From Arthrobacter cryoconiti (GTDB lineage Bacteria > Actinomycetota > Actinomycetes > Actinomycetales > Micrococcaceae), in NCBI RefSeq assembly GCF_020905375.1, contig NZ_JAJJBU010000014.1, forward strand, positions 62,001-126,000: DNA of 64,000 nt, in the 5' to 3' direction. Under the pieces are notes generated by a model. It had not been told where the DNA came from, made no database searches, and saw only the letters and a list, made by a program, of their open reading frames with translations. This document shows, piece after piece, positions 1 to 64,000 of the stretch. The position numbers were made by a program, and so were the translations under genes. The number at the start of each line of letters is the position of its first letter. The first letter of the stretch is position 1.

Positions 1-210
1 TTCGCTCACACGGTTGGCTGCTACTTCACCGACTGGATCGACGTGTTGACTGCGGCGTTGATCGCTGCGGGCACAGCCGATCCCAAGTCCACCGCTTTCA
101 GGTGTATCGCATTGATCCAAGGCGGAATCGTTCTAGCACGTGCACTGAATGACCCCGCCGCGTTCACGGCAGTCATCGGTGACGCCACTGCCATGGCCAC
201 GCTTGACTGA
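1..210 (+). CDS. TetR/AcrR-family regulator, C-terminal part
   Basis: The window opens inside this gene; 69 codons and a TGA stop are visible. The helical stretch (FTDWIDVLTAALIAAG, then IALIQGGIVLARALNDP) resembles the ligand-binding C-terminal domain of LmrA/YxaF-type TetR repressors, which commonly end in a helix of the form 'ALI.GAL.LARA..DP'. The DNA-binding domain lies outside the window, so target and ligand cannot be judged. The assignment rests on sequence style alone; another helical protein is possible. Confidence 0.55.
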   Translation, partial: FAHTVGCYFTDWIDVLTAALIAAGTADPKSTAFRCIALIQGGIVLARALNDPAAFTAVIGDATAMATLD

Positions 211-400
211 CCGGTGTGCTGAAGTGGTCGGGGGATCGATCCGGTGGCACCGGACGCCGGGGCCCTAATCATGCCAGTTTCATGCCATGGCGAATACTTC
301 TAACTACGATCGTGTTTTTACCTTGGGCTTTCCTGTGCGAACTGTATGCTTGAAAAATTCGGGGATGTCCCGCGTTGTAGTCCCGCAAGGAGATGTACGG

Positions 401-562
401 ATGCCAGTGTGGCTGCTGATCACCATCATCGTGGTGGTTTGGATTCTGGTCGTCCTTGCTATCATCGCTTTTATGATGGGTGCCTCACGTGGGCGTGCAT
501 TAGAGCGGCGCGCTGAGAGCGAATCCGATCCGACCCGAGCTCAGACGCCCAAGAAACACTGA
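401..562 (+). CDS. Small single-pass membrane protein (53 aa)
   Basis: A 53-residue protein beginning MPVWLLITIIVVVW, with one hydrophobic helix at about residues 3-27 and a charged, basic-then-acidic tail (RGRALERRAESESDPTRAQ). I chose the ATG at 401 because AAGGAG lies at 387-392, 8 nt upstream. A longer reading from 287 would add 38 residues without a ribosome binding site. No family is recognised. It lies 27 bp before the lipase-like membrane protein and may be cotranscribed with it. Confidence 0.6.
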   Translation: MPVWLLITIIVVVWILVVLAIIAFMMGASRGRALERRAESESDPTRAQTPKKH

Positions 563-589
563 CCGAGCGCGAACTAAGCATCCTGGGGG

Positions 590-2464
590 ATGGACATGCA
601 CAAACAGTCGCCTGTTTCATTTACTGAGTCTTCTCCTGGTGCGCACCGGAGAACCAGGGCTTTGCCTCGGCTTCTGGCGCGTGCGCCACGATGGGTCACC
701 TTTGCGGTTGGTGCCGCTTGCGTGTGGTTGGGCCTCTCTCTTTTACTTAAACCGCTCTCTTCTTTAGAGGTGCTGACCTTCTATGTAGGTGTCAGCTGTA
801 TCCTTTCCGGTCTTTTAGATCTGCTTTCTGTTGATGAAAGTAGCGAAAACCGTGCCCGGAGTGCCACCCGTCTTTTACTGGGGTGGGGCTGGGTTGTGGC
901 TGGTGTTCTTGTCTTGGTTTGGGTGGGTGGCGTATTCACAGTGCTGCCTGCCTTTGTGGCCGTGGCTCTGATCGCCTCAGGACTTGGCCGTGGGCTGATG
1001 GTTGTCCGGACTGTGCGCGCGAACCTGGGTTCCCCCGACGAGCGTGCCGCAACAATGTTGCTCGCCGGGACCGATCTCCTTTTGGGCGTCGTCGCGCTTG
1101 CCTGGCCAGATGTCACTTTGTTGATAGTTGCCGTCTTATTTGGCGCGCGAATGGTCCTTTTTGGACTGGGTAGGGTCTGGTATGCATTATTCGTGGTCAG
1201 AACAGGGCTTACGTCACGGGCAAGATCAGCCCACGGCCCGTTCCGGCGATGGATGCGTGTAACTGGAGCGCTCCTCTCGCTTGTCTTGGCCGGTGCGGCG
1301 GGCGCACTTGGAGCGAAGCTAGACCATGATTCTCCGGAGGTCTCAGCTTTCTACGATGCGCCGCCCACGGTGCCGAGCTCTCCCGGTATGTTGTTAAAGT
1401 CGGAACCGTTTACCACTTCGGTTCCACTTGGAGCCAGGGCATGGCGCATCCTTTACACGACAACCAGCACCGATGGTTCAGCGACAGTCGCCAGTGCAGT
1501 CGTCTTGACGTCTACCAAAGCAGCCTCGGAGCCCCGCCCCGTCATCACGTGGGCCCATGGAACTACCGGCTATACATCCAACTGTGCGCCATCCATCGTG
1601 GCTGCTTCATTTGCCTCAGGTGCTCTGCCCGCACTTGATTCAATAGTCGAGAATGGTTGGGTTCTGGTAGCGCCGGACTACACCGGGTTGGGCACCAAGG
1701 GCCCCCAACCCTACTTGATCGGTCAAGGCCAAGCGCGGTCGGTGCTTGACGGAGTTCGGGCTGCCAGAGCACTCGATGCACGCGAAACTGAGCTATCCAT
1801 GGCGGACTCCACCGTAGTTTGGGGCCATTCGCAAGGCGGGCAAGCTGCACTTTGGACTGGGGGACTCGCCCCTTCCTATGCTCCCGACGTGAAAATAAGT
1901 GGGGTGGCTGCAATGGCCCCGGCCAGTGATGCCATCGGGTTGGTGAAAAATCTGCCCTCCGTTTCAGTAGGAAGCGTATTCGCCTCCTACGTGGCCGCAG
2001 CTTATTCAGATACCTACCCGGACGTGAATTTTAACGAGTACATCACGCCCGCGGCGAGGACGCTCGTACACAAAATGTCCACCCGCTGCCTCTCCGAGCC
2101 CGGCGCGCTAGTCTCAGTGGTGAACGCGCTTGCCATCGATAAGGATAGAACCATCTTTGCCAAGGACCCCACGACAGGTGCCTTAGGCGAAAGGCTGCGA
2201 GAAAATATACCTGAGCTGGTAATCCCCGAACCCCTGTTGATAGCTCAGGGCGCAGCCGATGCTCTCGTCATACCGGCGGTCCAGGATGCCTACGTTGCCG
2301 CCAGATGCGCGTCTGGTCAGAAACTCGACTACAGAAAATATGCCGGAAAAGACCACCTGAGCGTGGTTGCTCCAGATTCGCCGCTCATTGGAGAACTACT
2401 CTCCTGGACCAAGGACCGGATTGCTGGGCTTCCCGCAACGTCCAATTGCGGAACGCTTCCGTGA
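590..2464 (+). CDS. DUF308/HdeD-like membrane domain fused to a secretory-lipase-type alpha/beta hydrolase
   Basis: A 624-residue protein in two parts. Residues about 35-205 contain several hydrophobic helices in the pattern of HdeD/DUF308 membrane proteins. A further helix at about 222-242 is followed by a hydrolase domain. That domain has the oxyanion-type stretch WAHGTTG, the nucleophile elbow GHSQGG with Ser414, and late D and H residues (QGAADALV, GKDHLSVV) in the order of a Ser-Asp-His triad, as in secretory lipases (LIP family). The likely role is hydrolysis of lipid or ester substrates outside the membrane by an anchored enzyme. The start could be the ATG at 590 or at 596. The stop codon lies 25 bp from the convergent RutE-like gene. 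Confidence 0.8.
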   Translation: MDMHKQSPVSFTESSPGAHRRTRALPRLLARAPRWVTFAVGAACVWLGLSLLLKPLSSLEVLTFYVGVSCILSGLLDLLSVDESSENRARSATRLLLGWGWVVAGVLVLVWVGGVFTVLPAFVAVALIASGLGRGLMVVRTVRANLGSPDERAATMLLAGTDLLLGVVALAWPDVTLLIVAVLFGARMVLFGLGRVWYALFVVRTGLTSRARSAHGPFRRWMRVTGALLSLVLAGAAGALGAKLDHDSPEVSAFYDAPPTVPSSPGMLLKSEPFTTSVPLGARAWRILYTTTSTDGSATVASAVVLTSTKAASEPRPVITWAHGTTGYTSNCAPSIVAASFASGALPALDSIVENGWVLVAPDYTGLGTKGPQPYLIGQGQARSVLDGVRAARALDARETELSMADSTVVWGHSQGGQAALWTGGLAPSYAPDVKISGVAAMAPASDAIGLVKNLPSVSVGSVFASYVAAAYSDTYPDVNFNEYITPAARTLVHKMSTRCLSEPGALVSVVNALAIDKDRTIFAKDPTTGALGERLRENIPELVIPEPLLIAQGAADALVIPAVQDAYVAARCASGQKLDYRKYAGKDHLSVVAPDSPLIGELLSWTKDRIAGLPATSNCGTLP

Positions 2465-2488
2465 GCTCGACCCTTGGCGCGGAATGGG

Positions 2489-3118
2489 CTAGACGGTTGC
2501 CGTGGCAACGTCGGAATCAAGGCGGTGCAGACGCTCACGATCAATCACACCGTTGGGGCGGCCCAGATTCACCACCATAAATGCTTTGCACTGCTTGTCA
2601 GCATTGAACTCGGCGTCAACGCCTGCTGTGTCAAAGCCCGTCATGGGACCTGCAGCCAGGCCTGCGGCACGAGCAGCCAGAATGAAGTAGCCCGCCTGGA
2701 TGTGGGCATTTTTCTCGGCCATGCTGTGACGCAAAGCGTCGTTGTCTGCAAATGTACTCGCCTTACTTGCGGCATGCGGTGCAGTAGTGGAAAGCATCTC
2801 GTGCCATTGCGTATCGTAGCTCAGGATGGCCACTACGGGCGCAGTCAGAGTCTTTCCCTTGTTCCCCTGGGCCATGTGGGAAACCAGGCGCTCGCGGGCT
2901 TCAGCAGAGCGGACCCACGTGATACGCAACGGCTGAATGTTCATGGCCGTCGGGCCCATTCTTGTCAGTGAATACACTGCCTTGAGGGTCTCGTCGCTGA
3001 TCTCCTCAGCGGTCCAGCTGTTAGCTGTGCGGGCTTCCATGAACAGAGCCGCAGCTGCGTTCTGATCCACGACCAGTTGGTCTTGGAAGTTGATTTCTGC
3101 TGCGACGTCGACGCTCAT
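2489..3118 (-). CDS. Malonic semialdehyde reductase RutE/HadB-type nitroreductase
   Basis: A 209-residue member of the FMN-dependent nitroreductase superfamily, RutE/HadB branch. The opening LFMEARTANSWT, the stretch MGPTAMNIQPLRITWV (the 'PTS.N.QP' FMN site) and AARAAGLAAGPMTGFD are typical of that group. RutE reduces malonic semialdehyde to 3-hydroxypropionate in pyrimidine degradation. No other rut genes are in view, so a general detoxifying or quinone/nitro reductase role is equally possible. It is divergent from the thiamine riboswitch operon. Confidence 0.85.
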   Translation of the reverse strand: MSVDVAAEINFQDQLVVDQNAAAALFMEARTANSWTAEEISDETLKAVYSLTRMGPTAMNIQPLRITWVRSAEARERLVSHMAQGNKGKTLTAPVVAILSYDTQWHEMLSTTAPHAASKASTFADNDALRHSMAEKNAHIQAGYFILAARAAGLAAGPMTGFDTAGVDAEFNADKQCKAFMVVNLGRPNGVIDRERLHRLDSDVATATV

Positions 3119-3250
3119 GTTCCCTGCTTTCAGATTTTAAGTACAAGTCCATAATCATCAACAACCGGATCCGCCAGTTTTGTTTCAACGCAGGCCGTGA
3201 GTTCTCTCACGCAGGCTACGCACCGGGGTTCGGCTAGACTCGGCTGCAGT

Positions 3251-3325
3251 GACACGGGGTGCCCTTTTAAGGCTGAGAATCAAACCCGTTGAACCTGATC
3301 TAGTTAGCACTAGCGAAGGGATGTC
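3251..3325 (+). promoter_or_regulatory. TPP riboswitch (THI element)
   Basis: The conserved THI-box blocks are present in order and at normal spacing: ACGGGGTGCC (3254-3263), GGCTGAGA (3271-3278), ACCCGTTGAACCTGATC (3284-3300), TAGTTAGCACTAGCGAAGGGA (3301-3321). The flanks GACA (3251-3254) and TGTC (3322-3325) can pair as P1. Thiamine pyrophosphate binding would normally lower expression of the downstream genes, here an SDR and a flavin monooxygenase. About 80 nt separate it from the SDR start; I see no clear intrinsic terminator, so control of translation start is more likely. Confidence 0.92.
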
Positions 3326-3404
3326 CGCCCTGATTCAGTGCCGCCGTTAGTGGACGCGCGTGAATCTGTGCCATCTTTTCGCCTTATTTTCAAGGTGGAA
3401 CATC

Positions 3405-4169
3405 ATGGAACTTTCAGAGCAAACAGTACTTGTCACCGGGGCCGGCCGCGGTTTGGGCCAGGGGATCGCCGCTTCGTTTCTGGCGGCAGGATCTCGTGTA
3501 GTGATCAACTATCGCAAGAGTGCGACGGGTGCCCAGACGTTGGCTGAGACCGCTGGCCCTACAAAGGCGGTCGCCCTGCAAGCTGACGTCACCCGTCCCG
3601 AGGAAGTCGCTGCGATGTTCGCAGCGGCACAGCAGCACTTTGGCTCACCTGTAACCACTGTGATCAACAATGCGTTGGCGGACTTTTCCTTCAACGGGGA
3701 TGCCCGCGCCACGGCAGAGACAATAGCTTGGGAAGATTTCGACGCCCAATTTTCCGGAAGTGTCCGTGGGGCGCTCAACACAACTCAATGCGCTTTGGCC
3801 GGTATGCGGTCCACTGGATTTGGCCGCGTCGTGAACATTGGCACCAATCTGTTTCTCAATCCTGTGGTTCCGTATCACGACTACACCGCGGCCAAGGCTG
3901 CTTTGTTGTCTCTAACGCGCACCATGGCGGCGGACCTGGGGCCGGAGAATATTAGCGTGAATATGGTCTCCGGTGGACTGCTTCGCACCACAGACGCCAG
4001 TGCCGGAACACCCGATGCTGTTTTTGATTACATTGCTGCCGCAACCCCCTTGCGTAAAGTCACAACGCCTGCAGAGTTGGCAGACGCCGTACTTTTCTTT
4101 GCCTCCCCATGGGCCAGGGCGGTCACAGGCCAAAACCTGATGGTCGACGGCGGCTTGGTGATGAACTGA
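3405..4169 (+). CDS. SDR-family oxidoreductase (FabG-like), thiamine-regulated
   Basis: A 254-residue classical short-chain dehydrogenase. It has the Rossmann motif TGAGRGLG (residues 11-18), an NNA motif (INNALADF), YTAAK as the catalytic Tyr-x-x-x-Lys, and the C-terminal GQNLMVDGGL typical of 3-oxoacyl-ACP-reductase-like SDRs. The ATG at 3405 follows AAGGTGG (3392-3398); a GTG 45 bp upstream has no such site. It is the first gene after the TPP riboswitch and overlaps the next gene by one base (TGATG), so both are under thiamine control. The substrate is unknown. From memory, SDR genes under THI elements have been noted in comparative genomics under the name oarX; I do not assert that name. 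Confidence 0.85.
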   Translation: MELSEQTVLVTGAGRGLGQGIAASFLAAGSRVVINYRKSATGAQTLAETAGPTKAVALQADVTRPEEVAAMFAAAQQHFGSPVTTVINNALADFSFNGDARATAETIAWEDFDAQFSGSVRGALNTTQCALAGMRSTGFGRVVNIGTNLFLNPVVPYHDYTAAKAALLSLTRTMAADLGPENISVNMVSGGLLRTTDASAGTPDAVFDYIAAATPLRKVTTPAELADAVLFFASPWARAVTGQNLMVDGGLVMN

Positions 4170-5482
4170 TGGCCGACTCCACGACCGGGCGAATGCTCCA
4201 TCTCAACGCATTCCTACATGGCTGCGGTCACCACGGCGCGGCGTGGCGGCTGCCGGGATCCCCACTGGCCCAACTCGGTGAGATCAGCTTTTACGAAAGA
4301 CTCGCCCAAATTGCCGAACGAGGTCTCTTTGACGCTGTGTTCTTTGCGGATGGTCAGTCCGTCGGAGATCCTGCGGCAGGGCCGCTGTGGCATTTGGAAC
4401 CACTCACTATGCTGGCGGCGATTGCCCGGGCTACGGAGAGGATCGGGCTGGTATCCACTGTCTCGTCTACGTTCTATGAGCCCTTTCACGCAGCCCGGCT
4501 ACTCGCCTCCTTGGACCATATCAGCGGTGGTCGGGTAGGGGTAAACATCGTAACGTCGATGACCGACTCGGAGGCCCGCAATCATGGGATGCTCGCCCTG
4601 CCTCCCCATGCCGAGCGTTACGCTCGGGCAGCGGAGTTCATTGACGTTGTCCTTGACCTCTGGGATTCCTGGCATGAGGATGCTGTGACTGCGGACCGGG
4701 CTGGCGGTTACGTTGACGCATCGCGGGTTCGCCCGGTATCTCACAAAGGCAGCTATTTCAGTGTGGAAGGCCCGCTCAATGTGCCACGCTCCCCGCAGGG
4801 TCACCCGGTGCTATTTCAAGCTGGCGCCTCTGCGCCCGGACGTGAACTGGCAGCAAGCTACGCCGAGGGGGTGTACGCGGTGGCCTACGATCTAGCGAGC
4901 GCGCAGGAGTACTACGGCGACATCAAGCGTCGGGCAGCGCAGGCGGGGCGGGACCCAGGATCGGTGGTGATCATGCCGGGGCTGGTTACCTATGTTGCGC
5001 CAACACGTCAGGAGGCACTTGCTAAACAGGCTCGCGTTGATGCCGTTCTGCCCGTGGAAACGTCGTTGGCAGGGTTAAGCCGCTTTATTTTGCGCGATGC
5101 CAGCGACTGGGAACTTGATGGCCCCGTCCCACCCTTGGTGCCGGCGTCGGACTTCACCGGCCCGGCCGGACGCTATGCAACCATTCTGCGCATCATTGAG
5201 GTGGAACAACCAACAGTGCGCCAGCTGCTAGGGCGTCTGGCGGCCGGCGGTGGGCATGCGACCATGGTGGGCACGCCAGAACAGGTGGCGGATCAAATGC
5301 AGCTCTGGTTTGAACAGGGCGGCGCTGACGGCTTCAACCTGATGGCCCCGCTGCTGCCCGAGTCGCTGACGGACTTTGTGGAACAGGTGGTTCCGGTGTT
5401 GCAAAGTCGCGGACTGTTCCGGACGAAATATACTACCGACACCCTGCGTGGGCATCTGGGTGAGGCCCGAGTGCCAGTCTAA
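4169..5482 (+). CDS. NtaA/DmoA-family FMN-dependent monooxygenase
   Basis: A 437-residue bacterial-luciferase-like monooxygenase. The features LAQIAERGLFDAVFFAD near the start, GRVGVNIVTS(M) near residue 120, and HPVLFQAGASAPGRELAA around residue 220 are the NtaA/SnaA/DszA/DmoA signatures. Such enzymes use reduced flavin from a partner reductase to oxidise or desulfurise small organic substrates. It is translationally coupled to the SDR (1-base overlap) and under the same TPP riboswitch, so its substrate is plausibly a thiamine-related compound such as a thiazole or sulfur-containing fragment; that is inference. Its stop overlaps the convergent TetR gene by 4 bp. Confidence 0.85.
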   Translation: MADSTTGRMLHLNAFLHGCGHHGAAWRLPGSPLAQLGEISFYERLAQIAERGLFDAVFFADGQSVGDPAAGPLWHLEPLTMLAAIARATERIGLVSTVSSTFYEPFHAARLLASLDHISGGRVGVNIVTSMTDSEARNHGMLALPPHAERYARAAEFIDVVLDLWDSWHEDAVTADRAGGYVDASRVRPVSHKGSYFSVEGPLNVPRSPQGHPVLFQAGASAPGRELAASYAEGVYAVAYDLASAQEYYGDIKRRAAQAGRDPGSVVIMPGLVTYVAPTRQEALAKQARVDAVLPVETSLAGLSRFILRDASDWELDGPVPPLVPASDFTGPAGRYATILRIIEVEQPTVRQLLGRLAAGGGHATMVGTPEQVADQMQLWFEQGGADGFNLMAPLLPESLTDFVEQVVPVLQSRGLFRTKYTTDTLRGHLGEARVPV

Positions 5483-6117
5483 TATTCGACCGAACCGCCG
5501 TCTGGTGAGGGTAGCCCCGCCAGAAACAAATCCAATCCATAGCAGAAAGCCTGGTCCGCGTAGCAATCGGTTTCGTCTTCTGTGAGCAGGCCCGCCCGGA
5601 TTAGTCCGGCGCGGGTCTGCTCTTGTGTGGTGAAGCCCAGAATGTAGTGCACCAGCGCCCTGCCCGCCCAAACTGCATGGGTAGGTGGTAACCCGCGTTC
5701 GGCTAGTAACGTGGTGAAATGTAACAGCGGTGAGGGTGTGTCCGGCGTAAGTGCATGGGCCAGCCCCACGACCTCTGCGCCGTCGCGCACTTCCAAAAGG
5801 GCGCTGCGGATTCGAAGCGACAGCAGCCGAAGGTCAGCTGTTGGTGCACTGTCTGTTGGTGCACTGTCTGTTGGTGCACTGTCTGCTGGTGCCAGAATAA
5901 GTCCGGCAAGCACTGTAAACAGTTCTTGTTTGTTCTTTACATGCCAATAGAGGGCACCGGGCTGAACGCCAAGATCCCGCGCCAGACGGCGCATGGAGAG
6001 ATCGGCGAGGCCGTAATCGCGCAAGATCCCCATGGCTGTATCAACGATCTGAGTTCGTGTGAGTGCCAAGGTGGGGAGTCCTTTCCGGAGTCGTTCAAAA
6101 AATATGAGCTGCGCCAT
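5479..6117 (-). CDS. bioQ: BioQ-like TetR repressor of the biotin operon
   Basis: A 212-residue TetR regulator. The helix-turn-helix region LTRTQIVDTAMGILRDYG..DLSMRRLARDLGVQPGALYWHVKNKQEL is typical of TetR proteins. It is divergent from bioB and faces a TGAAC-N3-GTTCA palindrome, close to the TGAAC-N3-GTTAC site known for actinobacterial BioQ, so it most likely represses biotin synthesis. Start choice: the ATG at 6117 has GGAAGGG 7 nt upstream. A TTG at 6069, preceded by GGAAAGGA, would give 196 residues starting just before LTRTQ and is a real alternative. A linker of APTDS repeats lies between the DNA-binding and ligand domains. Confidence 0.75.
   Translation of the reverse strand: MAQLIFFERLRKGLPTLALTRTQIVDTAMGILRDYGLADLSMRRLARDLGVQPGALYWHVKNKQELFTVLAGLILAPADSAPTDSAPTDSAPTADLRLLSLRIRSALLEVRDGAEVVGLAHALTPDTPSPLLHFTTLLAERGLPPTHAVWAGRALVHYILGFTTQEQTRAGLIRAGLLTEDETDCYADQAFCYGLDLFLAGLPSPDGGSVEY
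5839..5895. repeat. 15-bp tandem repeat (3 copies plus partial)
   Basis: TGTTGGTGCACTGTC occurs three times without a mismatch (5839-5853, 5854-5868, 5869-5883), followed by a diverged partial copy. It encodes the in-frame APTDS linker of the BioQ-like protein. Perfect copies suggest recent slippage expansion. Confidence 0.9.
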
Positions 6118-6158
6118 CGCGGCGCCCTTCCATCTTGACGCATTCGCAGGCATTGGAA

Positions 6159-6187
6159 TTGACAACATGCCGGTGAGAACACACACT
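6159..6187 (+). promoter_or_regulatory. Probable bioB promoter
   Basis: TTGACA (6159-6164) is a consensus -35. With a 17-bp spacer a weak -10 (CACACT, 6182-6187) places transcription start at about 6194, which is the GTG start of bioB, so the messenger may be leaderless. The TetR palindrome overlaps this start point. Confidence 0.5.
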
Positions 6188-6215
6188 TGAACAGTGTTCA
6201 ATAAAACAGTGTTCA
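6188..6215. promoter_or_regulatory. BioQ-type operator pair
   Basis: TGAACAGTGTTCA (6188-6200) is a perfect palindrome around its central G and matches the BioQ type TGAAC-N3-GTT(A/C)A. A second, half-conserved copy, AAAACAGTGTTCA (6203-6215), is shifted by exactly 15 bp. Both cover the bioB start, so bound repressor would block initiation. Confidence 0.7.
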
Positions 6216-7294
6216 ATAATTTCTCTGAGCTTGCCAACCGCCAGCTTACAGGTGCCGAGCTGACTCGTGCGGAGGCACTTTCAATCCTCGAGTCCACTGA
6301 CGAAGAATTGCTCGACGTGGTTAGCGCAGCCGCACGACTGCGGCGGGCTCACTTCGCGAACACAGTCAAAGTGAACTACTTAGTCAATCTGAAGTCGGGA
6401 CTGTGCCCGGAGGATTGCACCTACTGCTCTCAACGCTTAGGTTCCGCGGCGCAGATCCTGAAATACACGTGGCTAAAACCCGCCGACGCCGTGGCTCAAG
6501 CAGCGACTGGCATCCGCGCCGGGGCGTCCCGTGTCTGCCTGGTAGCGAGTGGGAAAGGTCCCACGGATCGTGATGTGGATCGTGTTGCCGGCATGGTCAG
6601 CGAGCTCAAAGGCGAGCATCCGGACGTGGAGGTGTGCGCCTGCTTAGGCATCCTGAAAGAAAATCAGGCTGAGCGTCTGAAAGTCAGCGGCGTCGATGCG
6701 TATAACCACAACCTGAACACCAGCGAGTCCATGTACGCGGACATTTGCTCCACCCACACTTTCACGCAGAGGGTAGAGACCGTTGAACGGGCCAAGGGGG
6801 CTGGCTTGTCGCCTTGTTCCGGAGTGATCGTCGGCATGGGCGAAAGTAACGAGGACCTTATCGATGCAGTCTTTACACTGCGCGCCCTGGGCAGTGAATC
6901 AATTCCCGTGAATTTCCTCATGCCCTTCGACGGCACGCCGCTGGAGGGGACGTGGTTGCTCACTCCCTCCCAATGCATGCGTATCCTGGCCATGGTCCGA
7001 TTTGCCTGCCCCAGTACCGAGCTACGTATGGCGGGCGGGCGTGAAATGCACCTGCGCACCCTCCAGCCGCTAGCCCTGCACGTGGCCAACTCACTCTTTC
7101 TTGGTGACTATCTCACGAGTGAAGGACAGGCCGGTCAAGCGGATCTGGACATGATTGCGGACAACGGGTTTACGGTCTTGGGCCAGAAGGCCTGCGCAGA
7201 CCTCGGAGAGAAGGACGACGACGCCACGCCGTCGGGCTCTCACCTCACCATCCGCCGTCGGGGGGCAGGGACGGAAATCTCTCCCAATGCCTAG
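6194..7294 (+). CDS. bioB: Biotin synthase BioB
   Basis: A 366-residue radical-SAM enzyme that inserts sulfur into dethiobiotin. The SAM-cluster motif CPEDCTYC gives Cys71, Cys75 and Cys78, and the family blocks [14 protein letters not shown] and LRMAGGRE are present. The C-terminal 40 residues after the core are charged and of low conservation. Start candidates are the GTG at 6194 or at 6209; neither has a Shine-Dalgarno, which fits a leaderless messenger. It is first in a tight run bioB-bioA-bioF-P450-bioD; the bioA start overlaps its stop. Confidence 0.95.
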
Positions 7295-8648
7295 CATGAC
7301 CGCCAGCGAACTCATCGGCCGAGACCGCGGCCTGCTCTGGCACCCCTATGCACCCTTGGACGGGGATGCGCCTTATGCGGTCCTTGGAGCCTCTGGTGTG
7401 AGGTTGGACCTGGGAGACGCCCAAGGATCCCGTTTTGAGGCAGTGGACGCCATGAGTTCTTGGTGGTCGGCTGTGCATGGCTACCAAAACCCCACCCTTG
7501 ACCGGGCACTACTGGAACAGGCGGGCCATTTTTGCCATGTGATGTTTGGTGGACTGACTCATGAACCGGCGGTGAGACTGGCCGAAAAACTAGTTGCACT
7601 GACACCTGAGGGCTTAGAACACGTATTTCTTGCTGACTCTGGTTCGGTGTCCGTTGAGGTAGCTCTGAAGCTGGCAGTCCAATACCAACGCGCTGGCGGG
7701 CATGGTCAGAAGACAAAGTTTTTGGCCTTGCGCGGCGGCTACCACGGGGACACCTCTGGGGCCATGGGAGTGTGTGACCCTGTGGATGGCATGCATTCCG
7801 ATTTTTCCTCCCTGGTGGCCGGACAGCTCTTTCTGCCCCGTCCGCCAGCCGCTCGGCGCTCCGAGATTGCTGGCGGGACCGTGGGAGAAGTGTTGAGCCA
7901 GGAGCTCATAGCGGATCCGGGAGAGGTTGCAGCTTGGGTTGCCACCCTGGAAGAGACGGTGGCGCGCCACGCGAGCGAGCTCGCAGCAATCGTTGTTGAA
8001 CCGGTGCTCCAAGGAGCCGGTGGCATGTACACCTATGCCCCGGAATGTCTCGCCGCAGCTAGGCGCGTCGCCACTGAGCACGGTGTACTGCTCATTGTTG
8101 ACGAGATCGCGACGGGCTTTGGCCGGACCGGGAAGATGTTTGCCTGCGAATGGGCTGGCGTGGTTCCGGATATTTTCTGTGTGGGCAAAGCACTCACGGG
8201 CGGGTACCTTACGCTGGCCGCGATGCTTTGCACGTCTCGGGTGGCGGATGTCATCACGCGCTCGCCGCTACGCGCTTTGATGCACGGGCCCACATTCATG
8301 GCTAATCCGCTGGCCTGTGCCGTGGCCTGCGCGTCGTTGGACCTGCTTGTTTCCCAAGGGTGGCAAGGGCAGGTAAGCCGAATCCAGAGCGGCCTTGCTG
8401 GCGCACTGGCACCCGCAATGGCACTGGAATCCGTCACTGATGTGCGCGTGCTCGGAGCTGTGGGCGTCGTTGAGTTGGACCGTCCGGTGGATGTTCCCGC
8501 GGTCACGCGTGCCGCTCTGGAGCGTGGGGTTTGGATACGGCCCTTCCGCAACTTGGTGTACACGATGCCTCCCTACATCAGCACGGCAGCAGACATTGCA
8601 ACGATAGGAGCCGGTATTACCGGCGCAGTTGGACAGGTACACGGCTAA
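7287..8648 (+). CDS. bioA: Adenosylmethionine-8-amino-7-oxononanoate aminotransferase BioA
   Basis: A 453-residue class-III PLP aminotransferase making 7,8-diaminopelargonate from KAPA with SAM as amino donor. WHPYAPLDG near the start, [13 protein letters not shown], the [10 protein letters not shown] region and Lys301 in [11 protein letters not shown] are the BioA hallmarks. I chose the ATG at 7287, which overlaps the bioB stop and has GGAAA 8 nt upstream; an ATG at 7296 is an alternative. The stop overlaps the bioF start (TAATG). Confidence 0.94.
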
Positions 8649-9901
8649 TGAACACCCAAATAGAAGTGGAGTTCGGAACACCAGCGGAGTCTGGAATGGC
8701 GGCGGAGTCTGGAGCAGCTGCGGAGTCTGGTACAGCGATCCAGTCTGGAGCAGCAATCCAGCCCGGAACAGTCATCGAGTCCGGAACAGCGATGGAGTCC
8801 TGGCTTGCTTCGCGAGTCGCTGTCCGTGAGCAGCGCGGGATTATTCGCCACGACGCGCAGCGGAATGAAAGCATGATCGATCTAGCTTCCAATGATTACC
8901 TGGGTCTGGCGGGGGACCAACGTTTGGCAGTGGCTGCGGCGGAGGCAACCACTATTTATGGCACAGGTGCCCGTGCGTCCAGAGTGGTGTGCGGGACAAC
9001 GCAAGCTCACCTTGAATTGGAACGCGAGCTATGTTCTCTCACGGGCCAGGAAACCGCGCTGGCTTTCTCCAGCGGTTATGCGGCTAATCTCGGTGTTATT
9101 ACGGCCCTTGGTGGTCCGGGCACGCTCATGATCTACGACGCTCACGTTCACGCCTCGATACATGATGGGATCCGTCTTTCCCGTTCGCCAGCCATCTCCG
9201 TGGCACATGGAGATCTGGAGGCGATCAGGTGTGCCTTGGCGCAACGAACCCAGCCAAGAGCCGTCGTGGTGTTGGAATCCATTTACTCGGTTTTGGGTGA
9301 TGCTGCGGATCTGGTTACAGCCGCCGCGTTATGCGCAGAAATGGATGCATTGCTGTTGGTTGATGAGGCCCACGGCATCGGAGTTGCGGGAAACGGCCGG
9401 GGCGCCGTGCATGCTGCGGGCTTGGCGGAAGCTGGGCATGTGATTCTCACGCTCACGCTCTCCAAGGCCCTAGGTTCTCAGGGTGGCGCAGTCTTAGGGC
9501 CAGCACTTTTGCGTGAGCATCTGGTCAACACGGCACGAACATTCATCTTTGACACCGCGTTGGCGCCGGCCTGCGCGGCAGCGGCAGCCCAGGGTGCCCG
9601 AATAATTATGACCGAGCCACAATTGGTTACAAGGATGCACCATAACGCGGCCACAATTGCGGCGCGCTGCGGTATCCAGAAGGCGCCTGGCGCTGTCCAG
9701 TCCATTCCGGTAGCCTCCTCCGCGAGCGCGGCGGCACTATCCGCCGGGCTCCGCGAAGCGGGCGTCGCCGTGGGCTGCTTCAGACCGCCGAGCGTTCCCG
9801 ACGGCGTGTCCAGGCTCAGACTCACCGCCAGGGCAAACCTCAAGTCTGAAGAGCTAGAACAAGCTGCTTCCCTAGTAGCGGCTGCGGTGCGTGCGCTGTG
9901 A
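8648..9901 (+). CDS. bioF: 8-amino-7-oxononanoate synthase BioF
   Basis: A 417-residue alpha-oxoamine synthase condensing pimeloyl-thioester with alanine. The core begins near residue 52 (LASRVAVREQRGIIR) and carries DLASNDYLGLA, VDEAHGIGV and the PLP Lys273 in TLTLSKALGSQGG. The preceding ~50 residues are unusual: six imperfect hexapeptides of the form ESGxAx. BioF proteins are usually about 380-390 residues, so this is an added N-terminus. Translation is coupled to bioA by a one-base overlap. Confidence 0.93.
   Translation: MNTQIEVEFGTPAESGMAAESGAAAESGTAIQSGAAIQPGTVIESGTAMESWLASRVAVREQRGIIRHDAQRNESMIDLASNDYLGLAGDQRLAVAAAEATTIYGTGARASRVVCGTTQAHLELERELCSLTGQETALAFSSGYAANLGVITALGGPGTLMIYDAHVHASIHDGIRLSRSPAISVAHGDLEAIRCALAQRTQPRAVVVLESIYSVLGDAADLVTAAALCAEMDALLLVDEAHGIGVAGNGRGAVHAAGLAEAGHVILTLTLSKALGSQGGAVLGPALLREHLVNTARTFIFDTALAPACAAAAAQGARIIMTEPQLVTRMHHNAATIAARCGIQKAPGAVQSIPVASSASAAALSAGLREAGVAVGCFRPPSVPDGVSRLRLTARANLKSEELEQAASLVAAAVRAL
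8687..8794. repeat. 18-bp imperfect tandem repeat inside bioF
   Basis: Six 18-bp units (consensus GAGTCTGGAACAGCGATC, variable at several bases) encode ESGMAA, ESGAAA, ESGTAI, QSGAAI, QPGTVI and ESGTAM at residues 14-49 of BioF. Unit length is a multiple of three, so the frame is kept. Confidence 0.85.
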
Positions 9902-9931
9902 AGTCAGGTGCGCTGTGAGCGTGGAGGCAGA

Positions 9932-11053
9932 ATGAGTTTGCATGTCATTGGCGATCCCGCACAGGTGCGGGAGATCATGCGCCGCACGGACGATTTTGCC
10001 CCCAGCAATGCACTTACATCCGTAGTGCCGCTTGCACCAGCCACGCTTCGCATTCTCAGTAAGGCCCGCTTTGCGTTGCCACCAATACTGGCTTCAGCGA
10101 CGGGGGAGCGGCACCGAGCTGTGCGGACTATGGTGGCGCGCTTCTTCACGCCAGCCAAAGTGGCTGCCATTGGACCAAGAGTCCGCGAGCTCACCCAGGC
10201 GCGGCTTGCCACAAGTGCTTCTGCGCTCGCCGGTACTAGTGCCACTGCCGTGGATTTGGCGGACACAGTGGCGCGGTACATTCCACCGGTAATTATGGCC
10301 GAACTTACGGGCGTGCCCATCCCCGAACTGGGGCTGCTTAAACGCTGGAGTCAGGATTCGCTCGAGCTATTTTGGGGCTGGCCGGACCCCGACCGCCAAT
10401 TGGTCCTTGCCCGCAGCGCCGCCGATTTCTATGAATGGCTGCAGGAACAAGCCGTGGCCGCCCGGGGCACCGATTCACTTTTTGGCGTTCTGGATCAAGC
10501 CGGTCTGTCCCTGGCGGAAGTGTGCTCTTTGGGCTATTTTTTGGGAATCGCAGGGCAGGAGACGACGTCGTTACTCATCAATACGGCTCTGTACCGCGGT
10601 ATCGAAAATAAAGGGCACGACGGCGGCGACTGGGCGTCGCTGGCGAATCCACACAGCGCAGCCGCACACGTGCGCCAAGTGCTGACGACGGAGTCATCCG
10701 TTCACACGTGGCGGCGAGCGGCTTTGCGGCAGAGCGTCCTAGACGGAGCTGTGCTGCCCGCAGGTGCCGAGATCCTGTTAGAACTGAGCGGTCAGCATCC
10801 GAAGGATGCCAGTCCAACTGCCTACACCCTGGCGTTTGGATATGGGCTGCACCGGTGTCTAGGTGCGCGACTGGCCGAACTTGAAACAGCTCTGGTGGTC
10901 GAGGAAACGGCCCGATTACTTCCTCATGTGGTCTTGGCCGGCCCTGAGCCTCAGTGGCTTCGGCTGCTTTCGTTTCAGGCGCCCCTATCTGTCTCTGTGA
11001 AGTCCGCCGTCTCTGTTGAACGAAATGTTTCTGACGAGCCAAATCTCTCTTGA
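9932..11053 (+). CDS. Cytochrome P450 in the biotin operon, ExxR motif altered
   Basis: A 373-residue P450. The heme-binding loop FGYGLHRCLGA gives the cysteine ligand Cys309, and the I-helix motif AGQETT is intact. Where P450s have E-x-x-R in the K helix (usually EEVLR before Y.S.V), this protein reads QVLT (residues 249-252), so both the Glu and the Arg appear lost. The position between bioF and bioD suggests a role in supplying the pimelate moiety, as P450 BioI does in Bacillus by cleaving acyl-ACP; this is inference. The ATG at 9932 has GGAGG at 9923-9927. At 373 residues it is shorter than the usual ~400, mostly at the N-terminus. Confidence 0.85.
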   Translation: MSLHVIGDPAQVREIMRRTDDFAPSNALTSVVPLAPATLRILSKARFALPPILASATGERHRAVRTMVARFFTPAKVAAIGPRVRELTQARLATSASALAGTSATAVDLADTVARYIPPVIMAELTGVPIPELGLLKRWSQDSLELFWGWPDPDRQLVLARSAADFYEWLQEQAVAARGTDSLFGVLDQAGLSLAEVCSLGYFLGIAGQETTSLLINTALYRGIENKGHDGGDWASLANPHSAAAHVRQVLTTESSVHTWRRAALRQSVLDGAVLPAGAEILLELSGQHPKDASPTAYTLAFGYGLHRCLGARLAELETALVVEETARLLPHVVLAGPEPQWLRLLSFQAPLSVSVKSAVSVERNVSDEPNLS

Positions 11054-11080
11054 ACCAAACAGTTCCGAAAGAAGAACACT

Positions 11081-11800
11081 ATGAAAGCTGCATCGATCAC
11101 GTTCGTTACGGGAACCGACACCGACGTGGGAAAAACCATAGCCACCGCGGCACTGGCAGCAACACTGGCTGCTCGTGGCGGCGCCGTCGCGGTTTACAAG
11201 CCGACGCAGACGGGTATCTCGGGAACTGAAGAACCCGGAGACAAGGATGAGGTGACACGGCTAAGTGGTGTGCACGCGAGCCATGAAGGTATCCGACTAA
11301 GAGATCCCATGGCGCCCGTGGCAGCAGCCGCCCGCGAGCAGAGGTCACTGCCATCCCTCGCGGATCATGTGGGGGCCATCGTGGGGTTAGCGGATGAATA
11401 CGACCACGTGCTGGTCGAAGGTGCCGGTGGTGTGCTGGTGGAATTGGATGGAGAGCGGCACACGCTGGTGGATTTAGCCACCGTCCTGCGGGCCCGCACG
11501 GCACAGACGCAAACAGCAACTGCTCTGGTGGTGGTGTGCCGCAGCGGTTTGGGCACATTGAACCACACCCTTTTGACACTTGAGGCTCTGGTGCATCGCG
11601 GACTGCCAGCCGACGGTCTGGTCATCGGCTCCTGGCCGGAGTCGCCGTCGATCATTGAGCGGAGCAACCGCGACTTCTTCGAGTCGCTGGAGACACCATT
11701 TTTGGGAGCCCTGCCTGCGGGGGCATCAGCACTAGAGCCCGCAATCTTCCAACAACTTGCACCCCAATGGATTCACGGGCTGGCAGTCCACGCGTCGTGA
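11081..11800 (+). CDS. bioD: Dethiobiotin synthetase BioD
   Basis: A 239-residue ATP-dependent carboxylase closing the ureido ring of dethiobiotin. The P-loop GTDTDVGKT (Lys18), YKPTQTG with the substrate lysine, and VEGAGGVLVEL are standard BioD motifs. The spacing of 27 bp to the P450 and GAAAGAAG before the ATG support an operon. It completes the pathway from pimeloyl-thioester to biotin with bioF, bioA and bioB. Confidence 0.94.
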   Translation: MKAASITFVTGTDTDVGKTIATAALAATLAARGGAVAVYKPTQTGISGTEEPGDKDEVTRLSGVHASHEGIRLRDPMAPVAAAAREQRSLPSLADHVGAIVGLADEYDHVLVEGAGGVLVELDGERHTLVDLATVLRARTAQTQTATALVVVCRSGLGTLNHTLLTLEALVHRGLPADGLVIGSWPESPSIIERSNRDFFESLETPFLGALPAGASALEPAIFQQLAPQWIHGLAVHAS

Positions 11801-11830
11801 GCGCAAAATCAGGGGCGAAGACCCTCGCAG

Positions 11831-12826
11831 CTACAACCAGGTCTTCTTCTTGAAGATGATGTACATGGAACTACACAGCAAAATCATGACACCGATGGCG
11901 AATGGATAACCCCACGGCCAGGCCAGTTCTGGCATATTGTGAAAGTTCATGCCGTATACGCCCGCTACGAACGAGGGCGCAAACAAGATGGCGGCCCAAG
12001 ATGAAATCTTTTTCATCTGTTCGTTCTGCGCCACGCTCGCCGCGTTCTGCCGGTTAGCTGTCAGTGTCCCGTCCACGGTCAATGCATTTTGCAACAATTG
12101 ACGGAAAGAATCGGCTCTTACCCTTACCGACTCAATGTGGTCCTCCACATCGCGCAGGTAACGCCGTAGTTCCACGTCAACTCCGTATTTATCGAAGCCA
12201 CTCTTAAGCTGGGCCAGCATTCCACTGAGTGGATGGATGGCGCGTTGGAAGGCGATGACTTCGCGCGAGAGCTGGTAGATGCGTCTCGAGACGGCGGGGT
12301 CGCCGGCAAAGAGCTGATCTTCGATCTCGTCGATGTCGTTCTCCAAACCGCTGATCACGGGTGCATAGTCATCCACCACTTGATCCAAGATGGCGTACAG
12401 TACGGCTTCAGGTCCCAGCGCCAGCAGCCCTGGATCGGATTCGAGACGTGTGCGCGTGGAGGAAAGCCCAGGGGTCTCCGCATGGCGGATGGTCACTACG
12501 AAGTCGTGGCCGGTGAAGATGTGCAACTCGCCAAATTCCACGGCCTCTGTGGCGTCTATATACCTGGCAGGGCGCAGAACCGTGAAAAGCACGTCGTCAT
12601 ACCGCTCCATTTTGGGACGCTGGTGGGCGGATATTGTGTCTTCAACCGCGAGCTCATGCAAGGAAAATTCGGCGGCCAGGGACTTCATTTCCTCGGCGGT
12701 GGGACGGAACATCCCAATCCAGGCCATGCCGCGGCAAGAGTCCATGAGCTCGTACGTCTGGTCCAAGCTGGTGGGGTCTGCGTAGCGCCGCCCGTCAACA
12801 TATACGGCGTTGTCAATGATGGTCAT
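11831..12826 (-). CDS. corA: CorA-family magnesium/cobalt transporter
   Basis: A 331-residue CorA channel subunit. The signature GMN is present in VYGMNFHNMPE between two C-terminal membrane helices; the large N-terminal cytoplasmic domain contains the long helices expected. The protein ends in KKK-TWL. I prefer the ATG at 12826 (MTIIDNAVYVDGRR); an ATG 39 bp upstream would add 13 residues. It is convergent with bioD, with about 30 bp between the stops. Confidence 0.9.
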   Translation of the reverse strand: MTIIDNAVYVDGRRYADPTSLDQTYELMDSCRGMAWIGMFRPTAEEMKSLAAEFSLHELAVEDTISAHQRPKMERYDDVLFTVLRPARYIDATEAVEFGELHIFTGHDFVVTIRHAETPGLSSTRTRLESDPGLLALGPEAVLYAILDQVVDDYAPVISGLENDIDEIEDQLFAGDPAVSRRIYQLSREVIAFQRAIHPLSGMLAQLKSGFDKYGVDVELRRYLRDVEDHIESVRVRADSFRQLLQNALTVDGTLTANRQNAASVAQNEQMKKISSWAAILFAPSFVAGVYGMNFHNMPELAWPWGYPFAIGVMILLCSSMYIIFKKKTWL

Positions 12827-12884
12827 CAGCCTATTATGCGTGATGAAAGTGGCCAGTCTATTCAAAGTGATGAACGCGGTGGTC

Positions 12885-12960
12885 TGTCTACTGCCTACTG
12901 CTTACTGCCTAATGCGTGCTGCTTACTGCGGTGATGCATACTGCGTCGTACTTACTGTGG
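12885..12960. repeat. Degenerate TACTGC-type direct repeats
   Basis: The stretch between corA and the lrp-like gene is an irregular run of TACTGC-like words (CTACTGCCTACTGCTTACTG and variants) with 6-20 bp spacing. No coding potential or hairpin was seen in it. It resembles the other short tandem arrays of this window. Confidence 0.6.
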
Positions 12961-12965
12961 TGGTG

Positions 12966-13457
12966 CTAGGGCGTGCTGCTCACAGCGGAGCCATGACTCA
13001 TCCGCTCAAGCAGCGGTTGGAGCCTGTACGGGATGTGCTCGTGGAGTGCCAGCGAGGTTTCAGTGCGGATCACGCCTTTGATACGCAACAATTGCCGCAG
13101 CGCGCCCTGTAGATGGTGGATGTCCCTAGCCGCCAGACGGCACCAGACATCTCCGCGGCCAGAAATCTCATACACTTCCAGGATTTGCGGTACCGCGCGC
13201 ATGGCGGAAATGACGCCATCAAGGTCTCTGTGGGTGACCTCGATCGTGATGAAAGCGACCACGTCGTAGCCGATCGCGGCAAGGTCCACCTCGCGTCCTC
13301 CCTGACGTAGTGCTCCGGTCCGGGTAAGCCGGCGTAAGTGGGATTGGACTGTGTTGCGGGCCACTCCTAGGGACTCGGATAGTTCACCGATTTGCGCCCG
13401 GGGATCCTCAATCAGGGCAAGAATCAAGCGCACGTCCAAGGGGTCCAAAATGCTCAT
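12966..13457 (-). CDS. Lrp/AsnC-family regulator
   Basis: A 163-residue Lrp/AsnC protein: N-terminal helix-turn-helix (LDVRLILALIEDPRAQIGELSESLGVARNTVQSHLRRL) and C-terminal RAM-type ligand domain (EVYEISGRGDVWCRLAARDIHHLQ). The ATG at 13457 has GGGAGTGAG just upstream. It is divergent from an MFS exporter 163 bp away, which it probably controls; the space between contains several TTGAAC/GTTCAAT-like words. Confidence 0.85.
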   Translation of the reverse strand: MSILDPLDVRLILALIEDPRAQIGELSESLGVARNTVQSHLRRLTRTGALRQGGREVDLAAIGYDVVAFITIEVTHRDLDGVISAMRAVPQILEVYEISGRGDVWCRLAARDIHHLQGALRQLLRIKGVIRTETSLALHEHIPYRLQPLLERMSHGSAVSSTP

Positions 13458-13620
13458 GCGGCTCACTCCCATGTCTGCTCAAGTAGAAATATTGAACATT
13501 TTGATTCATTCATCGTAAGACGTTCAATCATCAAAGCGTTCTTCAATCACTATATAGAGGTATTTGTAACAACAACGCCGTGAAAGTGAGCATTAAGTGA
13601 GCGTTCTGCAGGAATTGGCG

Positions 13621-14835
13621 ATGCGTCCCGCGCCGCCGGTCCGGCATGGTTGGGATCCGTCCGTTGGAGTGCGCCTGGCACTTGCCGGGACCGTCATCTT
13701 CACACTGTTGGTTGGCGCCAATCTCGCCACGCCCCTCTATCCGCTTTTGCAGCAGGAAATAGGCTTCGATGCCGTCGGAGTCACCGTCGCGTTCACGGCT
13801 TATGTCGGCGCGTTGATTGGCGGACTCGTACTCTTTGGTCACTGGTCAGATCATATTGGTCGTCGGGCCGCCTTGGTGCTGGCCGTAGTGGTCGGCTTAG
13901 CTGGGGGATTGGTATTTGGCACAGCTGTTTCACTACCGCAGCTGATAGCCGGACGTGCACTGCAGGGTTTGGCCGTGGCAATCGGCACGGGGGCGAGCGC
14001 CGCGGCACTGCGTGACTTGATGCCTACTAAGCCCGAGTGGGCGTCCCGTTTTACCTTGCTTTCCTCATCCGGTGGTGTGGCGGCTGGACCGGTGATGGGC
14101 GGGCTGCTGTCCCTGCTCCCACGCCACACACAAGCACCATTTTTGGTGCATTCGGTAATTTTACTGGTGCTACTTGTGCCACTTCTTCTCTTGGACGCTC
14201 GCCCGGCGATTAACCCGGCACCGGCGGGGGAGGGACGGAATTATTTGCGTCCCCACGTTCCATCCCTGGCCAAAAATGCCCGCGGTACTTTTTGGTTAGC
14301 TGCCGTAACCGGTTTCGTCAGCTTCGCCGTTTTTGGCTTCTGCTTGTCCCTTGCCCCAGGCTACTTCGCGCAGATTATGCAGGCAGATTCACGCCCGTTG
14401 ATCGGCCTGCTGGCGGCACTTACATTAGGGTGCTCGGCACTCTCTCAGCTCTTATCGTTGCGTGGGCGCTTCCTGGTACCGGCTGGATTGCTCTTGCTGG
14501 GTGTTTCCGTGGTCCTCATCGCCGCAGCGGGGACGTGGCATTCGCCGTTGTTGCTGGTTTTGGCGAGTGTGAGTGCTGGCTTGGGCCAAGGAGCCGCGTT
14601 CCGTGTGGTGTTCAACGACGTTGCAGCCGCGGTGGAGCCAGTTCATCACGCACAAGTAATTTCGGCCGTGTACATCGTGACGTACTTGGGCAGCGCCATT
14701 CCGGTTCTGGGACTCGGAGTTGCTGTGAGTCTCTGGGGCCTGCAAGCTTCGGTGACTGGTTTCGCGGTGCCGATTGCTGTGTCATGTGTTGTATTGGCGC
14801 TGGTTGCTTGTCGGCGTGGCCGGCCCGGAAGCTAG
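13621..14835 (+). CDS. MFS transporter (drug/metabolite exporter type)
   Basis: A 404-residue major facilitator with about 12 hydrophobic helices and the loop 2-3 motif GHWSDHIGRRAAL. The ATG at 13621 has AGGA 7 nt upstream; a GTG at 13597 would add 8 residues. It lies divergent to one Lrp-type gene and overlaps the stop of another by 4 bp, a layout common for Lrp-controlled amino acid or metabolite exporters. The substrate is not readable from sequence. Confidence 0.82.
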   Translation: MRPAPPVRHGWDPSVGVRLALAGTVIFTLLVGANLATPLYPLLQQEIGFDAVGVTVAFTAYVGALIGGLVLFGHWSDHIGRRAALVLAVVVGLAGGLVFGTAVSLPQLIAGRALQGLAVAIGTGASAAALRDLMPTKPEWASRFTLLSSSGGVAAGPVMGGLLSLLPRHTQAPFLVHSVILLVLLVPLLLLDARPAINPAPAGEGRNYLRPHVPSLAKNARGTFWLAAVTGFVSFAVFGFCLSLAPGYFAQIMQADSRPLIGLLAALTLGCSALSQLLSLRGRFLVPAGLLLLGVSVVLIAAAGTWHSPLLLVLASVSAGLGQGAAFRVVFNDVAAAVEPVHHAQVISAVYIVTYLGSAIPVLGLGVAVSLWGLQASVTGFAVPIAVSCVVLALVACRRGRPGS

Positions 14836-15338
14836 TCGAGAGGGCCGGTGTGGCCTGGCATATGTTTGAAAACTAGTGTGGTTTCCGTGTGTCCAACCAC
14901 AGGGTCTGTGGTCAGATTGTCCAGCACCCAGTCGCGCAGGGCATCGGTGTCGCGGACAGCAATGTGAAGTAAATAGTCCACAGAGCCAGAGGTGTGGAAG
15001 GTGGAGAGCACCTCCGGCAGTTTCGGCACCCGGGAGGTGAAAGTGTCAATCTGGTCGCGATCATGAGCGCGTAGCCGAACAGCAATCAGCGCTTGGACGG
15101 CACGACCGATCACCGCTAGATTGAGCTTCGCTTCAAAGCCTTCGATGGCTCCGCGGTCCACTAAGGAGCGTGTACGCATCAGGGCCGTTGAGGGTGCAAT
15201 CCCCACAGCATCGGCGAGGTCACGGTTGGTGATGCGGGCATCAGCCACCAAGGCATCGATAATCTGGCGGTCCACGGAGTCCAGGGATTCCACAGTCGGC
15301 GCCACATGCGTCCGAATGTTCTTCGCCAATGAAGCCAT
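14832..15338 (-). CDS. Lrp/AsnC-family regulator
   Basis: A 168-residue Lrp/AsnC protein with helix-turn-helix SVDRQIIDALVADARITNRDLADAVGIAPSTALMRTRSL and a RAM domain (STFHTSGSVDYLLHIAVRDTDALRDWV). GGAGGACCTT sits directly before the ATG at 15338. It is divergent from a PLP-dependent lyase, its probable target. Confidence 0.88.
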   Translation of the reverse strand: MASLAKNIRTHVAPTVESLDSVDRQIIDALVADARITNRDLADAVGIAPSTALMRTRSLVDRGAIEGFEAKLNLAVIGRAVQALIAVRLRAHDRDQIDTFTSRVPKLPEVLSTFHTSGSVDYLLHIAVRDTDALRDWVLDNLTTDPVVGHTETTLVFKHMPGHTGPLD

Positions 15339-15618
15339 AAGGTCCTCCAGATTGCTATAAAAATGCGAGTCTGACAATTGATTCAGCTAATAGTTCGCAA
15401 TCCTACCAAATATCTGCATTTATGGGCCATACTTGCATGCATTCGGCGAATCTTCTTAGCTGTGTTCCGTCTCTTGAATGGATTCACTTCAACGGCTCGC
15501 TTCAACGCGGCAGGGCGGCGCAGGCAGAACTAGCCGGAGCAGACAAACAGAAACAGAAGCAGGCAAGCAGGTTCAAGTAGCGGCAATCCGGCAACGAAGC
15601 CGGGGAAGAAGGCACCAC

Positions 15619-16782
15619 ATGTTGGGTTGGGATTCACGGGCAGTTCATGCCGGACGCGAGGATTTGGCGGAGTTGGGCGTGCATGCCGTGCCGCTGGATA
15701 TGTCGACCACGGCACCACTAAGTAGTGTCGAATCCGGTGGAGAGGCTTACGAGCTCATGGCCACCGGCGGGGTCCCAGCCCCCGGCCAAACCACCGTGTA
15801 CCAGCGTTTGTGGAATCCCACGGTGGCTCGCTTTGAGGACGGCGTCTCTACTCTGGAAGGTTCAGAGGAATCGGTCTCTTTTGCTACCGGAATGGCCGCT
15901 TTGACCGCTGTGCTCTTGGCCGTCGTTGCCGGTGGGAAGCCACACGTGGTAGCTGTGCGCCCACTCTATGGTGGCTCCGACCACGTCTTGGCGACAGGAC
16001 TGTTGGGCACTCGGGTTACGTTTGTGCACCCTGGAGAGGTCCGTGCGGCATTGCGTGCGGACACCGGGTTGGTCATAGCGGAAACACCCGCTAACCCGGA
16101 TTTGCGTCTTTTGGACATCAAAGCACTCGTGGCAGAAGCTGACGGTGTGCCGGTCATGATCGACAACACTTTTGCAACTCCTGTGCTGCAGCGCCCACTT
16201 GAAATGGGTGCCGCGTTGGTACTTCACAGTGCCACTAAATTCTTCGGGGGTCACGGGGACGCCATGGGAGGTGTGGTGGCGACTGATTCAAGGTGGGCTT
16301 CCCGGTTGCGTCAGGTACGCGCCGTTACTGGTGGACTATTGACCCCCTGGCCCGCTTACTTGTTGCATCGCGGGCTAGCAACGTTGCCCGTGCGGGTTAG
16401 AGCCCAGCAAGAGAGCGCTTTCAAGGTGGCTATGGCACTTTCCAGTCATGAATCGGTAGCGCGCGTCCTTTATCCCGGACTGGCCGAGTGTGATCCCTTG
16501 GGTTTAGTGGGGACACAGATGTCGGGGCCGGGTTCCCTGCTTTCTTTTGAAGTGGATACCGCCGAGCACGCGGAGGCAATCCCGGCGCGGGTGTTGTTGA
16601 TGACCCATGCGGTCTCTCTGGGCGGGGTGGACACTTTGATCCAGCATCCTGCCGGGTTGACGCATCGCCCGGTTGCTGCCGAGGCTAAACCGCACGCCAC
16701 CATGCTGCGAGTGTCGATTGGGCTCGAAGACCCTGCGGACATCCTGGCAGATTTGATCCAAGCCATCGAAGCGGTTTGCTAA
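15619..16782 (+). CDS. Trans-sulfuration-family PLP enzyme (methionine or cystathionine gamma-lyase type)
   Basis: A 387-residue Cys/Met-metabolism PLP enzyme. Features: SRAVHAGRED at the N-terminus, YQRLWNPTVARFEDGVSTLEGSE, DNTFATPVLQRPLEMGA, the PLP lysine in LVLHSATKFFGGHGD, and a C-terminal LGGVDTLIQHPA..TH. The ATG at 15619 follows GAAGAAGG. Members make or break C-S bonds; which reaction cannot be set from these motifs. Divergence from an Lrp-type regulator favours a catabolic amino-acid lyase. Confidence 0.82.
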   Translation: MLGWDSRAVHAGREDLAELGVHAVPLDMSTTAPLSSVESGGEAYELMATGGVPAPGQTTVYQRLWNPTVARFEDGVSTLEGSEESVSFATGMAALTAVLLAVVAGGKPHVVAVRPLYGGSDHVLATGLLGTRVTFVHPGEVRAALRADTGLVIAETPANPDLRLLDIKALVAEADGVPVMIDNTFATPVLQRPLEMGAALVLHSATKFFGGHGDAMGGVVATDSRWASRLRQVRAVTGGLLTPWPAYLLHRGLATLPVRVRAQQESAFKVAMALSSHESVARVLYPGLAECDPLGLVGTQMSGPGSLLSFEVDTAEHAEAIPARVLLMTHAVSLGGVDTLIQHPAGLTHRPVAAEAKPHATMLRVSIGLEDPADILADLIQAIEAVC

Positions 16783-16790
16783 GCGGGAGT

Positions 16791-18035
16791 TCAGGTTTTT
16801 GGGTGGCCGCTGGGTAACAGTACGACGGCGGCCACCGCAGCGAGCAACACCAGGAATGCGAGTCCACCGGCTAGGGCGCTCCACCCTAACGCCTGGAATG
16901 CAAAACCCGCAGCCCAACCGACAACGCTGGAACCCGTGTAGTAGCTGAGATTGTAGAGCGAGGCAGCTTGGGCCCGGCCTGACGAGGCTAACATTCCGGT
17001 CCAGCCGGATGCGATGCTGTGTGCGCCGAAAAACCCGGCCGTGAACACGACCAACCCCAGCAAAATGACGGGTAACGCAGGTGCCAAGGTGATCGCTAGC
17101 CCCGCCACCATCACGGTAGTGGAGCCGAGTAAGACGGCACGTCGGCCAAAGCGCGCTGCCATTCCCGCCACGACCCGTGAGGAGACGGTTCCGGCCAGAT
17201 AAGCCAGAAAGAGAAGCGCCACGGCCGATGCTGGCAAGAGGTAGGGCGGCGCTTCCAGCCGGAAGCCGAGGTAGTTGTAGACGCTGACAAAGGCTCCCAT
17301 CAATAAGAATGCCTGGGCGTAGAGAGCCAATAACTTGATGTTACGCAGGGGTGGTAGTAACCGGGCCAAGACAGTGCCGAAGCCGCCGCCGCGCACTGGA
17401 AAGAAGCCGCGCGGTTTCGGTGCAAGGAGCAGAAATCCGACGGCGGCAAGGGCAGCAGAGATCGAGACGGACAGCGTACCGATCCGCCACCCGGCGAGGT
17501 CTGCCACCGGCCCCGCCAGAAGCCGGCCAAATAGGCCTCCAAGAGTAGTCCCGGCCACATAGGCTCCTGCAGCGCCAGCAGCGTGGCGAGAACTGACTTC
17601 CTCGCTCAGATATGCAATGGCAAGAGCCGGAATACCGCCAAGTGCGGCTCCCTCGAGGGCTCTAAGTATCAGCAGGACCTGAAAATTTGGGGCGGCTGGG
17701 ACTAGTGAACCCAACACCGTGGCGAGGATGATCGCGGTGCCCATGGTGCGCACTCGACCTATCCGGTCCGCCACAAACGACCACGGCAGTACGGCAATCG
17801 CAAGGCCCATGGTTGCCACGGAGATCGCCAGGGAGGCCTGCGCGGCGCTCACCTGTAATTCACGGGACAAAGCTGGAAGAAGACCCTGGAGTGAATAGAG
17901 TTGGGCAAAAGTAGCTACTCCGGCGCAGGCAAGTGCGGCTAGTACTCGCCGGTATCCCTTATCTCCGGGTACGTGTCCGGCCCAAGGAACGGTTGTGGCT
18001 ACTGGGCTCACGCCGATATTCTCTGGGATACTCAC
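16791..18035 (-). CDS. MFS transporter (YnfM-like)
   Basis: A 414-residue major facilitator with 12 predicted helices and the motif SFVADRIGRVRTMG in loop 2-3. The GTG start at 18035 has no Shine-Dalgarno; TAACGT lies 7 nt upstream, suggesting a leaderless messenger. It is convergent with the PLP lyase. The substrate is unknown; the N-terminal 26 residues before the first helix are cytoplasmic. Confidence 0.82.
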   Translation of the reverse strand: MSIPENIGVSPVATTVPWAGHVPGDKGYRRVLAALACAGVATFAQLYSLQGLLPALSRELQVSAAQASLAISVATMGLAIAVLPWSFVADRIGRVRTMGTAIILATVLGSLVPAAPNFQVLLILRALEGAALGGIPALAIAYLSEEVSSRHAAGAAGAYVAGTTLGGLFGRLLAGPVADLAGWRIGTLSVSISAALAAVGFLLLAPKPRGFFPVRGGGFGTVLARLLPPLRNIKLLALYAQAFLLMGAFVSVYNYLGFRLEAPPYLLPASAVALLFLAYLAGTVSSRVVAGMAARFGRRAVLLGSTTVMVAGLAITLAPALPVILLGLVVFTAGFFGAHSIASGWTGMLASSGRAQAASLYNLSYYTGSSVVGWAAGFAFQALGWSALAGGLAFLVLLAAVAAVVLLPSGHPKT

Positions 18036-18129
18036 TCGTTTAACGTTATGGCTACCAACCCCCTGCGTCCAATGGCGCAGGGTTCATGGAATGATCTTAA
18101 TCGGGCGGTTTCTGTGCAGGGGCGGACGG

Positions 18130-19158
18130 TCACAGGGAGTTCAAAAACTCTCTAATAACGTTGCCAACCGGTCCACTTTGGGACTGTCGCCACGCAGTGC
18201 CAGCCCATAAGTTCAGTGATTCGCGATCCCCGGCTGCCGCGGCGCCTGCCCTTAGCGGCGCTGTTAGAAAGTGAACTTCCGGATACGCATGGGGGGCAGT
18301 TGCGGAGTGAACGCGCACAAAGTCATTAACGAGGGCCCGTGCTGGCTTGCCGGTGAAGGCGCGCGTGATCGCCGTCGTGCTGTAAAAAGGGTCTGCCAGA
18401 GCATCCTTGTGTAGCACTTTGGCTCCGCTCTCATCGGTACGCAGCAGTGCCGTGCCTAGCTGGACGGCCATAGCGCCGGCAGCCAGAACGGCCTTGGCTG
18501 TGGCGGCGTCACCAATACCGCCCGCACCAACCAGGGGAAGCTCGACGGCGCCGCGGACAGCTGCGACCAGCTCTACCACTGTGGGCGGAGCCTTGGCAGG
18601 TGCCGGCAAAAAGGCAGCAGAATGACCCCCGGCGTTGCTGTGTTGGACGACGAGCGCGTCAACGCCAACCTTTGCTGCGGCCACGGCCTCAGAGACACTT
18701 GTGACTGAGGCCAGGACTCGCGTGCCGACTCGTTTTAGCGCGCTGATGGTGGCGGTTGGGGGCAGCCCAAAAGTGAAGGAGACTACTGGGACCGGGGCCT
18801 GGAGAAGGAGTTGGATTTTTTCATTCCAATAGTCCTGCATCCGGGGGTCAGCCAAGTCCAAGTCGGTATCCGGGATGGTGGTTCCCAAACGGGCGCCCGT
18901 GCTGGAAAGCTCTTTCCGGTATAAAGCGAGGGCCGCGGCGTTTTCGGGCAAGAGCGCCTCGTTGCGGGGAACGAACAGGTTCACGCCGAATGTGGAGCCG
19001 GACTCCCGCAGCGCGGCAATGTGCTCGGCCAGCGCCTGTGCGGTCTTATAGCCGCCAGCGGCGAAAGCAAATGCCCCTGCTTGCTGGGCGGCCAGCGCAA
19101 GGGCAGTCGTGGTGGTTCCGCCCGCCATGGGAGCGGCAACGATGGGAGAAGAGAACAT
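18130..19158 (-). CDS. Nitronate monooxygenase
   Basis: A 342-residue FMN TIM-barrel enzyme of the 2-nitropropane dioxygenase family: VAAPMAGGTTTTALALAA at the start, FAFAAGG, VQHSNAGGHSAAF (the AGGH site) and VGAGGIGDAATAKAVLAAGAMAVQLGTALL for phosphate binding. It detoxifies alkyl nitronates such as propionate-3-nitronate. No Shine-Dalgarno; TAGACT (19165-19170, minus strand) lies 6 nt before the ATG. Confidence 0.88.
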   Translation of the reverse strand: MFSSPIVAAPMAGGTTTTALALAAQQAGAFAFAAGGYKTAQALAEHIAALRESGSTFGVNLFVPRNEALLPENAAALALYRKELSSTGARLGTTIPDTDLDLADPRMQDYWNEKIQLLLQAPVPVVSFTFGLPPTATISALKRVGTRVLASVTSVSEAVAAAKVGVDALVVQHSNAGGHSAAFLPAPAKAPPTVVELVAAVRGAVELPLVGAGGIGDAATAKAVLAAGAMAVQLGTALLRTDESGAKVLHKDALADPFYSTTAITRAFTGKPARALVNDFVRVHSATAPHAYPEVHFLTAPLRAGAAAAGDRESLNLWAGTAWRQSQSGPVGNVIREFLNSL

Positions 19159-19199
19159 GCCATTAGTCTAGGTGGGTGCGAAAAGATACATTACGTTCA

Positions 19200-20105
19200 G
19201 TGACCCCAACCTCACAAACCTCCTCTGGCACGGTGCTAGGTCTGGATATTGGGGGTTCCAAGACTCGCGGCATCGTGTGGGACGACGGCGCCATCATTGC
19301 TGACGCCAGCGCGGGCAGTGCCAACATTCAAAACGTCAGTGTTGAGATTGCCCGGGCCAATCTGGCCGAGCTCTTTGAACTATTGGGAAATCCGAAGACA
19401 CCCGTGGTCTTCGCGGGTGCCGGAGGAGTAGACACGCAGGACGACGCAGATGCGTTGAGCGGGCTGATAGCCCCTTTTGTTCGGGGCGCCTCAATCACGG
19501 TCGTTCACGATACCCGACTGTTGCTGGCGGCGGGCGGCACATCAACCGGGGTGGCCGTCATTGCGGGAACTGGGTCTGCCGCTTGGGGCGCCGGGCCTGA
19601 TGGCGTCGAAGCTAGAGCCGGGGGATGGGGCTACTTGCTGGGGGACGAAGGCAGTGGTTATTGGCTGGCGCGCGAGGCTGTGCGGCACTCTCTGCACCAG
19701 CTAGATCTGGGGGCGGAGCGCGACGAGCTGACTCGAGGGATCCTCGATTACTGTGGGCTGGATTCCCCACATGAACTCATTGCCCATTTTCACCAGGGAA
19801 CCACCCGGCGTTACTGGGCGGCCGCTTCGCCCGTGGTCTTTTCCGCGGCAGCGAACGGCAACACGGAAGCCTTACGTTTAGTGGATCAGGCTGGCAAAGA
19901 CCTAGCGACAATGGCCCACCAGGTGGCTGTTCAGGTTGGGGTGAGCGGACCTATCGTGCTTGGCAGTGGACTGGGCAGCAACGTCCCGGCGTTGCAGGAG
20001 GCATTCAAGAGTCACTTGGCATCCGTTGGCCTAAGAGATGTAAGGATCCTGGACCAAGACCCTATTTTCGGTGTTCCCTTCCTGGTGCAGGCCGCCGGAC
20101 GTTAG
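19200..20105 (+). CDS. BadF/BadG/BcrA/BcrD-type sugar kinase (N-acetylglucosamine kinase-like)
   Basis: A 301-residue ASKHA-fold kinase. The phosphate-1 loop LGLDIGGSKTRGIVWD, VIAGTGSAAWG and GGWGYLLGDEGSGYWLAREA are hallmarks of N-acetylglucosamine kinase-type BadF proteins. The GTG at 19200 lacks a Shine-Dalgarno but TACATT (19187-19192) is 7 nt upstream; a GTG at 19176 is an alternative. Its stop overlaps the convergent LacI gene by 4 bp. Together with LacI and GH35 beta-galactosidase it suggests phosphorylation of a sugar released from a galactoside. Confidence 0.82.
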   Translation: MTPTSQTSSGTVLGLDIGGSKTRGIVWDDGAIIADASAGSANIQNVSVEIARANLAELFELLGNPKTPVVFAGAGGVDTQDDADALSGLIAPFVRGASITVVHDTRLLLAAGGTSTGVAVIAGTGSAAWGAGPDGVEARAGGWGYLLGDEGSGYWLAREAVRHSLHQLDLGAERDELTRGILDYCGLDSPHELIAHFHQGTTRRYWAAASPVVFSAAANGNTEALRLVDQAGKDLATMAHQVAVQVGVSGPIVLGSGLGSNVPALQEAFKSHLASVGLRDVRILDQDPIFGVPFLVQAAGR

Positions 20106-21163
20106 ACGCAGTCCTGACGATGTGGTTTGGGACAGACTTTACTGGCCCAATCCGCTGGCGGTGGTGCTGTGCTGCCCCTGACAATCAAGGTAGGCGCGCT
20201 CATACTTGAAAGGTTGGTCATGCCAGGTTTATTGATGAGACCAACGAGATGCTGAACCGCCCTGCGTCCGGTTTCTTCAAAAGACTGCCGAATGGTGGTC
20301 AGCGGAGGGGTTGAATAGGCGGCTAGATCTATGTCGTCAATTCCCACCACAGACACATCTTTAGGAACGTGCAACCCTAACTCGGTGAGCGCCCGGATCA
20401 CACCAAAAGCCATCTCGTCACTTGCAACTAAAATGGCCGTTACCTTCGGATTCGTTCCTAGGATCAAGCCGTTACGGTGCCCCGAGGACGGGCTCCAGTC
20501 CCCATAGAGGACTGGCGGAAGCAGGCAACCAGCCTCGATGAGTGTCCGCCGCCAGCTTTCTTCGCGAAGGGATGCATCTGACCATTCCCGGGGCCCGGCA
20601 ATATGCCAGACAGTTTTGTGCCCAAGCTCCAGGAGATGTCTGGTGGCCAGCTCGGCTGCCTGATCCTGGTCTATCCCCACAGAACCGTTGCAAGTTCCTG
20701 CTGAACCGCCCATCGTGATGGTGGGAATTCCGGCGGTGAGCCGACGGATGGTGGAGGCTGCTTCACGGAATGGGGAAGCTAGAATAATGCCGTCTACGCC
20801 CTGAAGCAATAGGCGGGAAACCGACTCTGTCAGCCCCTTGAGACTCATAGTTGAAGTCACTGAGTTTACGGTGTAGCCGGCGTCGCGGGCGCCCAACTCA
20901 ATGCCTAGGGACAAGGATGCGCGGGAGTAGTTTTTGGTGGCCAGCGTGAGCACACCCAGCGTTTTGGACCGGCCTGTCACTAATGCGCGCGCCGTATTGT
21001 TGTGGCGGTAGCCTAATTTCTCGACGGCGGCCAGTACTTTTTCTCGGGTGGTTTCTTTGACATTGCGGTGGTCACTGAGAACTCTGGATACGGTCTGCGC
21101 TGATACTCCCGAGGCTTCGGCTACATCTCTCATGGAGGGGCGCCTGGTGAAGATGCGCTCCAT
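20102..21163 (-). CDS. LacI-family transcriptional regulator
   Basis: A 353-residue LacI repressor: helix-turn-helix and hinge (SMRDVAEASGVSAQTVSRVL, YRHNNTARALVTGRSKTLG), then a periplasmic-binding-like effector domain ending with LTTIRQSFEETGRRAVQHLV. AGGAC precedes the ATG by 7 nt. It is divergent from the GH35 gene and faces a perfect 18-bp palindrome, so it very likely represses the beta-galactosidase. Confidence 0.92.
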   Translation of the reverse strand: MERIFTRRPSMRDVAEASGVSAQTVSRVLSDHRNVKETTREKVLAAVEKLGYRHNNTARALVTGRSKTLGVLTLATKNYSRASLSLGIELGARDAGYTVNSVTSTMSLKGLTESVSRLLLQGVDGIILASPFREAASTIRRLTAGIPTITMGGSAGTCNGSVGIDQDQAAELATRHLLELGHKTVWHIAGPREWSDASLREESWRRTLIEAGCLLPPVLYGDWSPSSGHRNGLILGTNPKVTAILVASDEMAFGVIRALTELGLHVPKDVSVVGIDDIDLAAYSTPPLTTIRQSFEETGRRAVQHLVGLINKPGMTNLSSMSAPTLIVRGSTAPPPADWASKVCPKPHRQDCV

Positions 21164-21283
21164 TGTGCACGTCCTAGCGGGAAGAGGGATGGCATTGTTC
21201 GAGGCGGCCGGACAATACTTGCCGGGATAAGTCTAGGGGTTTTAAGGCACACTTTGTTTCGAAGCGCCAGTAGTGATCCAATG

Positions 21284-21301
21284 ATTGTTATCGATAACAA
21301 T
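21284..21301. promoter_or_regulatory. LacI-type operator, perfect 18-bp palindrome
   Basis: ATTGTTATCGATAACAAT is its own reverse complement, with the central CG usual for LacI/GalR-family operators. It lies 40 bp before the TTG start of the beta-galactosidase and 120 bp from the LacI start. Confidence 0.85.
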
Positions 21302-21341
21302 ATGGATTTTTTGTATTGTCCCCACGCCTTTAGGAGAAGCG

Positions 21342-23348
21342 TTGAGCAAACTTGTTGCCACGCATACTGCGGCACTGCCTGAATGTGGCCTGCCTGAATC
21401 GGCACTGCCTGTACCTGTCCTGCGTGAAGCGGCACTGCCTGAATCTGGCCTGCCTGAATCGGCACTGCCTGTACCTGTCCTGCGTGAATCGGCACTGCCT
21501 GTTCCTGGCCTGCCTGAATCGGCACTGTCGTATGCAGATCGGACACTGCGCAGGCACGACAAACCTCACCGCATCATTGCCGGTGCAATGCACTATTTCC
21601 GGATACACCCGGACCAGTGGCAGGACCGGATCGAGAGATTGGTGTCCATGGGGGTCAACACGCTTGACACATATGTGGCGTGGAATTTTCACCAACCGGC
21701 AAAGGGAATTGCACCAGACTTTGATGGACCTCGAGATCTGACTCGCTTTATCAGGCTAGCTGGCGAGGCTGGTCTGGACGTCATTGTGCGGCCAGGTCCC
21801 TACATTTGTGCGGAATGGGACAACGGTGGGTTCCCTGCCTGGGTCACTGCTGATCCTCGCATGGTGCTCCGTTCCTCAGATCCCCTTTTTATCGCCGCGG
21901 TGGAGTCTTGGTTTGATGTGCTGATCCCCGTCTTAGCGCCACTGCAGTGGATCCATGGCGGGCCCATTGTTGCGCTACAGGTGGAAAACGAATACGGCAG
22001 TTACGGTGACGACGCCCGATACCTGCGCTGGAACCGTAAAGCTTTACTGGACCGCGGCATAACGGAGATGCTCTTTACCGCTGATGGCGGTACAGATTAC
22101 TTTTTGGACGGGGGTTCGCTTCCAGAGGTATGGGCCGCGGCAACGTTAGGCTCCCGAGGCGAAGAAGCAGACGCGACTTGGAAGCGACGTCGACCCGGCG
22201 AACCCTTCTTCACGGTGGAATTTTGGAATGGCTGGTTTGATCACTGGGGCGAAGACCACCACACACGGGATGCCCAGGATGCTAGCGCCGAGGTTAAGAA
22301 AATCCTGGACCTGTCAGGGTCGGTGTGCCTGTATATGGCCCATGGTGGCACCAACTTCGGTCTCACGGCCGGCGCCAACCACGATGGCGTTATTCAACCC
22401 ACGGTAACTAGCTACGACTCCGATGCGCCGATCGGCGAAGATGGCAGCCTGGGCGAAAAATACCACGCGATGCGTGAGATCTTCTTCCAAGCGCAGGGCA
22501 GGGATTTGACGCCTGTGCCGGACCATTTACAAGAGCAGGTACCGGTCCTGGACGAACAGTGTTTTGAGATGGCTCAAGGAGTCTCCCTGCTGGATTTTGT
22601 CCGAGCCGGGGAAGCAGTTGTGAGTGTGAAACCACTGAGCTTTGAAGAGTTAGGACTGGACCGCGGGCTGGTGCACTATCAGGCGTCCGCTGTACTGCCA
22701 CGGGGTGGGGGATTTCTCAAGATTGGGGGCCTGCACGACCGGGCATATGTGTGGATCGGTGGGCGCTACGTGGGAGTGCTTCATGATGGCAATGCCCGTG
22801 ACGGAATAGCAGTGCCAGGGGATGGCAATCTCGAGACGTTGGAAATTCTGGTGGAAAATCAGGGTCGTATCAACTACGGACCATTTTTGGGCCAGGGCAA
22901 GGGCATCCTTGAAGGTGTCTTTGTCAACCAGCGACTAGTTTTTCACTGGGAACAGCGTGTAGTGAACTTGGAGAGGCCACTTACACAATTGCTCGCTGCG
23001 ACAGGCAATTGCGGTTTTGGCGATGTTGGTTCACACGCTGGCGGTCCGGGCCAAAGCGCTGCGGTTCCGGGCTTCTTTCATGGCCAGTTTCACGTATCTA
23101 CGCCAGCCGATACTCATCTTGCTCTGCCCGGTTTCGGCAAGGGTGTTGTGTGGATCAACGGGTTCTTACTTGGCCGATTCTGGGACATTGGGCCCCAGGT
23201 TACGCTCTACATCCCAAGCCCTCTTCTGGTGGTGGGAACGAACATCGTTACCGTTTTGGACTACGAAGGCGGCGGAACTTATGGACAACTCCGCAATAAG
23301 CCTGATTTAGGCATTGTTGGCGTGAGCCACGTGGAGGATTTGTCCTGA
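21342..23348 (+). CDS. GH35 beta-galactosidase
   Basis: A 668-residue family-35 glycoside hydrolase. The catalytic domain starts near residue 66 (DKPHRIIAGAMHYFRIHPDQW) with DTYVAWNFHQP, RPGPYICAEWDNGG, the acid/base glutamate in QVENEYGSYGDD and the nucleophile in FTVEFWNGWFDHWG; a beta-sandwich C-terminus ends with GVVWINGFLLGRFW. It releases terminal beta-galactose. The TTG at 21342 has AGGAGAA (21332-21338). The first ~60 residues are repeats of ALPESGLPESALPVPVLRES type, not part of the family and with no signal peptide. Intracellular action is likely. Confidence 0.9.
   Translation: MSKLVATHTAALPECGLPESALPVPVLREAALPESGLPESALPVPVLRESALPVPGLPESALSYADRTLRRHDKPHRIIAGAMHYFRIHPDQWQDRIERLVSMGVNTLDTYVAWNFHQPAKGIAPDFDGPRDLTRFIRLAGEAGLDVIVRPGPYICAEWDNGGFPAWVTADPRMVLRSSDPLFIAAVESWFDVLIPVLAPLQWIHGGPIVALQVENEYGSYGDDARYLRWNRKALLDRGITEMLFTADGGTDYFLDGGSLPEVWAAATLGSRGEEADATWKRRRPGEPFFTVEFWNGWFDHWGEDHHTRDAQDASAEVKKILDLSGSVCLYMAHGGTNFGLTAGANHDGVIQPTVTSYDSDAPIGEDGSLGEKYHAMREIFFQAQGRDLTPVPDHLQEQVPVLDEQCFEMAQGVSLLDFVRAGEAVVSVKPLSFEELGLDRGLVHYQASAVLPRGGGFLKIGGLHDRAYVWIGGRYVGVLHDGNARDGIAVPGDGNLETLEILVENQGRINYGPFLGQGKGILEGVFVNQRLVFHWEQRVVNLERPLTQLLAATGNCGFGDVGSHAGGPGQSAAVPGFFHGQFHVSTPADTHLALPGFGKGVVWINGFLLGRFWDIGPQVTLYIPSPLLVVGTNIVTVLDYEGGGTYGQLRNKPDLGIVGVSHVEDLS
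21371..21530. repeat. 60-bp tandem repeat (2.6 copies) inside the GH35 gene
   Basis: Two 60-bp copies (21371-21430 and 21431-21490) differ at two bases; a third is partial and diverged (21491-21530). Each 60-bp unit is itself four related 15-mers of the form CGGCACTGCCTGAAT. The frame is kept, encoding 20-residue repeats at the N-terminus. Confidence 0.9.
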
Positions 23349-23524
23349 CCTCAGTTCCTGTGGGTCATCTCGTTAGGTCAATTACCGAGGGCAGACCTCA
23401 CCAGTAAGGCTTGGTTCCCTTTCTGGAGATTCGAGTCGGGGCGGGCCGGTAAACTTGCTCCGATGGCCTGCTCATTTCCGTTGGGCTGCCGCAGTGAAGA
23501 CAGGCCAGCCGTTACGAGGAGACC

Positions 23525-24493
23525 ATGCGCTTGCACCGAAGAGTTCTCACCTTAGGGATTGCTGTCTTACTTGTAAGCGGTACCTCAGCTTGTAGCCCCG
23601 AGCCAATTGTGGTCATCCCCAGTGTGAGCGAATCTGCTGGTGTAGTTCCGTTGGTGGTCGGCACACCGACTGTTCCCGATGGCGGGAGTGCCTTGGAGGG
23701 TTCCTTGCTGGCCAATGTTTACGCTGCGGCCTTGAACGCGGCCGGCGTAAAGGCCGTCGTAAGCCCCGTGGATGCTAACGATCCGACGTCACTGAGCAAG
23801 CTGGAGCAAGGTGGTGTGGATGTTCTCCCGGGATATTCGAGTTTGCTTCTTCATGCGGCTGTACCAAGTGGTCCGCCGGACACGGTTGATGCCACCAGCG
23901 CTTCTGGGGTGTTGTCCGCGTTGAAGAAAGCTTTGCCTGCATCTGTTTCGATGCTGGATGCGGCCAGTGCCCAAGACAACGATGGTCTAGCAGTAACCGC
24001 TGTGACGGCGGAAAAGTATCAACTCAAAACGATCGAAGACTTGGCGAAGGTCTGCGAAAAGTTGGTGTTTGGTGGCTCCTCAGCATTTCGTGTCAGTGCT
24101 TATGGAGTACCGGCGCTGGGTTCTAGCTATAACTGTGTACCCAAGGGCTATGAGGAATTGGGTACAAGCAAAAATGAGTTGCTATTGGCGTTGATCCGCG
24201 ATGACGTCCAGGTGGCGGATATCCATAGTTCCTCACCGGAGATCTCAAACAACGCCTTGGTAGTCCTCAATGACACCAAGGCAATATTCCCGGTCCAAAG
24301 TGTGGTCCCGTTGGTGTATTCCAAGAAGGTCCCGGCCGACGTCGAAGGGGTCCTGAACAAGGTGAGCGCCGCTCTGGATAATGACGGGCTCATCAACCTC
24401 AACAGGTTGGCAGCGGGTAATAACTACAGCACCCTGGCTGAAGCAGCGAATGCCTGGCTGGTCCAGAAGGGGCTGCTCAAAGCCAATTCTTAG
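23525..24493 (+). CDS. Osmoprotectant/glycine-betaine-type substrate-binding lipoprotein (OpuAC-like)
   Basis: A 322-residue lipoprotein: signal peptide with lipobox GTSAC (Cys23), then an OpuAC-type domain (VVGTPTVPDGGSALEGSLLANVYAAALNAAGV; GGVDVLPGYSSLLL; LALIRDDVQVADIHSSSPEI). GAGGAGA precedes the ATG. Such proteins deliver glycine betaine, choline or related solutes to an ABC permease; no permease or ATPase gene is next to it, so it is an orphan here. Confidence 0.82.
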   Translation: MRLHRRVLTLGIAVLLVSGTSACSPEPIVVIPSVSESAGVVPLVVGTPTVPDGGSALEGSLLANVYAAALNAAGVKAVVSPVDANDPTSLSKLEQGGVDVLPGYSSLLLHAAVPSGPPDTVDATSASGVLSALKKALPASVSMLDAASAQDNDGLAVTAVTAEKYQLKTIEDLAKVCEKLVFGGSSAFRVSAYGVPALGSSYNCVPKGYEELGTSKNELLLALIRDDVQVADIHSSSPEISNNALVVLNDTKAIFPVQSVVPLVYSKKVPADVEGVLNKVSAALDNDGLINLNRLAAGNNYSTLAEAANAWLVQKGLLKANS

Positions 24494-24559
24494 CCATTGG
24501 TCCGCAATCAAGACGCGTTAAGCCTGCGCGGGTGTTGAAGGTTGTGCCATATTTGGTAA

Positions 24560-25777
24560 ATGGCAGAATTCAAGCAGTCCACCAAGCTCCACAACGTCCT
24601 CTACGACATCCGCGGCCCGCTGTTGCAGCGAGCCCAGCAGATGGAGGCCGAGGGCAGCCGGATACTGAAGCTGAATATCGGAAATCCGGCATCGTTCGGC
24701 TTTGAAGCGCCAGACGCCATTTTGGTGGATATGATTCGTCACCTGCCGCACGCCCAGGGGTACACCGACTCGCGAGGTATCTTCTCGGCGAGGACCGCCG
24801 TCGTGCAGTATTACCAGACGCGCAACATTCACAACATCAATGTTGACGACGTTTACCTTGGCAACGGTGTCAGTGAACTCATTACGCTTTCGCTCATGGC
24901 GTTGCTGAATACTGGCGATGAAATCCTCGTCCCAACACCGGATTATCCGCTGTGGACAGCATCCGTGAGTCTGGCTGGCGGGCGCCCCATCCATTACATT
25001 TGCGACGAGGACAACAACTGGTGGCCCGACTTAGAAGACATGGAAGCGAAGATCACCCCCAAGACTAAAGGCCTGGTGATTATCAATCCCAACAACCCCA
25101 CGGGTGCAGTCTATCCGCGGCATATTGTCCAGGGGATGGTGGATCTGGCGCGTAAGTATGGACTTGTGGTCTTCTCCGACGAGATCTACGAGAAGATCCT
25201 TTACGACGATGCCGAGCACATCAATACGGCCACCATCACGGGGGAGGACGTGTTGTGTATGACTTTCAGCGGCCTGTCCAAGGCGTACCGGATCTGCGGC
25301 TACCGCTCGGGTTGGCTGGCGATTTCCGGTCCTAAAGTCCAGGCCGCAAATTATCTTGAAGGAATTAACCTTTTGGCCAGTATGCGTTTGTGCGCGAATG
25401 CGCCAGGTCAGCATGCCATCCAGACCGCGCTGGGTGGCCACCAGAGCATTGAGGACTTGATTCTGCCCGGGGGACGGTTGCGGGAGCAGCGCGATCTGGC
25501 CTACAGGATGCTCAATGATATTCCTGGGGTGTCCACTAATCAGGCTCATGGAGCGTTATATCTGTTCCCGAAACTGGACCCTGAGATGTACCCCATCAAA
25601 AGTGATGAAAAATTTGCTTTGGACCTCTTGGAACAACAAAAAATTCTCATCTCCCACGGCACCGCTTTCAACTGGATCCGCCCCGACCATTTCCGCCTAG
25701 TCACCTTGCCCAACGTCAAGGACCTGGAAGAAGCGATCGGCCGGATCGCCGAATTCTTGAGCACGTACAAACCCTAA
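24560..25777 (+). CDS. alaA: Alanine aminotransferase AlaA-type
   Basis: A 405-residue class-I PLP aminotransferase. LNIGNPASFGFEAPD, the YTDSRGIFSAR block, IINPNNPTGAVYP, FSDEIYEKILYD and the PLP lysine in FSGLSKAYRICGYRSGW match AlaA, which makes alanine from pyruvate and glutamate. No Shine-Dalgarno; CATATT lies 6 nt before the ATG. The 13-bp gap to the PPK2 gene suggests cotranscription. Confidence 0.88.
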   Translation: MAEFKQSTKLHNVLYDIRGPLLQRAQQMEAEGSRILKLNIGNPASFGFEAPDAILVDMIRHLPHAQGYTDSRGIFSARTAVVQYYQTRNIHNINVDDVYLGNGVSELITLSLMALLNTGDEILVPTPDYPLWTASVSLAGGRPIHYICDEDNNWWPDLEDMEAKITPKTKGLVIINPNNPTGAVYPRHIVQGMVDLARKYGLVVFSDEIYEKILYDDAEHINTATITGEDVLCMTFSGLSKAYRICGYRSGWLAISGPKVQAANYLEGINLLASMRLCANAPGQHAIQTALGGHQSIEDLILPGGRLREQRDLAYRMLNDIPGVSTNQAHGALYLFPKLDPEMYPIKSDEKFALDLLEQQKILISHGTAFNWIRPDHFRLVTLPNVKDLEEAIGRIAEFLSTYKP

Positions 25778-25790
25778 GGAAAGGCTCATC

Positions 25791-26645
25791 GTGTCACTGC
25801 CTCTTGGTTTCACAGCGTCTCCCGCAGATCTGCTGCGGACAACTCCCGGATTCTCCCTATCGGAAGTGGCGACTAATGCTGCGCCCGGGTTTTCGGGAAA
25901 GAAGCACGACGGCGCGGCCGCCCTGGCCGTGCGAGCCCCCATTCTGGCTCAACTACAGGAGCAGTTATTTGCTGAGAGCCGTTTCAGTGGAAAACGCTCG
26001 ATTCTTCTGGTTTTGCAGGCTATGGATACTGCTGGCAAGGGTGGGATCGTAGGTCATGTGGTGGGTTCGGTTGACCCGCAAGGGGTGCAGTTGAAGGCTT
26101 TCAAGGCGCCCACCGACGAGGAAAAAGCTCACGACTTCCTTTGGCGTATTCGTCCCGCAGTTCCGTCTCCGGGAATGTTCGGGGTCTTTGACCGTTCCCA
26201 CTACGAGGACGTACTCATTCACCGAGTCCATGGCTGGGCAGACGCTGATGAGCTGGAGCGGCGTTATACCGCCATCAACGACTTTGAAACCGAACTGGCC
26301 GCAGCTGGTACCACTGTAGTAAAGGTCATGCTGAATGTGAGCCCGGACGAACAACTTGAGCGGCTCACTGCAAGGCTGCACGACCCCACTAAATACTGGA
26401 AGTACAGTCCCACGGACTTGGACGAGCGCGGATATTGGTCAGACTACATGGACGCGTACCAAAAGATGTTTGAGAAAACGAGCACGCCCACCGCTCCTTG
26501 GTACGTGGTGCCAGCAGATAAGAAGTGGTATGCCCGCTTGGCTGTGCAGGAGATCTTGATCGAGACTCTTGCCGGGATGAACTTGCAATGGCCTGCTGCC
26601 CACTTTGACGTAGGGCATGAACGGGCTCGCCTGAAGGATGCATAG
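25791..26645 (+). CDS. Polyphosphate kinase 2 family protein
   Basis: A 284-residue PPK2 protein. It carries the Walker A AMDTAGKGG, the GVFDRSHYEDVLIHRVHG block, lid-region basic residues (LHDPTKYWKYSPTDLDERGYW) and WYVVPADKKWYARLAV. PPK2 enzymes transfer phosphate between polyphosphate and nucleotides; the single domain and length fit the AMP/ADP-phosphorylating classes, but class cannot be fixed here. The GTG start at 25791 follows GGAAAGG. Confidence 0.88.
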   Translation: MSLPLGFTASPADLLRTTPGFSLSEVATNAAPGFSGKKHDGAAALAVRAPILAQLQEQLFAESRFSGKRSILLVLQAMDTAGKGGIVGHVVGSVDPQGVQLKAFKAPTDEEKAHDFLWRIRPAVPSPGMFGVFDRSHYEDVLIHRVHGWADADELERRYTAINDFETELAAAGTTVVKVMLNVSPDEQLERLTARLHDPTKYWKYSPTDLDERGYWSDYMDAYQKMFEKTSTPTAPWYVVPADKKWYARLAVQEILIETLAGMNLQWPAAHFDVGHERARLKDA

Positions 26646-26742
26646 ACCCAAGCAGGAAAGGCCAAGCAGCATAAACCCAAGCAGAGCCGGATTTATCGCG
26701 GGTCCTCTGACGTTGAGGCGTTAAGGAGCTAACGCTGTTTAG

Positions 26743-26860
26743 GGTTCAGCAATGTTCAGCAGTGTTCAGCAGTGTTCAGGGCTGGTCAGTGCCTAGCGTA
26801 GTTAAGTGCCTAACGCAGTTCAGTGCCTAACGCAGTTAAGTGCCTAGCGCAGTTAAGTGC
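26743..26860. repeat. Two adjacent tandem arrays (10-11 bp and 17 bp units)
   Basis: 26743-26782 holds four GTTCAGCA(A/G)T-type units. 26788-26855 holds four 17-bp units of consensus AGTGCCTARCGYAGTTM, each differing at one to three bases, and a broken fifth. They fill the gap between the PPK2 stop and the HNH gene 3' end. No open frame, hairpin terminator or spacer structure was found. Confidence 0.85.
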
Positions 26861-26883
26861 GGTGGGAACCAGTGAGACTGGCG

Positions 26884-29091
26884 TCAATGCCGTTCTAGGT
26901 GTTCTTCGATGAGCAACTCAAGAGTGTTGTGAATGGTATCGAACCGCGGTGTTTGGGCGACTACTGTCGCTGGTACACGCAGAGTTTTCTCTAGTTGTTT
27001 TTTTAGGATTTTAGGATAGGAACAACCACCGTTGACTGGCTGCTGTGGCGGATGGTAGGTACCTGTTGGTGAGGTCCAGCCGACGCGGCCGTCAGCTGCA
27101 AGACTTGGCTTCCAACCACGCAGTTTTATGCCGATCCGGTCTGGGCCCCGGTCCATGCGGTAGCGTCCGTGACTGTCTTTGTCATCGCGGAAGTGTTTGA
27201 GCGCATGGTGTCGTTTACATTCCGGGCTGGCGTTGGCCAATGTGGTTGCCCCGCCCGTGTGGAAGGCAACAACGTGGTCCGTTTCAGTATCCAGAGCATG
27301 GTTGGTGCAGTTCGGGAACGAGCAACTTTCATTGAGGGCCCGCAGGAGAGTCTTTTCGCTTCGTCTTAGTTTGTAGCGTTTGGGAGGCGTGTCCGGTAAG
27401 GGAATATTGGTGACGGGATCCGTGAGAATCCGCAGAAAAGAACCTGTGCTGCCCAGGAGTTTGCGGGCTGTTTCTTCATCGATGGGTCCGTGCCCGACTA
27501 GTTCGGCAGGCTCGTTGGTGAGACCAAGCAGGCCCAAAAACGGGACGGTGATGATGATCTGTGCCTCGGGTTGCGGAGGTTCAGCGATTGTTGCTCCGTT
27601 GCGCACTGCCGTCAACTGCTCGAGATACTCAGCCAGTGGGTCCTCTGTGATCCCATCAACGAGACCGTCAAGCAGGGCTGTTTCATCCGAATCCGTGTCT
27701 GGTTTCTGCCTTGTCCTCGGATACGCAGAGAATCCGCCGCCGGATTCTGGAAGCTCTTGGTCCGGTTCTGCTGCGGGAGTGGAATCGAATGCGGGAGTGG
27801 AGCAGAGGACGCCGTCGAGCGGGACATCCTCGGGAAGCTGAGTGATATCTCCGGGCGCAGGTGGGCGGTGAGCCCATGCAGGGAGCTCGTCGACCAAGGT
27901 GAGAGCGGCCAAACCGTCGTGCTTCCGTTCCGGGACTTTCTGCGTTCGTTCGTCAGCACCTGGGTTGGAGAAGATGTTGGTGTCGCCGAAGCAGTCGCCG
28001 GTGACAGCAGTCGCGGTTGTGGCGCTCGATCCGCCGTTTTTGGTATCAGAGCCGTTTGCTTCGCTACCTGTATTCGTGGGTTTGGTGCCAACTCCGGTGA
28101 CGAGTTGGTGCTGACTTAGCAGTAGGGCGGAAGCGGTATCGGCACGCAGCTGACTTAATGTGCGGAGTTCGCCTGCGACTTGTTGCTTCCGGGCTATCCG
28201 AGTGCAGTTGATATAGATGCCGTTCGCTGCGACTGCTGGTATGTGCAGAGTGAGCCAAGACATGCCGTCGTTGCCAGGTTCTAGCGTCAGTGCGCGTTTA
28301 CCTATCGCTTCACGGGTCCTGGTAGCGAGAGTTTCCGGATGGGTGCCTTCTCGGATGCGTCTAGCTTTGGACGCGAATTTCGAAGCAGTGGTACCGCTGG
28401 CTGCTGTGAGCAGCCGTGTCTTGAAAGCGGTGATGTCCGACAGAGTCATGGTGGGGGTGCTTGAAAGGGTCTGGACTTCGTCAACGATGGTGCACGCATG
28501 GCGCCACGATATTGTGCCAGCAAAGAGTGCAGTGATGGTTTCAGGGTGGGAGGCAAAAAGCTCCATGGCGTGATGAGTCAGAGATGTTGCGGTGCACTCT
28601 GGAATCGTCAGCGTCACGGCAATTTCAGCGATGGTGGAGGTCTCCGCCATTCCGCGCTGCCATGAGTCCAATCCCAACGCAGTTGACTCCACGGCATTAG
28701 CGGCCATAATCCGGTCAATCACGGCCGCCTTGCAGGCTGCGGTGCGGTCCTCCAGCGCCTTCAACGCGGCGAGGGTAGCAATTCCCGCATCCACCACGCC
28801 CCGGGCTACCTGCACACGCGACGTGGGGACGGGGTCTGCACCTGAGTCACTGGCTACCGGTAGGCGCGAGTCACGAACAGTGTCCACAGTTGAGGTGGAT
28901 CCGGCATTGGTGCGCGATTCAAAACTTCCAGTTGAACCCAGATACGAGATGTACGGTGGGAGCCCCGCCAGAGATGGATCATCGGCGGAGAAGACTGCGA
29001 TTGCGGGAAGTGTCAGTGCCGCGATGAGTTCCGCCGCATCCTGTGTGGCGGGAGAATCCCCGTTTCCGGGGTGAATTACTGACCCGTTCAT
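26884..29091 (-). CDS. DUF222 / 13E12-type HNH endonuclease-like protein
   Basis: A 735-residue protein with an N-terminal helical DUF222 (13E12 repeat) region and a C-terminal HNH nuclease motif: CSFPNCTNHALDTETDHVV, TTLANASPECKRHHALKH, that is C-x4-C, DH, N, C and HH..KH. The ~200-residue middle (about residues 330-520) is low-complexity, acidic and poorly conserved. These proteins are multicopy in actinobacteria; cellular role is unsettled (mobile-element or nuclease function proposed). The ATG at 29091 has TATTAT 6 nt upstream and no Shine-Dalgarno. Flanks are AT-rich and repeat-bearing. Confidence 0.85.
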   Translation of the reverse strand: MNGSVIHPGNGDSPATQDAAELIAALTLPAIAVFSADDPSLAGLPPYISYLGSTGSFESRTNAGSTSTVDTVRDSRLPVASDSGADPVPTSRVQVARGVVDAGIATLAALKALEDRTAACKAAVIDRIMAANAVESTALGLDSWQRGMAETSTIAEIAVTLTIPECTATSLTHHAMELFASHPETITALFAGTISWRHACTIVDEVQTLSSTPTMTLSDITAFKTRLLTAASGTTASKFASKARRIREGTHPETLATRTREAIGKRALTLEPGNDGMSWLTLHIPAVAANGIYINCTRIARKQQVAGELRTLSQLRADTASALLLSQHQLVTGVGTKPTNTGSEANGSDTKNGGSSATTATAVTGDCFGDTNIFSNPGADERTQKVPERKHDGLAALTLVDELPAWAHRPPAPGDITQLPEDVPLDGVLCSTPAFDSTPAAEPDQELPESGGGFSAYPRTRQKPDTDSDETALLDGLVDGITEDPLAEYLEQLTAVRNGATIAEPPQPEAQIIITVPFLGLLGLTNEPAELVGHGPIDEETARKLLGSTGSFLRILTDPVTNIPLPDTPPKRYKLRRSEKTLLRALNESCSFPNCTNHALDTETDHVVAFHTGGATTLANASPECKRHHALKHFRDDKDSHGRYRMDRGPDRIGIKLRGWKPSLAADGRVGWTSPTGTYHPPQQPVNGGCSYPKILKKQLEKTLRVPATVVAQTPRFDTIHNTLELLIEEHLERH

Positions 29092-29097
29092 ATTTCT

Positions 29098-29127
29098 ATA
29101 ATACAATACGTCGTTATGTATATGCAA
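29098..29127 (-). promoter_or_regulatory. Promoter of the DUF222/HNH gene (leaderless)
   Basis: On the minus strand TTGCAT (29127-29122), an 18-bp spacer, TATTAT (29103-29098) and 6 nt lead straight into the ATG. This is the clearest leaderless-type promoter of the window, set in a markedly AT-rich stretch. Confidence 0.7.
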
Positions 29128-29287
29128 TGATTTCTAGAACATATAATCTATAGAATCTCTAAAACTAATGACAATCAGTCAACGGATTCGCTCGGCTGAG
29201 TTGACTGTCCCAAAATAGCGCGGACCAGCCCTTATTCAAATGCCGCAGGCTAGCCTGGAAGGCTCAGCCGCAGGATCGCAGACTGGC

Positions 29288-29518
29288 TCAGTCGCTGGCG
29301 GCGCGGGCAGCGTCAAGTCTTGCTTTGGCGCCGTCGAGCCATTCTTCACACTTCTTGGCAAGCGCCTCCCCGCGCTCCCACAGCGCTAGTGATTCTTCCA
29401 GAGTGGAACTACCCGCCTCCAGCTGATTAACCACGCTAACCAGTTGTTCACGGGCTTGCTCATAGCTCAGCGAAGCCACATCTTGGAGGTCAGTTGGTGT
29501 TGCTTTGGGGGTACTCAT
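29288..29518 (-). CDS. xseB: Exodeoxyribonuclease VII small subunit
   Basis: A 76-residue Xse[53 protein letters not shown] is the family's coiled two-helix sequence. It binds the large subunit XseA encoded 15 bp upstream in the same direction. AAAGGA precedes the ATG by 6 nt. Confidence 0.95.
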
Positions 29519-29533
29519 GAGTGATCCTTTGCA

Positions 29534-30850
29534 TCAGTCGTCGGATGTAGAAGTTGATATTGCGGCGAGAGCGCCGCCAGCAACCCGGATACTTAGCGGT
29601 GTTCCTTCGGGTGCGTGAGAGGGGTGACGGACAATGCTGCCGTCCTCCAATTGCGCGACGGCGTATCCGCGGTCGAGCGTTTTCTGAGGGGACAATGCAC
29701 GCACTTGCGCGCGCAGGTGCGTCAATCGGTCAGCATGGCGACCCACCTGTGTCTGCACGGCGAGCAGCGCCCGTCCGCTGAAGCGTGTGATCTCTTCTGC
29801 CCGCACTGTGAGCATTGACTGCGGGTTGGCCAAAACAGGGCGCGAGCGCAGTTGTGCCAGCCGGTCTGATTCCCGCTCCAGCAACTGGCTGATACGTCGA
29901 TTAAGTAGGCCTCTGGCCTGTTCCACCTTGTGCAGTTCCTCGCCCACATCCGGCACAATCCGTTTGGCGGCATCCGTGGGCGTTGACGCTCTCAGGTCGG
30001 CGACGTCGTCTAGGAGAGGACGGTCCGCCTCGTGGCCGATGGCACTGACGACTGGAGTGGTAGCTGTTGAGACAGCGCGTATCAGGGCCTCATGGCTAAA
30101 TGGCAGCAAATCTTCGAGAGATCCGCCGCCACGCGCTATGACAATAACGTCGATAACAGGGTCGGAATCGAGCTCCTGTAGGGCGGCAATGACAGCAGTA
30201 ACGGCACTGACACCTTGGACGGGTACCTCTCGGACCTCGAATTCGACGGCTGGCCAACGCAGAGCCGTGTTGCGCAGTACGTCCTTCATGGCGTCGGAAT
30301 TGCGTCCTGTAATAAGCCCTATTCTGTGGGGAAGAAGAGGTAATTTCTTCTTCCGGCGAGGATCGAAGAGGCCTTCGGCAGTTAAGGCTTGGCGCAATTG
30401 TTCGATTCTTGCCAGAAGATCACCCAGACCCACAGGACGGATGTCTCGGGCTTGCATGGACAGCCGTCCGGTCTTCATCCAAAAATCAGGTTTGAGCTGG
30501 GCGACGACTCGGGAGCCGCGTTCCAATGGCGCGGCAAGTTGGCTAAGTACTGAGCCCCACACAGTGACGCTCAGTGAGATTTCGGCATCGACGTCCCTGA
30601 TAGTCAGGTAGCTAACATTTGCACGCTTATTCAATTCAATGATCTGTCCCTCAACCCACGCTGGGGGAGCCTTTTCGATGTGCGCTTTGAGCTTTTGGCT
30701 CAGTAAGGCTAGCGGCCAGGGGTTTTCCGGTGTGGTTTCAGCAGCCGTGAGAGCGACGACCTTGCGCTCCGGGGCTTGCTGCACGGGGTCGTTCTCCTGT
30801 GCAATGAGGCCGCCATCTTGGCTGCCTACGAGTTCAGAGGCATCATCCAT
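29534..30850 (-). CDS. xseA: Exodeoxyribonuclease VII large subunit
   Basis: A 438-residue XseA: N-terminal OB fold (WVEGQIIELNKRANVSYLTIRD), catalytic region (GLITGRNSDAMKDVLR, IARGGGSLEDLLPFSHE, SAIGHEADRPLLDDVADLRASTPTDAAK) and a long coiled-coil C-terminus. Together with XseB it degrades single-stranded DNA from both ends. The first ~40 residues (acidic and low-complexity) precede the conserved start and may be an overlong reading. Confidence 0.95.
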   Translation of the reverse strand: MDDASELVGSQDGGLIAQENDPVQQAPERKVVALTAAETTPENPWPLALLSQKLKAHIEKAPPAWVEGQIIELNKRANVSYLTIRDVDAEISLSVTVWGSVLSQLAAPLERGSRVVAQLKPDFWMKTGRLSMQARDIRPVGLGDLLARIEQLRQALTAEGLFDPRRKKKLPLLPHRIGLITGRNSDAMKDVLRNTALRWPAVEFEVREVPVQGVSAVTAVIAALQELDSDPVIDVIVIARGGGSLEDLLPFSHEALIRAVSTATTPVVSAIGHEADRPLLDDVADLRASTPTDAAKRIVPDVGEELHKVEQARGLLNRRISQLLERESDRLAQLRSRPVLANPQSMLTVRAEEITRFSGRALLAVQTQVGRHADRLTHLRAQVRALSPQKTLDRGYAVAQLEDGSIVRHPSHAPEGTPLSIRVAGGALAAISTSTSDD

Positions 30851-31021
30851 GGGCTGTGTTCACCGTCTTCCTCGACCAACTGATCATGCAACCACTCTAG
30901 CTTTTGGCTCAGACATGCTTACGCCTCAACGGTGGGGATGCTCGCCTGCGGAAATGCTCGCAGTTCAACAAAGCACATGACCTAAGATTGAGATTCACAA
31001 CATTCCTCAGGGGGACGGCCC

Positions 31022-31855
31022 GTGCGCACTATTGGTTCTGCAGTGTTAGTAATTCTCGCTTTGTTGTTGGCTGCGGTGGCTGGCCCCTCAATCTGGGCCG
31101 AACGCAACGTTGTCAGCGAGTCAGGCTTTGTCCAGTTGGCCGGACCTCTAGGGGACAATCGAGAATTCCAGCAAGGGCTCACGGCCGTAGTTGCAAGAGA
31201 AGCCGCCGCACAGCTTAATCTGCCGAGTCAGCTGCAGAATTTGGCTGCTGGAATGATTGCCTCCTCAGCAGCATCGCTGCAGTCCCAGCCTGGATATGCA
31301 CAAGCCTGGACACAAACCTTGCAGCGCAGTCATGCGCTCACCCTCCACCCAGGGGACAACGAAGCAGCCAGTGGTGACCTGACCCTCGATGTTGCACCCC
31401 TAGTAGGACTAGTGGCCACAAAAATTTCTACGGACATCGGCGTGAAACTGCCCGTTCCACCGGCAGTCCTAGTCAATCTGGACCAGCCTAGTGTTGCCTC
31501 GGCGATCCCAGTGGTGACCGCATTGGGTGGAATGAGTGGCTGGTTGGCATTCTTCGCCGTCGACCTTTTTGTTCTGGCCGTGGTGGTGGCCCGCAAACGT
31601 GCGCTGACTACACTACTGACCGGAGTTGGATTGGCTCTGGTCGCGCTGGCCTGGAAGCTCGGAGCCGGTGCGCTGGCTAGCCAATTTGCCAGGATCGGGA
31701 CCGGAAATGACATCGCGGAGCAGTTCGGCAGTGAACTGGGCCAGCTGGCCCAGGAGAGTTGGCAATGGGGGATCAACGTCGGCTTTGCCTTGGCGGGTGG
31801 AGTAATTGCCGTAGGTGTCATAACTCTCATCCTTGGGCGTCGGCGCACCACGTAA
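31022..31855 (+). CDS. Membrane protein of unknown function (277 aa)
   Basis: One N-terminal helix (about 4-23), a soluble domain of about 150 residues (NREFQQGLTAVVAREAAAQLNLPSQLQNLAAGMIAS...), then three to four helices at about 175-270 and a basic tail. The layout resembles actinobacterial membrane proteins with an extracytoplasmic loop, but I do not recognise a named family. The GTG at 31022 has AGGGGGAC upstream. It ends 9 bp before ispH, which however has its own -10 signal. Confidence 0.7.
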   Translation: MRTIGSAVLVILALLLAAVAGPSIWAERNVVSESGFVQLAGPLGDNREFQQGLTAVVAREAAAQLNLPSQLQNLAAGMIASSAASLQSQPGYAQAWTQTLQRSHALTLHPGDNEAASGDLTLDVAPLVGLVATKISTDIGVKLPVPPAVLVNLDQPSVASAIPVVTALGGMSGWLAFFAVDLFVLAVVVARKRALTTLLTGVGLALVALAWKLGAGALASQFARIGTGNDIAEQFGSELGQLAQESWQWGINVGFALAGGVIAVGVITLILGRRRTT

Positions 31856-31864
31856 GATGGTGGC

Positions 31865-32950
31865 ATGAGTGCCTCCGCAGTTTCTGTTCCTATGCCACTT
31901 GTCCCGCGCCGCCGCAGGTCCCCTGAGGATGTCGCAGCCGCCGCCCCCGTCAACGGGACCAAACGGGTCCTACTTGCCGCCCCGCGCGGTTACTGCGCCG
32001 GGGTTGATCGGGCTGTGATTGCGGTCGAGAAGGCGCTTGAGCACTATGGCGCACCCGTGTATGTGCGCAAACAAATAGTGCACAACGTTCACGTGGTCTC
32101 CTCGCTTGAAGCCAAAGGCGCTATTTTTGTCGAGGAAAACGAAGAAGTTCCCACGGGTGCGCTGGTGGTCTTTTCCGCACACGGTGTCTCACCTGCTGTC
32201 CAGCAGTCCGCGGTGGACCGCGGACTGCGGACCATTGATGCCACGTGTCCCTTGGTCACAAAGGTGCACAAGGAAGCCGTTCGTTTTGCCAATGACGATT
32301 ACGACATCTTGCTTATTGGCCACGAAGGCCATGAGGAAGTTGAAGGAACAGCCGGTGAGGCACCCCAGCACATCCAGATTGTGAACGGTCCAAACGACGT
32401 GGACAAGGTCCAGGTCCGTGATCCGCAGAAGGTTATCTGGCTTTCCCAAACCACGCTGAGCGTGGATGAGACCATGGAAACTGTGCGTCTGCTCAGGGAC
32501 CGCTTTCCTACACTCCAGGACCCGCCCAGCGACGATATCTGCTACGCCACGACCAACCGTCAGGTGGCCATCAAGAAAATAGCACCACAAGCAGAATTGG
32601 TCATCGTGGTGGGCTCCGCGAACTCCTCAAACTCGGTGCGTCTGATGGAAGTTGCGTTGGAATATGGTGCCACGGCGTCCCATCGGGTGGACTTTGCCAA
32701 CGAGATTGACGAAACCTGGTTTGAAGGCGTCGCAACCGTCGGTGTAACTAGCGGCGCCTCGGTTCCAGAAGTCTTAGTCAGAGACGTTCTGCTGCTGCTG
32801 GCGGATTACGGTTACGACGACGTGGAGGAAGTGGTTACGGCCCAGGAAGACATACTCTTTTCTCTTCCAAAGGAGCTACGCGCGACGTTGAAGGCGGCTG
32901 GAGATACTTCTCGCGGGCTTGGTGGCCACGGCAAGCGCAGCAACAATTGA
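31865..32950 (+). CDS. ispH: 4-hydroxy-3-methylbut-2-enyl diphosphate reductase IspH
   Basis: A 361-residue IspH (LytB), last enzyme of the MEP isoprenoid pathway. The iron-sulfur cysteines lie in [24 protein letters not shown] and [11 protein letters not shown]; the [10 protein letters not shown] and HGVSPAV substrate-site stretches are intact. The N-terminal 30 residues are an extension usual in actinobacteria. TAAGAT (31853-31858) lies 6 nt before the ATG, so it is probably leaderless. Confidence 0.96.
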
Positions 32951-32983
32951 GCCTGCTCGGCTAGCCTGAACAATCGCCCGCAG

Positions 32984-34165
32984 CTACGGCGTTTCCTCGG
33001 CAAACTCCGGCGCACTCAGCGACCTCGGTGAGAGTTCGATGTTAGCTGGCGCGGCAAGGGTTTTTGGGTCGAAAGCGTTGAGCTTGCGTGCCGTCGGTAA
33101 CACCCGGGCTTCCAGTGTCCCCACCAGTTTGTTGTAGCGTTCCACGGACGTCTTAAGTGAGGAACCCACGTTGTTGACGGCCTCGCCCATGGCACCAAGG
33201 CGCGTGTACAACGCCGCTGAGAGGTCAAAGAGTTCCTTGGCGCTCTCTGTCAGCACGTCCTGACGCCAACTAAATGCCACAGTCTTCAGGATGGCCATAA
33301 GCGAAATGGGTGAAGCCAAAACGACATTGCGTGCCATGGCATGATCCAACAGTGAGGGGTCAGCCAGCAGGGCCGACGACAGGATGGACTCCACTGGTAC
33401 GAAGCAAATCACTAGCTCAGGAGAGTTGTGTGCGCTTTCCCAGTACTTCTTCGTCGCGAGTGCATCAACGTGGGCTTTGAGCGCCTTGGCATGCCGAGCC
33501 AAGTGTTCGTTCGCTCCGGCGCCTGCGGAATTTTCGGCGTCGTGCGCCTGGAGGTACGAGGACAACGGAACCTTGGCATCAAGGACCAACTCTTTGCCGC
33601 CGGGGAGCCTGACCACCATGTCGGGGCGGTGGGCGCCATCCTCCGTGGCGATATGGACTTGTTCGTTGAAGTCGACATGGGCCAACATTCCGGAGGCTTC
33701 CACCACGCGGCGCAGCTGAACCTCGCCCCACTTGCCTCGGGCGTTGTTGGAACGCAGTGCCGATTCTAGGGACGTGGTGGTGGCCAAGAGACGAGCATCG
33801 GAGGCTTTCGCGTCGCGCAATTGCTCGGCCAACTGACCGTACTGCTCCACCCTGTCCCGCTCCAACAAGGCCACCTGGCGTTGGACGGCGTTGAGTTTCT
33901 CCGACACCGGTCCCAAAGCTGCCAAGACCGAGGAGTCAGAGGACTGCCGCACGGACAGTTCCCTATTTTGGGTCGAGAGTAATCGGCGTTCGGCGTCGGC
34001 CGCCGCGAAATCAGCCATCAGCGAAGAAGCACGGTGCAAGGACTGCTCGGCTTCTTCCTGTGCCGTTCGCAATCGACCCCGCAGCAGCCAACCCGCAGTG
34101 GCGGACCCGGCCAAGAGTCCCAACAGAAGCATCAACAGTGCAACAAGCCATCCAAATCCAGTCAT
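32984..34165 (-). CDS. rmuC: DNA recombination protein RmuC
   Basis: A 393-residue RmuC: N-terminal membrane helix (about 4-25), a coiled coil to about residue 125, then the nuclease-like domain with NARGKWGEVQLRRVVEASGML, DMVVRLPGGKELVLDAKVPLSSY and FVPVESILSSAL. Proteins of this family limit DNA inversions and may cut DNA structures. Convergent with ispH and divergent from ychF. Confidence 0.92.
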   Translation of the reverse strand: MTGFGWLVALLMLLLGLLAGSATAGWLLRGRLRTAQEEAEQSLHRASSLMADFAAADAERRLLSTQNRELSVRQSSDSSVLAALGPVSEKLNAVQRQVALLERDRVEQYGQLAEQLRDAKASDARLLATTTSLESALRSNNARGKWGEVQLRRVVEASGMLAHVDFNEQVHIATEDGAHRPDMVVRLPGGKELVLDAKVPLSSYLQAHDAENSAGAGANEHLARHAKALKAHVDALATKKYWESAHNSPELVICFVPVESILSSALLADPSLLDHAMARNVVLASPISLMAILKTVAFSWRQDVLTESAKELFDLSAALYTRLGAMGEAVNNVGSSLKTSVERYNKLVGTLEARVLPTARKLNAFDPKTLAAPANIELSPRSLSAPEFAEETP

Positions 34166-34238
34166 GGAACCACTTTCGCACTAGGGTCTGACAAAGTGGA
34201 ATTGGGGCGTCGGTGTGCCCTGCCGGTACGATTGACGC

Positions 34239-35324
34239 GTGGCTCTTACTATTGGCATCGTCGGACTGCCCAACGTCGGCAAATCAACCCTTTTCAACGC
34301 ACTGACACGCAACAACGTGCTCGCAGCGAACTACCCGTTCGCTACGATCGAGCCCAATGTTGGCATGGTCAGCCTGCCGGATCCTCGTCTGGCTAAGCTA
34401 GCCGAGGTCTTTGGCTCTGCACGCATCCTGGCAGCCACGGTGTCTTTCGTGGACATCGCAGGCATCGTTAAGGGCGCGTCGGAGGGTGAAGGACTGGGAA
34501 ATAAATTCCTGGCCAACATCCGCGAGGCAGAAGCGATTGCCCAGGTCATCCGCGTCTTTGACGATCCAGACGTCATTCACGTTGACGGCAAAGTTGATCC
34601 TAGCTCCGATATGGAGACCATCAACACTGAGCTGATCCTGGCGGACCTGCAGACTATTGAAAAGGCTGTTCCCAGGATTGAAAAGGCCGTCAAGCTCAAA
34701 CAGCGTGAAGCGGGCGAGCTCAACGCCATTCTGAACGCTCAGAAGGTTCTAGAGCGTGGAGACACCATTTTCGCTTCCGTTAAGAGCGACAAATTGGAGA
34801 TGGAGTACCTGAAGGAACTGAGCCTGCTCACGGCCAAGCCTTTCATCTACGTCTTCAACGTTGACGACGCCGTGCTGGGCAACCCCGAGCGCCAGGCTGA
34901 GCTGCGCGAACTGGTGGCGCCGGCTGAAGCAATCTTCCTAGACGCGAAACTGGAATCTGACCTCGTGGAATTGGACGAGGACGAAGCCCGGGAAATGCTG
35001 GAGATGAGCGGGCAGGAAGAGTCCGGGCTGGACCAACTGGCCAGGGTCGGATTCCACACCCTTGGGTTGCAGACGTATCTGACGGCGGGCCCGAAGGAAA
35101 CGCGCGCCTGGACGATCCGACAAGGTGACACGGCGCCTCAGGCCGCTGGTGTTATCCACACAGACTTCCAACGCGGTTTCATCAAGGCAGAAGTGGTCCA
35201 CTTCGAGGACCTGATGGAGGCTGGCTCCATGGCCGAGGCAAAGGCTAAGGGCAAGGTCCGGATCGAAGGCAAGGAATACATCATGCACGACGGCGACGTG
35301 GTGGAGTTTAGATTTAATGTTTAG
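34239..35324 (+). CDS. ychF: Redox-regulated ATPase YchF
   Basis: A 361-residue OBG-family ATPase: GIVGLPNVGKSTLFNALT (P-loop), a coiled-coil insert, and a C-terminal TGS domain ending GDVVEFRFNV. The GTG at 34239 has TACGAT 6 nt upstream and no Shine-Dalgarno. The last five codons (aga ttt aat gtt tag) all end in A, T or G of the A+T-rich kind, unlike the rest of the gene; the displaced island copy at 43443 has agg ttc aac gtc taa. This suggests that the 3' end was supplied by an integrating element. Confidence 0.96.
   Translation: MALTIGIVGLPNVGKSTLFNALTRNNVLAANYPFATIEPNVGMVSLPDPRLAKLAEVFGSARILAATVSFVDIAGIVKGASEGEGLGNKFLANIREAEAIAQVIRVFDDPDVIHVDGKVDPSSDMETINTELILADLQTIEKAVPRIEKAVKLKQREAGELNAILNAQKVLERGDTIFASVKSDKLEMEYLKELSLLTAKPFIYVFNVDDAVLGNPERQAELRELVAPAEAIFLDAKLESDLVELDEDEAREMLEMSGQEESGLDQLARVGFHTLGLQTYLTAGPKETRAWTIRQGDTAPQAAGVIHTDFQRGFIKAEVVHFEDLMEAGSMAEAKAKGKVRIEGKEYIMHDGDVVEFRFNV
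35292..35324. repeat. Attachment-site copy 1 at the ychF 3' end
   Basis: The last eleven codons of ychF (GDVVEFRFNV and stop). The matching segment at 43443-43475 agrees at 28 of 33 bases; all five differences are third codon positions. The first 18 bases (GGCGACGTGGTGGAGTTT) are identical and are the likely crossover core. Confidence 0.8.
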
Positions 35325-35718
35325 GTTTTCCGCCTGAAACAACAGAAATGCCGTCCTCTGCGAAAACGTAAGAGGGCGGTATTTGTTGTAAGAAAATCGA
35401 TAATCTCAGAGCGGGCCTTCTGCCGCGTAGCCGGTCGATCCGGCAGTGCAAGTGGGTGAGGAGGCGGTCGCATCATAGAATCATCATGGCGCTCACTCCT
35501 CGTGAGTTGCCTCGTCATATGAGGTGGCGGGCAGTCCGGTCATTGAAGATCAGCTTCAAAATGGGCTGAAAGGGTCATCTGTCAGTCGATGCCAACGTCG
35601 ACCGCAGGTCGAGCGAATGGCAGATAGCTGAGAGGTTATTCCACCAGTGATGGGATACTGGTGTGGACCGACACGATCAATACGTTCGCATCGCGCACCT
35701 CAAGGGGGATTACTGTCT
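35325..35718. other. Island left end, no gene recognised
   Basis: 394 bp between ychF and the NTPase gene. It holds the hairpin at 35348-35382 and, near its end, GATACT (a possible -10) and AAGGGGGA, the ribosome binding site of the next gene. Short frames here show no family features; no integrase remnant was seen. Confidence 0.6.
35348..35382 (+). terminator. Hairpin downstream of ychF
   Basis: A 12-bp stem (35348-35359 with 35371-35382, two G-U pairs) around an 11-nt loop. No uridine run follows, only TTGTTG, so it is a moderate terminator. It belongs to the island side of the junction. Confidence 0.6.
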
Positions 35719-38358
35719 ATGAGCGGTGTCGATACCGTCCGCGGCATCAACTACCAGCACTGCCAAGCGATCCTGATTGGCCTAGACATAGCAGCTGACG
35801 ACTCGGTGCTCGGGATCCGCGTCGAGGGGGCCGTTGACGCCCTGGATCTGGAAGTCATCGCGGATTCCCCCGCCGGGGCCGGACCGTTCGTAGTTCGCGG
35901 ATTGCAGATGAAGTCTCGTCTGCAGCCTTACACGTGGGCGCGGGCCGAGCTGCTCGCCATCGTTCAACGGTGGACTGAACTGCCGCTGAGCGCGAACTCA
36001 GAGTTCTCTTTGCTCACGGACGGCGCTCTGGGACCTTCCGGGTACGCGGTCGCTGCTGCGTTGGACGAAGCTCGCGACGGTAAGTACGACGCCGTCGCAG
36101 AGCTTCTAGGGGTCGATGCCGAAGACCCCTTATGCGCGGTCATGGGTCGTGCGCGAATTGTTTCGGAACCTGGCTCGGTCGAGGCGCTGCTCCTCTCGGC
36201 TGAGATGGAGGTCAGGGCACTGCTCGAAACTGGCCCCACTCATCCAGACGCCGAGAAGGACGCTGCAGACCGGGTCAATGAGCTGTTCCGGGTTATCTCT
36301 ACGCGATCGGGTCTGCCGGATTTGGACGATCGCTTCATCTCAAGGGACGAGATTATCGCCATCGTCGGCGACATCGCTCGACTTGCAGAAGCCGACCGCT
36401 GGACTGGTTCTCTGGCGGCGGAGTACCTGACTGCGATGGCGGCGGAGCAGATCGATAACCTCGTCGTGCCGACGTTGACGGCCAGCTGGCAGAGCTCACC
36501 TATTCGGGTTGAGGACCTCGCTCTTGTCACTGGCCCACTCCTGATGACGGGACGGACCGGTTCGGGCAAGTCCACTCTGTCGCGTTTGTGGCGTCGAGGC
36601 GCTGCATGTGCCGGTGGGAACGTTGTCGTATGTCACGCCGAGGCGTACCTAGCGCAACGGTTAGACCGGTTGGTTGCCGATGCCGTGGGGACCGCGGTGG
36701 GTCGAACGCTGTCGCGCCGGGTGGGCCGCCAGGTACTAGGGGATCCAAACGTGACCGTTATCCTTGATGGTGTTTCTGAGCTTCCGCAGCAGGTCAGGTC
36801 CGAGCTCGCCGCAGATCTTCGCACACACCTTGCCGGGTCCCACAGATCGCGGGTGGTCGGGGTGGGGCGCGACGAGGGAGTGGGCGCGACCCTTTTCCCG
36901 TCGTCAGCGACGGTACAACGCTTATATCCACTCGCGTTCGCTCGTTCGGAGAGGCTCGCGTTGACGGCGAAAGTGCTGGGCGAACCGGAGGGCGACGCGT
37001 CTACGCCCGTTGCCGTCGACGGAGGGGAGCCGACTGCTCTGGCAGGATCTGGTGGAGGCGACATAGAGGACTTCTCTTCTCGCTGTTACGAGGCGTTGGC
37101 GCAGGTTGAACATGCGTTGGGAGATGCCGCTGGCAATCCGATGTTGCTCGAGTTAGCGCTGCAACTGGTAGCCGGTGGAATCCCGTTCACCGACCGGGCT
37201 TCAGTGTACGAGTCGACCGTTTCGCGAATGTCTGACCGCGCGAATGGCGGCGACGTGCGCCTGGCGGTCGCTGTGCTTGGCGTCGTGTTCGCTGAGCTTC
37301 TGGATGAGGGACGGCGGTACGCAAACCCACTGGAGTGGGAACGCATGATCGCCGGAGCCGCAGTGTTCCTTGAGGAGCGCGGCGTTGCGACCGATGTCGC
37401 CGCCATTCGCGAGGCAGTCGCTCGAAGCGGCCTAGTCAACGCCGTGATCACCGGGATTGGGCACACAACGCTCCGAGTGCCTGTTCACGACTCCTTTGCC
37501 GACTACTTCGCCGCTCGTGCACACGCAGACGGGCTGGTTTCCCTACCGGAGATCCTGCTCGAAAATGACGAGAACCGTTTGTGGTTTTCCTCCCAGATGC
37601 GGATGCTCAACAGCTCAGACGTACTGGCAGTCGCCAAGCAGTTGCCTTTTTCCTTGGTGCGCGTCAGCGAGTCGGACCACAACAACATTAGCCAGCAGAC
37701 GCCCGGGATTGTGGCCGCTTTACTGAACACGGTCCTTCCCGACGACACGGACGTCGAGGTGACAATGTGGCAGACGGCGAACGGGAAGACGATGGCTCAG
37801 GCCGGAACCGGGCCCACAACGTGGGTCGACTCGGCGCAGGCCCCGGCCGTCTTCGCAGGTCCGACGGTGGTGGCCGAGGACAGTGATGGGCCTACCGCGG
37901 TCGCGGTGCGACTGTGGCGGCTTATCCTCAGGCAGAGGCTACGTCGCGACCGTCGGTTGCGGCCACGATACCCAGGGTCGCGTCAGGAAGCCTGCGACCA
38001 GCTGAGAGAACACTGCCGTGAGGTCATCGCTGCGGTGGCAACAGTCTTAGTTGAAATCGCACCACCCGGCACAATCAACCGATTGCAGGAGACCATCGGC
38101 CCACTCGGCATGACCGGCGTGGTCTACGAACGTCAAGACGGCGGCTTTGGTCCAGAAGGCTGGTCGGTGAGATACCGGCACACAGAAGCCATCGATTTGG
38201 CCGCTGCGCCTGACTCTTCTCCCCCGCCTGTGGAGCCATTCGGTGAATACTCCGCGTGGACCGACGTGGTGTCCCGGGTCTCAACATCACCGGAAGTCAC
38301 AGCTGCAAAGGCGATCGCCGAGGCGGTCACCAAACTGACACGAAATCACTGGCTGTGA
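35719..38358 (+). CDS. PD-(D/E)xK-like (DUF4297/Cap4-type) domain fused to a NACHT/STAND NTPase
   Basis: An 879-residue protein. The N-terminal ~90 residues (RGINYQHCQAILIGLDI, Glu36, Asp40, Asp43, then Gln63-x-Lys65 in LQMKSR) fit the E...D...QxK layout of Cap4/DUF4297 nucleases. A NACHT-like P-loop NTPase follows: Walker A GRTGSGKST with Lys284, Walker B VTVILDG with Asp350. The remainder is helical with no clear repeat. By analogy with Avs/bNACHT proteins it would sense a phage product, oligomerise and cut DNA. AAGGGGGA precedes the ATG at 35719; a reading from 35647 would add 24 unlikely residues. The nuclease call is by motif only. Confidence 0.7.
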   Translation: MSGVDTVRGINYQHCQAILIGLDIAADDSVLGIRVEGAVDALDLEVIADSPAGAGPFVVRGLQMKSRLQPYTWARAELLAIVQRWTELPLSANSEFSLLTDGALGPSGYAVAAALDEARDGKYDAVAELLGVDAEDPLCAVMGRARIVSEPGSVEALLLSAEMEVRALLETGPTHPDAEKDAADRVNELFRVISTRSGLPDLDDRFISRDEIIAIVGDIARLAEADRWTGSLAAEYLTAMAAEQIDNLVVPTLTASWQSSPIRVEDLALVTGPLLMTGRTGSGKSTLSRLWRRGAACAGGNVVVCHAEAYLAQRLDRLVADAVGTAVGRTLSRRVGRQVLGDPNVTVILDGVSELPQQVRSELAADLRTHLAGSHRSRVVGVGRDEGVGATLFPSSATVQRLYPLAFARSERLALTAKVLGEPEGDASTPVAVDGGEPTALAGSGGGDIEDFSSRCYEALAQVEHALGDAAGNPMLLELALQLVAGGIPFTDRASVYESTVSRMSDRANGGDVRLAVAVLGVVFAELLDEGRRYANPLEWERMIAGAAVFLEERGVATDVAAIREAVARSGLVNAVITGIGHTTLRVPVHDSFADYFAARAHADGLVSLPEILLENDENRLWFSSQMRMLNSSDVLAVAKQLPFSLVRVSESDHNNISQQTPGIVAALLNTVLPDDTDVEVTMWQTANGKTMAQAGTGPTTWVDSAQAPAVFAGPTVVAEDSDGPTAVAVRLWRLILRQRLRRDRRLRPRYPGSRQEACDQLREHCREVIAAVATVLVEIAPPGTINRLQETIGPLGMTGVVYERQDGGFGPEGWSVRYRHTEAIDLAAAPDSSPPPVEPFGEYSAWTDVVSRVSTSPEVTAAKAIAEAVTKLTRNHWL

Positions 38359-38386
38359 AGCAGCCAACTCCCGAAAGGCGAATCAC

Positions 38387-39538
38387 ATGAACCCTGGCGA
38401 AGACACCTCCCCTGAACTCTGGTCCGCCATCTGGGAGTTGGCAGAAGCCTGGTCGCAAACCCCAGTGGTCCAGCAGGTCGCGGCAACGCTGCCCCGGAAT
38501 CGCCCGTTGGATGAACGCGGAGACAAGGCGGTCGGCATCCCTGCGCTCTTGCAGCACCTCGAAGTCCACGCACGCATGATGATGAAACCTCTGATGTACG
38601 GCAGTCGAATTTCTGCGCTACTTGAGCAGCCTCTCATCGATGGGTTCGGGATGCCTGAGGTCGACCGAGATATGTTGGACGAGTGGTTACAGAGGGCTGC
38701 GAATTTGGAGCGCGCGCACCAGATCACCTTGGCTTGGTTGCGCTCTTCACTGGCGGGGTATCCGCTGCTTCGTGCGCCGCAGCTGGCGCCCGGAACCCCA
38801 TTGACGACGGATGAGATGACGCCGCGCTACATTTGGTTTAAGGGCGAGTTCGCATCAGGCCTGCACGAAAGGAGTGCGCCGCCATCTGTGCCGGACCTGC
38901 TCGGCGCTGACGCGACGGGTGCTTCCCAACTTGACCAGGCTGCGCGACACATGAGTCAGCAGCTGACGAAGTCCCAGGCATGGGTCGACTTTGACAGTGC
39001 ACTGCCCACATTGGACGAAGACGCGAAGGAGGCGTTGCGAGCGGCTCGGCGCGAACTTAAAGGGCGCCTGTCAGCAGAGGCACTAGATGACCACCAGCCG
39101 AATCTCGCTCTACCACGTGCCGAGTTCCGCTCACACACCATGAACGAGGTCCTCGATTCGCTTTCGGGCACCGCGCGAATCTATGCCGATGCGTTCGGCG
39201 AGGTGGATCGCTTGTTAGACCTTACTATGGGCGATATTTTTGGTGAGCTGGTCCTGTTCGGCGAACCGTGGCCGCTCCCGGTATTTAACGTCGAGACTCC
39301 GACGCCCGGGGAGCCCATCGTCGGGTTCGAGACGAAGCCTATTGGACCATTCCTGGCCACCGGTCAGGTTGTTTGGATCACAACGGAAGCGGTCGGAGAC
39401 GCCGTCAGGATCGAGTCGCACACGATGAAGATGGACCAAGCTGAAGGCATCCAGGACCACTTCGAAGCGCGCGTTCTTGTCAATACCCGCGAGGCGTGGC
39501 CGGCGCCGACCATGAACAAGTACGGCTCCAGTAGCTGA
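38387..39538 (+). CDS. Unknown protein, partner of the NACHT NTPase (383 aa)
   Basis: It starts 28 bp after the NTPase stop with GAAAGGCG before the ATG, so the two are almost certainly one operon. Two-part look: a helical N-terminus to about residue 270 (many Leu/Ala/Arg heptad-like stretches) and a beta-rich C-terminus (PWPLPVFNVETPTPGEPIVGF, TGQVVWITTEAVGDAVRIES). No signal peptide, membrane helix or catalytic motif was found. A regulatory, sensor or adaptor role for the NTPase is possible, but I do not recognise the family. Confidence 0.65.
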   Translation: MNPGEDTSPELWSAIWELAEAWSQTPVVQQVAATLPRNRPLDERGDKAVGIPALLQHLEVHARMMMKPLMYGSRISALLEQPLIDGFGMPEVDRDMLDEWLQRAANLERAHQITLAWLRSSLAGYPLLRAPQLAPGTPLTTDEMTPRYIWFKGEFASGLHERSAPPSVPDLLGADATGASQLDQAARHMSQQLTKSQAWVDFDSALPTLDEDAKEALRAARRELKGRLSAEALDDHQPNLALPRAEFRSHTMNEVLDSLSGTARIYADAFGEVDRLLDLTMGDIFGELVLFGEPWPLPVFNVETPTPGEPIVGFETKPIGPFLATGQVVWITTEAVGDAVRIESHTMKMDQAEGIQDHFEARVLVNTREAWPAPTMNKYGSSS

Positions 39539-39585
39539 ACACCGACGAGCGGTGCTTTTGGCGGAATGCGCCAGCGGAAAAGGTT

Positions 39586-39602
39586 GCCAGGCATTCCCTG
39601 GC
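39586..39602 (+). terminator. Short hairpin after the first module
   Basis: GCCAGG (39586-39591) and CCTGGC (39597-39602) enclose a 5-nt loop. There is no T-run; it may end transcription of the first module only weakly. Confidence 0.35.
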
Positions 39603-39720
39603 GCGGTTCGGGTAGCCCTACGGGCGTCGACATCAGACTTCTAGTCGTCGGCAGAGCGACAGTCTGCGTTTAGCTCCGTCGCCTCGGAACACACTTAGTA
39701 CTAAGGTTATTCCGTGACGG

Positions 39721-39750
39721 AACGCGGTGGAGTTCCGGTTTAACGTCTAA
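39721..39750. repeat. Attachment-site copy 2 (internal)
   Basis: Read in the ychF frame, these 30 bases encode NAVEFRFNV and a stop; the last seven residues equal the YchF C-terminus. At DNA level it is more diverged than copy 3 (for example GCGGTGGAGTTCCGG). It marks the boundary between the NACHT module and the TIR module. Confidence 0.75.
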
Positions 39751-39835
39751 GTGCTAGAGTCTGGCGGGAAGAAATGAGTATAACTACACAGGCCTATGAC
39801 CGTTATGTCATCTGTCTATTTAACTAGGGACTGGA

Positions 39836-40732
39836 ATGAAAATATTCATAAGTTGGTCCGGTGTTACTAGTAGAGCAGTCGCTGAAGCGTTGAGCGGCTG
39901 GCTGCCAAAGGTGATTCAGGGTGTAGAACCTTTCGTTTCTGCAAAAGATATTGATAAGGGTGCTAACTGGACGGTTGAGCTCTCTCGGGAACTGGAGAGC
40001 GCGCAGTATGGAATCATCTGCCTTGCACCGGATAACTTGCTGTCACCGTGGTTGAATTACGAAACCGGTGCGATTACGAAATCTGTGGACTCTCGAGTTG
40101 CTCCCGTGCTGTTTAACGTCTCCAAGGATGAAGTTAGGCCGCCCATGGCGCAGCTTCAGCTCACGTCGATCGACGTCGAAGAGTTCGAGCTTCTTATGAT
40201 GTCGGTAAATAAGGCGGCGGGAAGTCGCCTTCGTGATGATCAAGTCAAAGAAGCGGTGGCTGTATGGTGGCCATCGCTCGAGACAGCAATCCGAGGAATT
40301 AAGGTTCCTGACAAGCCATCGGGCGCCATGACTGAGACGTCGTCCGAGCCTGCGAAGCCTGAGGCTGATGTCGCTGAAATGATGGGTGAGATTCTCCGCA
40401 GCGTTCGACGCCTAGATAGCAGGATGAAACATCTTGAGGGTGTGCCCGAGCTAATCGCCGGGCGCGATCCTCGCCTTGGGTCGTACCAGTCGGCAATACG
40501 ATTCCTAGAGCGTGCCTTGCGTCCGAATGACATTATTTTAGATTCGATCAGAGTGAAGGATGGACGAGTCGAGGTGAAGCTGACTGATTCTCTGGGTGAC
40601 GAGGATCTCTTGCCGCTAATTCAAGCAGCAGAAACGGTGGCAAAGAGAGAACAGAGTGACGTCTGGCTGCTTATGCCGGATCGAACCATAACCCTTAGTG
40701 CCACTGGGAGTAGAGCAGATGTTCCTTTCTAG
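39836..40732 (+). CDS. TIR-domain protein (298 aa)
   Basis: The N-terminal ~150 residues form a TIR domain: MKIFISWSGVTSR, VEPFVSAKDIDKGANWTVELSRELESAQYGIICLAPDNL, and SPWLNYETGAI, where Glu76 matches the catalytic glutamate of NAD-cleaving TIRs. A polar linker (about 155-190) leads to an unrecognised C-terminal domain (RDPRLGSYQSAIRFLERALRP... DVWLLMPDRTITLSATG) that may sense or oligomerise. A+T content is visibly higher than in flanking genes. The ATG at 39836 has only GGGACTGG upstream. Probable role: NAD depletion or NAD-derived signalling in phage defence. Confidence 0.8.
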   Translation: MKIFISWSGVTSRAVAEALSGWLPKVIQGVEPFVSAKDIDKGANWTVELSRELESAQYGIICLAPDNLLSPWLNYETGAITKSVDSRVAPVLFNVSKDEVRPPMAQLQLTSIDVEEFELLMMSVNKAAGSRLRDDQVKEAVAVWWPSLETAIRGIKVPDKPSGAMTETSSEPAKPEADVAEMMGEILRSVRRLDSRMKHLEGVPELIAGRDPRLGSYQSAIRFLERALRPNDIILDSIRVKDGRVEVKLTDSLGDEDLLPLIQAAETVAKREQSDVWLLMPDRTITLSATGSRADVPF

Positions 40733-41085
40733 CAAAACGCTACGGTGGATTTCTGCCGCGGAAACACCACTGCAGGTCATAGTGAGTAGCACTCGTCATC
40801 AGTGGCTGCGGAATGGTGCGCCCCAGCCTGATCAGCTTGCGTTGCCTGCACATAACGCGTTCTTCAACAGTCTGTCGGCAATATACCTCTCGTAGCCCAT
40901 TTCCAGACAGTCCCTCGGTTTGGCGCATGATCGGGAGGCGTTCGTTCTTATCCATTCCGGAGTCACTCGTGGCACAGCGGTGTCAGGCGCGGTGCCTATC
41001 TCCACGGCAAACCATCTCTCACAGTTGTATCGGCGGGGCTGAAGACGGGTCACGGTAATGAAGTGTGTGGAGGCTCAAGTTGGAC
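40733..41085. other. Spacer between TIR gene and membrane-anchored gene, no gene recognised
   Basis: 353 bp with short frames on both strands and no family features or long hairpin. It could hold a promoter for the next three genes or remains of a decayed gene; I cannot tell which. Confidence 0.5.
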
Positions 41086-41610
41086 ATGAGTAGCTGGTTC
41101 GGTCTCGCTGCATTTGTTGTAGCGACCGTCGCAATCCCGGCAGCGGTCCTGGCCACACGGTATTGGGGGAACCGCCGTGCATGCCCAGAAATGGAGATTC
41201 ATGCAACCCCGCTGCTGCCGAAGAACGCACGGCCTGGATTGCTGGAGGTGACATATGGAGACATACCCTTGGACGAGCCGCATCTGGTGCCGGTGACGCT
41301 CCGCAACTCTGGCCCGCGCGACCTCTCCTCCGGGATGCTCGATGGAGGGCGGTCCATCACAGTGAAGTTCGACCAAACCTTTTGCGGACTCACCGCCGTT
41401 CATGGAGGCATCGAGACTCGGTCGCCCGCTATCGGTGCCAGTGCCGTCGTCTCCGTCGGGCCAGGCGTCTTGAAGTGCGGCGAGTCGTGGTCGTTCAGCG
41501 CTGTAACGACAGGACCGGGAGATGTGACCGTTGGTGCGCCACGGATAATCACCGATGTACAGGCCGCTGTTCCGGCCGAAAAGGCCGCATCGCGATCGCA
41601 TTGCACGTGA
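41086..41610 (+). CDS. Membrane-anchored beta-rich protein of unknown function (174 aa)
   Basis: One N-terminal helix (residues about 4-26, WFGLAAFVVATVAIPAAVLA) and then a soluble part of alternating short beta-like stretches (LLEVTYGDIPLDEPHLVPVTLRN, SITVKFDQTFCGLTAV, AVVSVGPGVLKCGESWSFSAV). GGAGG (41069-41073) could serve the ATG at 41086 or, better spaced, a TTG at 41080. One helix plus a beta domain is an architecture seen among membrane effectors of immune systems, but no family is recognised. 200 bp separate it from the next gene. Confidence 0.6.
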   Translation: MSSWFGLAAFVVATVAIPAAVLATRYWGNRRACPEMEIHATPLLPKNARPGLLEVTYGDIPLDEPHLVPVTLRNSGPRDLSSGMLDGGRSITVKFDQTFCGLTAVHGGIETRSPAIGASAVVSVGPGVLKCGESWSFSAVTTGPGDVTVGAPRIITDVQAAVPAEKAASRSHCT

Positions 41611-41811
41611 GTGGTCTCGGGCGCAGGGTCAAGATTCCACTGCTCAGGAAGTCGTCAGAAATGCCAGCGTATTAGTGGACAGCACGGCGCGCGGTGTCAG
41701 TCATGGGGGAAGTTCTCAGTCAAGAAACGGACTCTAGGCGCTACATGTCCGTCCATCCTTGTATCGTTCATGTAGAAGCTCGCGATGGTCGCGGCCCAGA
41801 AGGAGGAGCCG

Positions 41812-42354
41812 ATGTCATCGTTGGCCAGCGAGACACGCCGCAAGTGTTTCATTTCGTATCACCACGCTGATGAGGCAGAGGTCGAACAGTTCATCCAGAC
41901 TTTCGACCACGACGGCGATGTACTCATCGCACGAGGTATTGGTGCGAGTATGTCGGGAGAAATTATCGGCAGCTCCAACGGCGACTACATCAAATCGAAG
42001 ATACGAGAAAAATACCTCCGCGACACGACTGTCACCGTTGTTTTGGTGGGCCAAGAAACTTGGGGACGTAAGTTCGTTGACTGGGAGATCGGCGCTTCGC
42101 TGCGCAATACCGCGACGGCCTCAGCCAGCGGGTTGTTGGCAATTACGCTTCCGTCTGCGGCCAACTACGTTGGAAAGCAACTGCCAGCGCGTGTTGATGA
42201 CAACGTAAGTGGAGAGGACGGGTACGCCCGCTGGTGGAAGTACCCAACCACCACGGCAGGGTTGGCCAACATCATCGAGATCGCCTATTTGGCTCGTACG
42301 GTGAAGTCGGGCCTCCGAAACAACATCCGGCCGCTGCGCATGCGGAATGCCTGA
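41812..42354 (+). CDS. TIR-like protein, ThsB/DUF1863 (MTH538) type
   Basis: A 180-residue protein made almost wholly of a TIR-like flavodoxin fold: KCFISYHHADEAEVEQFIQTF (13-15 FIS), SSNGDYIKSKIREKYLRDTTVTVVLVGQETWGRKFVDWEIGASL with Glu92 in the WE position. This is the pattern of Thoeris ThsB-type domains, which sense infection and make a cyclic-ADP-ribose-type signal. AAGGAGG lies just before the ATG at 41812; an upstream ATG at 41785 is less likely. It is 10 bp from the SLATT-like gene, so the two are one operon. Confidence 0.82.
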   Translation: MSSLASETRRKCFISYHHADEAEVEQFIQTFDHDGDVLIARGIGASMSGEIIGSSNGDYIKSKIREKYLRDTTVTVVLVGQETWGRKFVDWEIGASLRNTATASASGLLAITLPSAANYVGKQLPARVDDNVSGEDGYARWWKYPTTTAGLANIIEIAYLARTVKSGLRNNIRPLRMRNA

Positions 42355-42364
42355 GAGGAACCCG

Positions 42365-43258
42365 ATGGCTCTCACAGACACAGACTTGCCCGGGGTCTGG
42401 AAGAACGCTGATGGGGAATCCCGACGTGGGCAAACGTGGACGTTGCGTCTTACTTGGCTAAAAGTCGGTGGAGGCGTGCTGGCTGCTTTCGGTGGAGCGC
42501 TGTCTTGGAGCTTAGGCAGCGTGGACGTCGCGGCCGGTATTGTTCTTGTGGGGTTCCTGACAGCGCTCGTCAGTGAACTAGTGTCATGGGTGACGCAGCC
42601 TGAGCGTCTCTGGTATGAGGGGCGTGCAGTAGCGGAGTCGGCGAAGACGCTCGCGTGGCGCTACGCAGTGGGGGCTGATCCGTTTCCAGCGAGCATGTCG
42701 CGAACGGAGGCTGCAAGCAAGTTCAGTGAGCGGATGTCGGCGGTCGCAGATCAGGTGGCCGAGAGAATCATCTTCGATGAAGAGCAGCCAGTTCTAACCG
42801 AGCCAATGGACGCTCTGCGGGCGAGGCCTTTTGAGGAACGGCGCGCAGCCTACATCCAATTTCGGACTCAGGATCAGCAGCAGTGGTATTCGAGGAAGGC
42901 TCGAGCGAATCGCCGCCAGGCCGCTGCCTGGAGATTTATCCTCATCCTGGCTGAAGTCATTGCCGTTGTCCTTGCCGCAGGCCGTGTTTTCGGGGGTTGG
43001 TCCGTGGACTTCGCGGGTCTGCTAGCGGCCCTCATTGCCGCCTGTACCGCATGGGTGGCCGTCAAGCAGTTCTCCCCGCTTGCGTCTGCGTATTCGGTCG
43101 CGACGAAGGAACTGAGCCTTCAGTCATTTAGGCTCTCGGACGTGGCTGAGGACGATTGGCCACTTGTTGCCGCCGACGCGGAGGAAGCGATCAGCCGGGA
43201 GCACACGACCTGGCTGGCTTCCCGAACGGGAAGCGCTACTATTCGCCCTGGCTCGTAA
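42365..43258 (+). CDS. SLATT/DUF4231-type membrane protein, probable effector
   Basis: A 297-residue protein with two helical hairpins: membrane helices at about 33-50, 54-76, 190-207 and 213-232. After each lies a charged helical arm; QQQWYSRKARANRRQAAAWRF before the second hairpin and LWYEGRAVAESAKTLAWRYA after the first are typical of SLATT/DUF4231 pairs. SLATT domains are predicted pore-forming effectors switched by nucleotide signals. GAGAGGAA precedes the ATG at 42365. Its place right behind a ThsB-like TIR suggests membrane permeabilisation after NAD-derived signalling. Confidence 0.78.
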   Translation: MALTDTDLPGVWKNADGESRRGQTWTLRLTWLKVGGGVLAAFGGALSWSLGSVDVAAGIVLVGFLTALVSELVSWVTQPERLWYEGRAVAESAKTLAWRYAVGADPFPASMSRTEAASKFSERMSAVADQVAERIIFDEEQPVLTEPMDALRARPFEERRAAYIQFRTQDQQQWYSRKARANRRQAAAWRFILILAEVIAVVLAAGRVFGGWSVDFAGLLAALIAACTAWVAVKQFSPLASAYSVATKELSLQSFRLSDVAEDDWPLVAADAEEAISREHTTWLASRTGSATIRPGS

Positions 43259-43442
43259 GATTGGGTATAGGTAAGGGCGGCGAGCAGCTCAAACCCGATC
43301 AGAGGTTTCCGTTCTAAAGTCAGTTGGGCTCGCCCTTGAATCTTGCCGATAGGCTCGTCCTTCCAGCACCTCGGGCACCTAGAATTCATGGCCTAATGCT
43401 GGACTGCCAAACACAGGCTGCACACGTAAGGTTGGTATCTGC

Positions 43443-43475
43443 GGCGACGTGGTGGAGTTTAGGTTCAACGTCTAA
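43443..43475. repeat. Attachment-site copy 3 (distal)
   Basis: Encodes GDVVEFRFNV and TAA, exactly the YchF C-terminus, but with no upstream gene. Differences to copy 1 are only at five wobble bases, where this copy has C or G in four. It is probably the original chromosomal end of ychF, now 8.15 kb downstream. Confidence 0.8.
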
Positions 43476-43504
43476 GTCCCGAGCTGCGTAAAACTGGTAC
43501 TACT

Positions 43505-43534
43505 GGCCGCTAAGAACACGTGTTCTTAGCGGCC
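43505..43534. terminator. Perfect 30-bp palindrome, ancestral ychF terminator
   Basis: GGCCGCTAAGAACAC and its exact reverse complement abut without a loop (43505-43519 and 43520-43534), followed by ATGCAC and five T. It would form a strong hairpin working in both directions, ending ychF-side transcription and that of the convergent SCO1664-type gene. Confidence 0.8.
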
Positions 43535-43613
43535 ATGCACTTTTTACCACCAGGCGCCGTCTAAGAGATTGCCGCATCCGGACACTCCCCGTGAAGCTAA
43601 TATCGGAATTCCC

Positions 43614-44381
43614 TTAGAAAAGGGGCCAAGGCACGGCGGACATCTCACCGCTCGGAGCCGGAAACTTTCCTGTCAGGCGCAACCGGGCGCAACGCGCGTC
43701 GAGCGATGTGATTTCTTCGGTGCTGAGCAAGTCCGTCAGGTTGCGGCCCAGCTCACCGTGTAGTCCTTCGCTGACACGATCTATGCCGTCGCATTCCTCA
43801 GCGGTTAACTCCTCCCCGATCCATCCCCACAAAACCGTACGCAGCTTGTGATCATGGTGAAAGGTGAGCCCGTGGTCCACACCGTGCCGGTGCCCGTCTG
43901 CCATCGAAAGTATGTGGTCGCCTTTGCGGTCGGCATTGTTGATGATGATGTCCAACACCGCCATGCGTCGCAGCGCTGGCGAGTCTTCGTGAACGAGTGC
44001 GACCGTCCGTCCGTTCTCGTCGCGTCCCTCGAGAACCACTTTCCAGCCGTTCTCCGGCACAAGGTCCGTCGCGATTAGCTCCACAGCGTTTTGGGCGGGG
44101 TCTTGCTCCTGCCAGAGCTGCACCATGCCTTCGCCCAGCGGACCATCGCGCAGCCAGGTGTGTGGCACCACGTCGCCGCCGAAGACCTGCGAGACCAGAT
44201 AGGCGGCCACCTCCCGATGAGCCAGACATCCTTCCGGGAAATCCCACAACGGACTTTCGCCTGCTATCGGCTTATAAACGACCACCACGTCACCGATGCT
44301 GCCCAGAAATGAAGCGTTTGAAGCCGTCGTAATACGGCCGGTGAGAGTCAGCTCAGAGGTCGCTAAGTTCGGCGCTGCCAT
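43614..44381 (-). CDS. SCO1664-family protein (PI3/4-kinase-like fold)
   Basis: A 255-residue protein. VVVYKPIAGESPLWDFPEGCLAHREVAAYLVSQ, RRMAVLDIIINNADRKGDHIL and HGVDHGLTFHHDHKLRTVLWGW look like an atypical kinase (Lys, then D-x-x-I-x-N-x-D-R and D-H-G). It is the third gene of a trio conserved in actinobacteria; its ATG overlaps the DUF3090 stop (TGATG). Function is not established. Confidence 0.85.
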   Translation of the reverse strand: MAAPNLATSELTLTGRITTASNASFLGSIGDVVVVYKPIAGESPLWDFPEGCLAHREVAAYLVSQVFGGDVVPHTWLRDGPLGEGMVQLWQEQDPAQNAVELIATDLVPENGWKVVLEGRDENGRTVALVHEDSPALRRMAVLDIIINNADRKGDHILSMADGHRHGVDHGLTFHHDHKLRTVLWGWIGEELTAEECDGIDRVSEGLHGELGRNLTDLLSTEEITSLDARCARLRLTGKFPAPSGEMSAVPWPLF

Positions 44382-44935
44382 CAGACCTCGAGAGTGGGAC
44401 AGAGGTGTCCGTCGGCGTCTATGGGGTAACCGCACAGTGGGCACATCGGACGCCCAGCACCCACGATCTCGCGGGTGCGCATGGCGAAGGCGCGGGCGGT
44501 GCCGACCGGCATTCGTACCAGCAGCATTTCTGTCTCGCTAGCGCCGTCGTCTTCATGCCATTCGTCGTTGTCATCAGGATCGATATTGGTGATGGGGTGA
44601 GCCTCAATGACGACCTGGGCCATGGTTGGGTCCCACCCTAAGCTCATGGCCCCCGTGCGAAACTGCTCCTGTACGGCGTCGAGCTGGTCATTGTCGACAA
44701 GTTCAAGGGGAGTGCTCGCAGGAACGCTGAAGGGGTTGCCTTCCACCGTGATGAGCTGGTCGAGAATTTCGTCGATCTTCTCCGCGAGCAGAGCTGCCTG
44801 CTGCTTCTCGAGGGCAACACTGACAACCTGCGTCCCTGCGCGTACCTGCAGGTAGAAGGTTCGCGTTCCCGGAAGGCCAATGGTGCCAACGACGGCCCTA
44901 TCCGGCCAGTTAAACTCGTGGATATATCTAGGCAT
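44381..44935 (-). CDS. DUF3090-family protein
   Basis: A 184-residue protein starting PRYIHEFNWPDRAVVGTIGLPGTRTFYLQ and ending in a small metal-binding-like CPLCGYPIDADGHLCP. This is the family DUF3090, always seen with the phosphatase and SCO1664-type genes. TAGAAT (44942-44947, minus strand) lies 6 nt before the ATG, so it has its own leaderless promoter although only 24 bp follow the phosphatase. Confidence 0.88.
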   Translation of the reverse strand: MPRYIHEFNWPDRAVVGTIGLPGTRTFYLQVRAGTQVVSVALEKQQAALLAEKIDEILDQLITVEGNPFSVPASTPLELVDNDQLDAVQEQFRTGAMSLGWDPTMAQVVIEAHPITNIDPDDNDEWHEDDGASETEMLLVRMPVGTARAFAMRTREIVGAGRPMCPLCGYPIDADGHLCPTLEV

Positions 44936-44959
44936 ATCTGTATTCTAGGCACATTTGGT

Positions 44960-45652
44960 TCATGGCGCTTTTTGCCCTGCGCCGCCGCCCACGGGCGCAT
45001 CACCAGCGAGGATGTTGGTCGAAAGCCACGACAGATCGCCCGCTGTGGTGTTGGTCGCGTAGACGCTGGGCCGACTAGCACCGTAGTGCACGATCGATAC
45101 GGAGGCAGGTCCAATGTTAATGCGCTGGAACAAGTCAAGGTGCATACCGAACGCATCGGCAAGGATTGACTTGATGATGTCACCATGACTGACCGCAACC
45201 CATACCGCCTGCGGCCCGTACTCGGCTTCGAAGGCTGCGTTATGGCGTCGAATTGCTGCCACAGACCGGGCCTGCATTGCGGCCATTGATTCACCACCGG
45301 GAAATACGACGGCGGACGGTTGCGACTGCACCACCGGCCACAGATCCTCGGCCGCGAGATCACTGAGCATGCGGCCCTGCCATTGGCCGTAATCGCACTC
45401 GATGAGAGCCGGATCGACCAGCATTTTCGGCGTCCCAACTTGGCGATCGAGGATGAGCTTGGCCGTCTGCTGACAACGCTCAAGAGGGCTCGACACGACT
45501 CCGACTACGGGGACGGTTGCGAGCCGTTCTCCGGTCAGAGCCCCCTGGTCGCGTCCGACCTGGTCCAGATCGACGCCCTCCGCCCGCCCAGCCAGCAGTC
45601 CAGTGGCATTTGCTGTGGTGCGGCCGTGTCGCACGAGAATAACTGTCGCCAT
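44960..45652 (-). CDS. MSMEG_4193-type histidine phosphatase
   Basis: A 230-residue phosphoglycerate-mutase-like protein: the catalytic RHG motif in VILVRHGRTTANATG, SSPLERCQQTA, IECDYGQW and the second histidine in WVAVSHGDIIKS. First gene of the conserved trio; substrate unknown. TAGGCT lies 6 nt before the ATG, again without a Shine-Dalgarno. Confidence 0.88.
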   Translation of the reverse strand: MATVILVRHGRTTANATGLLAGRAEGVDLDQVGRDQGALTGERLATVPVVGVVSSPLERCQQTAKLILDRQVGTPKMLVDPALIECDYGQWQGRMLSDLAAEDLWPVVQSQPSAVVFPGGESMAAMQARSVAAIRRHNAAFEAEYGPQAVWVAVSHGDIIKSILADAFGMHLDLFQRINIGPASVSIVHYGASRPSVYATNTTAGDLSWLSTNILAGDAPVGGGAGQKAP

Positions 45653-45872
45653 GTAACCAGCCTAGTCACTCACGTGATGAGGGTGTGAACCGGCCCGTGT
45701 CGCGCGCTGAACAGAGCCGAGTAGGCAGGTAAAGCACGGTTCACTTCTGGCGCTCTACCTTGCCCGTCCGCATGAGGCTTGACTCGCTGCATGGTGGGAT
45801 TATCGCAGCCCTCCCACCAGCAAACCGATTCGTGGTGGCTACCGGCCGCGCGTGTTCTAGGATCTACCCCTG

Positions 45873-46451
45873 ATGAATCTTGAGGGCGCTGTTGTTCTGG
45901 TAGTTGGCGCGACCGGCGGGCTTGGCTCGCGGATCGCCACTCAGCTGGAAAGTAAGAGCGCGATCGTGGTGCGGTCCTCAAAGTCCACCGGGCACGATCT
46001 GCGGGAATTCTCCGTGGTTGGTGAGGTGCTCGATGCCACGATTGCACAGCTCGGACGTCTTGACGGGCTAGTGGTCGCGTCGGAGGTCGTTGCATTTGGA
46101 GCCGCATCAGAGCTTTCCCCCGCCACGGAGGAGGAATTATTTGCAGTAAACACGACCAGCGCAATCCAGCTCATCACCCAGAGCGAGCCCTATCTTGCGG
46201 CCTCGGCGCTTGATGGCCGAGATCCGTTCATCATAACTCTGAGTGGCGTCGCAGCCGAGACACCCGTCGCAGGTCTAGCGGCCTGCTCGGCGTCGAAAGC
46301 GGGGCTCGCCGCGTACGTTGTCGCAGCGGCGCGCGAGTACCGTCGCGCGGGCATAAGAATCGTGGATGCTCGCCCAGGCCACACTGCCCCCGCGCTATCT
46401 GAGCACCCGATCGCCGGGTGCGCGCCACGATTCTCAGCAGCGTTGAATTGA
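45873..46451 (+). CDS. SDR-family protein lacking the catalytic tyrosine
   Basis: A 192-residue short-chain-dehydrogenase fold with the NAD(P) motif GATGGLG and the lysine helix SASKAGLAAYV. The residue four before the lysine, normally Tyr, is Cys138 (ACSASK). Length is below the ~250 usual for SDRs; the C-terminal substrate lobe is missing. It may be a small non-classical SDR or a binding protein. It stands alone between the divergent trio and a convergent gene. Confidence 0.7.
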   Translation: MNLEGAVVLVVGATGGLGSRIATQLESKSAIVVRSSKSTGHDLREFSVVGEVLDATIAQLGRLDGLVVASEVVAFGAASELSPATEEELFAVNTTSAIQLITQSEPYLAASALDGRDPFIITLSGVAAETPVAGLAACSASKAGLAAYVVAAAREYRRAGIRIVDARPGHTAPALSEHPIAGCAPRFSAALN

Positions 46452-46452
46452 C

Positions 46453-46487
46453 CGGTGCAGGCAGACGTTCCTCGCCTGCCTGCACCG
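46453..46487. terminator. Bidirectional hairpin terminator
   Basis: An 11-bp perfect stem (CGGTGCAGGCA, 46453-46463, with 46477-46487) and a 13-nt loop between two convergent genes. No T-run. Confidence 0.6.
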
Positions 46488-46560
46488 ACGAACCATGCGG
46501 AGGCTCCTTAACCAACTGCTTCGTAGTGGAACAAGATCGGATTTCCTGTGGTGCTGTCGC

Positions 46561-47427
46561 TTATGCGCTTGGGTAGGTGTAGAAGCCCTCGCCAGTGGCG
46601 AGGCCCAGCTTGCCCTTGTCGATGTAGTTTTCCTTTAACCACTCCGCTATTGCCTTTTCTTCGGGCCCGCCGTGGGCCAGGATGTTGTACGGCGTGGTGA
46701 GCCCGATGATGTCGTAGATCTGGAAAGGTCCGATAGGTGCTCCGGTCGCGATCCGCCACACCTTGTCAACATCTGCCGGCTCGGCGTAACCGCCAGCGGC
46801 AAGTCCCGCGGCCGAGTTCAAGAACGGGACCAGCAAGGAGTTGAGGACGTAGCCCGCCTTCTCCTTGTGGATCGGGATCGGCACCATCCCGATCTCCGAT
46901 GCGAATTTGACTACCGAGTCGTACACGGCGGGATCGGTATCGGTGGTGCCCATGACTTCGGCGGTATTGAATTTCCATATCTGATTCGCGAAGTGAAGCG
47001 CAAGGAACTTGCTCGGCCTGCCGGTGAAGTCCTTCAGATCACTCGGCAGCAGGGTCGATGAATTAGTTGCGAAGATCGTCTTTTCAGGCGCGAACTGACC
47101 GAGCTTCTCATACGTTTCCTGCTTGAGCTTTAGTACCTCAGGGATCGCTTCGATGACAAGGTCGGCGTCGCGGACAGCGTCGGCCAAGTCGGCGGAATAC
47201 TGTAGTCGGGTGAGCGCATCCACGGCTTGTCCGTCTGCGGCGCCGTCCACTCCGTCCCTCAGATATGTCTTCGATAAATCCTCAAAGCGCACCTTGGCCT
47301 TCGCTAGTACCTCGTCGCTGATGTCATAGGCAGTGACATCGAATCCGCTGTAGGCGGTCTGGAATGCTATCTGGGAACCGAGGACTCCGGTGCCTAAAAC
47401 AGTGACCTTTTGAATATTGTTACTCAC
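46561..47427 (-). CDS. 3-hydroxyacyl-CoA dehydrogenase family protein
   Basis: A 288-residue NAD-dependent dehydrogenase: VTVLGTGVLGSQIAFQTA (Rossmann), DLVIEAIPE, FATNSSTLLPSDL, FLALHFANQIW and a C-terminal NSLLVPFLNSAAGLAAGG. The usual active-site His is in LHFAN. It would oxidise a 3-hydroxyacyl-CoA such as 3-hydroxybutyryl-CoA. The GTG start overlaps the TetR stop by 4 bases (GTGA), so both form one operon. Confidence 0.88.
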   Translation of the reverse strand: MSNNIQKVTVLGTGVLGSQIAFQTAYSGFDVTAYDISDEVLAKAKVRFEDLSKTYLRDGVDGAADGQAVDALTRLQYSADLADAVRDADLVIEAIPEVLKLKQETYEKLGQFAPEKTIFATNSSTLLPSDLKDFTGRPSKFLALHFANQIWKFNTAEVMGTTDTDPAVYDSVVKFASEIGMVPIPIHKEKAGYVLNSLLVPFLNSAAGLAAGGYAEPADVDKVWRIATGAPIGPFQIYDIIGLTTPYNILAHGGPEEKAIAEWLKENYIDKGKLGLATGEGFYTYPSA

Positions 47428-48131
47428 AGTTGTTTCCCTATTCTCTCTTGTGGTTTCGACGACGTACCGCGGCCGAGCTGATGTGAGGCGGGGACAGCGA
47501 GGAAGCCCGTGACGATCTGGTGGATTTGGGTGGTCAAGTTGGCAACGGTGTTGCGCTGCGGATGAGTGCCTATAGACAAGCGCCCGATGGCGAGGTGGGT
47601 GAGGGCAAAAATGCTGGCCGCGGCGAGAAGCGCGGTCTCACGATCCGCGGAAATTCCACGCATGTGTGCCGCGCTAAGTAGCTCGTCGGCGATGTCTCGT
47701 TCAAGCGAGTCGATGATACTCAGCCCCTCACGCCGGTACTTTTCACCTTCTGGACCGAAGAGAAGCTCTCGCTGATATGCGGCGCTATTCTCGGGAACGG
47801 CCGCTGCGCGCTCGATGATAGGAATAACCCGCGCGGTCACGCGTGCGGTGGCGTCGAACTCGCTCGCCGCCTGCAGTCGCCCCTGCTCTATAGTCAGCTT
47901 TAGGTCCTCATTGAAAACCATCAACAACAGTTCGCCCTTGGATGCGGCGTAGCGAAAAAGCGTACCTGTAGCAACCTTGGCACGATCCGAGACTTCCTGG
48001 GTAGATACGTGATCGAATCCCCGCTGCGCGAAGAGATCGGCGGCAGCCAGGAAAATTCGGGCGTGCTTTTCTCTGGTGTTGTGTTCGCGTCGACCACCCG
48101 CATTGACCGAAGATGTCAAGGTTTTCCTCAC
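47424..48131 (-). CDS. TetR/AcrR-family regulator
   Basis: A 235-residue TetR protein with helix-turn-helix HARIFLAAADLFAQRGFDHVSTQEVSDRAKVATGTLFRYAASKGELL. It is upstream of and coupled to the acyl-CoA dehydrogenase gene, which it probably regulates together with itself. CACTCA and TGAGTG (48129-48134 and 48148-48153) form an inverted repeat over its GTG start, a possible operator. Confidence 0.87.
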   Translation of the reverse strand: MRKTLTSSVNAGGRREHNTREKHARIFLAAADLFAQRGFDHVSTQEVSDRAKVATGTLFRYAASKGELLLMVFNEDLKLTIEQGRLQAASEFDATARVTARVIPIIERAAAVPENSAAYQRELLFGPEGEKYRREGLSIIDSLERDIADELLSAAHMRGISADRETALLAAASIFALTHLAIGRLSIGTHPQRNTVANLTTQIHQIVTGFLAVPASHQLGRGTSSKPQERIGKQL

Positions 48132-48451
48132 TCACTGTACCTAAAAATGAGTGTACTCCGTTTTATAAATGGGACAAGTGCCCGGTCCACCGCACTCAGC
48201 ACAGAACAGCATGAAGTTGAACCGAATTTCCATTCATGATCTGGAGCTTTATAGCTGGACTTTGCTGCAATTCACCATAACTACGCGTACGCTGTCGAGC
48301 TGAGTTCGGCAACATGGTTATGAAAGCAGTCCCGCTGCAATGAACTTCGTCACCGATGCCGGATATTGACCGTGCCAATGCCACGTAGTGCTTCTACTTT
48401 AAGAGAGATTCTTCTGCGTTTACTTTGCTTAGGAAGGTAGGTTCTTACATT
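48132..48451. other. Divergent promoter region, no gene recognised
   Basis: 320 bp between the TetR gene and ridA. Besides the CACTCA/TGAGTG inverted repeat at its left edge, nothing clear was seen. Short frames lack features. Confidence 0.5.
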
Positions 48452-48847
48452 ATGCAAACGACTCGGAATTCTATACATGCGGCTAAAGCACCTGCCGCCG
48501 TCGGTCCTTACTCGCATGCGGTTCGCTATGGCGGACTGCTGTTTCTCTCCGGTCAGACTCCGATTGACCCTGAAACCGGAGAAATTGTGGCTGGTGGGAT
48601 CGAAGCGCAGACGCGGCAGGTTTTTGCCAACTTGAAGTCTGTTTTGACCGCAGCGGAGTCGAACTTCGACGCCGTACTGAAAGTCAATGTGTACCTAACC
48701 AGCCTCGATGACTTCAGCGCAATGAACGCTATCTACGGGGAAGTCTTCGCCGAACCGTATCCGGCAAGAACGACTATCGCGGCGGCATGCCTGCCATTGG
48801 GGGCGGATGTTGAGATTGAGCTTGTCGCGAGGGATCCACTGGGCTGA
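48452..48847 (+). CDS. ridA: RidA-family enamine/imine deaminase
   Basis: A 131-residue YjgF/YER057c/UK114 protein: AAVGPYSHAVRYGGLLFLSGQTPIDPETGEIV, QTRQVFANLKSVLTAAES and the arginine motif YPARTTIAAACLPLGADVEIELVA. It hydrolyses reactive enamines/imines from PLP enzymes. I chose the ATG at 48452 with GGTAGG 10 nt upstream; a reading from 48425 adds 9 residues. Confidence 0.92.
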   Translation: MQTTRNSIHAAKAPAAVGPYSHAVRYGGLLFLSGQTPIDPETGEIVAGGIEAQTRQVFANLKSVLTAAESNFDAVLKVNVYLTSLDDFSAMNAIYGEVFAEPYPARTTIAAACLPLGADVEIELVARDPLG

Positions 48848-48860
48848 GGTATTCTCCCCA

Positions 48861-48917
48861 CACGCGGCACCCCACACGCGGCACCCCACTCGCGTGGCTC
48901 CAGTTCGCGGCACCCCA
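48861..48917. repeat. 14-15 bp tandem repeat downstream of ridA
   Basis: CACGCGGCACCCCA twice exactly (48861-48874, 48875-48888), then two diverged units. A short hairpin AGTCCG/CGGACT (48917-48922, 48931-48936) follows and may end ridA transcription. Confidence 0.75.
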
Positions 48918-49025
48918 GTCCGCTACCGGGCGGACTCAAAATCCGAAGTGGATTCCGCCCGGGGCGACGCCTAAAACATTGCCGCGCATCGCCCACGGAT
49001 CGAGGCGAGACAGCTTCGGGGCGTT

Positions 49026-49220
49026 CTATTTAGCGAGCTCAGTGAGCGTGATTCCGAGAAGAGCGAGTGCCACCGCAACAGTCGTCCAAATCCACGTCTT
49101 GATACGCGAAGGCGACCGCCGCCCCGACCGCTCGAACCCAAAGTGTAGATACCCTGCATAGAACATCACAATCGCCGAGAGGAGCAGGGGAATCGCGGCA
49201 ATCCAAAACAACATAGGCAT
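49026..49220 (-). CDS. Small two-helix membrane protein (64 aa)
   Basis: Residues about 4-24 and 44-62 are hydrophobic, joined by a basic loop FERSGRRSPSRIKT. TATCTT lies 6 nt before the ATG and no Shine-Dalgarno is visible, fitting a leaderless start. No family is recognised. Alone between repeat arrays. Confidence 0.55.
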   Translation of the reverse strand: MPMLFWIAAIPLLLSAIVMFYAGYLHFGFERSGRRSPSRIKTWIWTTVAVALALLGITLTELAK

Positions 49221-49347
49221 AGGACAAAGATACTGTTGGAGAATAACGATTCCACAATGTCACCAACCTTCGCGAAGACGTGAAATGGGCCTCTCGGGCA
49301 ACTGCGAAAGGGACGCCTGGCCGTAGGCGAAAAATGCGACGGCTGGC

Positions 49348-49525
49348 CGCCGTCGTTCGCTAAGTCGTGGCAGCACCGTCTGCGGTAGTTTTATCACTGG
49401 GTCCTGGGTCCTGGGTTTCGCCGTCGTTTGCTAAGTCGTGGCAGCACAGCCTGCGGTAGCTTTATCACAGGGTTCTGGGCTTCGCCGTCGTTCGCTAAGT
49501 CGTGGCAGCACAGCCTGCGGTAGTC
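49348..49525. repeat. 64-71 bp tandem repeat (2.6 copies)
   Basis: Copies begin at 49348, 49419 and 49483, each opening with CGCCGTCGTT(C/T)GCTAAGTCG and TGGCAGCAC. Copy 1 carries an extra small duplication (GGGTCCTGGGTCCTGGG). The last copy is cut off near 49525. It fills the 5' region of the peptide-binding lipoprotein gene, so it could influence its expression. The remaining part of the 387-bp gap holds no gene. Confidence 0.88.
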
Positions 49526-49607
49526 TATTTTGCAGGCCTTCTCGCGGTATAGCTCCGCGGCTTTTGAACTCTGCAGGCCGGATTCGTACGAATAAATTGG
49601 AGGTGGA

Positions 49608-51398
49608 ATGCGCGTCGGACGCATTTCCAAAGTATCTGCCGTAGCCCTAGCCGCAGTCCTGGTTCTCAGCGCCTGCACAGGCACGGATTCTGGTCCGCAG
49701 CAGCCCACAGCGACGGCCAGTGCCAGTGTCGGTGGCAATGTCACTGTTCTGGAAACAGACGCCTTCTCCTCTTTTAACCCGGAAAGCGTCACTGGCGCCA
49801 CCCGAACCAACCTCCGTGTCGACTACGCCACGCATTCGGGCTTCAACTATGTAGACCCAAACTTGGTAATCCAAAAGAACGAACAATTTGGCAAGTATCA
49901 AAAGGTCTCCGATGATCCTTTGGTCATCAAATACACCATCAATAAGGGCGTGCAGTGGTCCGACGGCGCCCCCGTCACCGCAGCGGACCTGCTCCTGCAG
50001 TGGGCTGCTGCATCGGGATATTACAACGACGCCACTTTGGATGCGGATTACAAAGTAATCAAGGGTACGGCGTATTTCCACTCGGCTGGAGACCCCACTG
50101 GGATCGCTAATACTGAACGGCCCGTTATCAGTGACGAGGGAATGTCGCTCACGCTGACCTATAAGAAACCCTTTTCAGATTGGGAGACGGCTCTGGGCTC
50201 CACCGTGAGTATCCCAGCCCACATTGTGGCGGTCCGCTCTGGGCTGAAGGACGCTGATGCGCTGAGCGCGCTGCTTGAATCCGTTTCCAGGGGCGACGCC
50301 GATGCCCCCGTTGCGCCGAATGCCACGCTGCGGAAAGTGGCTGATTTTTGGAATACCGGGTTCGACACTAAGTCCATGCCTGACCCGTCGTTGGCTTTGT
50401 CTAACGGAGCTTTCCTTGTTAAGAGCATCAACGCCGACACGGACTTGGTGCTCACCCCTAACGCCGACTATGCGTGGGGTGCGAAACCAAAGCTGGACAC
50501 GCTTACGGTGCACTACGCGCCAGACGGCGACCCACAAGTTGCGGCGTTGAAAGAGGGCGGTGCTGACGTCATTTCCCCGACGGCGACTGCAGAAGTTTCT
50601 GCGGCTTTGACCGCTGCGAAGTCGAAGGGGATCGTTGTGGATCAGGGCCAGGGGTTGGGGTTTGACCAGGTGGCGCTGAACTTCAAAGGCGTCTTTTCCA
50701 ATGCTGATTTCCGCACCGCGTTTTTGAAGAGCGTTCCACGTCAAGAGATCGTTCGGGAATTGGCGGTTCCGCTTGATTCCAAAGCGGTGGCCTTGAACTC
50801 CTTTGTGTTCCGCCAAAGCCAAACGCCCTATAAAGAGTCGGCCCGCAGCAATGGCAGCACCTCCTATGCTGACGTTGACATTGACGGGGCAAAAATAATC
50901 TTGGCCGAGGCAAAACCGAGCATCCGTATTCTCTACAACGTTGATGACCCCGTGCGAGCCAAAGAGTATGCCCTAATTGCTGCCTCCGCGGAGCTGGCCG
51001 GATTCGCCGTCACTAACGCTGGGATGCCGGCTGCTACCTGGCAGACAGCTTTGAAAGCCGGTGAATTCGACGTCGCCCTATTCGGCTGGAAGGCCAATGC
51101 CACTGGTTCGGTTCAAGTCCCACAAGTTTTCCGCACTGGAGCACTCTCCAATGTCAATAACTTCTCCAACACGGTCGTGGACCAGCTCACCGAAGACCTG
51201 GCCTCTAACCCGAACGATGCCAAACAGGACGCTTTGAAGATGCAAATTGACAAGCTTGTGTTCGACGCCGGCTATGGTGTGCCGCTGTTTGCTCGCGATT
51301 CGATTCTCGCGCACAGCGCCCACGTCGGTGGGGTGCGGTTCTCACCAGTGGACGTCGGAGCGTGGTGGAACGTGTGGGAATGGACCCACATTAGCTAA
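49608..51398 (+). CDS. Peptide/oligopeptide-type ABC substrate-binding lipoprotein
   Basis: A 596-residue family-5 extracellular solute-binding protein: signal peptide with lipobox LSAC (Cys23), VTVLETDAFSSFNPES, KGVQWSDGAPVTAADLLLQW and a typical two-lobe body. GGAGG precedes the ATG. No permease follows; typA is next, then the opp operon with its own binding protein, so this one may share that permease. A repeat array lies in its promoter region. Confidence 0.9.
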   Translation: MRVGRISKVSAVALAAVLVLSACTGTDSGPQQPTATASASVGGNVTVLETDAFSSFNPESVTGATRTNLRVDYATHSGFNYVDPNLVIQKNEQFGKYQKVSDDPLVIKYTINKGVQWSDGAPVTAADLLLQWAAASGYYNDATLDADYKVIKGTAYFHSAGDPTGIANTERPVISDEGMSLTLTYKKPFSDWETALGSTVSIPAHIVAVRSGLKDADALSALLESVSRGDADAPVAPNATLRKVADFWNTGFDTKSMPDPSLALSNGAFLVKSINADTDLVLTPNADYAWGAKPKLDTLTVHYAPDGDPQVAALKEGGADVISPTATAEVSAALTAAKSKGIVVDQGQGLGFDQVALNFKGVFSNADFRTAFLKSVPRQEIVRELAVPLDSKAVALNSFVFRQSQTPYKESARSNGSTSYADVDIDGAKIILAEAKPSIRILYNVDDPVRAKEYALIAASAELAGFAVTNAGMPAATWQTALKAGEFDVALFGWKANATGSVQVPQVFRTGALSNVNNFSNTVVDQLTEDLASNPNDAKQDALKMQIDKLVFDAGYGVPLFARDSILAHSAHVGGVRFSPVDVGAWWNVWEWTHIS

Positions 51399-51686
51399 AA
51401 CTGTGTCCCAATGACGTCGCCTGTTGGTGAATTTCATCACGATTACCACCTTGCGCTACAGTGGAAATAGGGCGCAAATCCGCCCGTGGTCCGGGATTGG
51501 CGCTGATGCGCAGGTGCCAAGCAGCGCATGAGATGCCCGTAATGGGATACAGTGACTAGGCCGTATTTGGCACTACGTCTAGAATGGTGTTATCTGCCGA
51601 ACAATCGCGGCCAAACATAAATGTGACTTTCTGCCGTCGCCCTTTCGGGGCCTGCAGCCGGGCCCAACTGAAACGAGTCTTCACGC

Positions 51687-53603
51687 ATGAGCGATACTTC
51701 CCTCAACACTGCTTCGCGCAATGACCTGCGCAACGTCGCCATTGTGGCGCACGTTGACCATGGCAAGACCACTTTGGTCGACGCCATGCTCAAGCAGACG
51801 CACTCATTTGCCGAACATAGCAATGTTGCCGAACGCGCCATGGATACCGGAGACCTGGAGCGCGAAAAAGGCATCACCATTTTGGCCAAGAACACCACGG
51901 TGGCCTACAACGGTCCGTCCGCTGATGGCCAGGTCATGACCATCAACGTCATCGACACCCCCGGCCACGCCGACTTCGGTGGCGAGGTGGAGCGCGGTCT
52001 GTCCATGGTTGACGGTGTTGTTCTCCTCGTAGACGCTTCCGAGGGCCCACTGCCGCAGACCCGCTTTGTGTTGCGTAAGGCACTCGCCGCGAAGCTGCCC
52101 GTAATTTTGCTGGTTAACAAAACCGACCGTCCCGACGCTCGCATCGACGAGGTCGTGGCCGAGTCCATGGACCTGCTGCTGGGCTTGGCATCGGACATGG
52201 CCGACGAAGTTCCGGACCTTGACCTGGACGCTGTCCTGAACGTTCCGGTTGTTTACGCATCCGGCAAGTTGGGACGTGCCTCAACCAAGCAGCCCGAAAA
52301 CGGTACCGCACCGGACAGCGAGGACCTTGAGCCGCTGTTCAAGACCATCATCGAGCACATCCCGGCACCTCGTTATAACCCCGAAGGTGTCCTGCAGGCA
52401 CACGTCACTAACCTTGACGCTTCCCCGTTCCTGGGCCGTTTGGCTCTGCTGCGCATCTTCAACGGCACCTTGCGCAAGGGCCAGACTGTTGCCTGGTGCC
52501 GCCAGGATGGAACCGTCAAGCCCGTCAAGATCACCGAATTGCTGGCAACCCAGGCCCTGACCCGTGTTCCGGCCGAGTCTGCCGGCCCTGGTGAAATCGT
52601 TGCTGTTGCCGGTATCGAGGACATCACCATTGGTGAAACCCTCACCGACTTGGAAAACCCGCAGCCGCTACCGCTGATCACGGTTGACCCGCCCGCCATC
52701 TCGATGACGATCGGTATTAACACCTCGCCACTTGCTGGCCGCGTCAAGGGTCACAAGGTCACTGCCCGCCAGGTCAAGGACCGCTTGGATAAGGAACTGG
52801 TCGGTAACGTCTCCTTGAAGGTTCTGCCAACCGAGCGTCCTGATGCTTGGGAAGTTCAGGGACGTGGCGAGCTTGCTCTGGCCATTTTGGTGGAGCAGAT
52901 GCGCCGTGAAGGTTTCGAGCTAACCGTGGGCAAGCCGCAGGTTGTGACCAAGCAGGTCAACGGCAAGACTCACGAGCCGATGGAACACATGACCATCGAC
53001 GTACCCGAGGAATACTTGGGTGGCGTAACCCAGCTCATGGCAGCCCGCAAGGGCCGTATGGTCAACATGGCCAACCATGGCACCGGTTGGTGCCGGATGG
53101 AATTCCTCGTTCCGGCCCGTGGCCTGATCGGTTTCCGCACCCGCTTCTTGACCGACACCCGCGGCGCCGGCATTGCCTCTTCGATCGCCGAGGGCTACGA
53201 GCCGTGGGCCGGCCCCATCGAATACCGCAACAATGGTTCGATCGTGGCTGACCGCTCTGGCGTCGTCACCCCGTTCGCGATGATCAAGCTCCAAGAACGC
53301 ATGAACTTCTTCGTGCAGCCGACCTCCGAGGTCTACGAAGGCATGATTGTTGGCGAGAACTCTCGCGCCGACGACATGGACGTGAACATCACGAAGGAGA
53401 AGCAGCTCACCAACATGCGTGCAGCTTCCTCGGACACCTTCGAGAACATGACACCGCCGCGCAACCTGACTCTGGAAGAGTCCCTTGAATTCGCTCGCGA
53501 AGACGAGTGCGTTGAGGTCACCCCGGAATCGATCCGTATCCGCAAGCTCATCCTGGACGCTTCCGACCGCGCCAAGGCTTTCCGTAGCCGCGCCAAGGCC
53601 TAA
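51687..53603 (+). CDS. typA: Ribosome-associated GTPase TypA/BipA
   Basis: A 638-residue translational GTPase: HVDHGKTTLVDAML (G1), RAMDTGDLEREKGITI (G2), DTPGHADFGGEVER (G3), NKTDRPDAR (G4), followed by EF-G-like domains and the TypA C-terminal region (GRGLIGFRTRFLTDTRGAGI). It acts on ribosomes under stress and in 50S assembly. No clear Shine-Dalgarno before the ATG. Codon use is strongly biased, as for a highly expressed gene. Confidence 0.97.
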   Translation: MSDTSLNTASRNDLRNVAIVAHVDHGKTTLVDAMLKQTHSFAEHSNVAERAMDTGDLEREKGITILAKNTTVAYNGPSADGQVMTINVIDTPGHADFGGEVERGLSMVDGVVLLVDASEGPLPQTRFVLRKALAAKLPVILLVNKTDRPDARIDEVVAESMDLLLGLASDMADEVPDLDLDAVLNVPVVYASGKLGRASTKQPENGTAPDSEDLEPLFKTIIEHIPAPRYNPEGVLQAHVTNLDASPFLGRLALLRIFNGTLRKGQTVAWCRQDGTVKPVKITELLATQALTRVPAESAGPGEIVAVAGIEDITIGETLTDLENPQPLPLITVDPPAISMTIGINTSPLAGRVKGHKVTARQVKDRLDKELVGNVSLKVLPTERPDAWEVQGRGELALAILVEQMRREGFELTVGKPQVVTKQVNGKTHEPMEHMTIDVPEEYLGGVTQLMAARKGRMVNMANHGTGWCRMEFLVPARGLIGFRTRFLTDTRGAGIASSIAEGYEPWAGPIEYRNNGSIVADRSGVVTPFAMIKLQERMNFFVQPTSEVYEGMIVGENSRADDMDVNITKEKQLTNMRAASSDTFENMTPPRNLTLEESLEFAREDECVEVTPESIRIRKLILDASDRAKAFRSRAKA

Positions 53604-53643
53604 TTGACCTACGCTTAAAGCAGCTATACAGGGAAATCCCAGG

Positions 53644-53681
53644 CAGCGGCCCGCCCCGGTTTACACCGGGGCGGGCCGCTG
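53644..53681 (+). terminator. Strong terminator of typA
   Basis: A perfect 17-bp GC-rich stem (53644-53660 with 53665-53681) and a TTAC loop. Only a short T-rich stretch follows. Confidence 0.85.
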
Positions 53682-53857
53682 GCGTTTAAGGTTTCATCTC
53701 GGTAAAGATCTTCAAAAAATGTGCGCTGGATTACTACCAAGTAACACTTCTTAGGTACGCTTGGCGGGTATGAGTTGGAACACTTTGCAGACTTCAACGA
53801 CGAATTTGCATCAGAAGTAGTCTCGACTCGCGTCCAATAAATAATCAAGGAGGCGGA

Positions 53858-55495
53858 ATGCGTTACTCGCGCACTTCCAAAGCACTGGGTCTGGCAGCAG
53901 TTCTAGCCATGTCCATCACCGCATGTGGCGGCACTTCAGGCGGCGGAGACACCGCGGCCAGTGGCGACACAACCAAAGTCATCACGGCCAACAACACGGA
54001 GCCGCAAAACGGCCTGTTGCCGGCTAACACCAACGAGGTTGGTGGCGGCAAGGTCATGGATCTGCTCTTCACCGGTCTGGTGAGCTATGACGTCAAGGGT
54101 GCAATTCAGAACGAGCTGGCCGATTCCATCGAGACCAAAGACTCGAAGAATTACACGATCAAGATCAAGTCTGGCCAGACTTTTAGTGATGGTTCAGCCA
54201 TTACGGCTAAGACGTTCGTGGATGCCTGGAACTTCGGTGCAGCGGCCAAGAATGCTCAGCTCAACAGCTACTTCTTCGAATCCATCAAGGGCTACGACGC
54301 AGTCAGCGCCAAGGATTCCACAGTAGAGACCATGGAAGGGTTGAAGGTCGTCGATGACACCACCTTCACCGTCGAGCTGGCCCAGCCAGAGTCCGACTTC
54401 CCGTTGCGTCTTGGCTACACGGCTTTCTACCCGCTTCCTGAGTCCGCCTACAAGGACCCCAAGGCCTTTGGCCAGGATCCCGTCGGCAACGGCCCGTACA
54501 AGTTAGCTGCAAACGGATGGCAGCACAACGTCTCCATCCAGTTGGTCCCGAACGAGAAGTACTCCGGTCCTCGCAAAGCCAAGAATGGCGGCGTGACCTT
54601 CAAGCTCTACAACAGCCCTGACGCTGCTTACACGGATATTCAGTCCGATAACTTGGATGTTTTGGATCAGGTTCCCCCGAGTGGCCTGCAGAACTTCAAG
54701 ACTGACTTCAAGGACCGCTTCGTCAACCAGCCGTATGCTGGTAACGCGACCATGGTGATCCCGAGCTACCTTCCTGAGTTCTCAGGCGAAGCAGGCATGC
54801 TGCGTCGCCAGGCCATCTCCATGTCGATTGACCGCCAGCAGATCATCGACAAGATCTTCTATGGCAACAAGAAGCCGGCCGTTGACTTCACCTCGCCGGT
54901 GCTCGATGGCTACAGCGACAGCCTCAAGGGCAACGATGCTCTGAAGTTTGACGCAGCCAAGGCCAAGGATCTCTGGGCACAGGCAGATAAGATCAGCCCG
55001 TGGCCGGCCGACAAGGTCTTCACCATCACCTCCAACATTGATGGTGCCGGTAACAAGGAATACATCACGGCCATGGCCAACCAGATCGCCACTAACCTGG
55101 GGATCAAGGCCGAGCTGAACCCGGTTGCCACGTTCAAGGAAATGCGCAACTTGGTCGGGAAAAAGGCTCTCACCGGTGGCTCACGCGCCGGCTGGCAGGC
55201 CGACTACCCGTCGCTGTACAACTTCCTCGGGCCGCTTTACGCGACTGGTGCAGGTTCCAATGATGGTAGCTACACCAACCCCGCATTCGACGCAAAGTTG
55301 AAGGAGGGCTTGGCCGCAACCAGTGTTGAAGCTGGCAACAAGCTCTTCAACGAGGCGCAGGAAATCCTACTCAAGGACCTGCCGGTCATCCCTCTTTGGT
55401 ACCAGGCAGTTCAGGGTGTTTGGAGCAACAACGTCAACCCGGTTCAGTTCGGCTGGAACGGCGTACCGCTGTACTACGAAATTACCGGTAAGTAA
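53858..55495 (+). CDS. oppA: Oligopeptide ABC transporter substrate-binding lipoprotein OppA
   Basis: A 545-residue OppA/DppA-type lipoprotein: lipobox SITAC (Cys23), ITANNTEPQNGLLPANTNEVGG, KSGQTFSDGSAITAKTFVDAWNF, QDPVGNGPYKLAANGW and the C-terminal LPVIPLWYQAVQGVWS. GGAGG lies before the ATG. It heads the opp operon but is followed by a partial terminator, allowing excess over permease. Confidence 0.93.
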   Translation: MRYSRTSKALGLAAVLAMSITACGGTSGGGDTAASGDTTKVITANNTEPQNGLLPANTNEVGGGKVMDLLFTGLVSYDVKGAIQNELADSIETKDSKNYTIKIKSGQTFSDGSAITAKTFVDAWNFGAAAKNAQLNSYFFESIKGYDAVSAKDSTVETMEGLKVVDDTTFTVELAQPESDFPLRLGYTAFYPLPESAYKDPKAFGQDPVGNGPYKLAANGWQHNVSIQLVPNEKYSGPRKAKNGGVTFKLYNSPDAAYTDIQSDNLDVLDQVPPSGLQNFKTDFKDRFVNQPYAGNATMVIPSYLPEFSGEAGMLRRQAISMSIDRQQIIDKIFYGNKKPAVDFTSPVLDGYSDSLKGNDALKFDAAKAKDLWAQADKISPWPADKVFTITSNIDGAGNKEYITAMANQIATNLGIKAELNPVATFKEMRNLVGKKALTGGSRAGWQADYPSLYNFLGPLYATGAGSNDGSYTNPAFDAKLKEGLAATSVEAGNKLFNEAQEILLKDLPVIPLWYQAVQGVWSNNVNPVQFGWNGVPLYYEITGK

Positions 55496-55511
55496 GTTTC
55501 TTAGCACCGTG

Positions 55512-55559
55512 GCGCAGTAAGGGGGAGCCGGTATTAATGCCGGGTCCCCCTTTCTGCGC
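55512..55559 (+). terminator. Hairpin between oppA and oppB
   Basis: Nested stems GCGCAG (55512) with CTGCGC, and AGGGGGA.CCGG (55520) with CCGG.TCCCCCT (to 55551), around TATTAATG, followed by TTTCT. A likely attenuator giving more OppA than OppBCDF. Confidence 0.75.
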
Positions 55560-55695
55560 TATTCAGGCATATTTGTGTAATTTTTCCGTACAATGTTCCG
55601 TGGACAGATCCCACTGGTCCCTGTACTGACAACTACTGAACAGGTAATTTCATGAACGAACTACAATCTGGGGCCTGGGGAGTGGTGACGCCGTA

Positions 55696-56622
55696 ATGGT
55701 CATGTTCACCTTCCGCCGTTTCCTGCAGTTGATTCCCGTGTTTTTTGGGGCAACGCTGCTGGTGTATTTCTTGGTCTTCGCGACCCCTGGCGACCCCATC
55801 GCCGCACTTTCAGGCGGCAAGCCGATGGCTCCCGCCGTCGAAGCCGCTCTGCGTGCCCAATACAATCTGGACCAACCTTTTTGGGTTCAATACGGCTTGT
55901 ATTTGAAAAATTTGGTGACACTGAACCTTGGCCAAACCTTCTCCGGCCAGGAAGTCTCCGCAGTCATTGGACGCGCATACCCCGTCACAGCCCGCCTTGC
56001 CGTCATGGCTCTCGCCTTCGAAGCAATCTTTGGTGTTTTCTTCGGCGTTATTGCCGGACTGCGCAAAGGCAAACTGTTTGATAGCACGGTCTTGGTTGCC
56101 TCATTGGTCGTCATCGCTGTCCCAACTTTTGTTCTGGGCTTCGTCCTCCAGCTCGTCATTGGTGTCCAGCTTGGCTGGGCTAAGCCGACGGTCAGCGGTA
56201 CCGCGCCTTGGAACCAACTGATACTGCCCGCGTTAGTCCTGGGGCTGGTCTCTTTGGCTTATGTCATTCGACTCACCCGCGCGTCCATCAGCGAGAACAT
56301 GAACGCTGATTATGTACGTACTGCCACGGCCAAAGGCTTAAGTCGTCGCCGTGTAGTAGTGGTCCATATCTTGCGAAACTCTCTCATCCCTGTGGTGACC
56401 TTCCTCGGTGCTGACTTAGGTGGCCTCATGGGTGGAGCAATCGTCACGGAAGGAATCTTCAACGTCCCCGGAATTGGCAATTTGTTGTACAAAGCAATTT
56501 TGAACGGTGAAACACCAACAGTCGTTGCTGTGGTGGGAATGTTGGTCATTGTCTTTGTGCTGGCCAACCTCGTTGTGGACCTCTTGTACGCATGGCTCGA
56601 CCCAAGGATTCGTTATGTCTGA
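55696..56622 (+). CDS. oppB: Oligopeptide ABC transporter permease OppB
   Basis: A 308-residue DppB/OppB permease with six helices: RRFLQLIPVFFGATLLVYFLVFATPGDP at the N-terminus and the EAA-type loop YVRTATAKGLSRRRVVVVHILRNSLIPVVTFLG. The start may be the ATG at 55696 or 55702. Its stop overlaps oppC by 8 bases. Confidence 0.93.
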   Translation: MVMFTFRRFLQLIPVFFGATLLVYFLVFATPGDPIAALSGGKPMAPAVEAALRAQYNLDQPFWVQYGLYLKNLVTLNLGQTFSGQEVSAVIGRAYPVTARLAVMALAFEAIFGVFFGVIAGLRKGKLFDSTVLVASLVVIAVPTFVLGFVLQLVIGVQLGWAKPTVSGTAPWNQLILPALVLGLVSLAYVIRLTRASISENMNADYVRTATAKGLSRRRVVVVHILRNSLIPVVTFLGADLGGLMGGAIVTEGIFNVPGIGNLLYKAILNGETPTVVAVVGMLVIVFVLANLVVDLLYAWLDPRIRYV

Positions 56623-57628
56623 GAACTTGACACCCGATAAAGGGACAACCGAACCGGTAACCCCGGTGACGCGGCAAGGAAAGATCTCCAGCCGCACCAT
56701 TGAACATTTTGTCGCGCCGCTGGAGGAAACTCCACTAGCTGCCGTTGACAACGTTGACGAGACCACTGTCTCGCTGAGCCTGTGGGCTGATGCGTGGCGG
56801 AATCTGCGTAAGCAGCCGCTCTTCATCATTTCCGCGCTGCTAATCCTCCTCGTGGTGGTGGTGGCAATTGTGCCAGGTCTATTTGCGCACGTTGACCCCA
56901 CCAGTTGTACGCTTGCAGATTCTGCAGAGGGTCCCCGTTCTGGGCACCCGTTGGGCTTCACCTTGCAGGGCTGTGATGTGTATTCACGCATGATTTATGG
57001 CACCCGTGCATCCTTGACTGTGGGTATCTTCACCACCCTTGGCGTGCTTATCATCGGCGGCATCATGGGTGCTCTGGCGGGCTACTATGGCGGTTGGCTA
57101 GATACAATTCTGGCCCGCTTGGCTGATATCTTCTTTGCCTTGCCGTTGATCCTAGGCGCCATCATCATCAACCAGTTGCCACTATTCCGTGACAACAAGA
57201 GCGTTTGGACAGTCGTAATTGCCCTGGTGGCCTTCGGATGGCCGCAAATTGCGCGTATCACCCGTGGTGCTGTCATTGAAAACCGCAATGCGGACTTTGT
57301 GATGGCCGCCAAGGCGCTGGGGCTCTCTCCGTTCCGGGCACTGATGAAGCACGTGGTCCCCAACTCTCTGGCGCCGATCATCGTCGTTGCCAGCATCTCG
57401 CTGGGAACCTTTATTGTGGCCGAGGCAACGCTGTCCTTCTTGGGGATTGGTTTGCCATTTAGCGTCATCTCCTGGGGCAACGACATCTCCGCTGCACAGA
57501 CGCAGGTTCGCAACAACCCCAGTGTGCTGCTCTGGCCGGCCGTGGCATTGTCCATTACGGTACTGAGTTTCATTATGCTCGGTGACGCCTTGCGTGACGC
57601 ACTGGACCCCAAAGCAAGGAAGCGGTGA
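56615..57628 (+). CDS. oppC: Oligopeptide ABC transporter permease OppC
   Basis: A 337-residue DppC/OppC permease: ~80-residue cytoplasmic N-terminus, first helix at about 82-104 (FIISALLILLVVVVAIVPGLFA), extracytoplasmic loop with HPLGFTLQGCDVYSRMIYGTRASL, and EAA loop DFVMAAKALGLSPFRALMKHVVPNSLAPIIV. Start within the oppB 3' end (ATGTCTGA). Confidence 0.93.
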   Translation: MSENLTPDKGTTEPVTPVTRQGKISSRTIEHFVAPLEETPLAAVDNVDETTVSLSLWADAWRNLRKQPLFIISALLILLVVVVAIVPGLFAHVDPTSCTLADSAEGPRSGHPLGFTLQGCDVYSRMIYGTRASLTVGIFTTLGVLIIGGIMGALAGYYGGWLDTILARLADIFFALPLILGAIIINQLPLFRDNKSVWTVVIALVAFGWPQIARITRGAVIENRNADFVMAAKALGLSPFRALMKHVVPNSLAPIIVVASISLGTFIVAEATLSFLGIGLPFSVISWGNDISAAQTQVRNNPSVLLWPAVALSITVLSFIMLGDALRDALDPKARKR

Positions 57629-59424
57629 CGCACGTGAGTCACATTAACAACGCAAAGTCCGTGGATTCTAAGACGGCACGCGACGCGGATACTCCTTTAC
57701 TGGAAATTCGGGATTTGGCGATCACTTTTGATACGTCCAACGGTCCGGTACACGCCGTACGCAACGCTCACCTGAGCATCATGCCCGGGGAGACGGTAGC
57801 CATTGTAGGTGAGTCCGGTTCGGGTAAATCCACCACAGCACTGGCTGCTATCGGCCTGCTGCCGAGCAACGGCCGTGTCTCCGGTGGTCAGATCTTCTTT
57901 GACGGCGAAGATATCACCAAGGCCAGCAGTAAGCGGATCGTGGAACTTCGTGGCAGCTCGATCGGCATGGTTCCCCAGGATCCTATGTCGAACTTGAATC
58001 CGGTCTGGAAGATTGGGTTCCAGGTCAAGGAGACATTGAAGGCTAATGGCTTGGCTGGCGCTAACTCCAAAGAACGTGTCGCGGAGGTGCTTGCTGAGGC
58101 AGGATTGCCGGACGCTGCGGCCCGTGCCAAGCAGTACCCACACGAGTTCTCTGGTGGAATGCGCCAGCGGGCACTGATCGCTATTGGTCTTGCATGCCGC
58201 CCGCGCTTGCTCATCGCTGATGAGCCCACGTCAGCACTTGACGTGACGGTGCAGCGGCAGATTTTGGACCATTTGGATCGAATGACGACTGAGCTGGGCA
58301 CTGCAGTGCTGCTGATCACCCACGACCTCGGCCTCGCGGCGGAACGTGCTGAGAAATTAGTTGTTATGTACAAGGGCCAAGTTGTTGAGTCCGGGCCTGC
58401 CTTGGAGATTTTGCGCAACCCGCAGCACCCGTACACGCAACGCTTGGTGAACTCAGCTCCGTCAATGGCATCTCAACGGCTACAGTCTCAGAAAGCCAAG
58501 GATGCCCTGGCATCTGCTGCGGCGCAGACGCAGGAGAGCGTCTCCGCCGATGGGCACTCGGTACCTGTGGCCAAGGATCCAATGGTCGTGCCCTCCTCAG
58601 TGAGCCCCGTTATCCCTGGACATGCGGCCAAGGGTGAGACCATCTTGGAGATTAAAAACCTCACCAAGGTGTTCAAACTTCGCGGAGCACTGGGTAAGGC
58701 CACCGATTTCAAAGCGGTTGACGATATTTCCTTCAGCGTGCCGCGCGGGAGCACTACAGCCATTGTGGGGGAGTCCGGTTCGGGCAAGTCCACTGTGGCG
58801 CAGATGACATTGAGTTTGTTGGCGCCAACTGAGGGAAGCATCCTCTTTGACGGCGTGGAGGTGAACACGCTCAAGGGGAAGGCTCTTTTTGACTTCCGAC
58901 GTCGTGTCCAGCCGATCTTCCAGGATCCTTACGGCTCACTTGATCCGATGTTCAACATCTACCGGACCATTGAAGAACCGTTGAAGATCCACAAGATCGG
59001 AGACAAGAAGTCACGGGAGAAAAAGGTTCGTGAATTGTTGGATCAGGTTTCCATGCCTGCCTCCACCATGCAGCGGTACCCGAATGAGCTCTCCGGCGGC
59101 CAGCGCCAGCGCATTGCCATTGCGCGGGCGCTAGCTTTGAATCCCGATGTGATCATCTGTGACGAGGCAGTGTCAGCGCTTGACGTGCTGGTACAGGCGC
59201 AGGTGTTGAACCTGCTCAATGAGTTGCAGGAAGAATTGGGACTGACGTACCTGTTCATCACCCACGACCTTGCTGTGGTCCGCCAGATCGCAGACAACGT
59301 CTGCGTTATGCAGCACGGCCGGATTGTGGAGACCTCCAGCACCGATGAGGTCTTCAACAACCCCAAGCAGGTCTACACGCAAGAACTGTTGAATGCTATT
59401 CCTGGGGCTAGTCTCTTGGTCTAA
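57625..59424 (+). CDS. Oligopeptide ABC transporter ATPase, OppD and OppF fused
   Basis: A 599-residue protein with two ABC ATPase domains in tandem. Each has a Walker A GESGSGKST, a signature (FSGGMRQR in the first, LSGGQRQR in the second) and a Walker B (LLIADEPTSALD; VIICDEAVSALD). The OppD/F C-terminal region HPYTQRLVNSAPSM ends the first half. Fused OppDF is common in actinobacteria. The GTG start overlaps the oppC stop (GTGA). Confidence 0.94.
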   Translation: MTHVSHINNAKSVDSKTARDADTPLLEIRDLAITFDTSNGPVHAVRNAHLSIMPGETVAIVGESGSGKSTTALAAIGLLPSNGRVSGGQIFFDGEDITKASSKRIVELRGSSIGMVPQDPMSNLNPVWKIGFQVKETLKANGLAGANSKERVAEVLAEAGLPDAAARAKQYPHEFSGGMRQRALIAIGLACRPRLLIADEPTSALDVTVQRQILDHLDRMTTELGTAVLLITHDLGLAAERAEKLVVMYKGQVVESGPALEILRNPQHPYTQRLVNSAPSMASQRLQSQKAKDALASAAAQTQESVSADGHSVPVAKDPMVVPSSVSPVIPGHAAKGETILEIKNLTKVFKLRGALGKATDFKAVDDISFSVPRGSTTAIVGESGSGKSTVAQMTLSLLAPTEGSILFDGVEVNTLKGKALFDFRRRVQPIFQDPYGSLDPMFNIYRTIEEPLKIHKIGDKKSREKKVRELLDQVSMPASTMQRYPNELSGGQRQRIAIARALALNPDVIICDEAVSALDVLVQAQVLNLLNELQEELGLTYLFITHDLAVVRQIADNVCVMQHGRIVETSSTDEVFNNPKQVYTQELLNAIPGASLLV

Positions 59425-59454
59425 CGGAAGACCGTATTGCATAAGCTTGACGCC

Positions 59455-59498
59455 AAAAGGCCGGTGTCCCTAGTTCATCTGGGGTACACCGGCCTTTT
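59455..59498 (+). terminator. Intrinsic terminator of the opp operon
   Basis: AAAAGGCCGGTGT pairs with ACACCGGCCTTTT across a ~18-nt centre that contains a further CCC/GGG pairing; the 3' arm ends in TTTT. Confidence 0.88.
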
Positions 59499-59555
59499 GT
59501 GTGTGCTGGGCTGAGCTAGTGCCGACCAGACGTGGGGAACGGGTAGATTGGTGGC

Positions 59556-60527
59556 ATGAGTTCGAGCATGTGCGCACCAACGTCAGACCAGCGGGCGCCT
59601 GCGCTTCTCCCGGGTGTCGGTCCGAACGCCACACTTCTATTTGTCCATGCCCATCCGGACGATGAAACCATTGTCACCGGGGCGACCATGGCGGCCTACG
59701 CTGGCGCCGGAGCGCGGGTGATTCTCCTGACATGTACCCGGGGTGAGCTAGGTGAGGTCATCCCAGCGGAGCTGGGTCATCTGGAGGTGGGCCGTGAGCT
59801 GCGCCTTCCGCAAGAGGCAAGCTCCTCTGTGGAAGGGAAGCTCGACGCCGGTCCCTCACGAGCTGCTGCCGCCGAAAGTAACGAGTTGCCACAAGGATCG
59901 AACCAGGCGGACGGAAGCGGTTTGGCACAAGAACGCGAACGCGAACTTACTGGCGCCTTGGATGCCCTAGGCGTTAGCGAACACTTTTTCTTAGGCCAGG
60001 GGATCACTGCCCCCGCGTCGGGACCGGTGGTCTTCAGAGATTCGGGTATGGCGTGGGGTGCCGATGGGCGGGCCGAGGCTGCCGCTACTGTACTGGACGG
60101 CTCGCTGTCACGCACGCCCCTTGACGTGCTGGCTCCTCTCGCCGCCGCAGCCATTCGCGCGTCCCGACCCGACGCTGTTATCACCTATGCAGCAGACGGA
60201 GGCTATGGGCATCCGGACCATGTCCGCACTCATCAGTTGGTCATGTGTGCACTGGAATTAGCCGTCCGCCAAGATGGCAATGTTCCGGGCTGGGCAGTCC
60301 CGCATGTCTTTGCCATCGTCAGTGATCGTCCACAACGACCTCTTGAGCCTGAGCTGCCCAGACTGGCGGTCGTTGGGGATACCGCGGCGAAGACAGCAGC
60401 CATGCGTGCACATCGCACCCAAATCAGCGTCTCAGGGGACAAGTTTGCACTCTCGGATAACGAGTGGCATGAGATCGCTGGAGTTGAAGAATTCGTATCA
60501 CTGCCATCGCCTAGGATCTGCGGATGA
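59556..60527 (+). CDS. mshB: GlcNAc-Ins deacetylase MshB (mycothiol synthesis)
   Basis: A 323-residue zinc deacetylase of the LmbE/PIG-L family: AHPDDE (His33, Asp35, Asp36), TGATMAAYAGAGARVILLTCTRGELGEV and the third metal ligand in GYGHPDHVRTHQL. It removes acetate from GlcNAc-inositol. A ~35-residue Ser/Ala/Glu-rich insert sits at about 90-125. TAGATT lies 6 nt before the ATG: leaderless. Its stop overlaps the next start (ATGA). Confidence 0.93.
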   Translation: MSSSMCAPTSDQRAPALLPGVGPNATLLFVHAHPDDETIVTGATMAAYAGAGARVILLTCTRGELGEVIPAELGHLEVGRELRLPQEASSSVEGKLDAGPSRAAAAESNELPQGSNQADGSGLAQERERELTGALDALGVSEHFFLGQGITAPASGPVVFRDSGMAWGADGRAEAAATVLDGSLSRTPLDVLAPLAAAAIRASRPDAVITYAADGGYGHPDHVRTHQLVMCALELAVRQDGNVPGWAVPHVFAIVSDRPQRPLEPELPRLAVVGDTAAKTAAMRAHRTQISVSGDKFALSDNEWHEIAGVEEFVSLPSPRICG

Positions 60528-60955
60528 GTGTTCCGAAAGAGAGAGATCCAAAGGAGGCGGCAGACTTGGGGAACGAGTCGCGCTTGCCTAAACCGCGGCG
60601 CTGGGCTGTGATCGCTGCGGCCGTGGGGGCCGGCATGGGCACTGGCTTGTTGGGTACGGCCCTGCACGGACATGCACTCTACATAGATAAGACGGTGCTT
60701 CCCTTGGGTGCAGCGGCTGCGTTGCTCATGCTGGCCGCCGTCGAACTTTTCGTGGGCCTGTGGAGCAGGAGCGCCTGGCTGGTAGTGCTATGCGGTGGTG
60801 CGGCGTACCTGACTGCGGGCCTGCTGTCGTTGCAGTTGGGCGGATTCGGAATGATTTCTAGCAATCTTCAAGGCACGGTTTGGCTCTACGGCATCGCCGT
60901 GATCACTCCCTTGCTCTCTTGGTGGGCCGCCGCGGTCCTGCGTCGGAGCAAATAG
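60524..60955 (+). CDS. DUF6113-type four-helix membrane protein
   Basis: A 143-residue protein, coupled to mshB by a 4-base overlap. Polar N-terminus, then about four membrane helices (about 29-49, 58-77, 82-101, 116-137). The position behind mshB is the one usual for DUF6113 proteins in Micrococcales; function is unknown. Confidence 0.75.
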   Translation: MSVPKERDPKEAADLGNESRLPKPRRWAVIAAAVGAGMGTGLLGTALHGHALYIDKTVLPLGAAAALLMLAAVELFVGLWSRSAWLVVLCGGAAYLTAGLLSLQLGGFGMISSNLQGTVWLYGIAVITPLLSWWAAAVLRRSK

Positions 60956-60991
60956 CGAGCGTCGAAGTGAGAGTTCCTGAACCGTTGAGGG

Positions 60992-61225
60992 TTAGAGCGG
61001 AAAACGGCGTTCGCGCCGCGCCGGGGGCGGGGGCACAGCTTTGGCGAGTTGGACATCCTCGAACTTGATCTGGACATCGCCGCTGCGGGTAGTCACCGTG
61101 GCGTGCAGGGCGTCGCGGGCACTCAAGGTGCCAAGCGCATCCGTGGTGCCGCCCTCGATCCTATAGCGCACCACCACGCGAGTGCCGAAGGGGAGTGTGG
61201 AAAGTCTTTTCAGTGCCTCATTCAC
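60992..61225 (-). CDS. Small protein like the N-terminal domain of Rv0428c-type acetyltransferases
   Basis: A 77-residue beta-rich protein: LPFGTRVVVRYRIEGGTTDALGTLSARDALHATVTTRSGDVQIKFEDVQLAKAVPPPP. This matches the SH3-like segment that precedes the GNAT domain in Rv0428c-type proteins, here free-standing. Function unknown. It is convergent with the DUF6113-type gene and divergent from fdxA. Confidence 0.7.
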   Translation of the reverse strand: MNEALKRLSTLPFGTRVVVRYRIEGGTTDALGTLSARDALHATVTTRSGDVQIKFEDVQLAKAVPPPPARRERRFPL

Positions 61226-61351
61226 CCCTTTATGCTAGTTCCCCGACACCTGAGGTAGTGCCAAGATGCACCGTTGCCCGGAGTGAGGGATAATGAAGGT
61301 AACTCCGGCCCCAGCCGGCTACTAGCTATTTTTTGTGAGGAAGGTCGGGAC

Positions 61352-61675
61352 GTGACGTATGTAATTGCGCAGCCGTGCGTAGATGTCAAGGACAAGGCAT
61401 GTGTTGAAGAGTGCCCTGTTGACTGTATCTATGAAGGTGAACGCTCGCTCTACATCCACCCCGACGAATGTGTTGACTGCGGGGCCTGTGAACCTGTCTG
61501 CCCGGTAGAGGCTATCTATTACGAGGACGACACCCCTGATGAGTGGGCGGAATACTACAAGGCGAACGTTGAGTTCTTTGATGTGCTGGGCTCCCCAGGT
61601 GGTGCTGCCAAGATTGGTAACACCCACACGGATCACCCGTTGATCGCTGCACTTCCGCCGCAGAACCAGGGCTAA
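61352..61675 (+). CDS. fdxA: Ferredoxin FdxA (7Fe type)
   Basis: A 107-residue ferredoxin with two cluster motifs: C-x7-C-x3-CPVDC (one cysteine spacing typical of the 3Fe-4S site) and CVDCGACEPVCP for the 4Fe-4S site. It ends with HPLIAALPPQ. The GTG at 61352 follows GAGGAAGG; upstream readings are not supported. It sits 8 bp before dapC. Confidence 0.94.
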   Translation: MTYVIAQPCVDVKDKACVEECPVDCIYEGERSLYIHPDECVDCGACEPVCPVEAIYYEDDTPDEWAEYYKANVEFFDVLGSPGGAAKIGNTHTDHPLIAALPPQNQG

Positions 61676-61683
61676 GAAACCCC

Positions 61684-62871
61684 GTGAGCCACGGAACAAA
61701 AGAGCCTTCCAGTACAGCATTTGGCTTGCTGTTGCCGGAGTATCCGTGGGAGGCGATGGCCCCCTACCAGGCAATTGCTGCAAAGCATCCAGACGGCGTC
61801 GTGAACTTATCCATTGGCACTCCCGTGGACCCCACGCCCGCTGTGCTTCAAGCTGCCTTAGCAGCAGCTTCAAACGCACCGGGCTACCCCACGACCCACG
61901 GCACCCTCGCTTTACGCCAAGCCATAGTTGACTGGTACGAGCGCCGGCGTCAGGTACCAGGGCTCGATCCGGCTGACGTTATGCCTACGGTGGGATCAAA
62001 GGAAATGGTGGCCTGGTTGCCGCTACTTTTAGGCCTTAAGCCAGGAGACGTTGTGGTGCGGCCCCTCGTCGCTTACCCCACGTATGACATGGGGGCCATG
62101 TTTGCTGGCGTCACAGCAGTAGCGGCAGATGATCTTGATGAGCTCGAACCCGAGGTTCGCTCCCGTGTGCGGCTGGTGTGGGTGAATTCCCCCGGGAACC
62201 CCACAGGGATTGTGCGTGGCGTGGATTCTCTGCGCCGGCTCGTCGAGCAGGCGCGCCACATCGGAGCGGTGGTCGCTTCCGATGAGTGCTACGGCGAACT
62301 TGGCTGGGGCCCGTGGGACCCCGAACATGGTGGTGAGCCCGTGCCAAGCGTGTTGGATCCGCGTGTCAGTGGTGGCTCAAATGAGTCTTTGTTGGCGCTG
62401 TACTCTCTGAGCAAGCAGTCCAATCTGGCGGGTTACCGTGCGGCTTTTATTGCTGGGGACGCTGCCATCATGACGAATTTGGTCAACAGCCGCAAACATG
62501 CCGGAATGATCGTCCCGTATCCGGTGCAAGAAGCCATGCGTGTTGCCTTGGGCGAAGATGGGCACGTCAGTGAACAAAAAGAACGCTACCGACGCCGTCG
62601 TGCCATGTTGGTACCAGCGCTGGAGGCATTCGGTTTGAGAATCCACCACTCTGAGGCCGGACTCTATTTGTGGTGCACTGCTGGTGAGGACACCTGGACC
62701 ACTATTGGCAGGCTTGCCGAACGCGGAATTGTTGCAGGACCCGGAGTGTTTTACGGGAAGGCCGGGGAAGGGTTCGTGCGCGTAGCCCTGACGGGAACCG
62801 ATGAACGGATAGCTTCTGCCGTTGAACGGTTGGGTAGTGCCAACGCAATGGATATGGTCAATCCCGCCTGA
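61684..62871 (+). CDS. dapC: Succinyldiaminopimelate transaminase DapC
   Basis: A 395-residue class-I PLP aminotransferase of lysine/peptidoglycan precursor synthesis. LPEYPWEAMAPYQAIAAKHPDGVVNLSIGTPVDPTP, YPTTHGTLALRQAI, NSPGNPTGIV, DECYGELGWG and the PLP lysine in YSLSKQSNLAGYRAAF are the DapC pattern. The GTG start follows fdxA closely; the pair is conserved in actinobacteria. Confidence 0.92.
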   Translation: MSHGTKEPSSTAFGLLLPEYPWEAMAPYQAIAAKHPDGVVNLSIGTPVDPTPAVLQAALAAASNAPGYPTTHGTLALRQAIVDWYERRRQVPGLDPADVMPTVGSKEMVAWLPLLLGLKPGDVVVRPLVAYPTYDMGAMFAGVTAVAADDLDELEPEVRSRVRLVWVNSPGNPTGIVRGVDSLRRLVEQARHIGAVVASDECYGELGWGPWDPEHGGEPVPSVLDPRVSGGSNESLLALYSLSKQSNLAGYRAAFIAGDAAIMTNLVNSRKHAGMIVPYPVQEAMRVALGEDGHVSEQKERYRRRRAMLVPALEAFGLRIHHSEAGLYLWCTAGEDTWTTIGRLAERGIVAGPGVFYGKAGEGFVRVALTGTDERIASAVERLGSANAMDMVNPA

Positions 62872-62991
62872 ATTTAGCTGCAGGATTAGTGTTGAAGGAC
62901 CAATAAGCGGTAGTTTTATATCAAGAAGTTTATGCCATCGTGCACTTTTACAGCGGGTTTACGGAACTCTTGGGCCCAGCCAAAAAAAGTC

Positions 62992-63022
62992 TTTCCGTGC
63001 GCGGTGTTTTCCAGCACGGAAA
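62992..63022. promoter_or_regulatory. Hairpin upstream of gltA
   Basis: TTTCCGTGC (62992-63000) and GCACGGAAA (63014-63022) form a 9-bp perfect stem 55 bp before the gltA start. It could end dapC transcription or act in the gltA leader; there is no T-run. Confidence 0.4.
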
Positions 63023-63076
63023 CGTTGCATGATCCAACCAACGGCCTTGTGAAGGCTGCCTCATGAAGGGGACTCC

Positions 63077-64000
63077 ATGACTGATTCCACGAGCGCAACA
63101 TTGCGCTACGACGGCGGAGAACTTGAACTTCCCCGCATTGAAGCCGTAGAAGGCAATGCCGGCTACGACGTTTCCAAGCTGCTCAAAGACACTGGTGCGG
63201 TCACTTATGATCCCGGGTTCGTAAACACAGCTGCAACTTCCTCAGCTATCACCTTCATCGATGGTGAGAAGGGCATCCTGCGTTACCGCGGTTACCCCAT
63301 TGAGGAACTCGCTGAGCACTCCAGCTTCCTGGAAGTGTCCTACCTGCTCATTTATGGAAACCTGCCCACTCCGGTAGAACTGGACACGTTCGACCAGAAG
63401 ATCCGCCGCCACACCATGCTCCATGAGGATCTTAAGGGCTTCTTTGGTGGATTCCCGCGCGACGCTCACCCGATGCCTGTGCTTTCCTCAGCAGTATCTG
63501 CTTTGTCGACGTTTTACCAGGATTCACTGGATCCCTTCGACGACGAACAAGTCGAGATGGCAACCATCCGCCTGATGGCCAAGATGCCCGTGATCGCCGC
63601 TTACGCCCACAAGAAATCGATCGGCCAGCCCATGCTGTACCCGGATAACTCGATGGGTCTGGTGGATAACTTCTTGCGCTTGAGCTTTGGCCTGCCGGCT
63701 GAGCCGTACGAAATGGACCCGGTGGTCGTCAAGGCTCTGGACCTGCTGCTCATCTTGCACGCGGATCACGAACAGAACTGCTCAACCTCAACTGTGCGCC
63801 TGGTTGGGTCAGCGAATGCAAATATGTTTGCATCCGTCTCCGCCGGTATCAATGCACTCTTCGGTCCGCTGCACGGCGGCGCCAACGAGGCCGTGCTGAA
63901 CATGCTCCGCCAAATTCAGGCCAGCGGCGAGCCGGTGGAAAAGTTTGTCGAGCGGGTCAAGAACAAAGAAGACGGCGTGAAGCTAATGGGCTTCGGGCAC
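63077..64000 (+). CDS. gltA: Citrate synthase GltA, N-terminal 308 codons
   Basis: Runs off the window after GFGH, within the active-site region. DGEKGILRYRGYPIEELAEHSSFLEVSYLLIYG, the active-site histidine in LHADHEQNCSTSTVR and LFGPLHGGANEAVL are intact. It condenses acetyl-CoA and oxaloacetate in the TCA cycle. Length so far matches type II (~430 residues) enzymes. Confidence 0.96.
   Translation, partial: MTDSTSATLRYDGGELELPRIEAVEGNAGYDVSKLLKDTGAVTYDPGFVNTAATSSAITFIDGEKGILRYRGYPIEELAEHSSFLEVSYLLIYGNLPTPVELDTFDQKIRRHTMLHEDLKGFFGGFPRDAHPMPVLSSAVSALSTFYQDSLDPFDDEQVEMATIRLMAKMPVIAAYAHKKSIGQPMLYPDNSMGLVDNFLRLSFGLPAEPYEMDPVVVKALDLLLILHADHEQNCSTSTVRLVGSANANMFASVSAGINALFGPLHGGANEAVLNMLRQIQASGEPVEKFVERVKNKEDGVKLMGFGH

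Follow-up and report, generated by a model that had tools for sequence, protein, structure and literature searches.

We analysed a 64,000-nucleotide stretch of Arthrobacter cryoconiti DNA (the window), which contains two adjacent genes on the same strand, coding for proteins of 879 and 383 aa, with 28 bp from the stop of the former gene to the start of the latter. Both open reading frames lie where an earlier note on this DNA had placed them, and the residues it had named in the larger protein are correct (Q63-x-K65, the Walker A motif GRTGSGKST with K284 and the Walker B motif LDGVSE with D350). Copies of the 3' end of the upstream gene, ychF, were found at 39717 and 43442; they frame the pair as a cassette. 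This cassette context was absent from the earlier note. The features of the region are as follows.

34239-35324, plus strand: ychF, a redox-regulated/Obg-like ATPase, the 3' end of which anchors the array; ORF GLPNVGKSTLFNALT...VVEFRFNV, named from sequence and by homology to relatives
35301-35323, plus strand: site 1, the last codons of ychF itself, i.e., the right half of a site, and start of cassette A (pattern scan)
35350-35380, plus strand: terminator-like hairpin at the start of cassette A, recognized by eye from the sequence
35719-38358, plus strand: 879-aa protein, ATG at 35719 and stop at 38358, with AAGGGGGA just 5' (ORF list)
38387-39538, plus strand: 383-aa partner without known domain, ATG at 38387 and stop at 39538 (ORF list)
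39703-39749, plus strand: site 2, junction of cassettes A and B; left half 39703-39726, right half 39727-39749
39836-40732, plus strand: TIR protein of cassette B (TIR_2, E 5.2e-11; PADLOC TIR-TM, E 3e-62)
41065-41610, plus strand: 181-aa ORF of cassette B, without a family in profile searches
41785-42354, plus strand: ThsB-like TIR protein of cassette B (ThsB_TIR, E 6.4e-18)
42347-43258, plus strand: membrane protein of cassette B with SLATT_3 and SLATT_1 (E 1.4e-45 and 3.1e-37)
43428-43474, plus strand: site 3, end of the array; left half 43428-43451, right half 43452-43474
43504-43535, no strand: perfect 16-bp inverted repeat, terminator-like, located directly 3' of ychF in relatives with an empty site

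Cassette junctions are sites of approximately 47 bp, the right half of which re-encodes the end of ychF (VEFRFNV-stop). The site pattern had three matches in the window versus none in 100 shuffles. Cassette A (35301-39726) is filled by the pair. Two relatives with a single site (L025 and L028) are similar to the window up to position 35308, at the first copy of the site, and again from 43504 and 43442, at the last copy.

The partner, which the earlier note had described as conserved-looking, was not missing from homologous loci. In all eight full-length loci found (the window, L007, L008, L009, the Kineococcus plasmid pKRAD01, G377, G800 and G841), it lay directly 3' of the larger gene, in the same order. 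Adjacency persists to approximately 27% identity and in unrelated contexts, and the open frames of the two genes overlap in Kineococcus, G377 and G841. With eight loci of the same order, this adjacency is more than chance. Among four close copies, mutual similarity spans only about window positions 35597-39513, without the flanks up to the sites; because it stops short of the sites, the present cassette ends differ among these copies. Genes of defence type were found near the pair: in the window the TIR, ThsB-like TIR and SLATT genes of cassette B, in L007 one for a GmrSD enzyme, and in L008 one for an AAA_15/AAA_21 ATPase. No relatives of either protein were detected in the viral contigs scanned or in phage records. 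Because no more than two candidates per genome were scored in the class-wide NACHT search, members may have been missed. One NACHT match was a fragment on a 3.6-kb contig (G609), for which no partner score was possible. Matches to the P-loop only were found in G028 and G022, both covered by the site scan alone. A class-wide match to the partner (G888) was rejected, as it coincides in position with an ORF that, by eye, is isocitrate-dehydrogenase-like.

The 879-aa protein consists of a Cap4/LmuA-like PD-(D/E)xK region (approximately residues 1-200), a P-loop NTPase (approximately 260-500) and a C-terminal region (approximately 600-879). When the window protein was aligned with five relatives, of which the most divergent two have identities of 38% and 34%, the residues E36, D40, D43, E45, Q63, K65, K284 and D350 were invariant in all six sequences, as were E354, N473, P474 and H590-Y596. 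NACHT/STAND proteins are recognized by a Walker A motif and a NACHT-type Walker B motif (hhhhDGxxE), followed by NPxLL and HxSFxDYxA. All four were present in the 879-aa protein, as GRTGSGKST, LDGVSE, NPMLL and HDSFADY. However, the Pfam NACHT model (PF05729) had no match at E <= 1 in the window protein, and its match to the G377 relative (E 0.0038, 17.5 bits) was below the cut-off of 26.7. The NACHT-type NTPase of the earlier note is supported by its motifs, with profile matches below the Pfam cut-off.

The E...D...QxK pattern noted previously at the N-terminus was conserved in all six sequences, and the LmuA model (PADLOC PDLC03848) matched five of the six N-termini at E <= 1 (best 1.7e-6). 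The remaining one was that of the window protein, which no nuclease model matched. Other comparisons of this region included PF14130 (E 0.19, under the cut-off, in the Kineococcus relative only), PDB chain 9n00_A (E 0.047) and an hhalign comparison with three Cap4_nuclease proteins (27% probability only). AlphaFold models built from alignments of three close sequences (window, L007 and L008) had pLDDT values of 33.4 (the model used to judge the PD-(D/E)xK fold) and 36.4, and were unusable. The N-terminus thus appears to resemble Cap4/LmuA-type PD-(D/E)xK nucleases, with modest profile support, and the protein may have both the fold and the activity of a nuclease.

Several known systems have related architectures. 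Avs (AVAST) proteins combine a nuclease with a STAND module, are much larger and contain long sensor repeats. With its putative nuclease domain, the 879-aa protein has the same nuclease-STAND architecture, but it is much smaller, and PADLOC returned no Avs model for the window protein or for two distant relatives. Lamassu encodes its nuclease as a protein of its own, alongside the SMC-like LmuB. The N-terminal domain described here is similar to LmuA in five of six family members; however, no SMC-like LmuB was present among the genes adjoining the pair in the window. In bNACHT25 and bNACHT32, two bacterial NACHT proteins of clade 6, a PD-(D/E)xK DNase at the N-terminus is joined to a NACHT module. 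Both are described as acting through host DnaJ, and the accessible part of this description names no dedicated second gene (PMC12169576). The 879-aa protein likewise has a putative PD-(D/E)xK-type DNase and a NACHT-like module in one chain, whereas the pair has a second gene; this likeness is one of domain layout, as described in the accessible text. The view in the earlier note that a compact nuclease-NACHT protein is unusual in itself is consequently not supported (PMC12169576, accessible part). Because such proteins are already known, the novelty of the pair is its uncharacterised partner.

No domain family was found for the 383-aa partner by profile searches, including PADLOC, and none of the antitoxin families matched it. 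Its best PDB profile had an E value of only 0.094, and PHROGs provided no informative match. The pair, which resembles a compact immune switch, is most likely a two-gene abortive-infection system, and on balance we favor a reading in which this anti-phage system is carried as one cassette of a ychF-anchored array. In such a defence function, the 879-aa protein would recognize a phage cue through its C-terminal region, with or via the partner, which may thus take part in sensing. The NACHT-like NTPase would then change state and oligomerise, and the N-terminal PD-(D/E)xK domains would turn active and cut DNA, so that growth of the infected cell would stop.

Alternatively, the partner could be an inhibitor or immunity protein that silences the nuclease-NACHT protein in a toxin-antitoxin-like manner instead of a sensor. 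Close adjacency and overlapping frames suit co-regulated toxin-antitoxin pairs, and HigA-like genes (named by eye) recur in the arrays, so toxin-antitoxin modules are cargo there. We consider this role unlikely, given that the partner matches no antitoxin family. The partner also lies downstream, and one genome (G659) has it alone, with no detectable NACHT gene; this is weak evidence either way because a lone antitoxin carries no cost. The same orphan would suit a downstream gene that is an independent passenger of a single-protein, bNACHT-like defence gene, as would the description of bNACHT25 and bNACHT32, in its accessible part, as acting as nuclease-NACHT proteins (PMC12169576). Retention of the partner in every full-length locus, across unrelated contexts and at such low identity, makes a passenger improbable. 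If the two-gene defence system is true, bacterial NACHT immunity gains a two-component layout, and the question arises of whether sensing can move to a separate protein.

We also examined the array across genomes. At least two copies of the site (2-11) were present in 84 of 197 genomes of the family and at least three in 38, and the reversed-pattern control had none among the matches listed for these genomes. In the genus, 15 of 23 genomes had at least two sites. A ychF motif was found in 35 of 42 loci, and in 34 of these the first site lay exactly 126 bp past it. The same ychF site is in use across families of the order. In three cassette pairs from different genomes, the shared homology starts and stops at sites in both members. 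Among long matches between arrays, 46 of 70 end at no site on either side; by our reading, 26 of these 46 correspond to conserved genes downstream of ychF. Most family arrays were chosen by at least two matches to a codon-degenerate pattern (all 22 other genus members were included regardless), and because this selection biases them, we searched with the left half alone. At up to 4 substitutions, this search gave 123 matches versus 21 in the reversed-sequence control, and 78 downstream sites were found at no more than 3 substitutions. In the right halves of these 78 sites, which are related by descent and hence not independent, mean variation was 0.41 at codon position 3 versus 0.13 at positions 1 and 2, and 50 encoded exactly VEFRFNV. 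Since most variation in the right half falls at synonymous positions, the cassettes have probably completed ychF one after another, as judged from these sequences.

A trans-acting recombinase would recombine the cassette site (~47 bp) with the ychF 3' end. The newest cassette would supply, with its right half, the new end of the ychF coding sequence, and the cassettes already present would shift downstream. We infer both this direction of growth and the participation of such an enzyme. We searched six-frame ORFs of the 42 array loci with a profile built from 30 tyrosine recombinases; it matched nothing at E <= 1, and a lone phmmer match was found in L040 (E 0.0025, 102 aa). A serine-recombinase profile matched two of the 42 loci, L018 (E 6.5e-42, a 155-aa frame) and L042 (E 1.5e-4). 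Two orthologous groups of tyrosine recombinases, which may be XerC and XerD, were common to all ten genomes compared. Beyond these two groups, G095 had no PF00589 protein and G183 had one more; an array-rich genome, with 9 sites, had only these two tyrosine recombinases in all. PF00239 proteins occurred in all eight genomes searched, with only three short or stop-bearing matches in G183. A dedicated recombinase for the array was identified neither in the array loci nor in the ten genomes.

We tentatively propose that the arrays might represent a previously undescribed, order-wide, integron-like cassette system of Actinomycetota without its own integrase, in which each cassette brings the last codons of ychF, a housekeeping gene of essential type. 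The system would possibly be driven in trans by the host XerC/XerD recombinases and would gather phage-defence and toxin-antitoxin modules, including this pair. Gene 3' ends are common attachment sites, and the ychF repeats could also have been left by ordinary prophages or islands that integrated at a favoured site and whose integrases were later lost, with no common cassette system. In pneumococcus, which belongs to a different phylum, YchF flanks a prophage attB that lies between genes (PMC8637289, Table 4, accessible part). Such remnants appear a doubtful explanation in view of the short units (site-to-site intervals above 100 bp, n = 99, had a median of 1474 bp), the cargo, which is mostly not shared between genomes, the lack of profile matches to tyrosine recombinases at E <= 1 in all 42 loci, and the use of one site across families.

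The proposed cassette system can be compared with two known types of array. SCC elements of staphylococci lie in tandem at the 3' end of rlmH, each junction restores the gene end, and ccr serine recombinases are involved. The ychF array similarly consists of tandem units that follow the 3' end of a gene that is itself conserved, and this end is restored at each junction. However, its anchor is ychF and not rlmH, its units are mostly 0.5-5 kb, and its two serine-recombinase matches represent one resolvase-sized ORF and one weak match, with no ccr set. Chromosomal integrons are tandem arrays of diverse small cassettes, with toxin-antitoxin-like and defence genes, that grow beside a fixed site. 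Diverse small cassettes with such genes at a fixed site are also found in the ychF arrays, but no integron integrase was present in the 42 loci. Co-folding of cassette ends of the attC type was not supported (-4.52 kcal/mol for own junctions versus -4.59 for random pairings and -3.06 for shuffles). The ychF array works like SCC or integron arrays, yet it belongs to neither group. If the cassette system is true, the array is a hunting ground for unknown actinobacterial defence genes, with each gene behind ychF a candidate. It also raises the question of which enzyme mobilizes cassettes when every move has to rebuild the ychF end.

Some further observations weigh against the cassette reading. 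In L007, the pair was present with no site within 18.6 kb, and the site scan found none around the pair in Kineococcus and G377. In L008, ychF ends in VEFRHGITSAGQGKK instead of VEFRFNV.

The ychF cassette array that carries the gene pair is a more surprising finding than the pair itself. A repeat search of the window identified a 36-bp stretch in three copies, which delimit two cassettes:

35291, 39717 and 43442: the three copies, corresponding to the final codons of ychF (VEFRFNV-stop)
Between the copies at 35291 and 39717: cassette A, spacing 4426 bp, holding the pair
Between the copies at 39717 and 43442: cassette B, 3725 bp, holding a TIR gene, an unknown ORF, a ThsB-like TIR gene and a SLATT gene

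The genes of cassette B (39836-43258) code for a TIR_2/TIR-TM protein, a 181-aa ORF and a ThsB-like TIR, whose gene overlaps a SLATT_3+SLATT_1 gene; this region is likely a second defence unit. When the window was compared with two single-site relatives (L025 and L028), similarity stopped at 35308 and restarted at 43504 and 43442, positions within the terminator region of ychF and at its border. Thus, 8.15 kb of DNA came to lie between ychF and the hairpin that follows it. Elsewhere in the window, the minus strand at 26884-29127 codes for a DUF222 protein (E 3.1e-14) with an HNH-like C-terminus, HNH itself being under the cut-off.

The sharpest evidence for movable cassettes is a reading-frame pattern in the right halves of the sites, that is, the part re-encoding the end of ychF. 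We analyzed 78 sites that were found by the left half alone, with ychF's own end left out. Non-consensus fractions were 0.23–0.58 at third codon positions and 0.03–0.19 at first and second positions, except for the arginine codon, whose first base (0.44) is C or A in accordance with CGN/AGR, and VEFRFNV was encoded exactly by 50 of the 78. The two sets of values differed with a Mann-Whitney p of 0.0006, evidence that is weakened by common descent and by the choice of arrays, neither of which alone yields a codon pattern. Right halves deep in an array would have no cause to code unless they had earlier completed ychF. Shared stretches between arrays were also examined, in a comparison in which sites make up 5% of array length. 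Both ends fell at sites in both genomes in three array pairs (L019/L043, L022/L023 and L040/L047), one end in 21 further stretches and neither end in 46. As judged by reading the list, 26 of these 46 were conserved genes downstream of ychF, which sit between sites in some genomes.

Several further features of the sites were observed. On a second contig of G591 (contig 2), a site (L067:4955) follows a ychF-like coding sequence, RIEGKEYGMADGDVVEFRFNV, and looks as if the 3' end of ychF was captured. In six loci (L020, L026, L037, L039, L042 and L043), a degenerate second right half occurs exactly 23 bp after some sites, which suggests additional putative binding repeats. The cassette start gcgttattgacg recurs directly after a site in L019, L020, L021, L029, L030, L037, L039, L041 and L043, and in several of these loci the cassette contains a gene that we named HigA-like by eye.

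With up to one mismatch allowed, the site pattern occurred at least twice in 84 of 197 family genomes (maximum 11), once in 106 and not at all in 7; these counts refer to the pattern anywhere in the genome, and a location at ychF was checked for some of the copies among the matches listed. Copies away from ychF were also found in at least five genomes (G150, G098, G141, G591 and G112). At the genus level, 15 of 23 genomes had at least two copies, and at the order level 226 of 258 genomes had a match (the control matched in one genome, G1107), with same-strand clusters in other families too, such as seven sites at 37210-49313 of G1028 contig 18. Among 42 loci examined (40 fetched regions, the window and the Sinomonas locus L008), 34 had at least two sites; a YchF peptide motif was located in 35 loci, 34 of which have their first site exactly 126 bp beyond it. 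Site-to-site intervals above 100 bp (n=99) had a median of 1474 bp and a range of 315–17875 bp, the longest of which probably conceal degenerate sites. The 425 selected array ORFs were mostly unshared across genomes, except for the genes downstream of ychF. A search of open-licence literature turned up no paper on actinobacterial cassette arrays at ychF; the pneumococcal prophage attB that adjoins YchF, as listed in Table 4 of PMC8637289, is an unrelated case.

The array works like SCC and integron arrays, and the enzyme that defines either was not found in the array loci. Folding of cassette junctions did not indicate that the two ends of a cassette co-evolve in the manner of attC. A tyrosine-recombinase profile built from 30 sequences had no match at E ≤ 1 in the 42 loci, and the sole phmmer match was a 102-aa frame in L040 (E 0.0025). 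A serine-recombinase profile matched two loci, L018 (155-aa frame, E 6.5e-42) and, weakly, L042; no array cassette other than that of L018 (3940-4405, oriented) has a clear frame of this kind. G095, a genome whose array locus contains nine sites, has just two tyrosine recombinase (PF00589) proteins genome-wide, which fall in two groups common to all ten compared genomes, presumably XerC and XerD. Either these shared tyrosine recombinases act in trans, or the enzyme is of a non-tyrosine type, or it is gained and lost repeatedly.

With regard to the pair, both ORFs lie where the earlier note had placed them, with ATG codons at 35719 (879 aa) and 38387 (383 aa), the latter 28 bp past the stop codon of the former, and K65, K284 and D350 fall within the motifs it had named. 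In Pfam, the 879-aa protein matched only P-loop families, all below threshold (AAA_16, E 0.0011), and nothing useful was gained from NCBIfam or PADLOC. An alignment of six sequences showed invariant E36, D40, D43, E45, Q63 and K65 in the N-terminus, as well as Walker A, DGxSE Walker B, NPxLL and HDSFADY, the last three of which we take to be NACHT/STAND-type motifs. Profile searches with relatives gave LmuA (E 0.003) and Cap4_nuclease (E 0.19) for the Kineococcus protein, and LmuA (E 0.0015) and NACHT (E 0.0038) for that of G377. When N-termini were searched alone, the LmuA model matched five of six (E ≤ 1, with 1.7e-6 as the best value), the exception being the window's own, which had no match. 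The E, D and QxK region was aligned by hhalign with three Cap4_nuclease proteins at a probability of just 27%, a PDB profile search found a 1523-residue AAA family ATPase (E 0.047 across residues 2-74), and AlphaFold models were too low in quality for use. Judged from sequence, the N-terminus is likely a Cap4/LmuA-type nuclease. The compact architecture had been thought unusual; it is not new, because bNACHT25 and bNACHT32, as described in PMC12169576, already have a NACHT module coupled to an N-terminal PD-(D/E)xK DNase in one compact protein, and a D48A change removes defence by a bNACHT protein. At the level of titles and abstracts, the papers found on two-gene NACHT systems did not describe this pair. 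The pair is probably a variant of nuclease-NACHT immunity in which the companion protein is the new element.

This partner had been described as lacking a known domain, and it indeed matched nothing in Pfam, NCBIfam, PADLOC, PDB profiles or PHROGs. The 879-aa protein has full-length relatives in 3 of 197 genomes searched at the family level and in 4 of 335 at the class level (the window's own counted in each), with a fragment in G609. Two genome contigs, one of which is from the Sinomonas genome of the family set, and one plasmid record (Kineococcus pKRAD01) also carry such relatives. When each locus was counted once (window, L007, L008/G186, L009/G141, pKRAD01, G377, G800 and G841), the partner directly followed the 879-aa gene in all eight. 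Searches that started from the partner gave matches in 2 of 396 genomes at the phylum level and in 6 of 394 at the class level. Among these six, the G888 match was a false hit, and in G659 no NACHT gene was detected alongside the partner. Phage and viral collections contained no relative of either protein. Because the genes are adjacent in 8/8 loci and few genomes have matches, the partner is, by its genomic distribution, a true companion of the 879-aa protein, but the family is rare.

The surroundings of the pair indicate that it is mobile by more than one route, because sites flank some copies and are absent at others, and because similarity ends before the sites. Two sites flank the pair in the window and in G141, where the ORFs listed around it do not include ychF. 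In Sinomonas, the pair is behind ychF and the sites are downstream, with an AAA_15/AAA_21 gene in between. No site was found in 18.6 kb around the pair of L007 or in the scanned surroundings of the Kineococcus and G377 pairs, and among close copies similarity was limited to about 35597-39513 of the window. A site beside the G141 pair (L009, 11417-11460) is a near-perfect palindrome detected on both strands. The Sinomonas ychF (L008:3908-5023) ends in VEFRHGITSAGQGKK rather than VEFRFNV, an exception at an occupied site.
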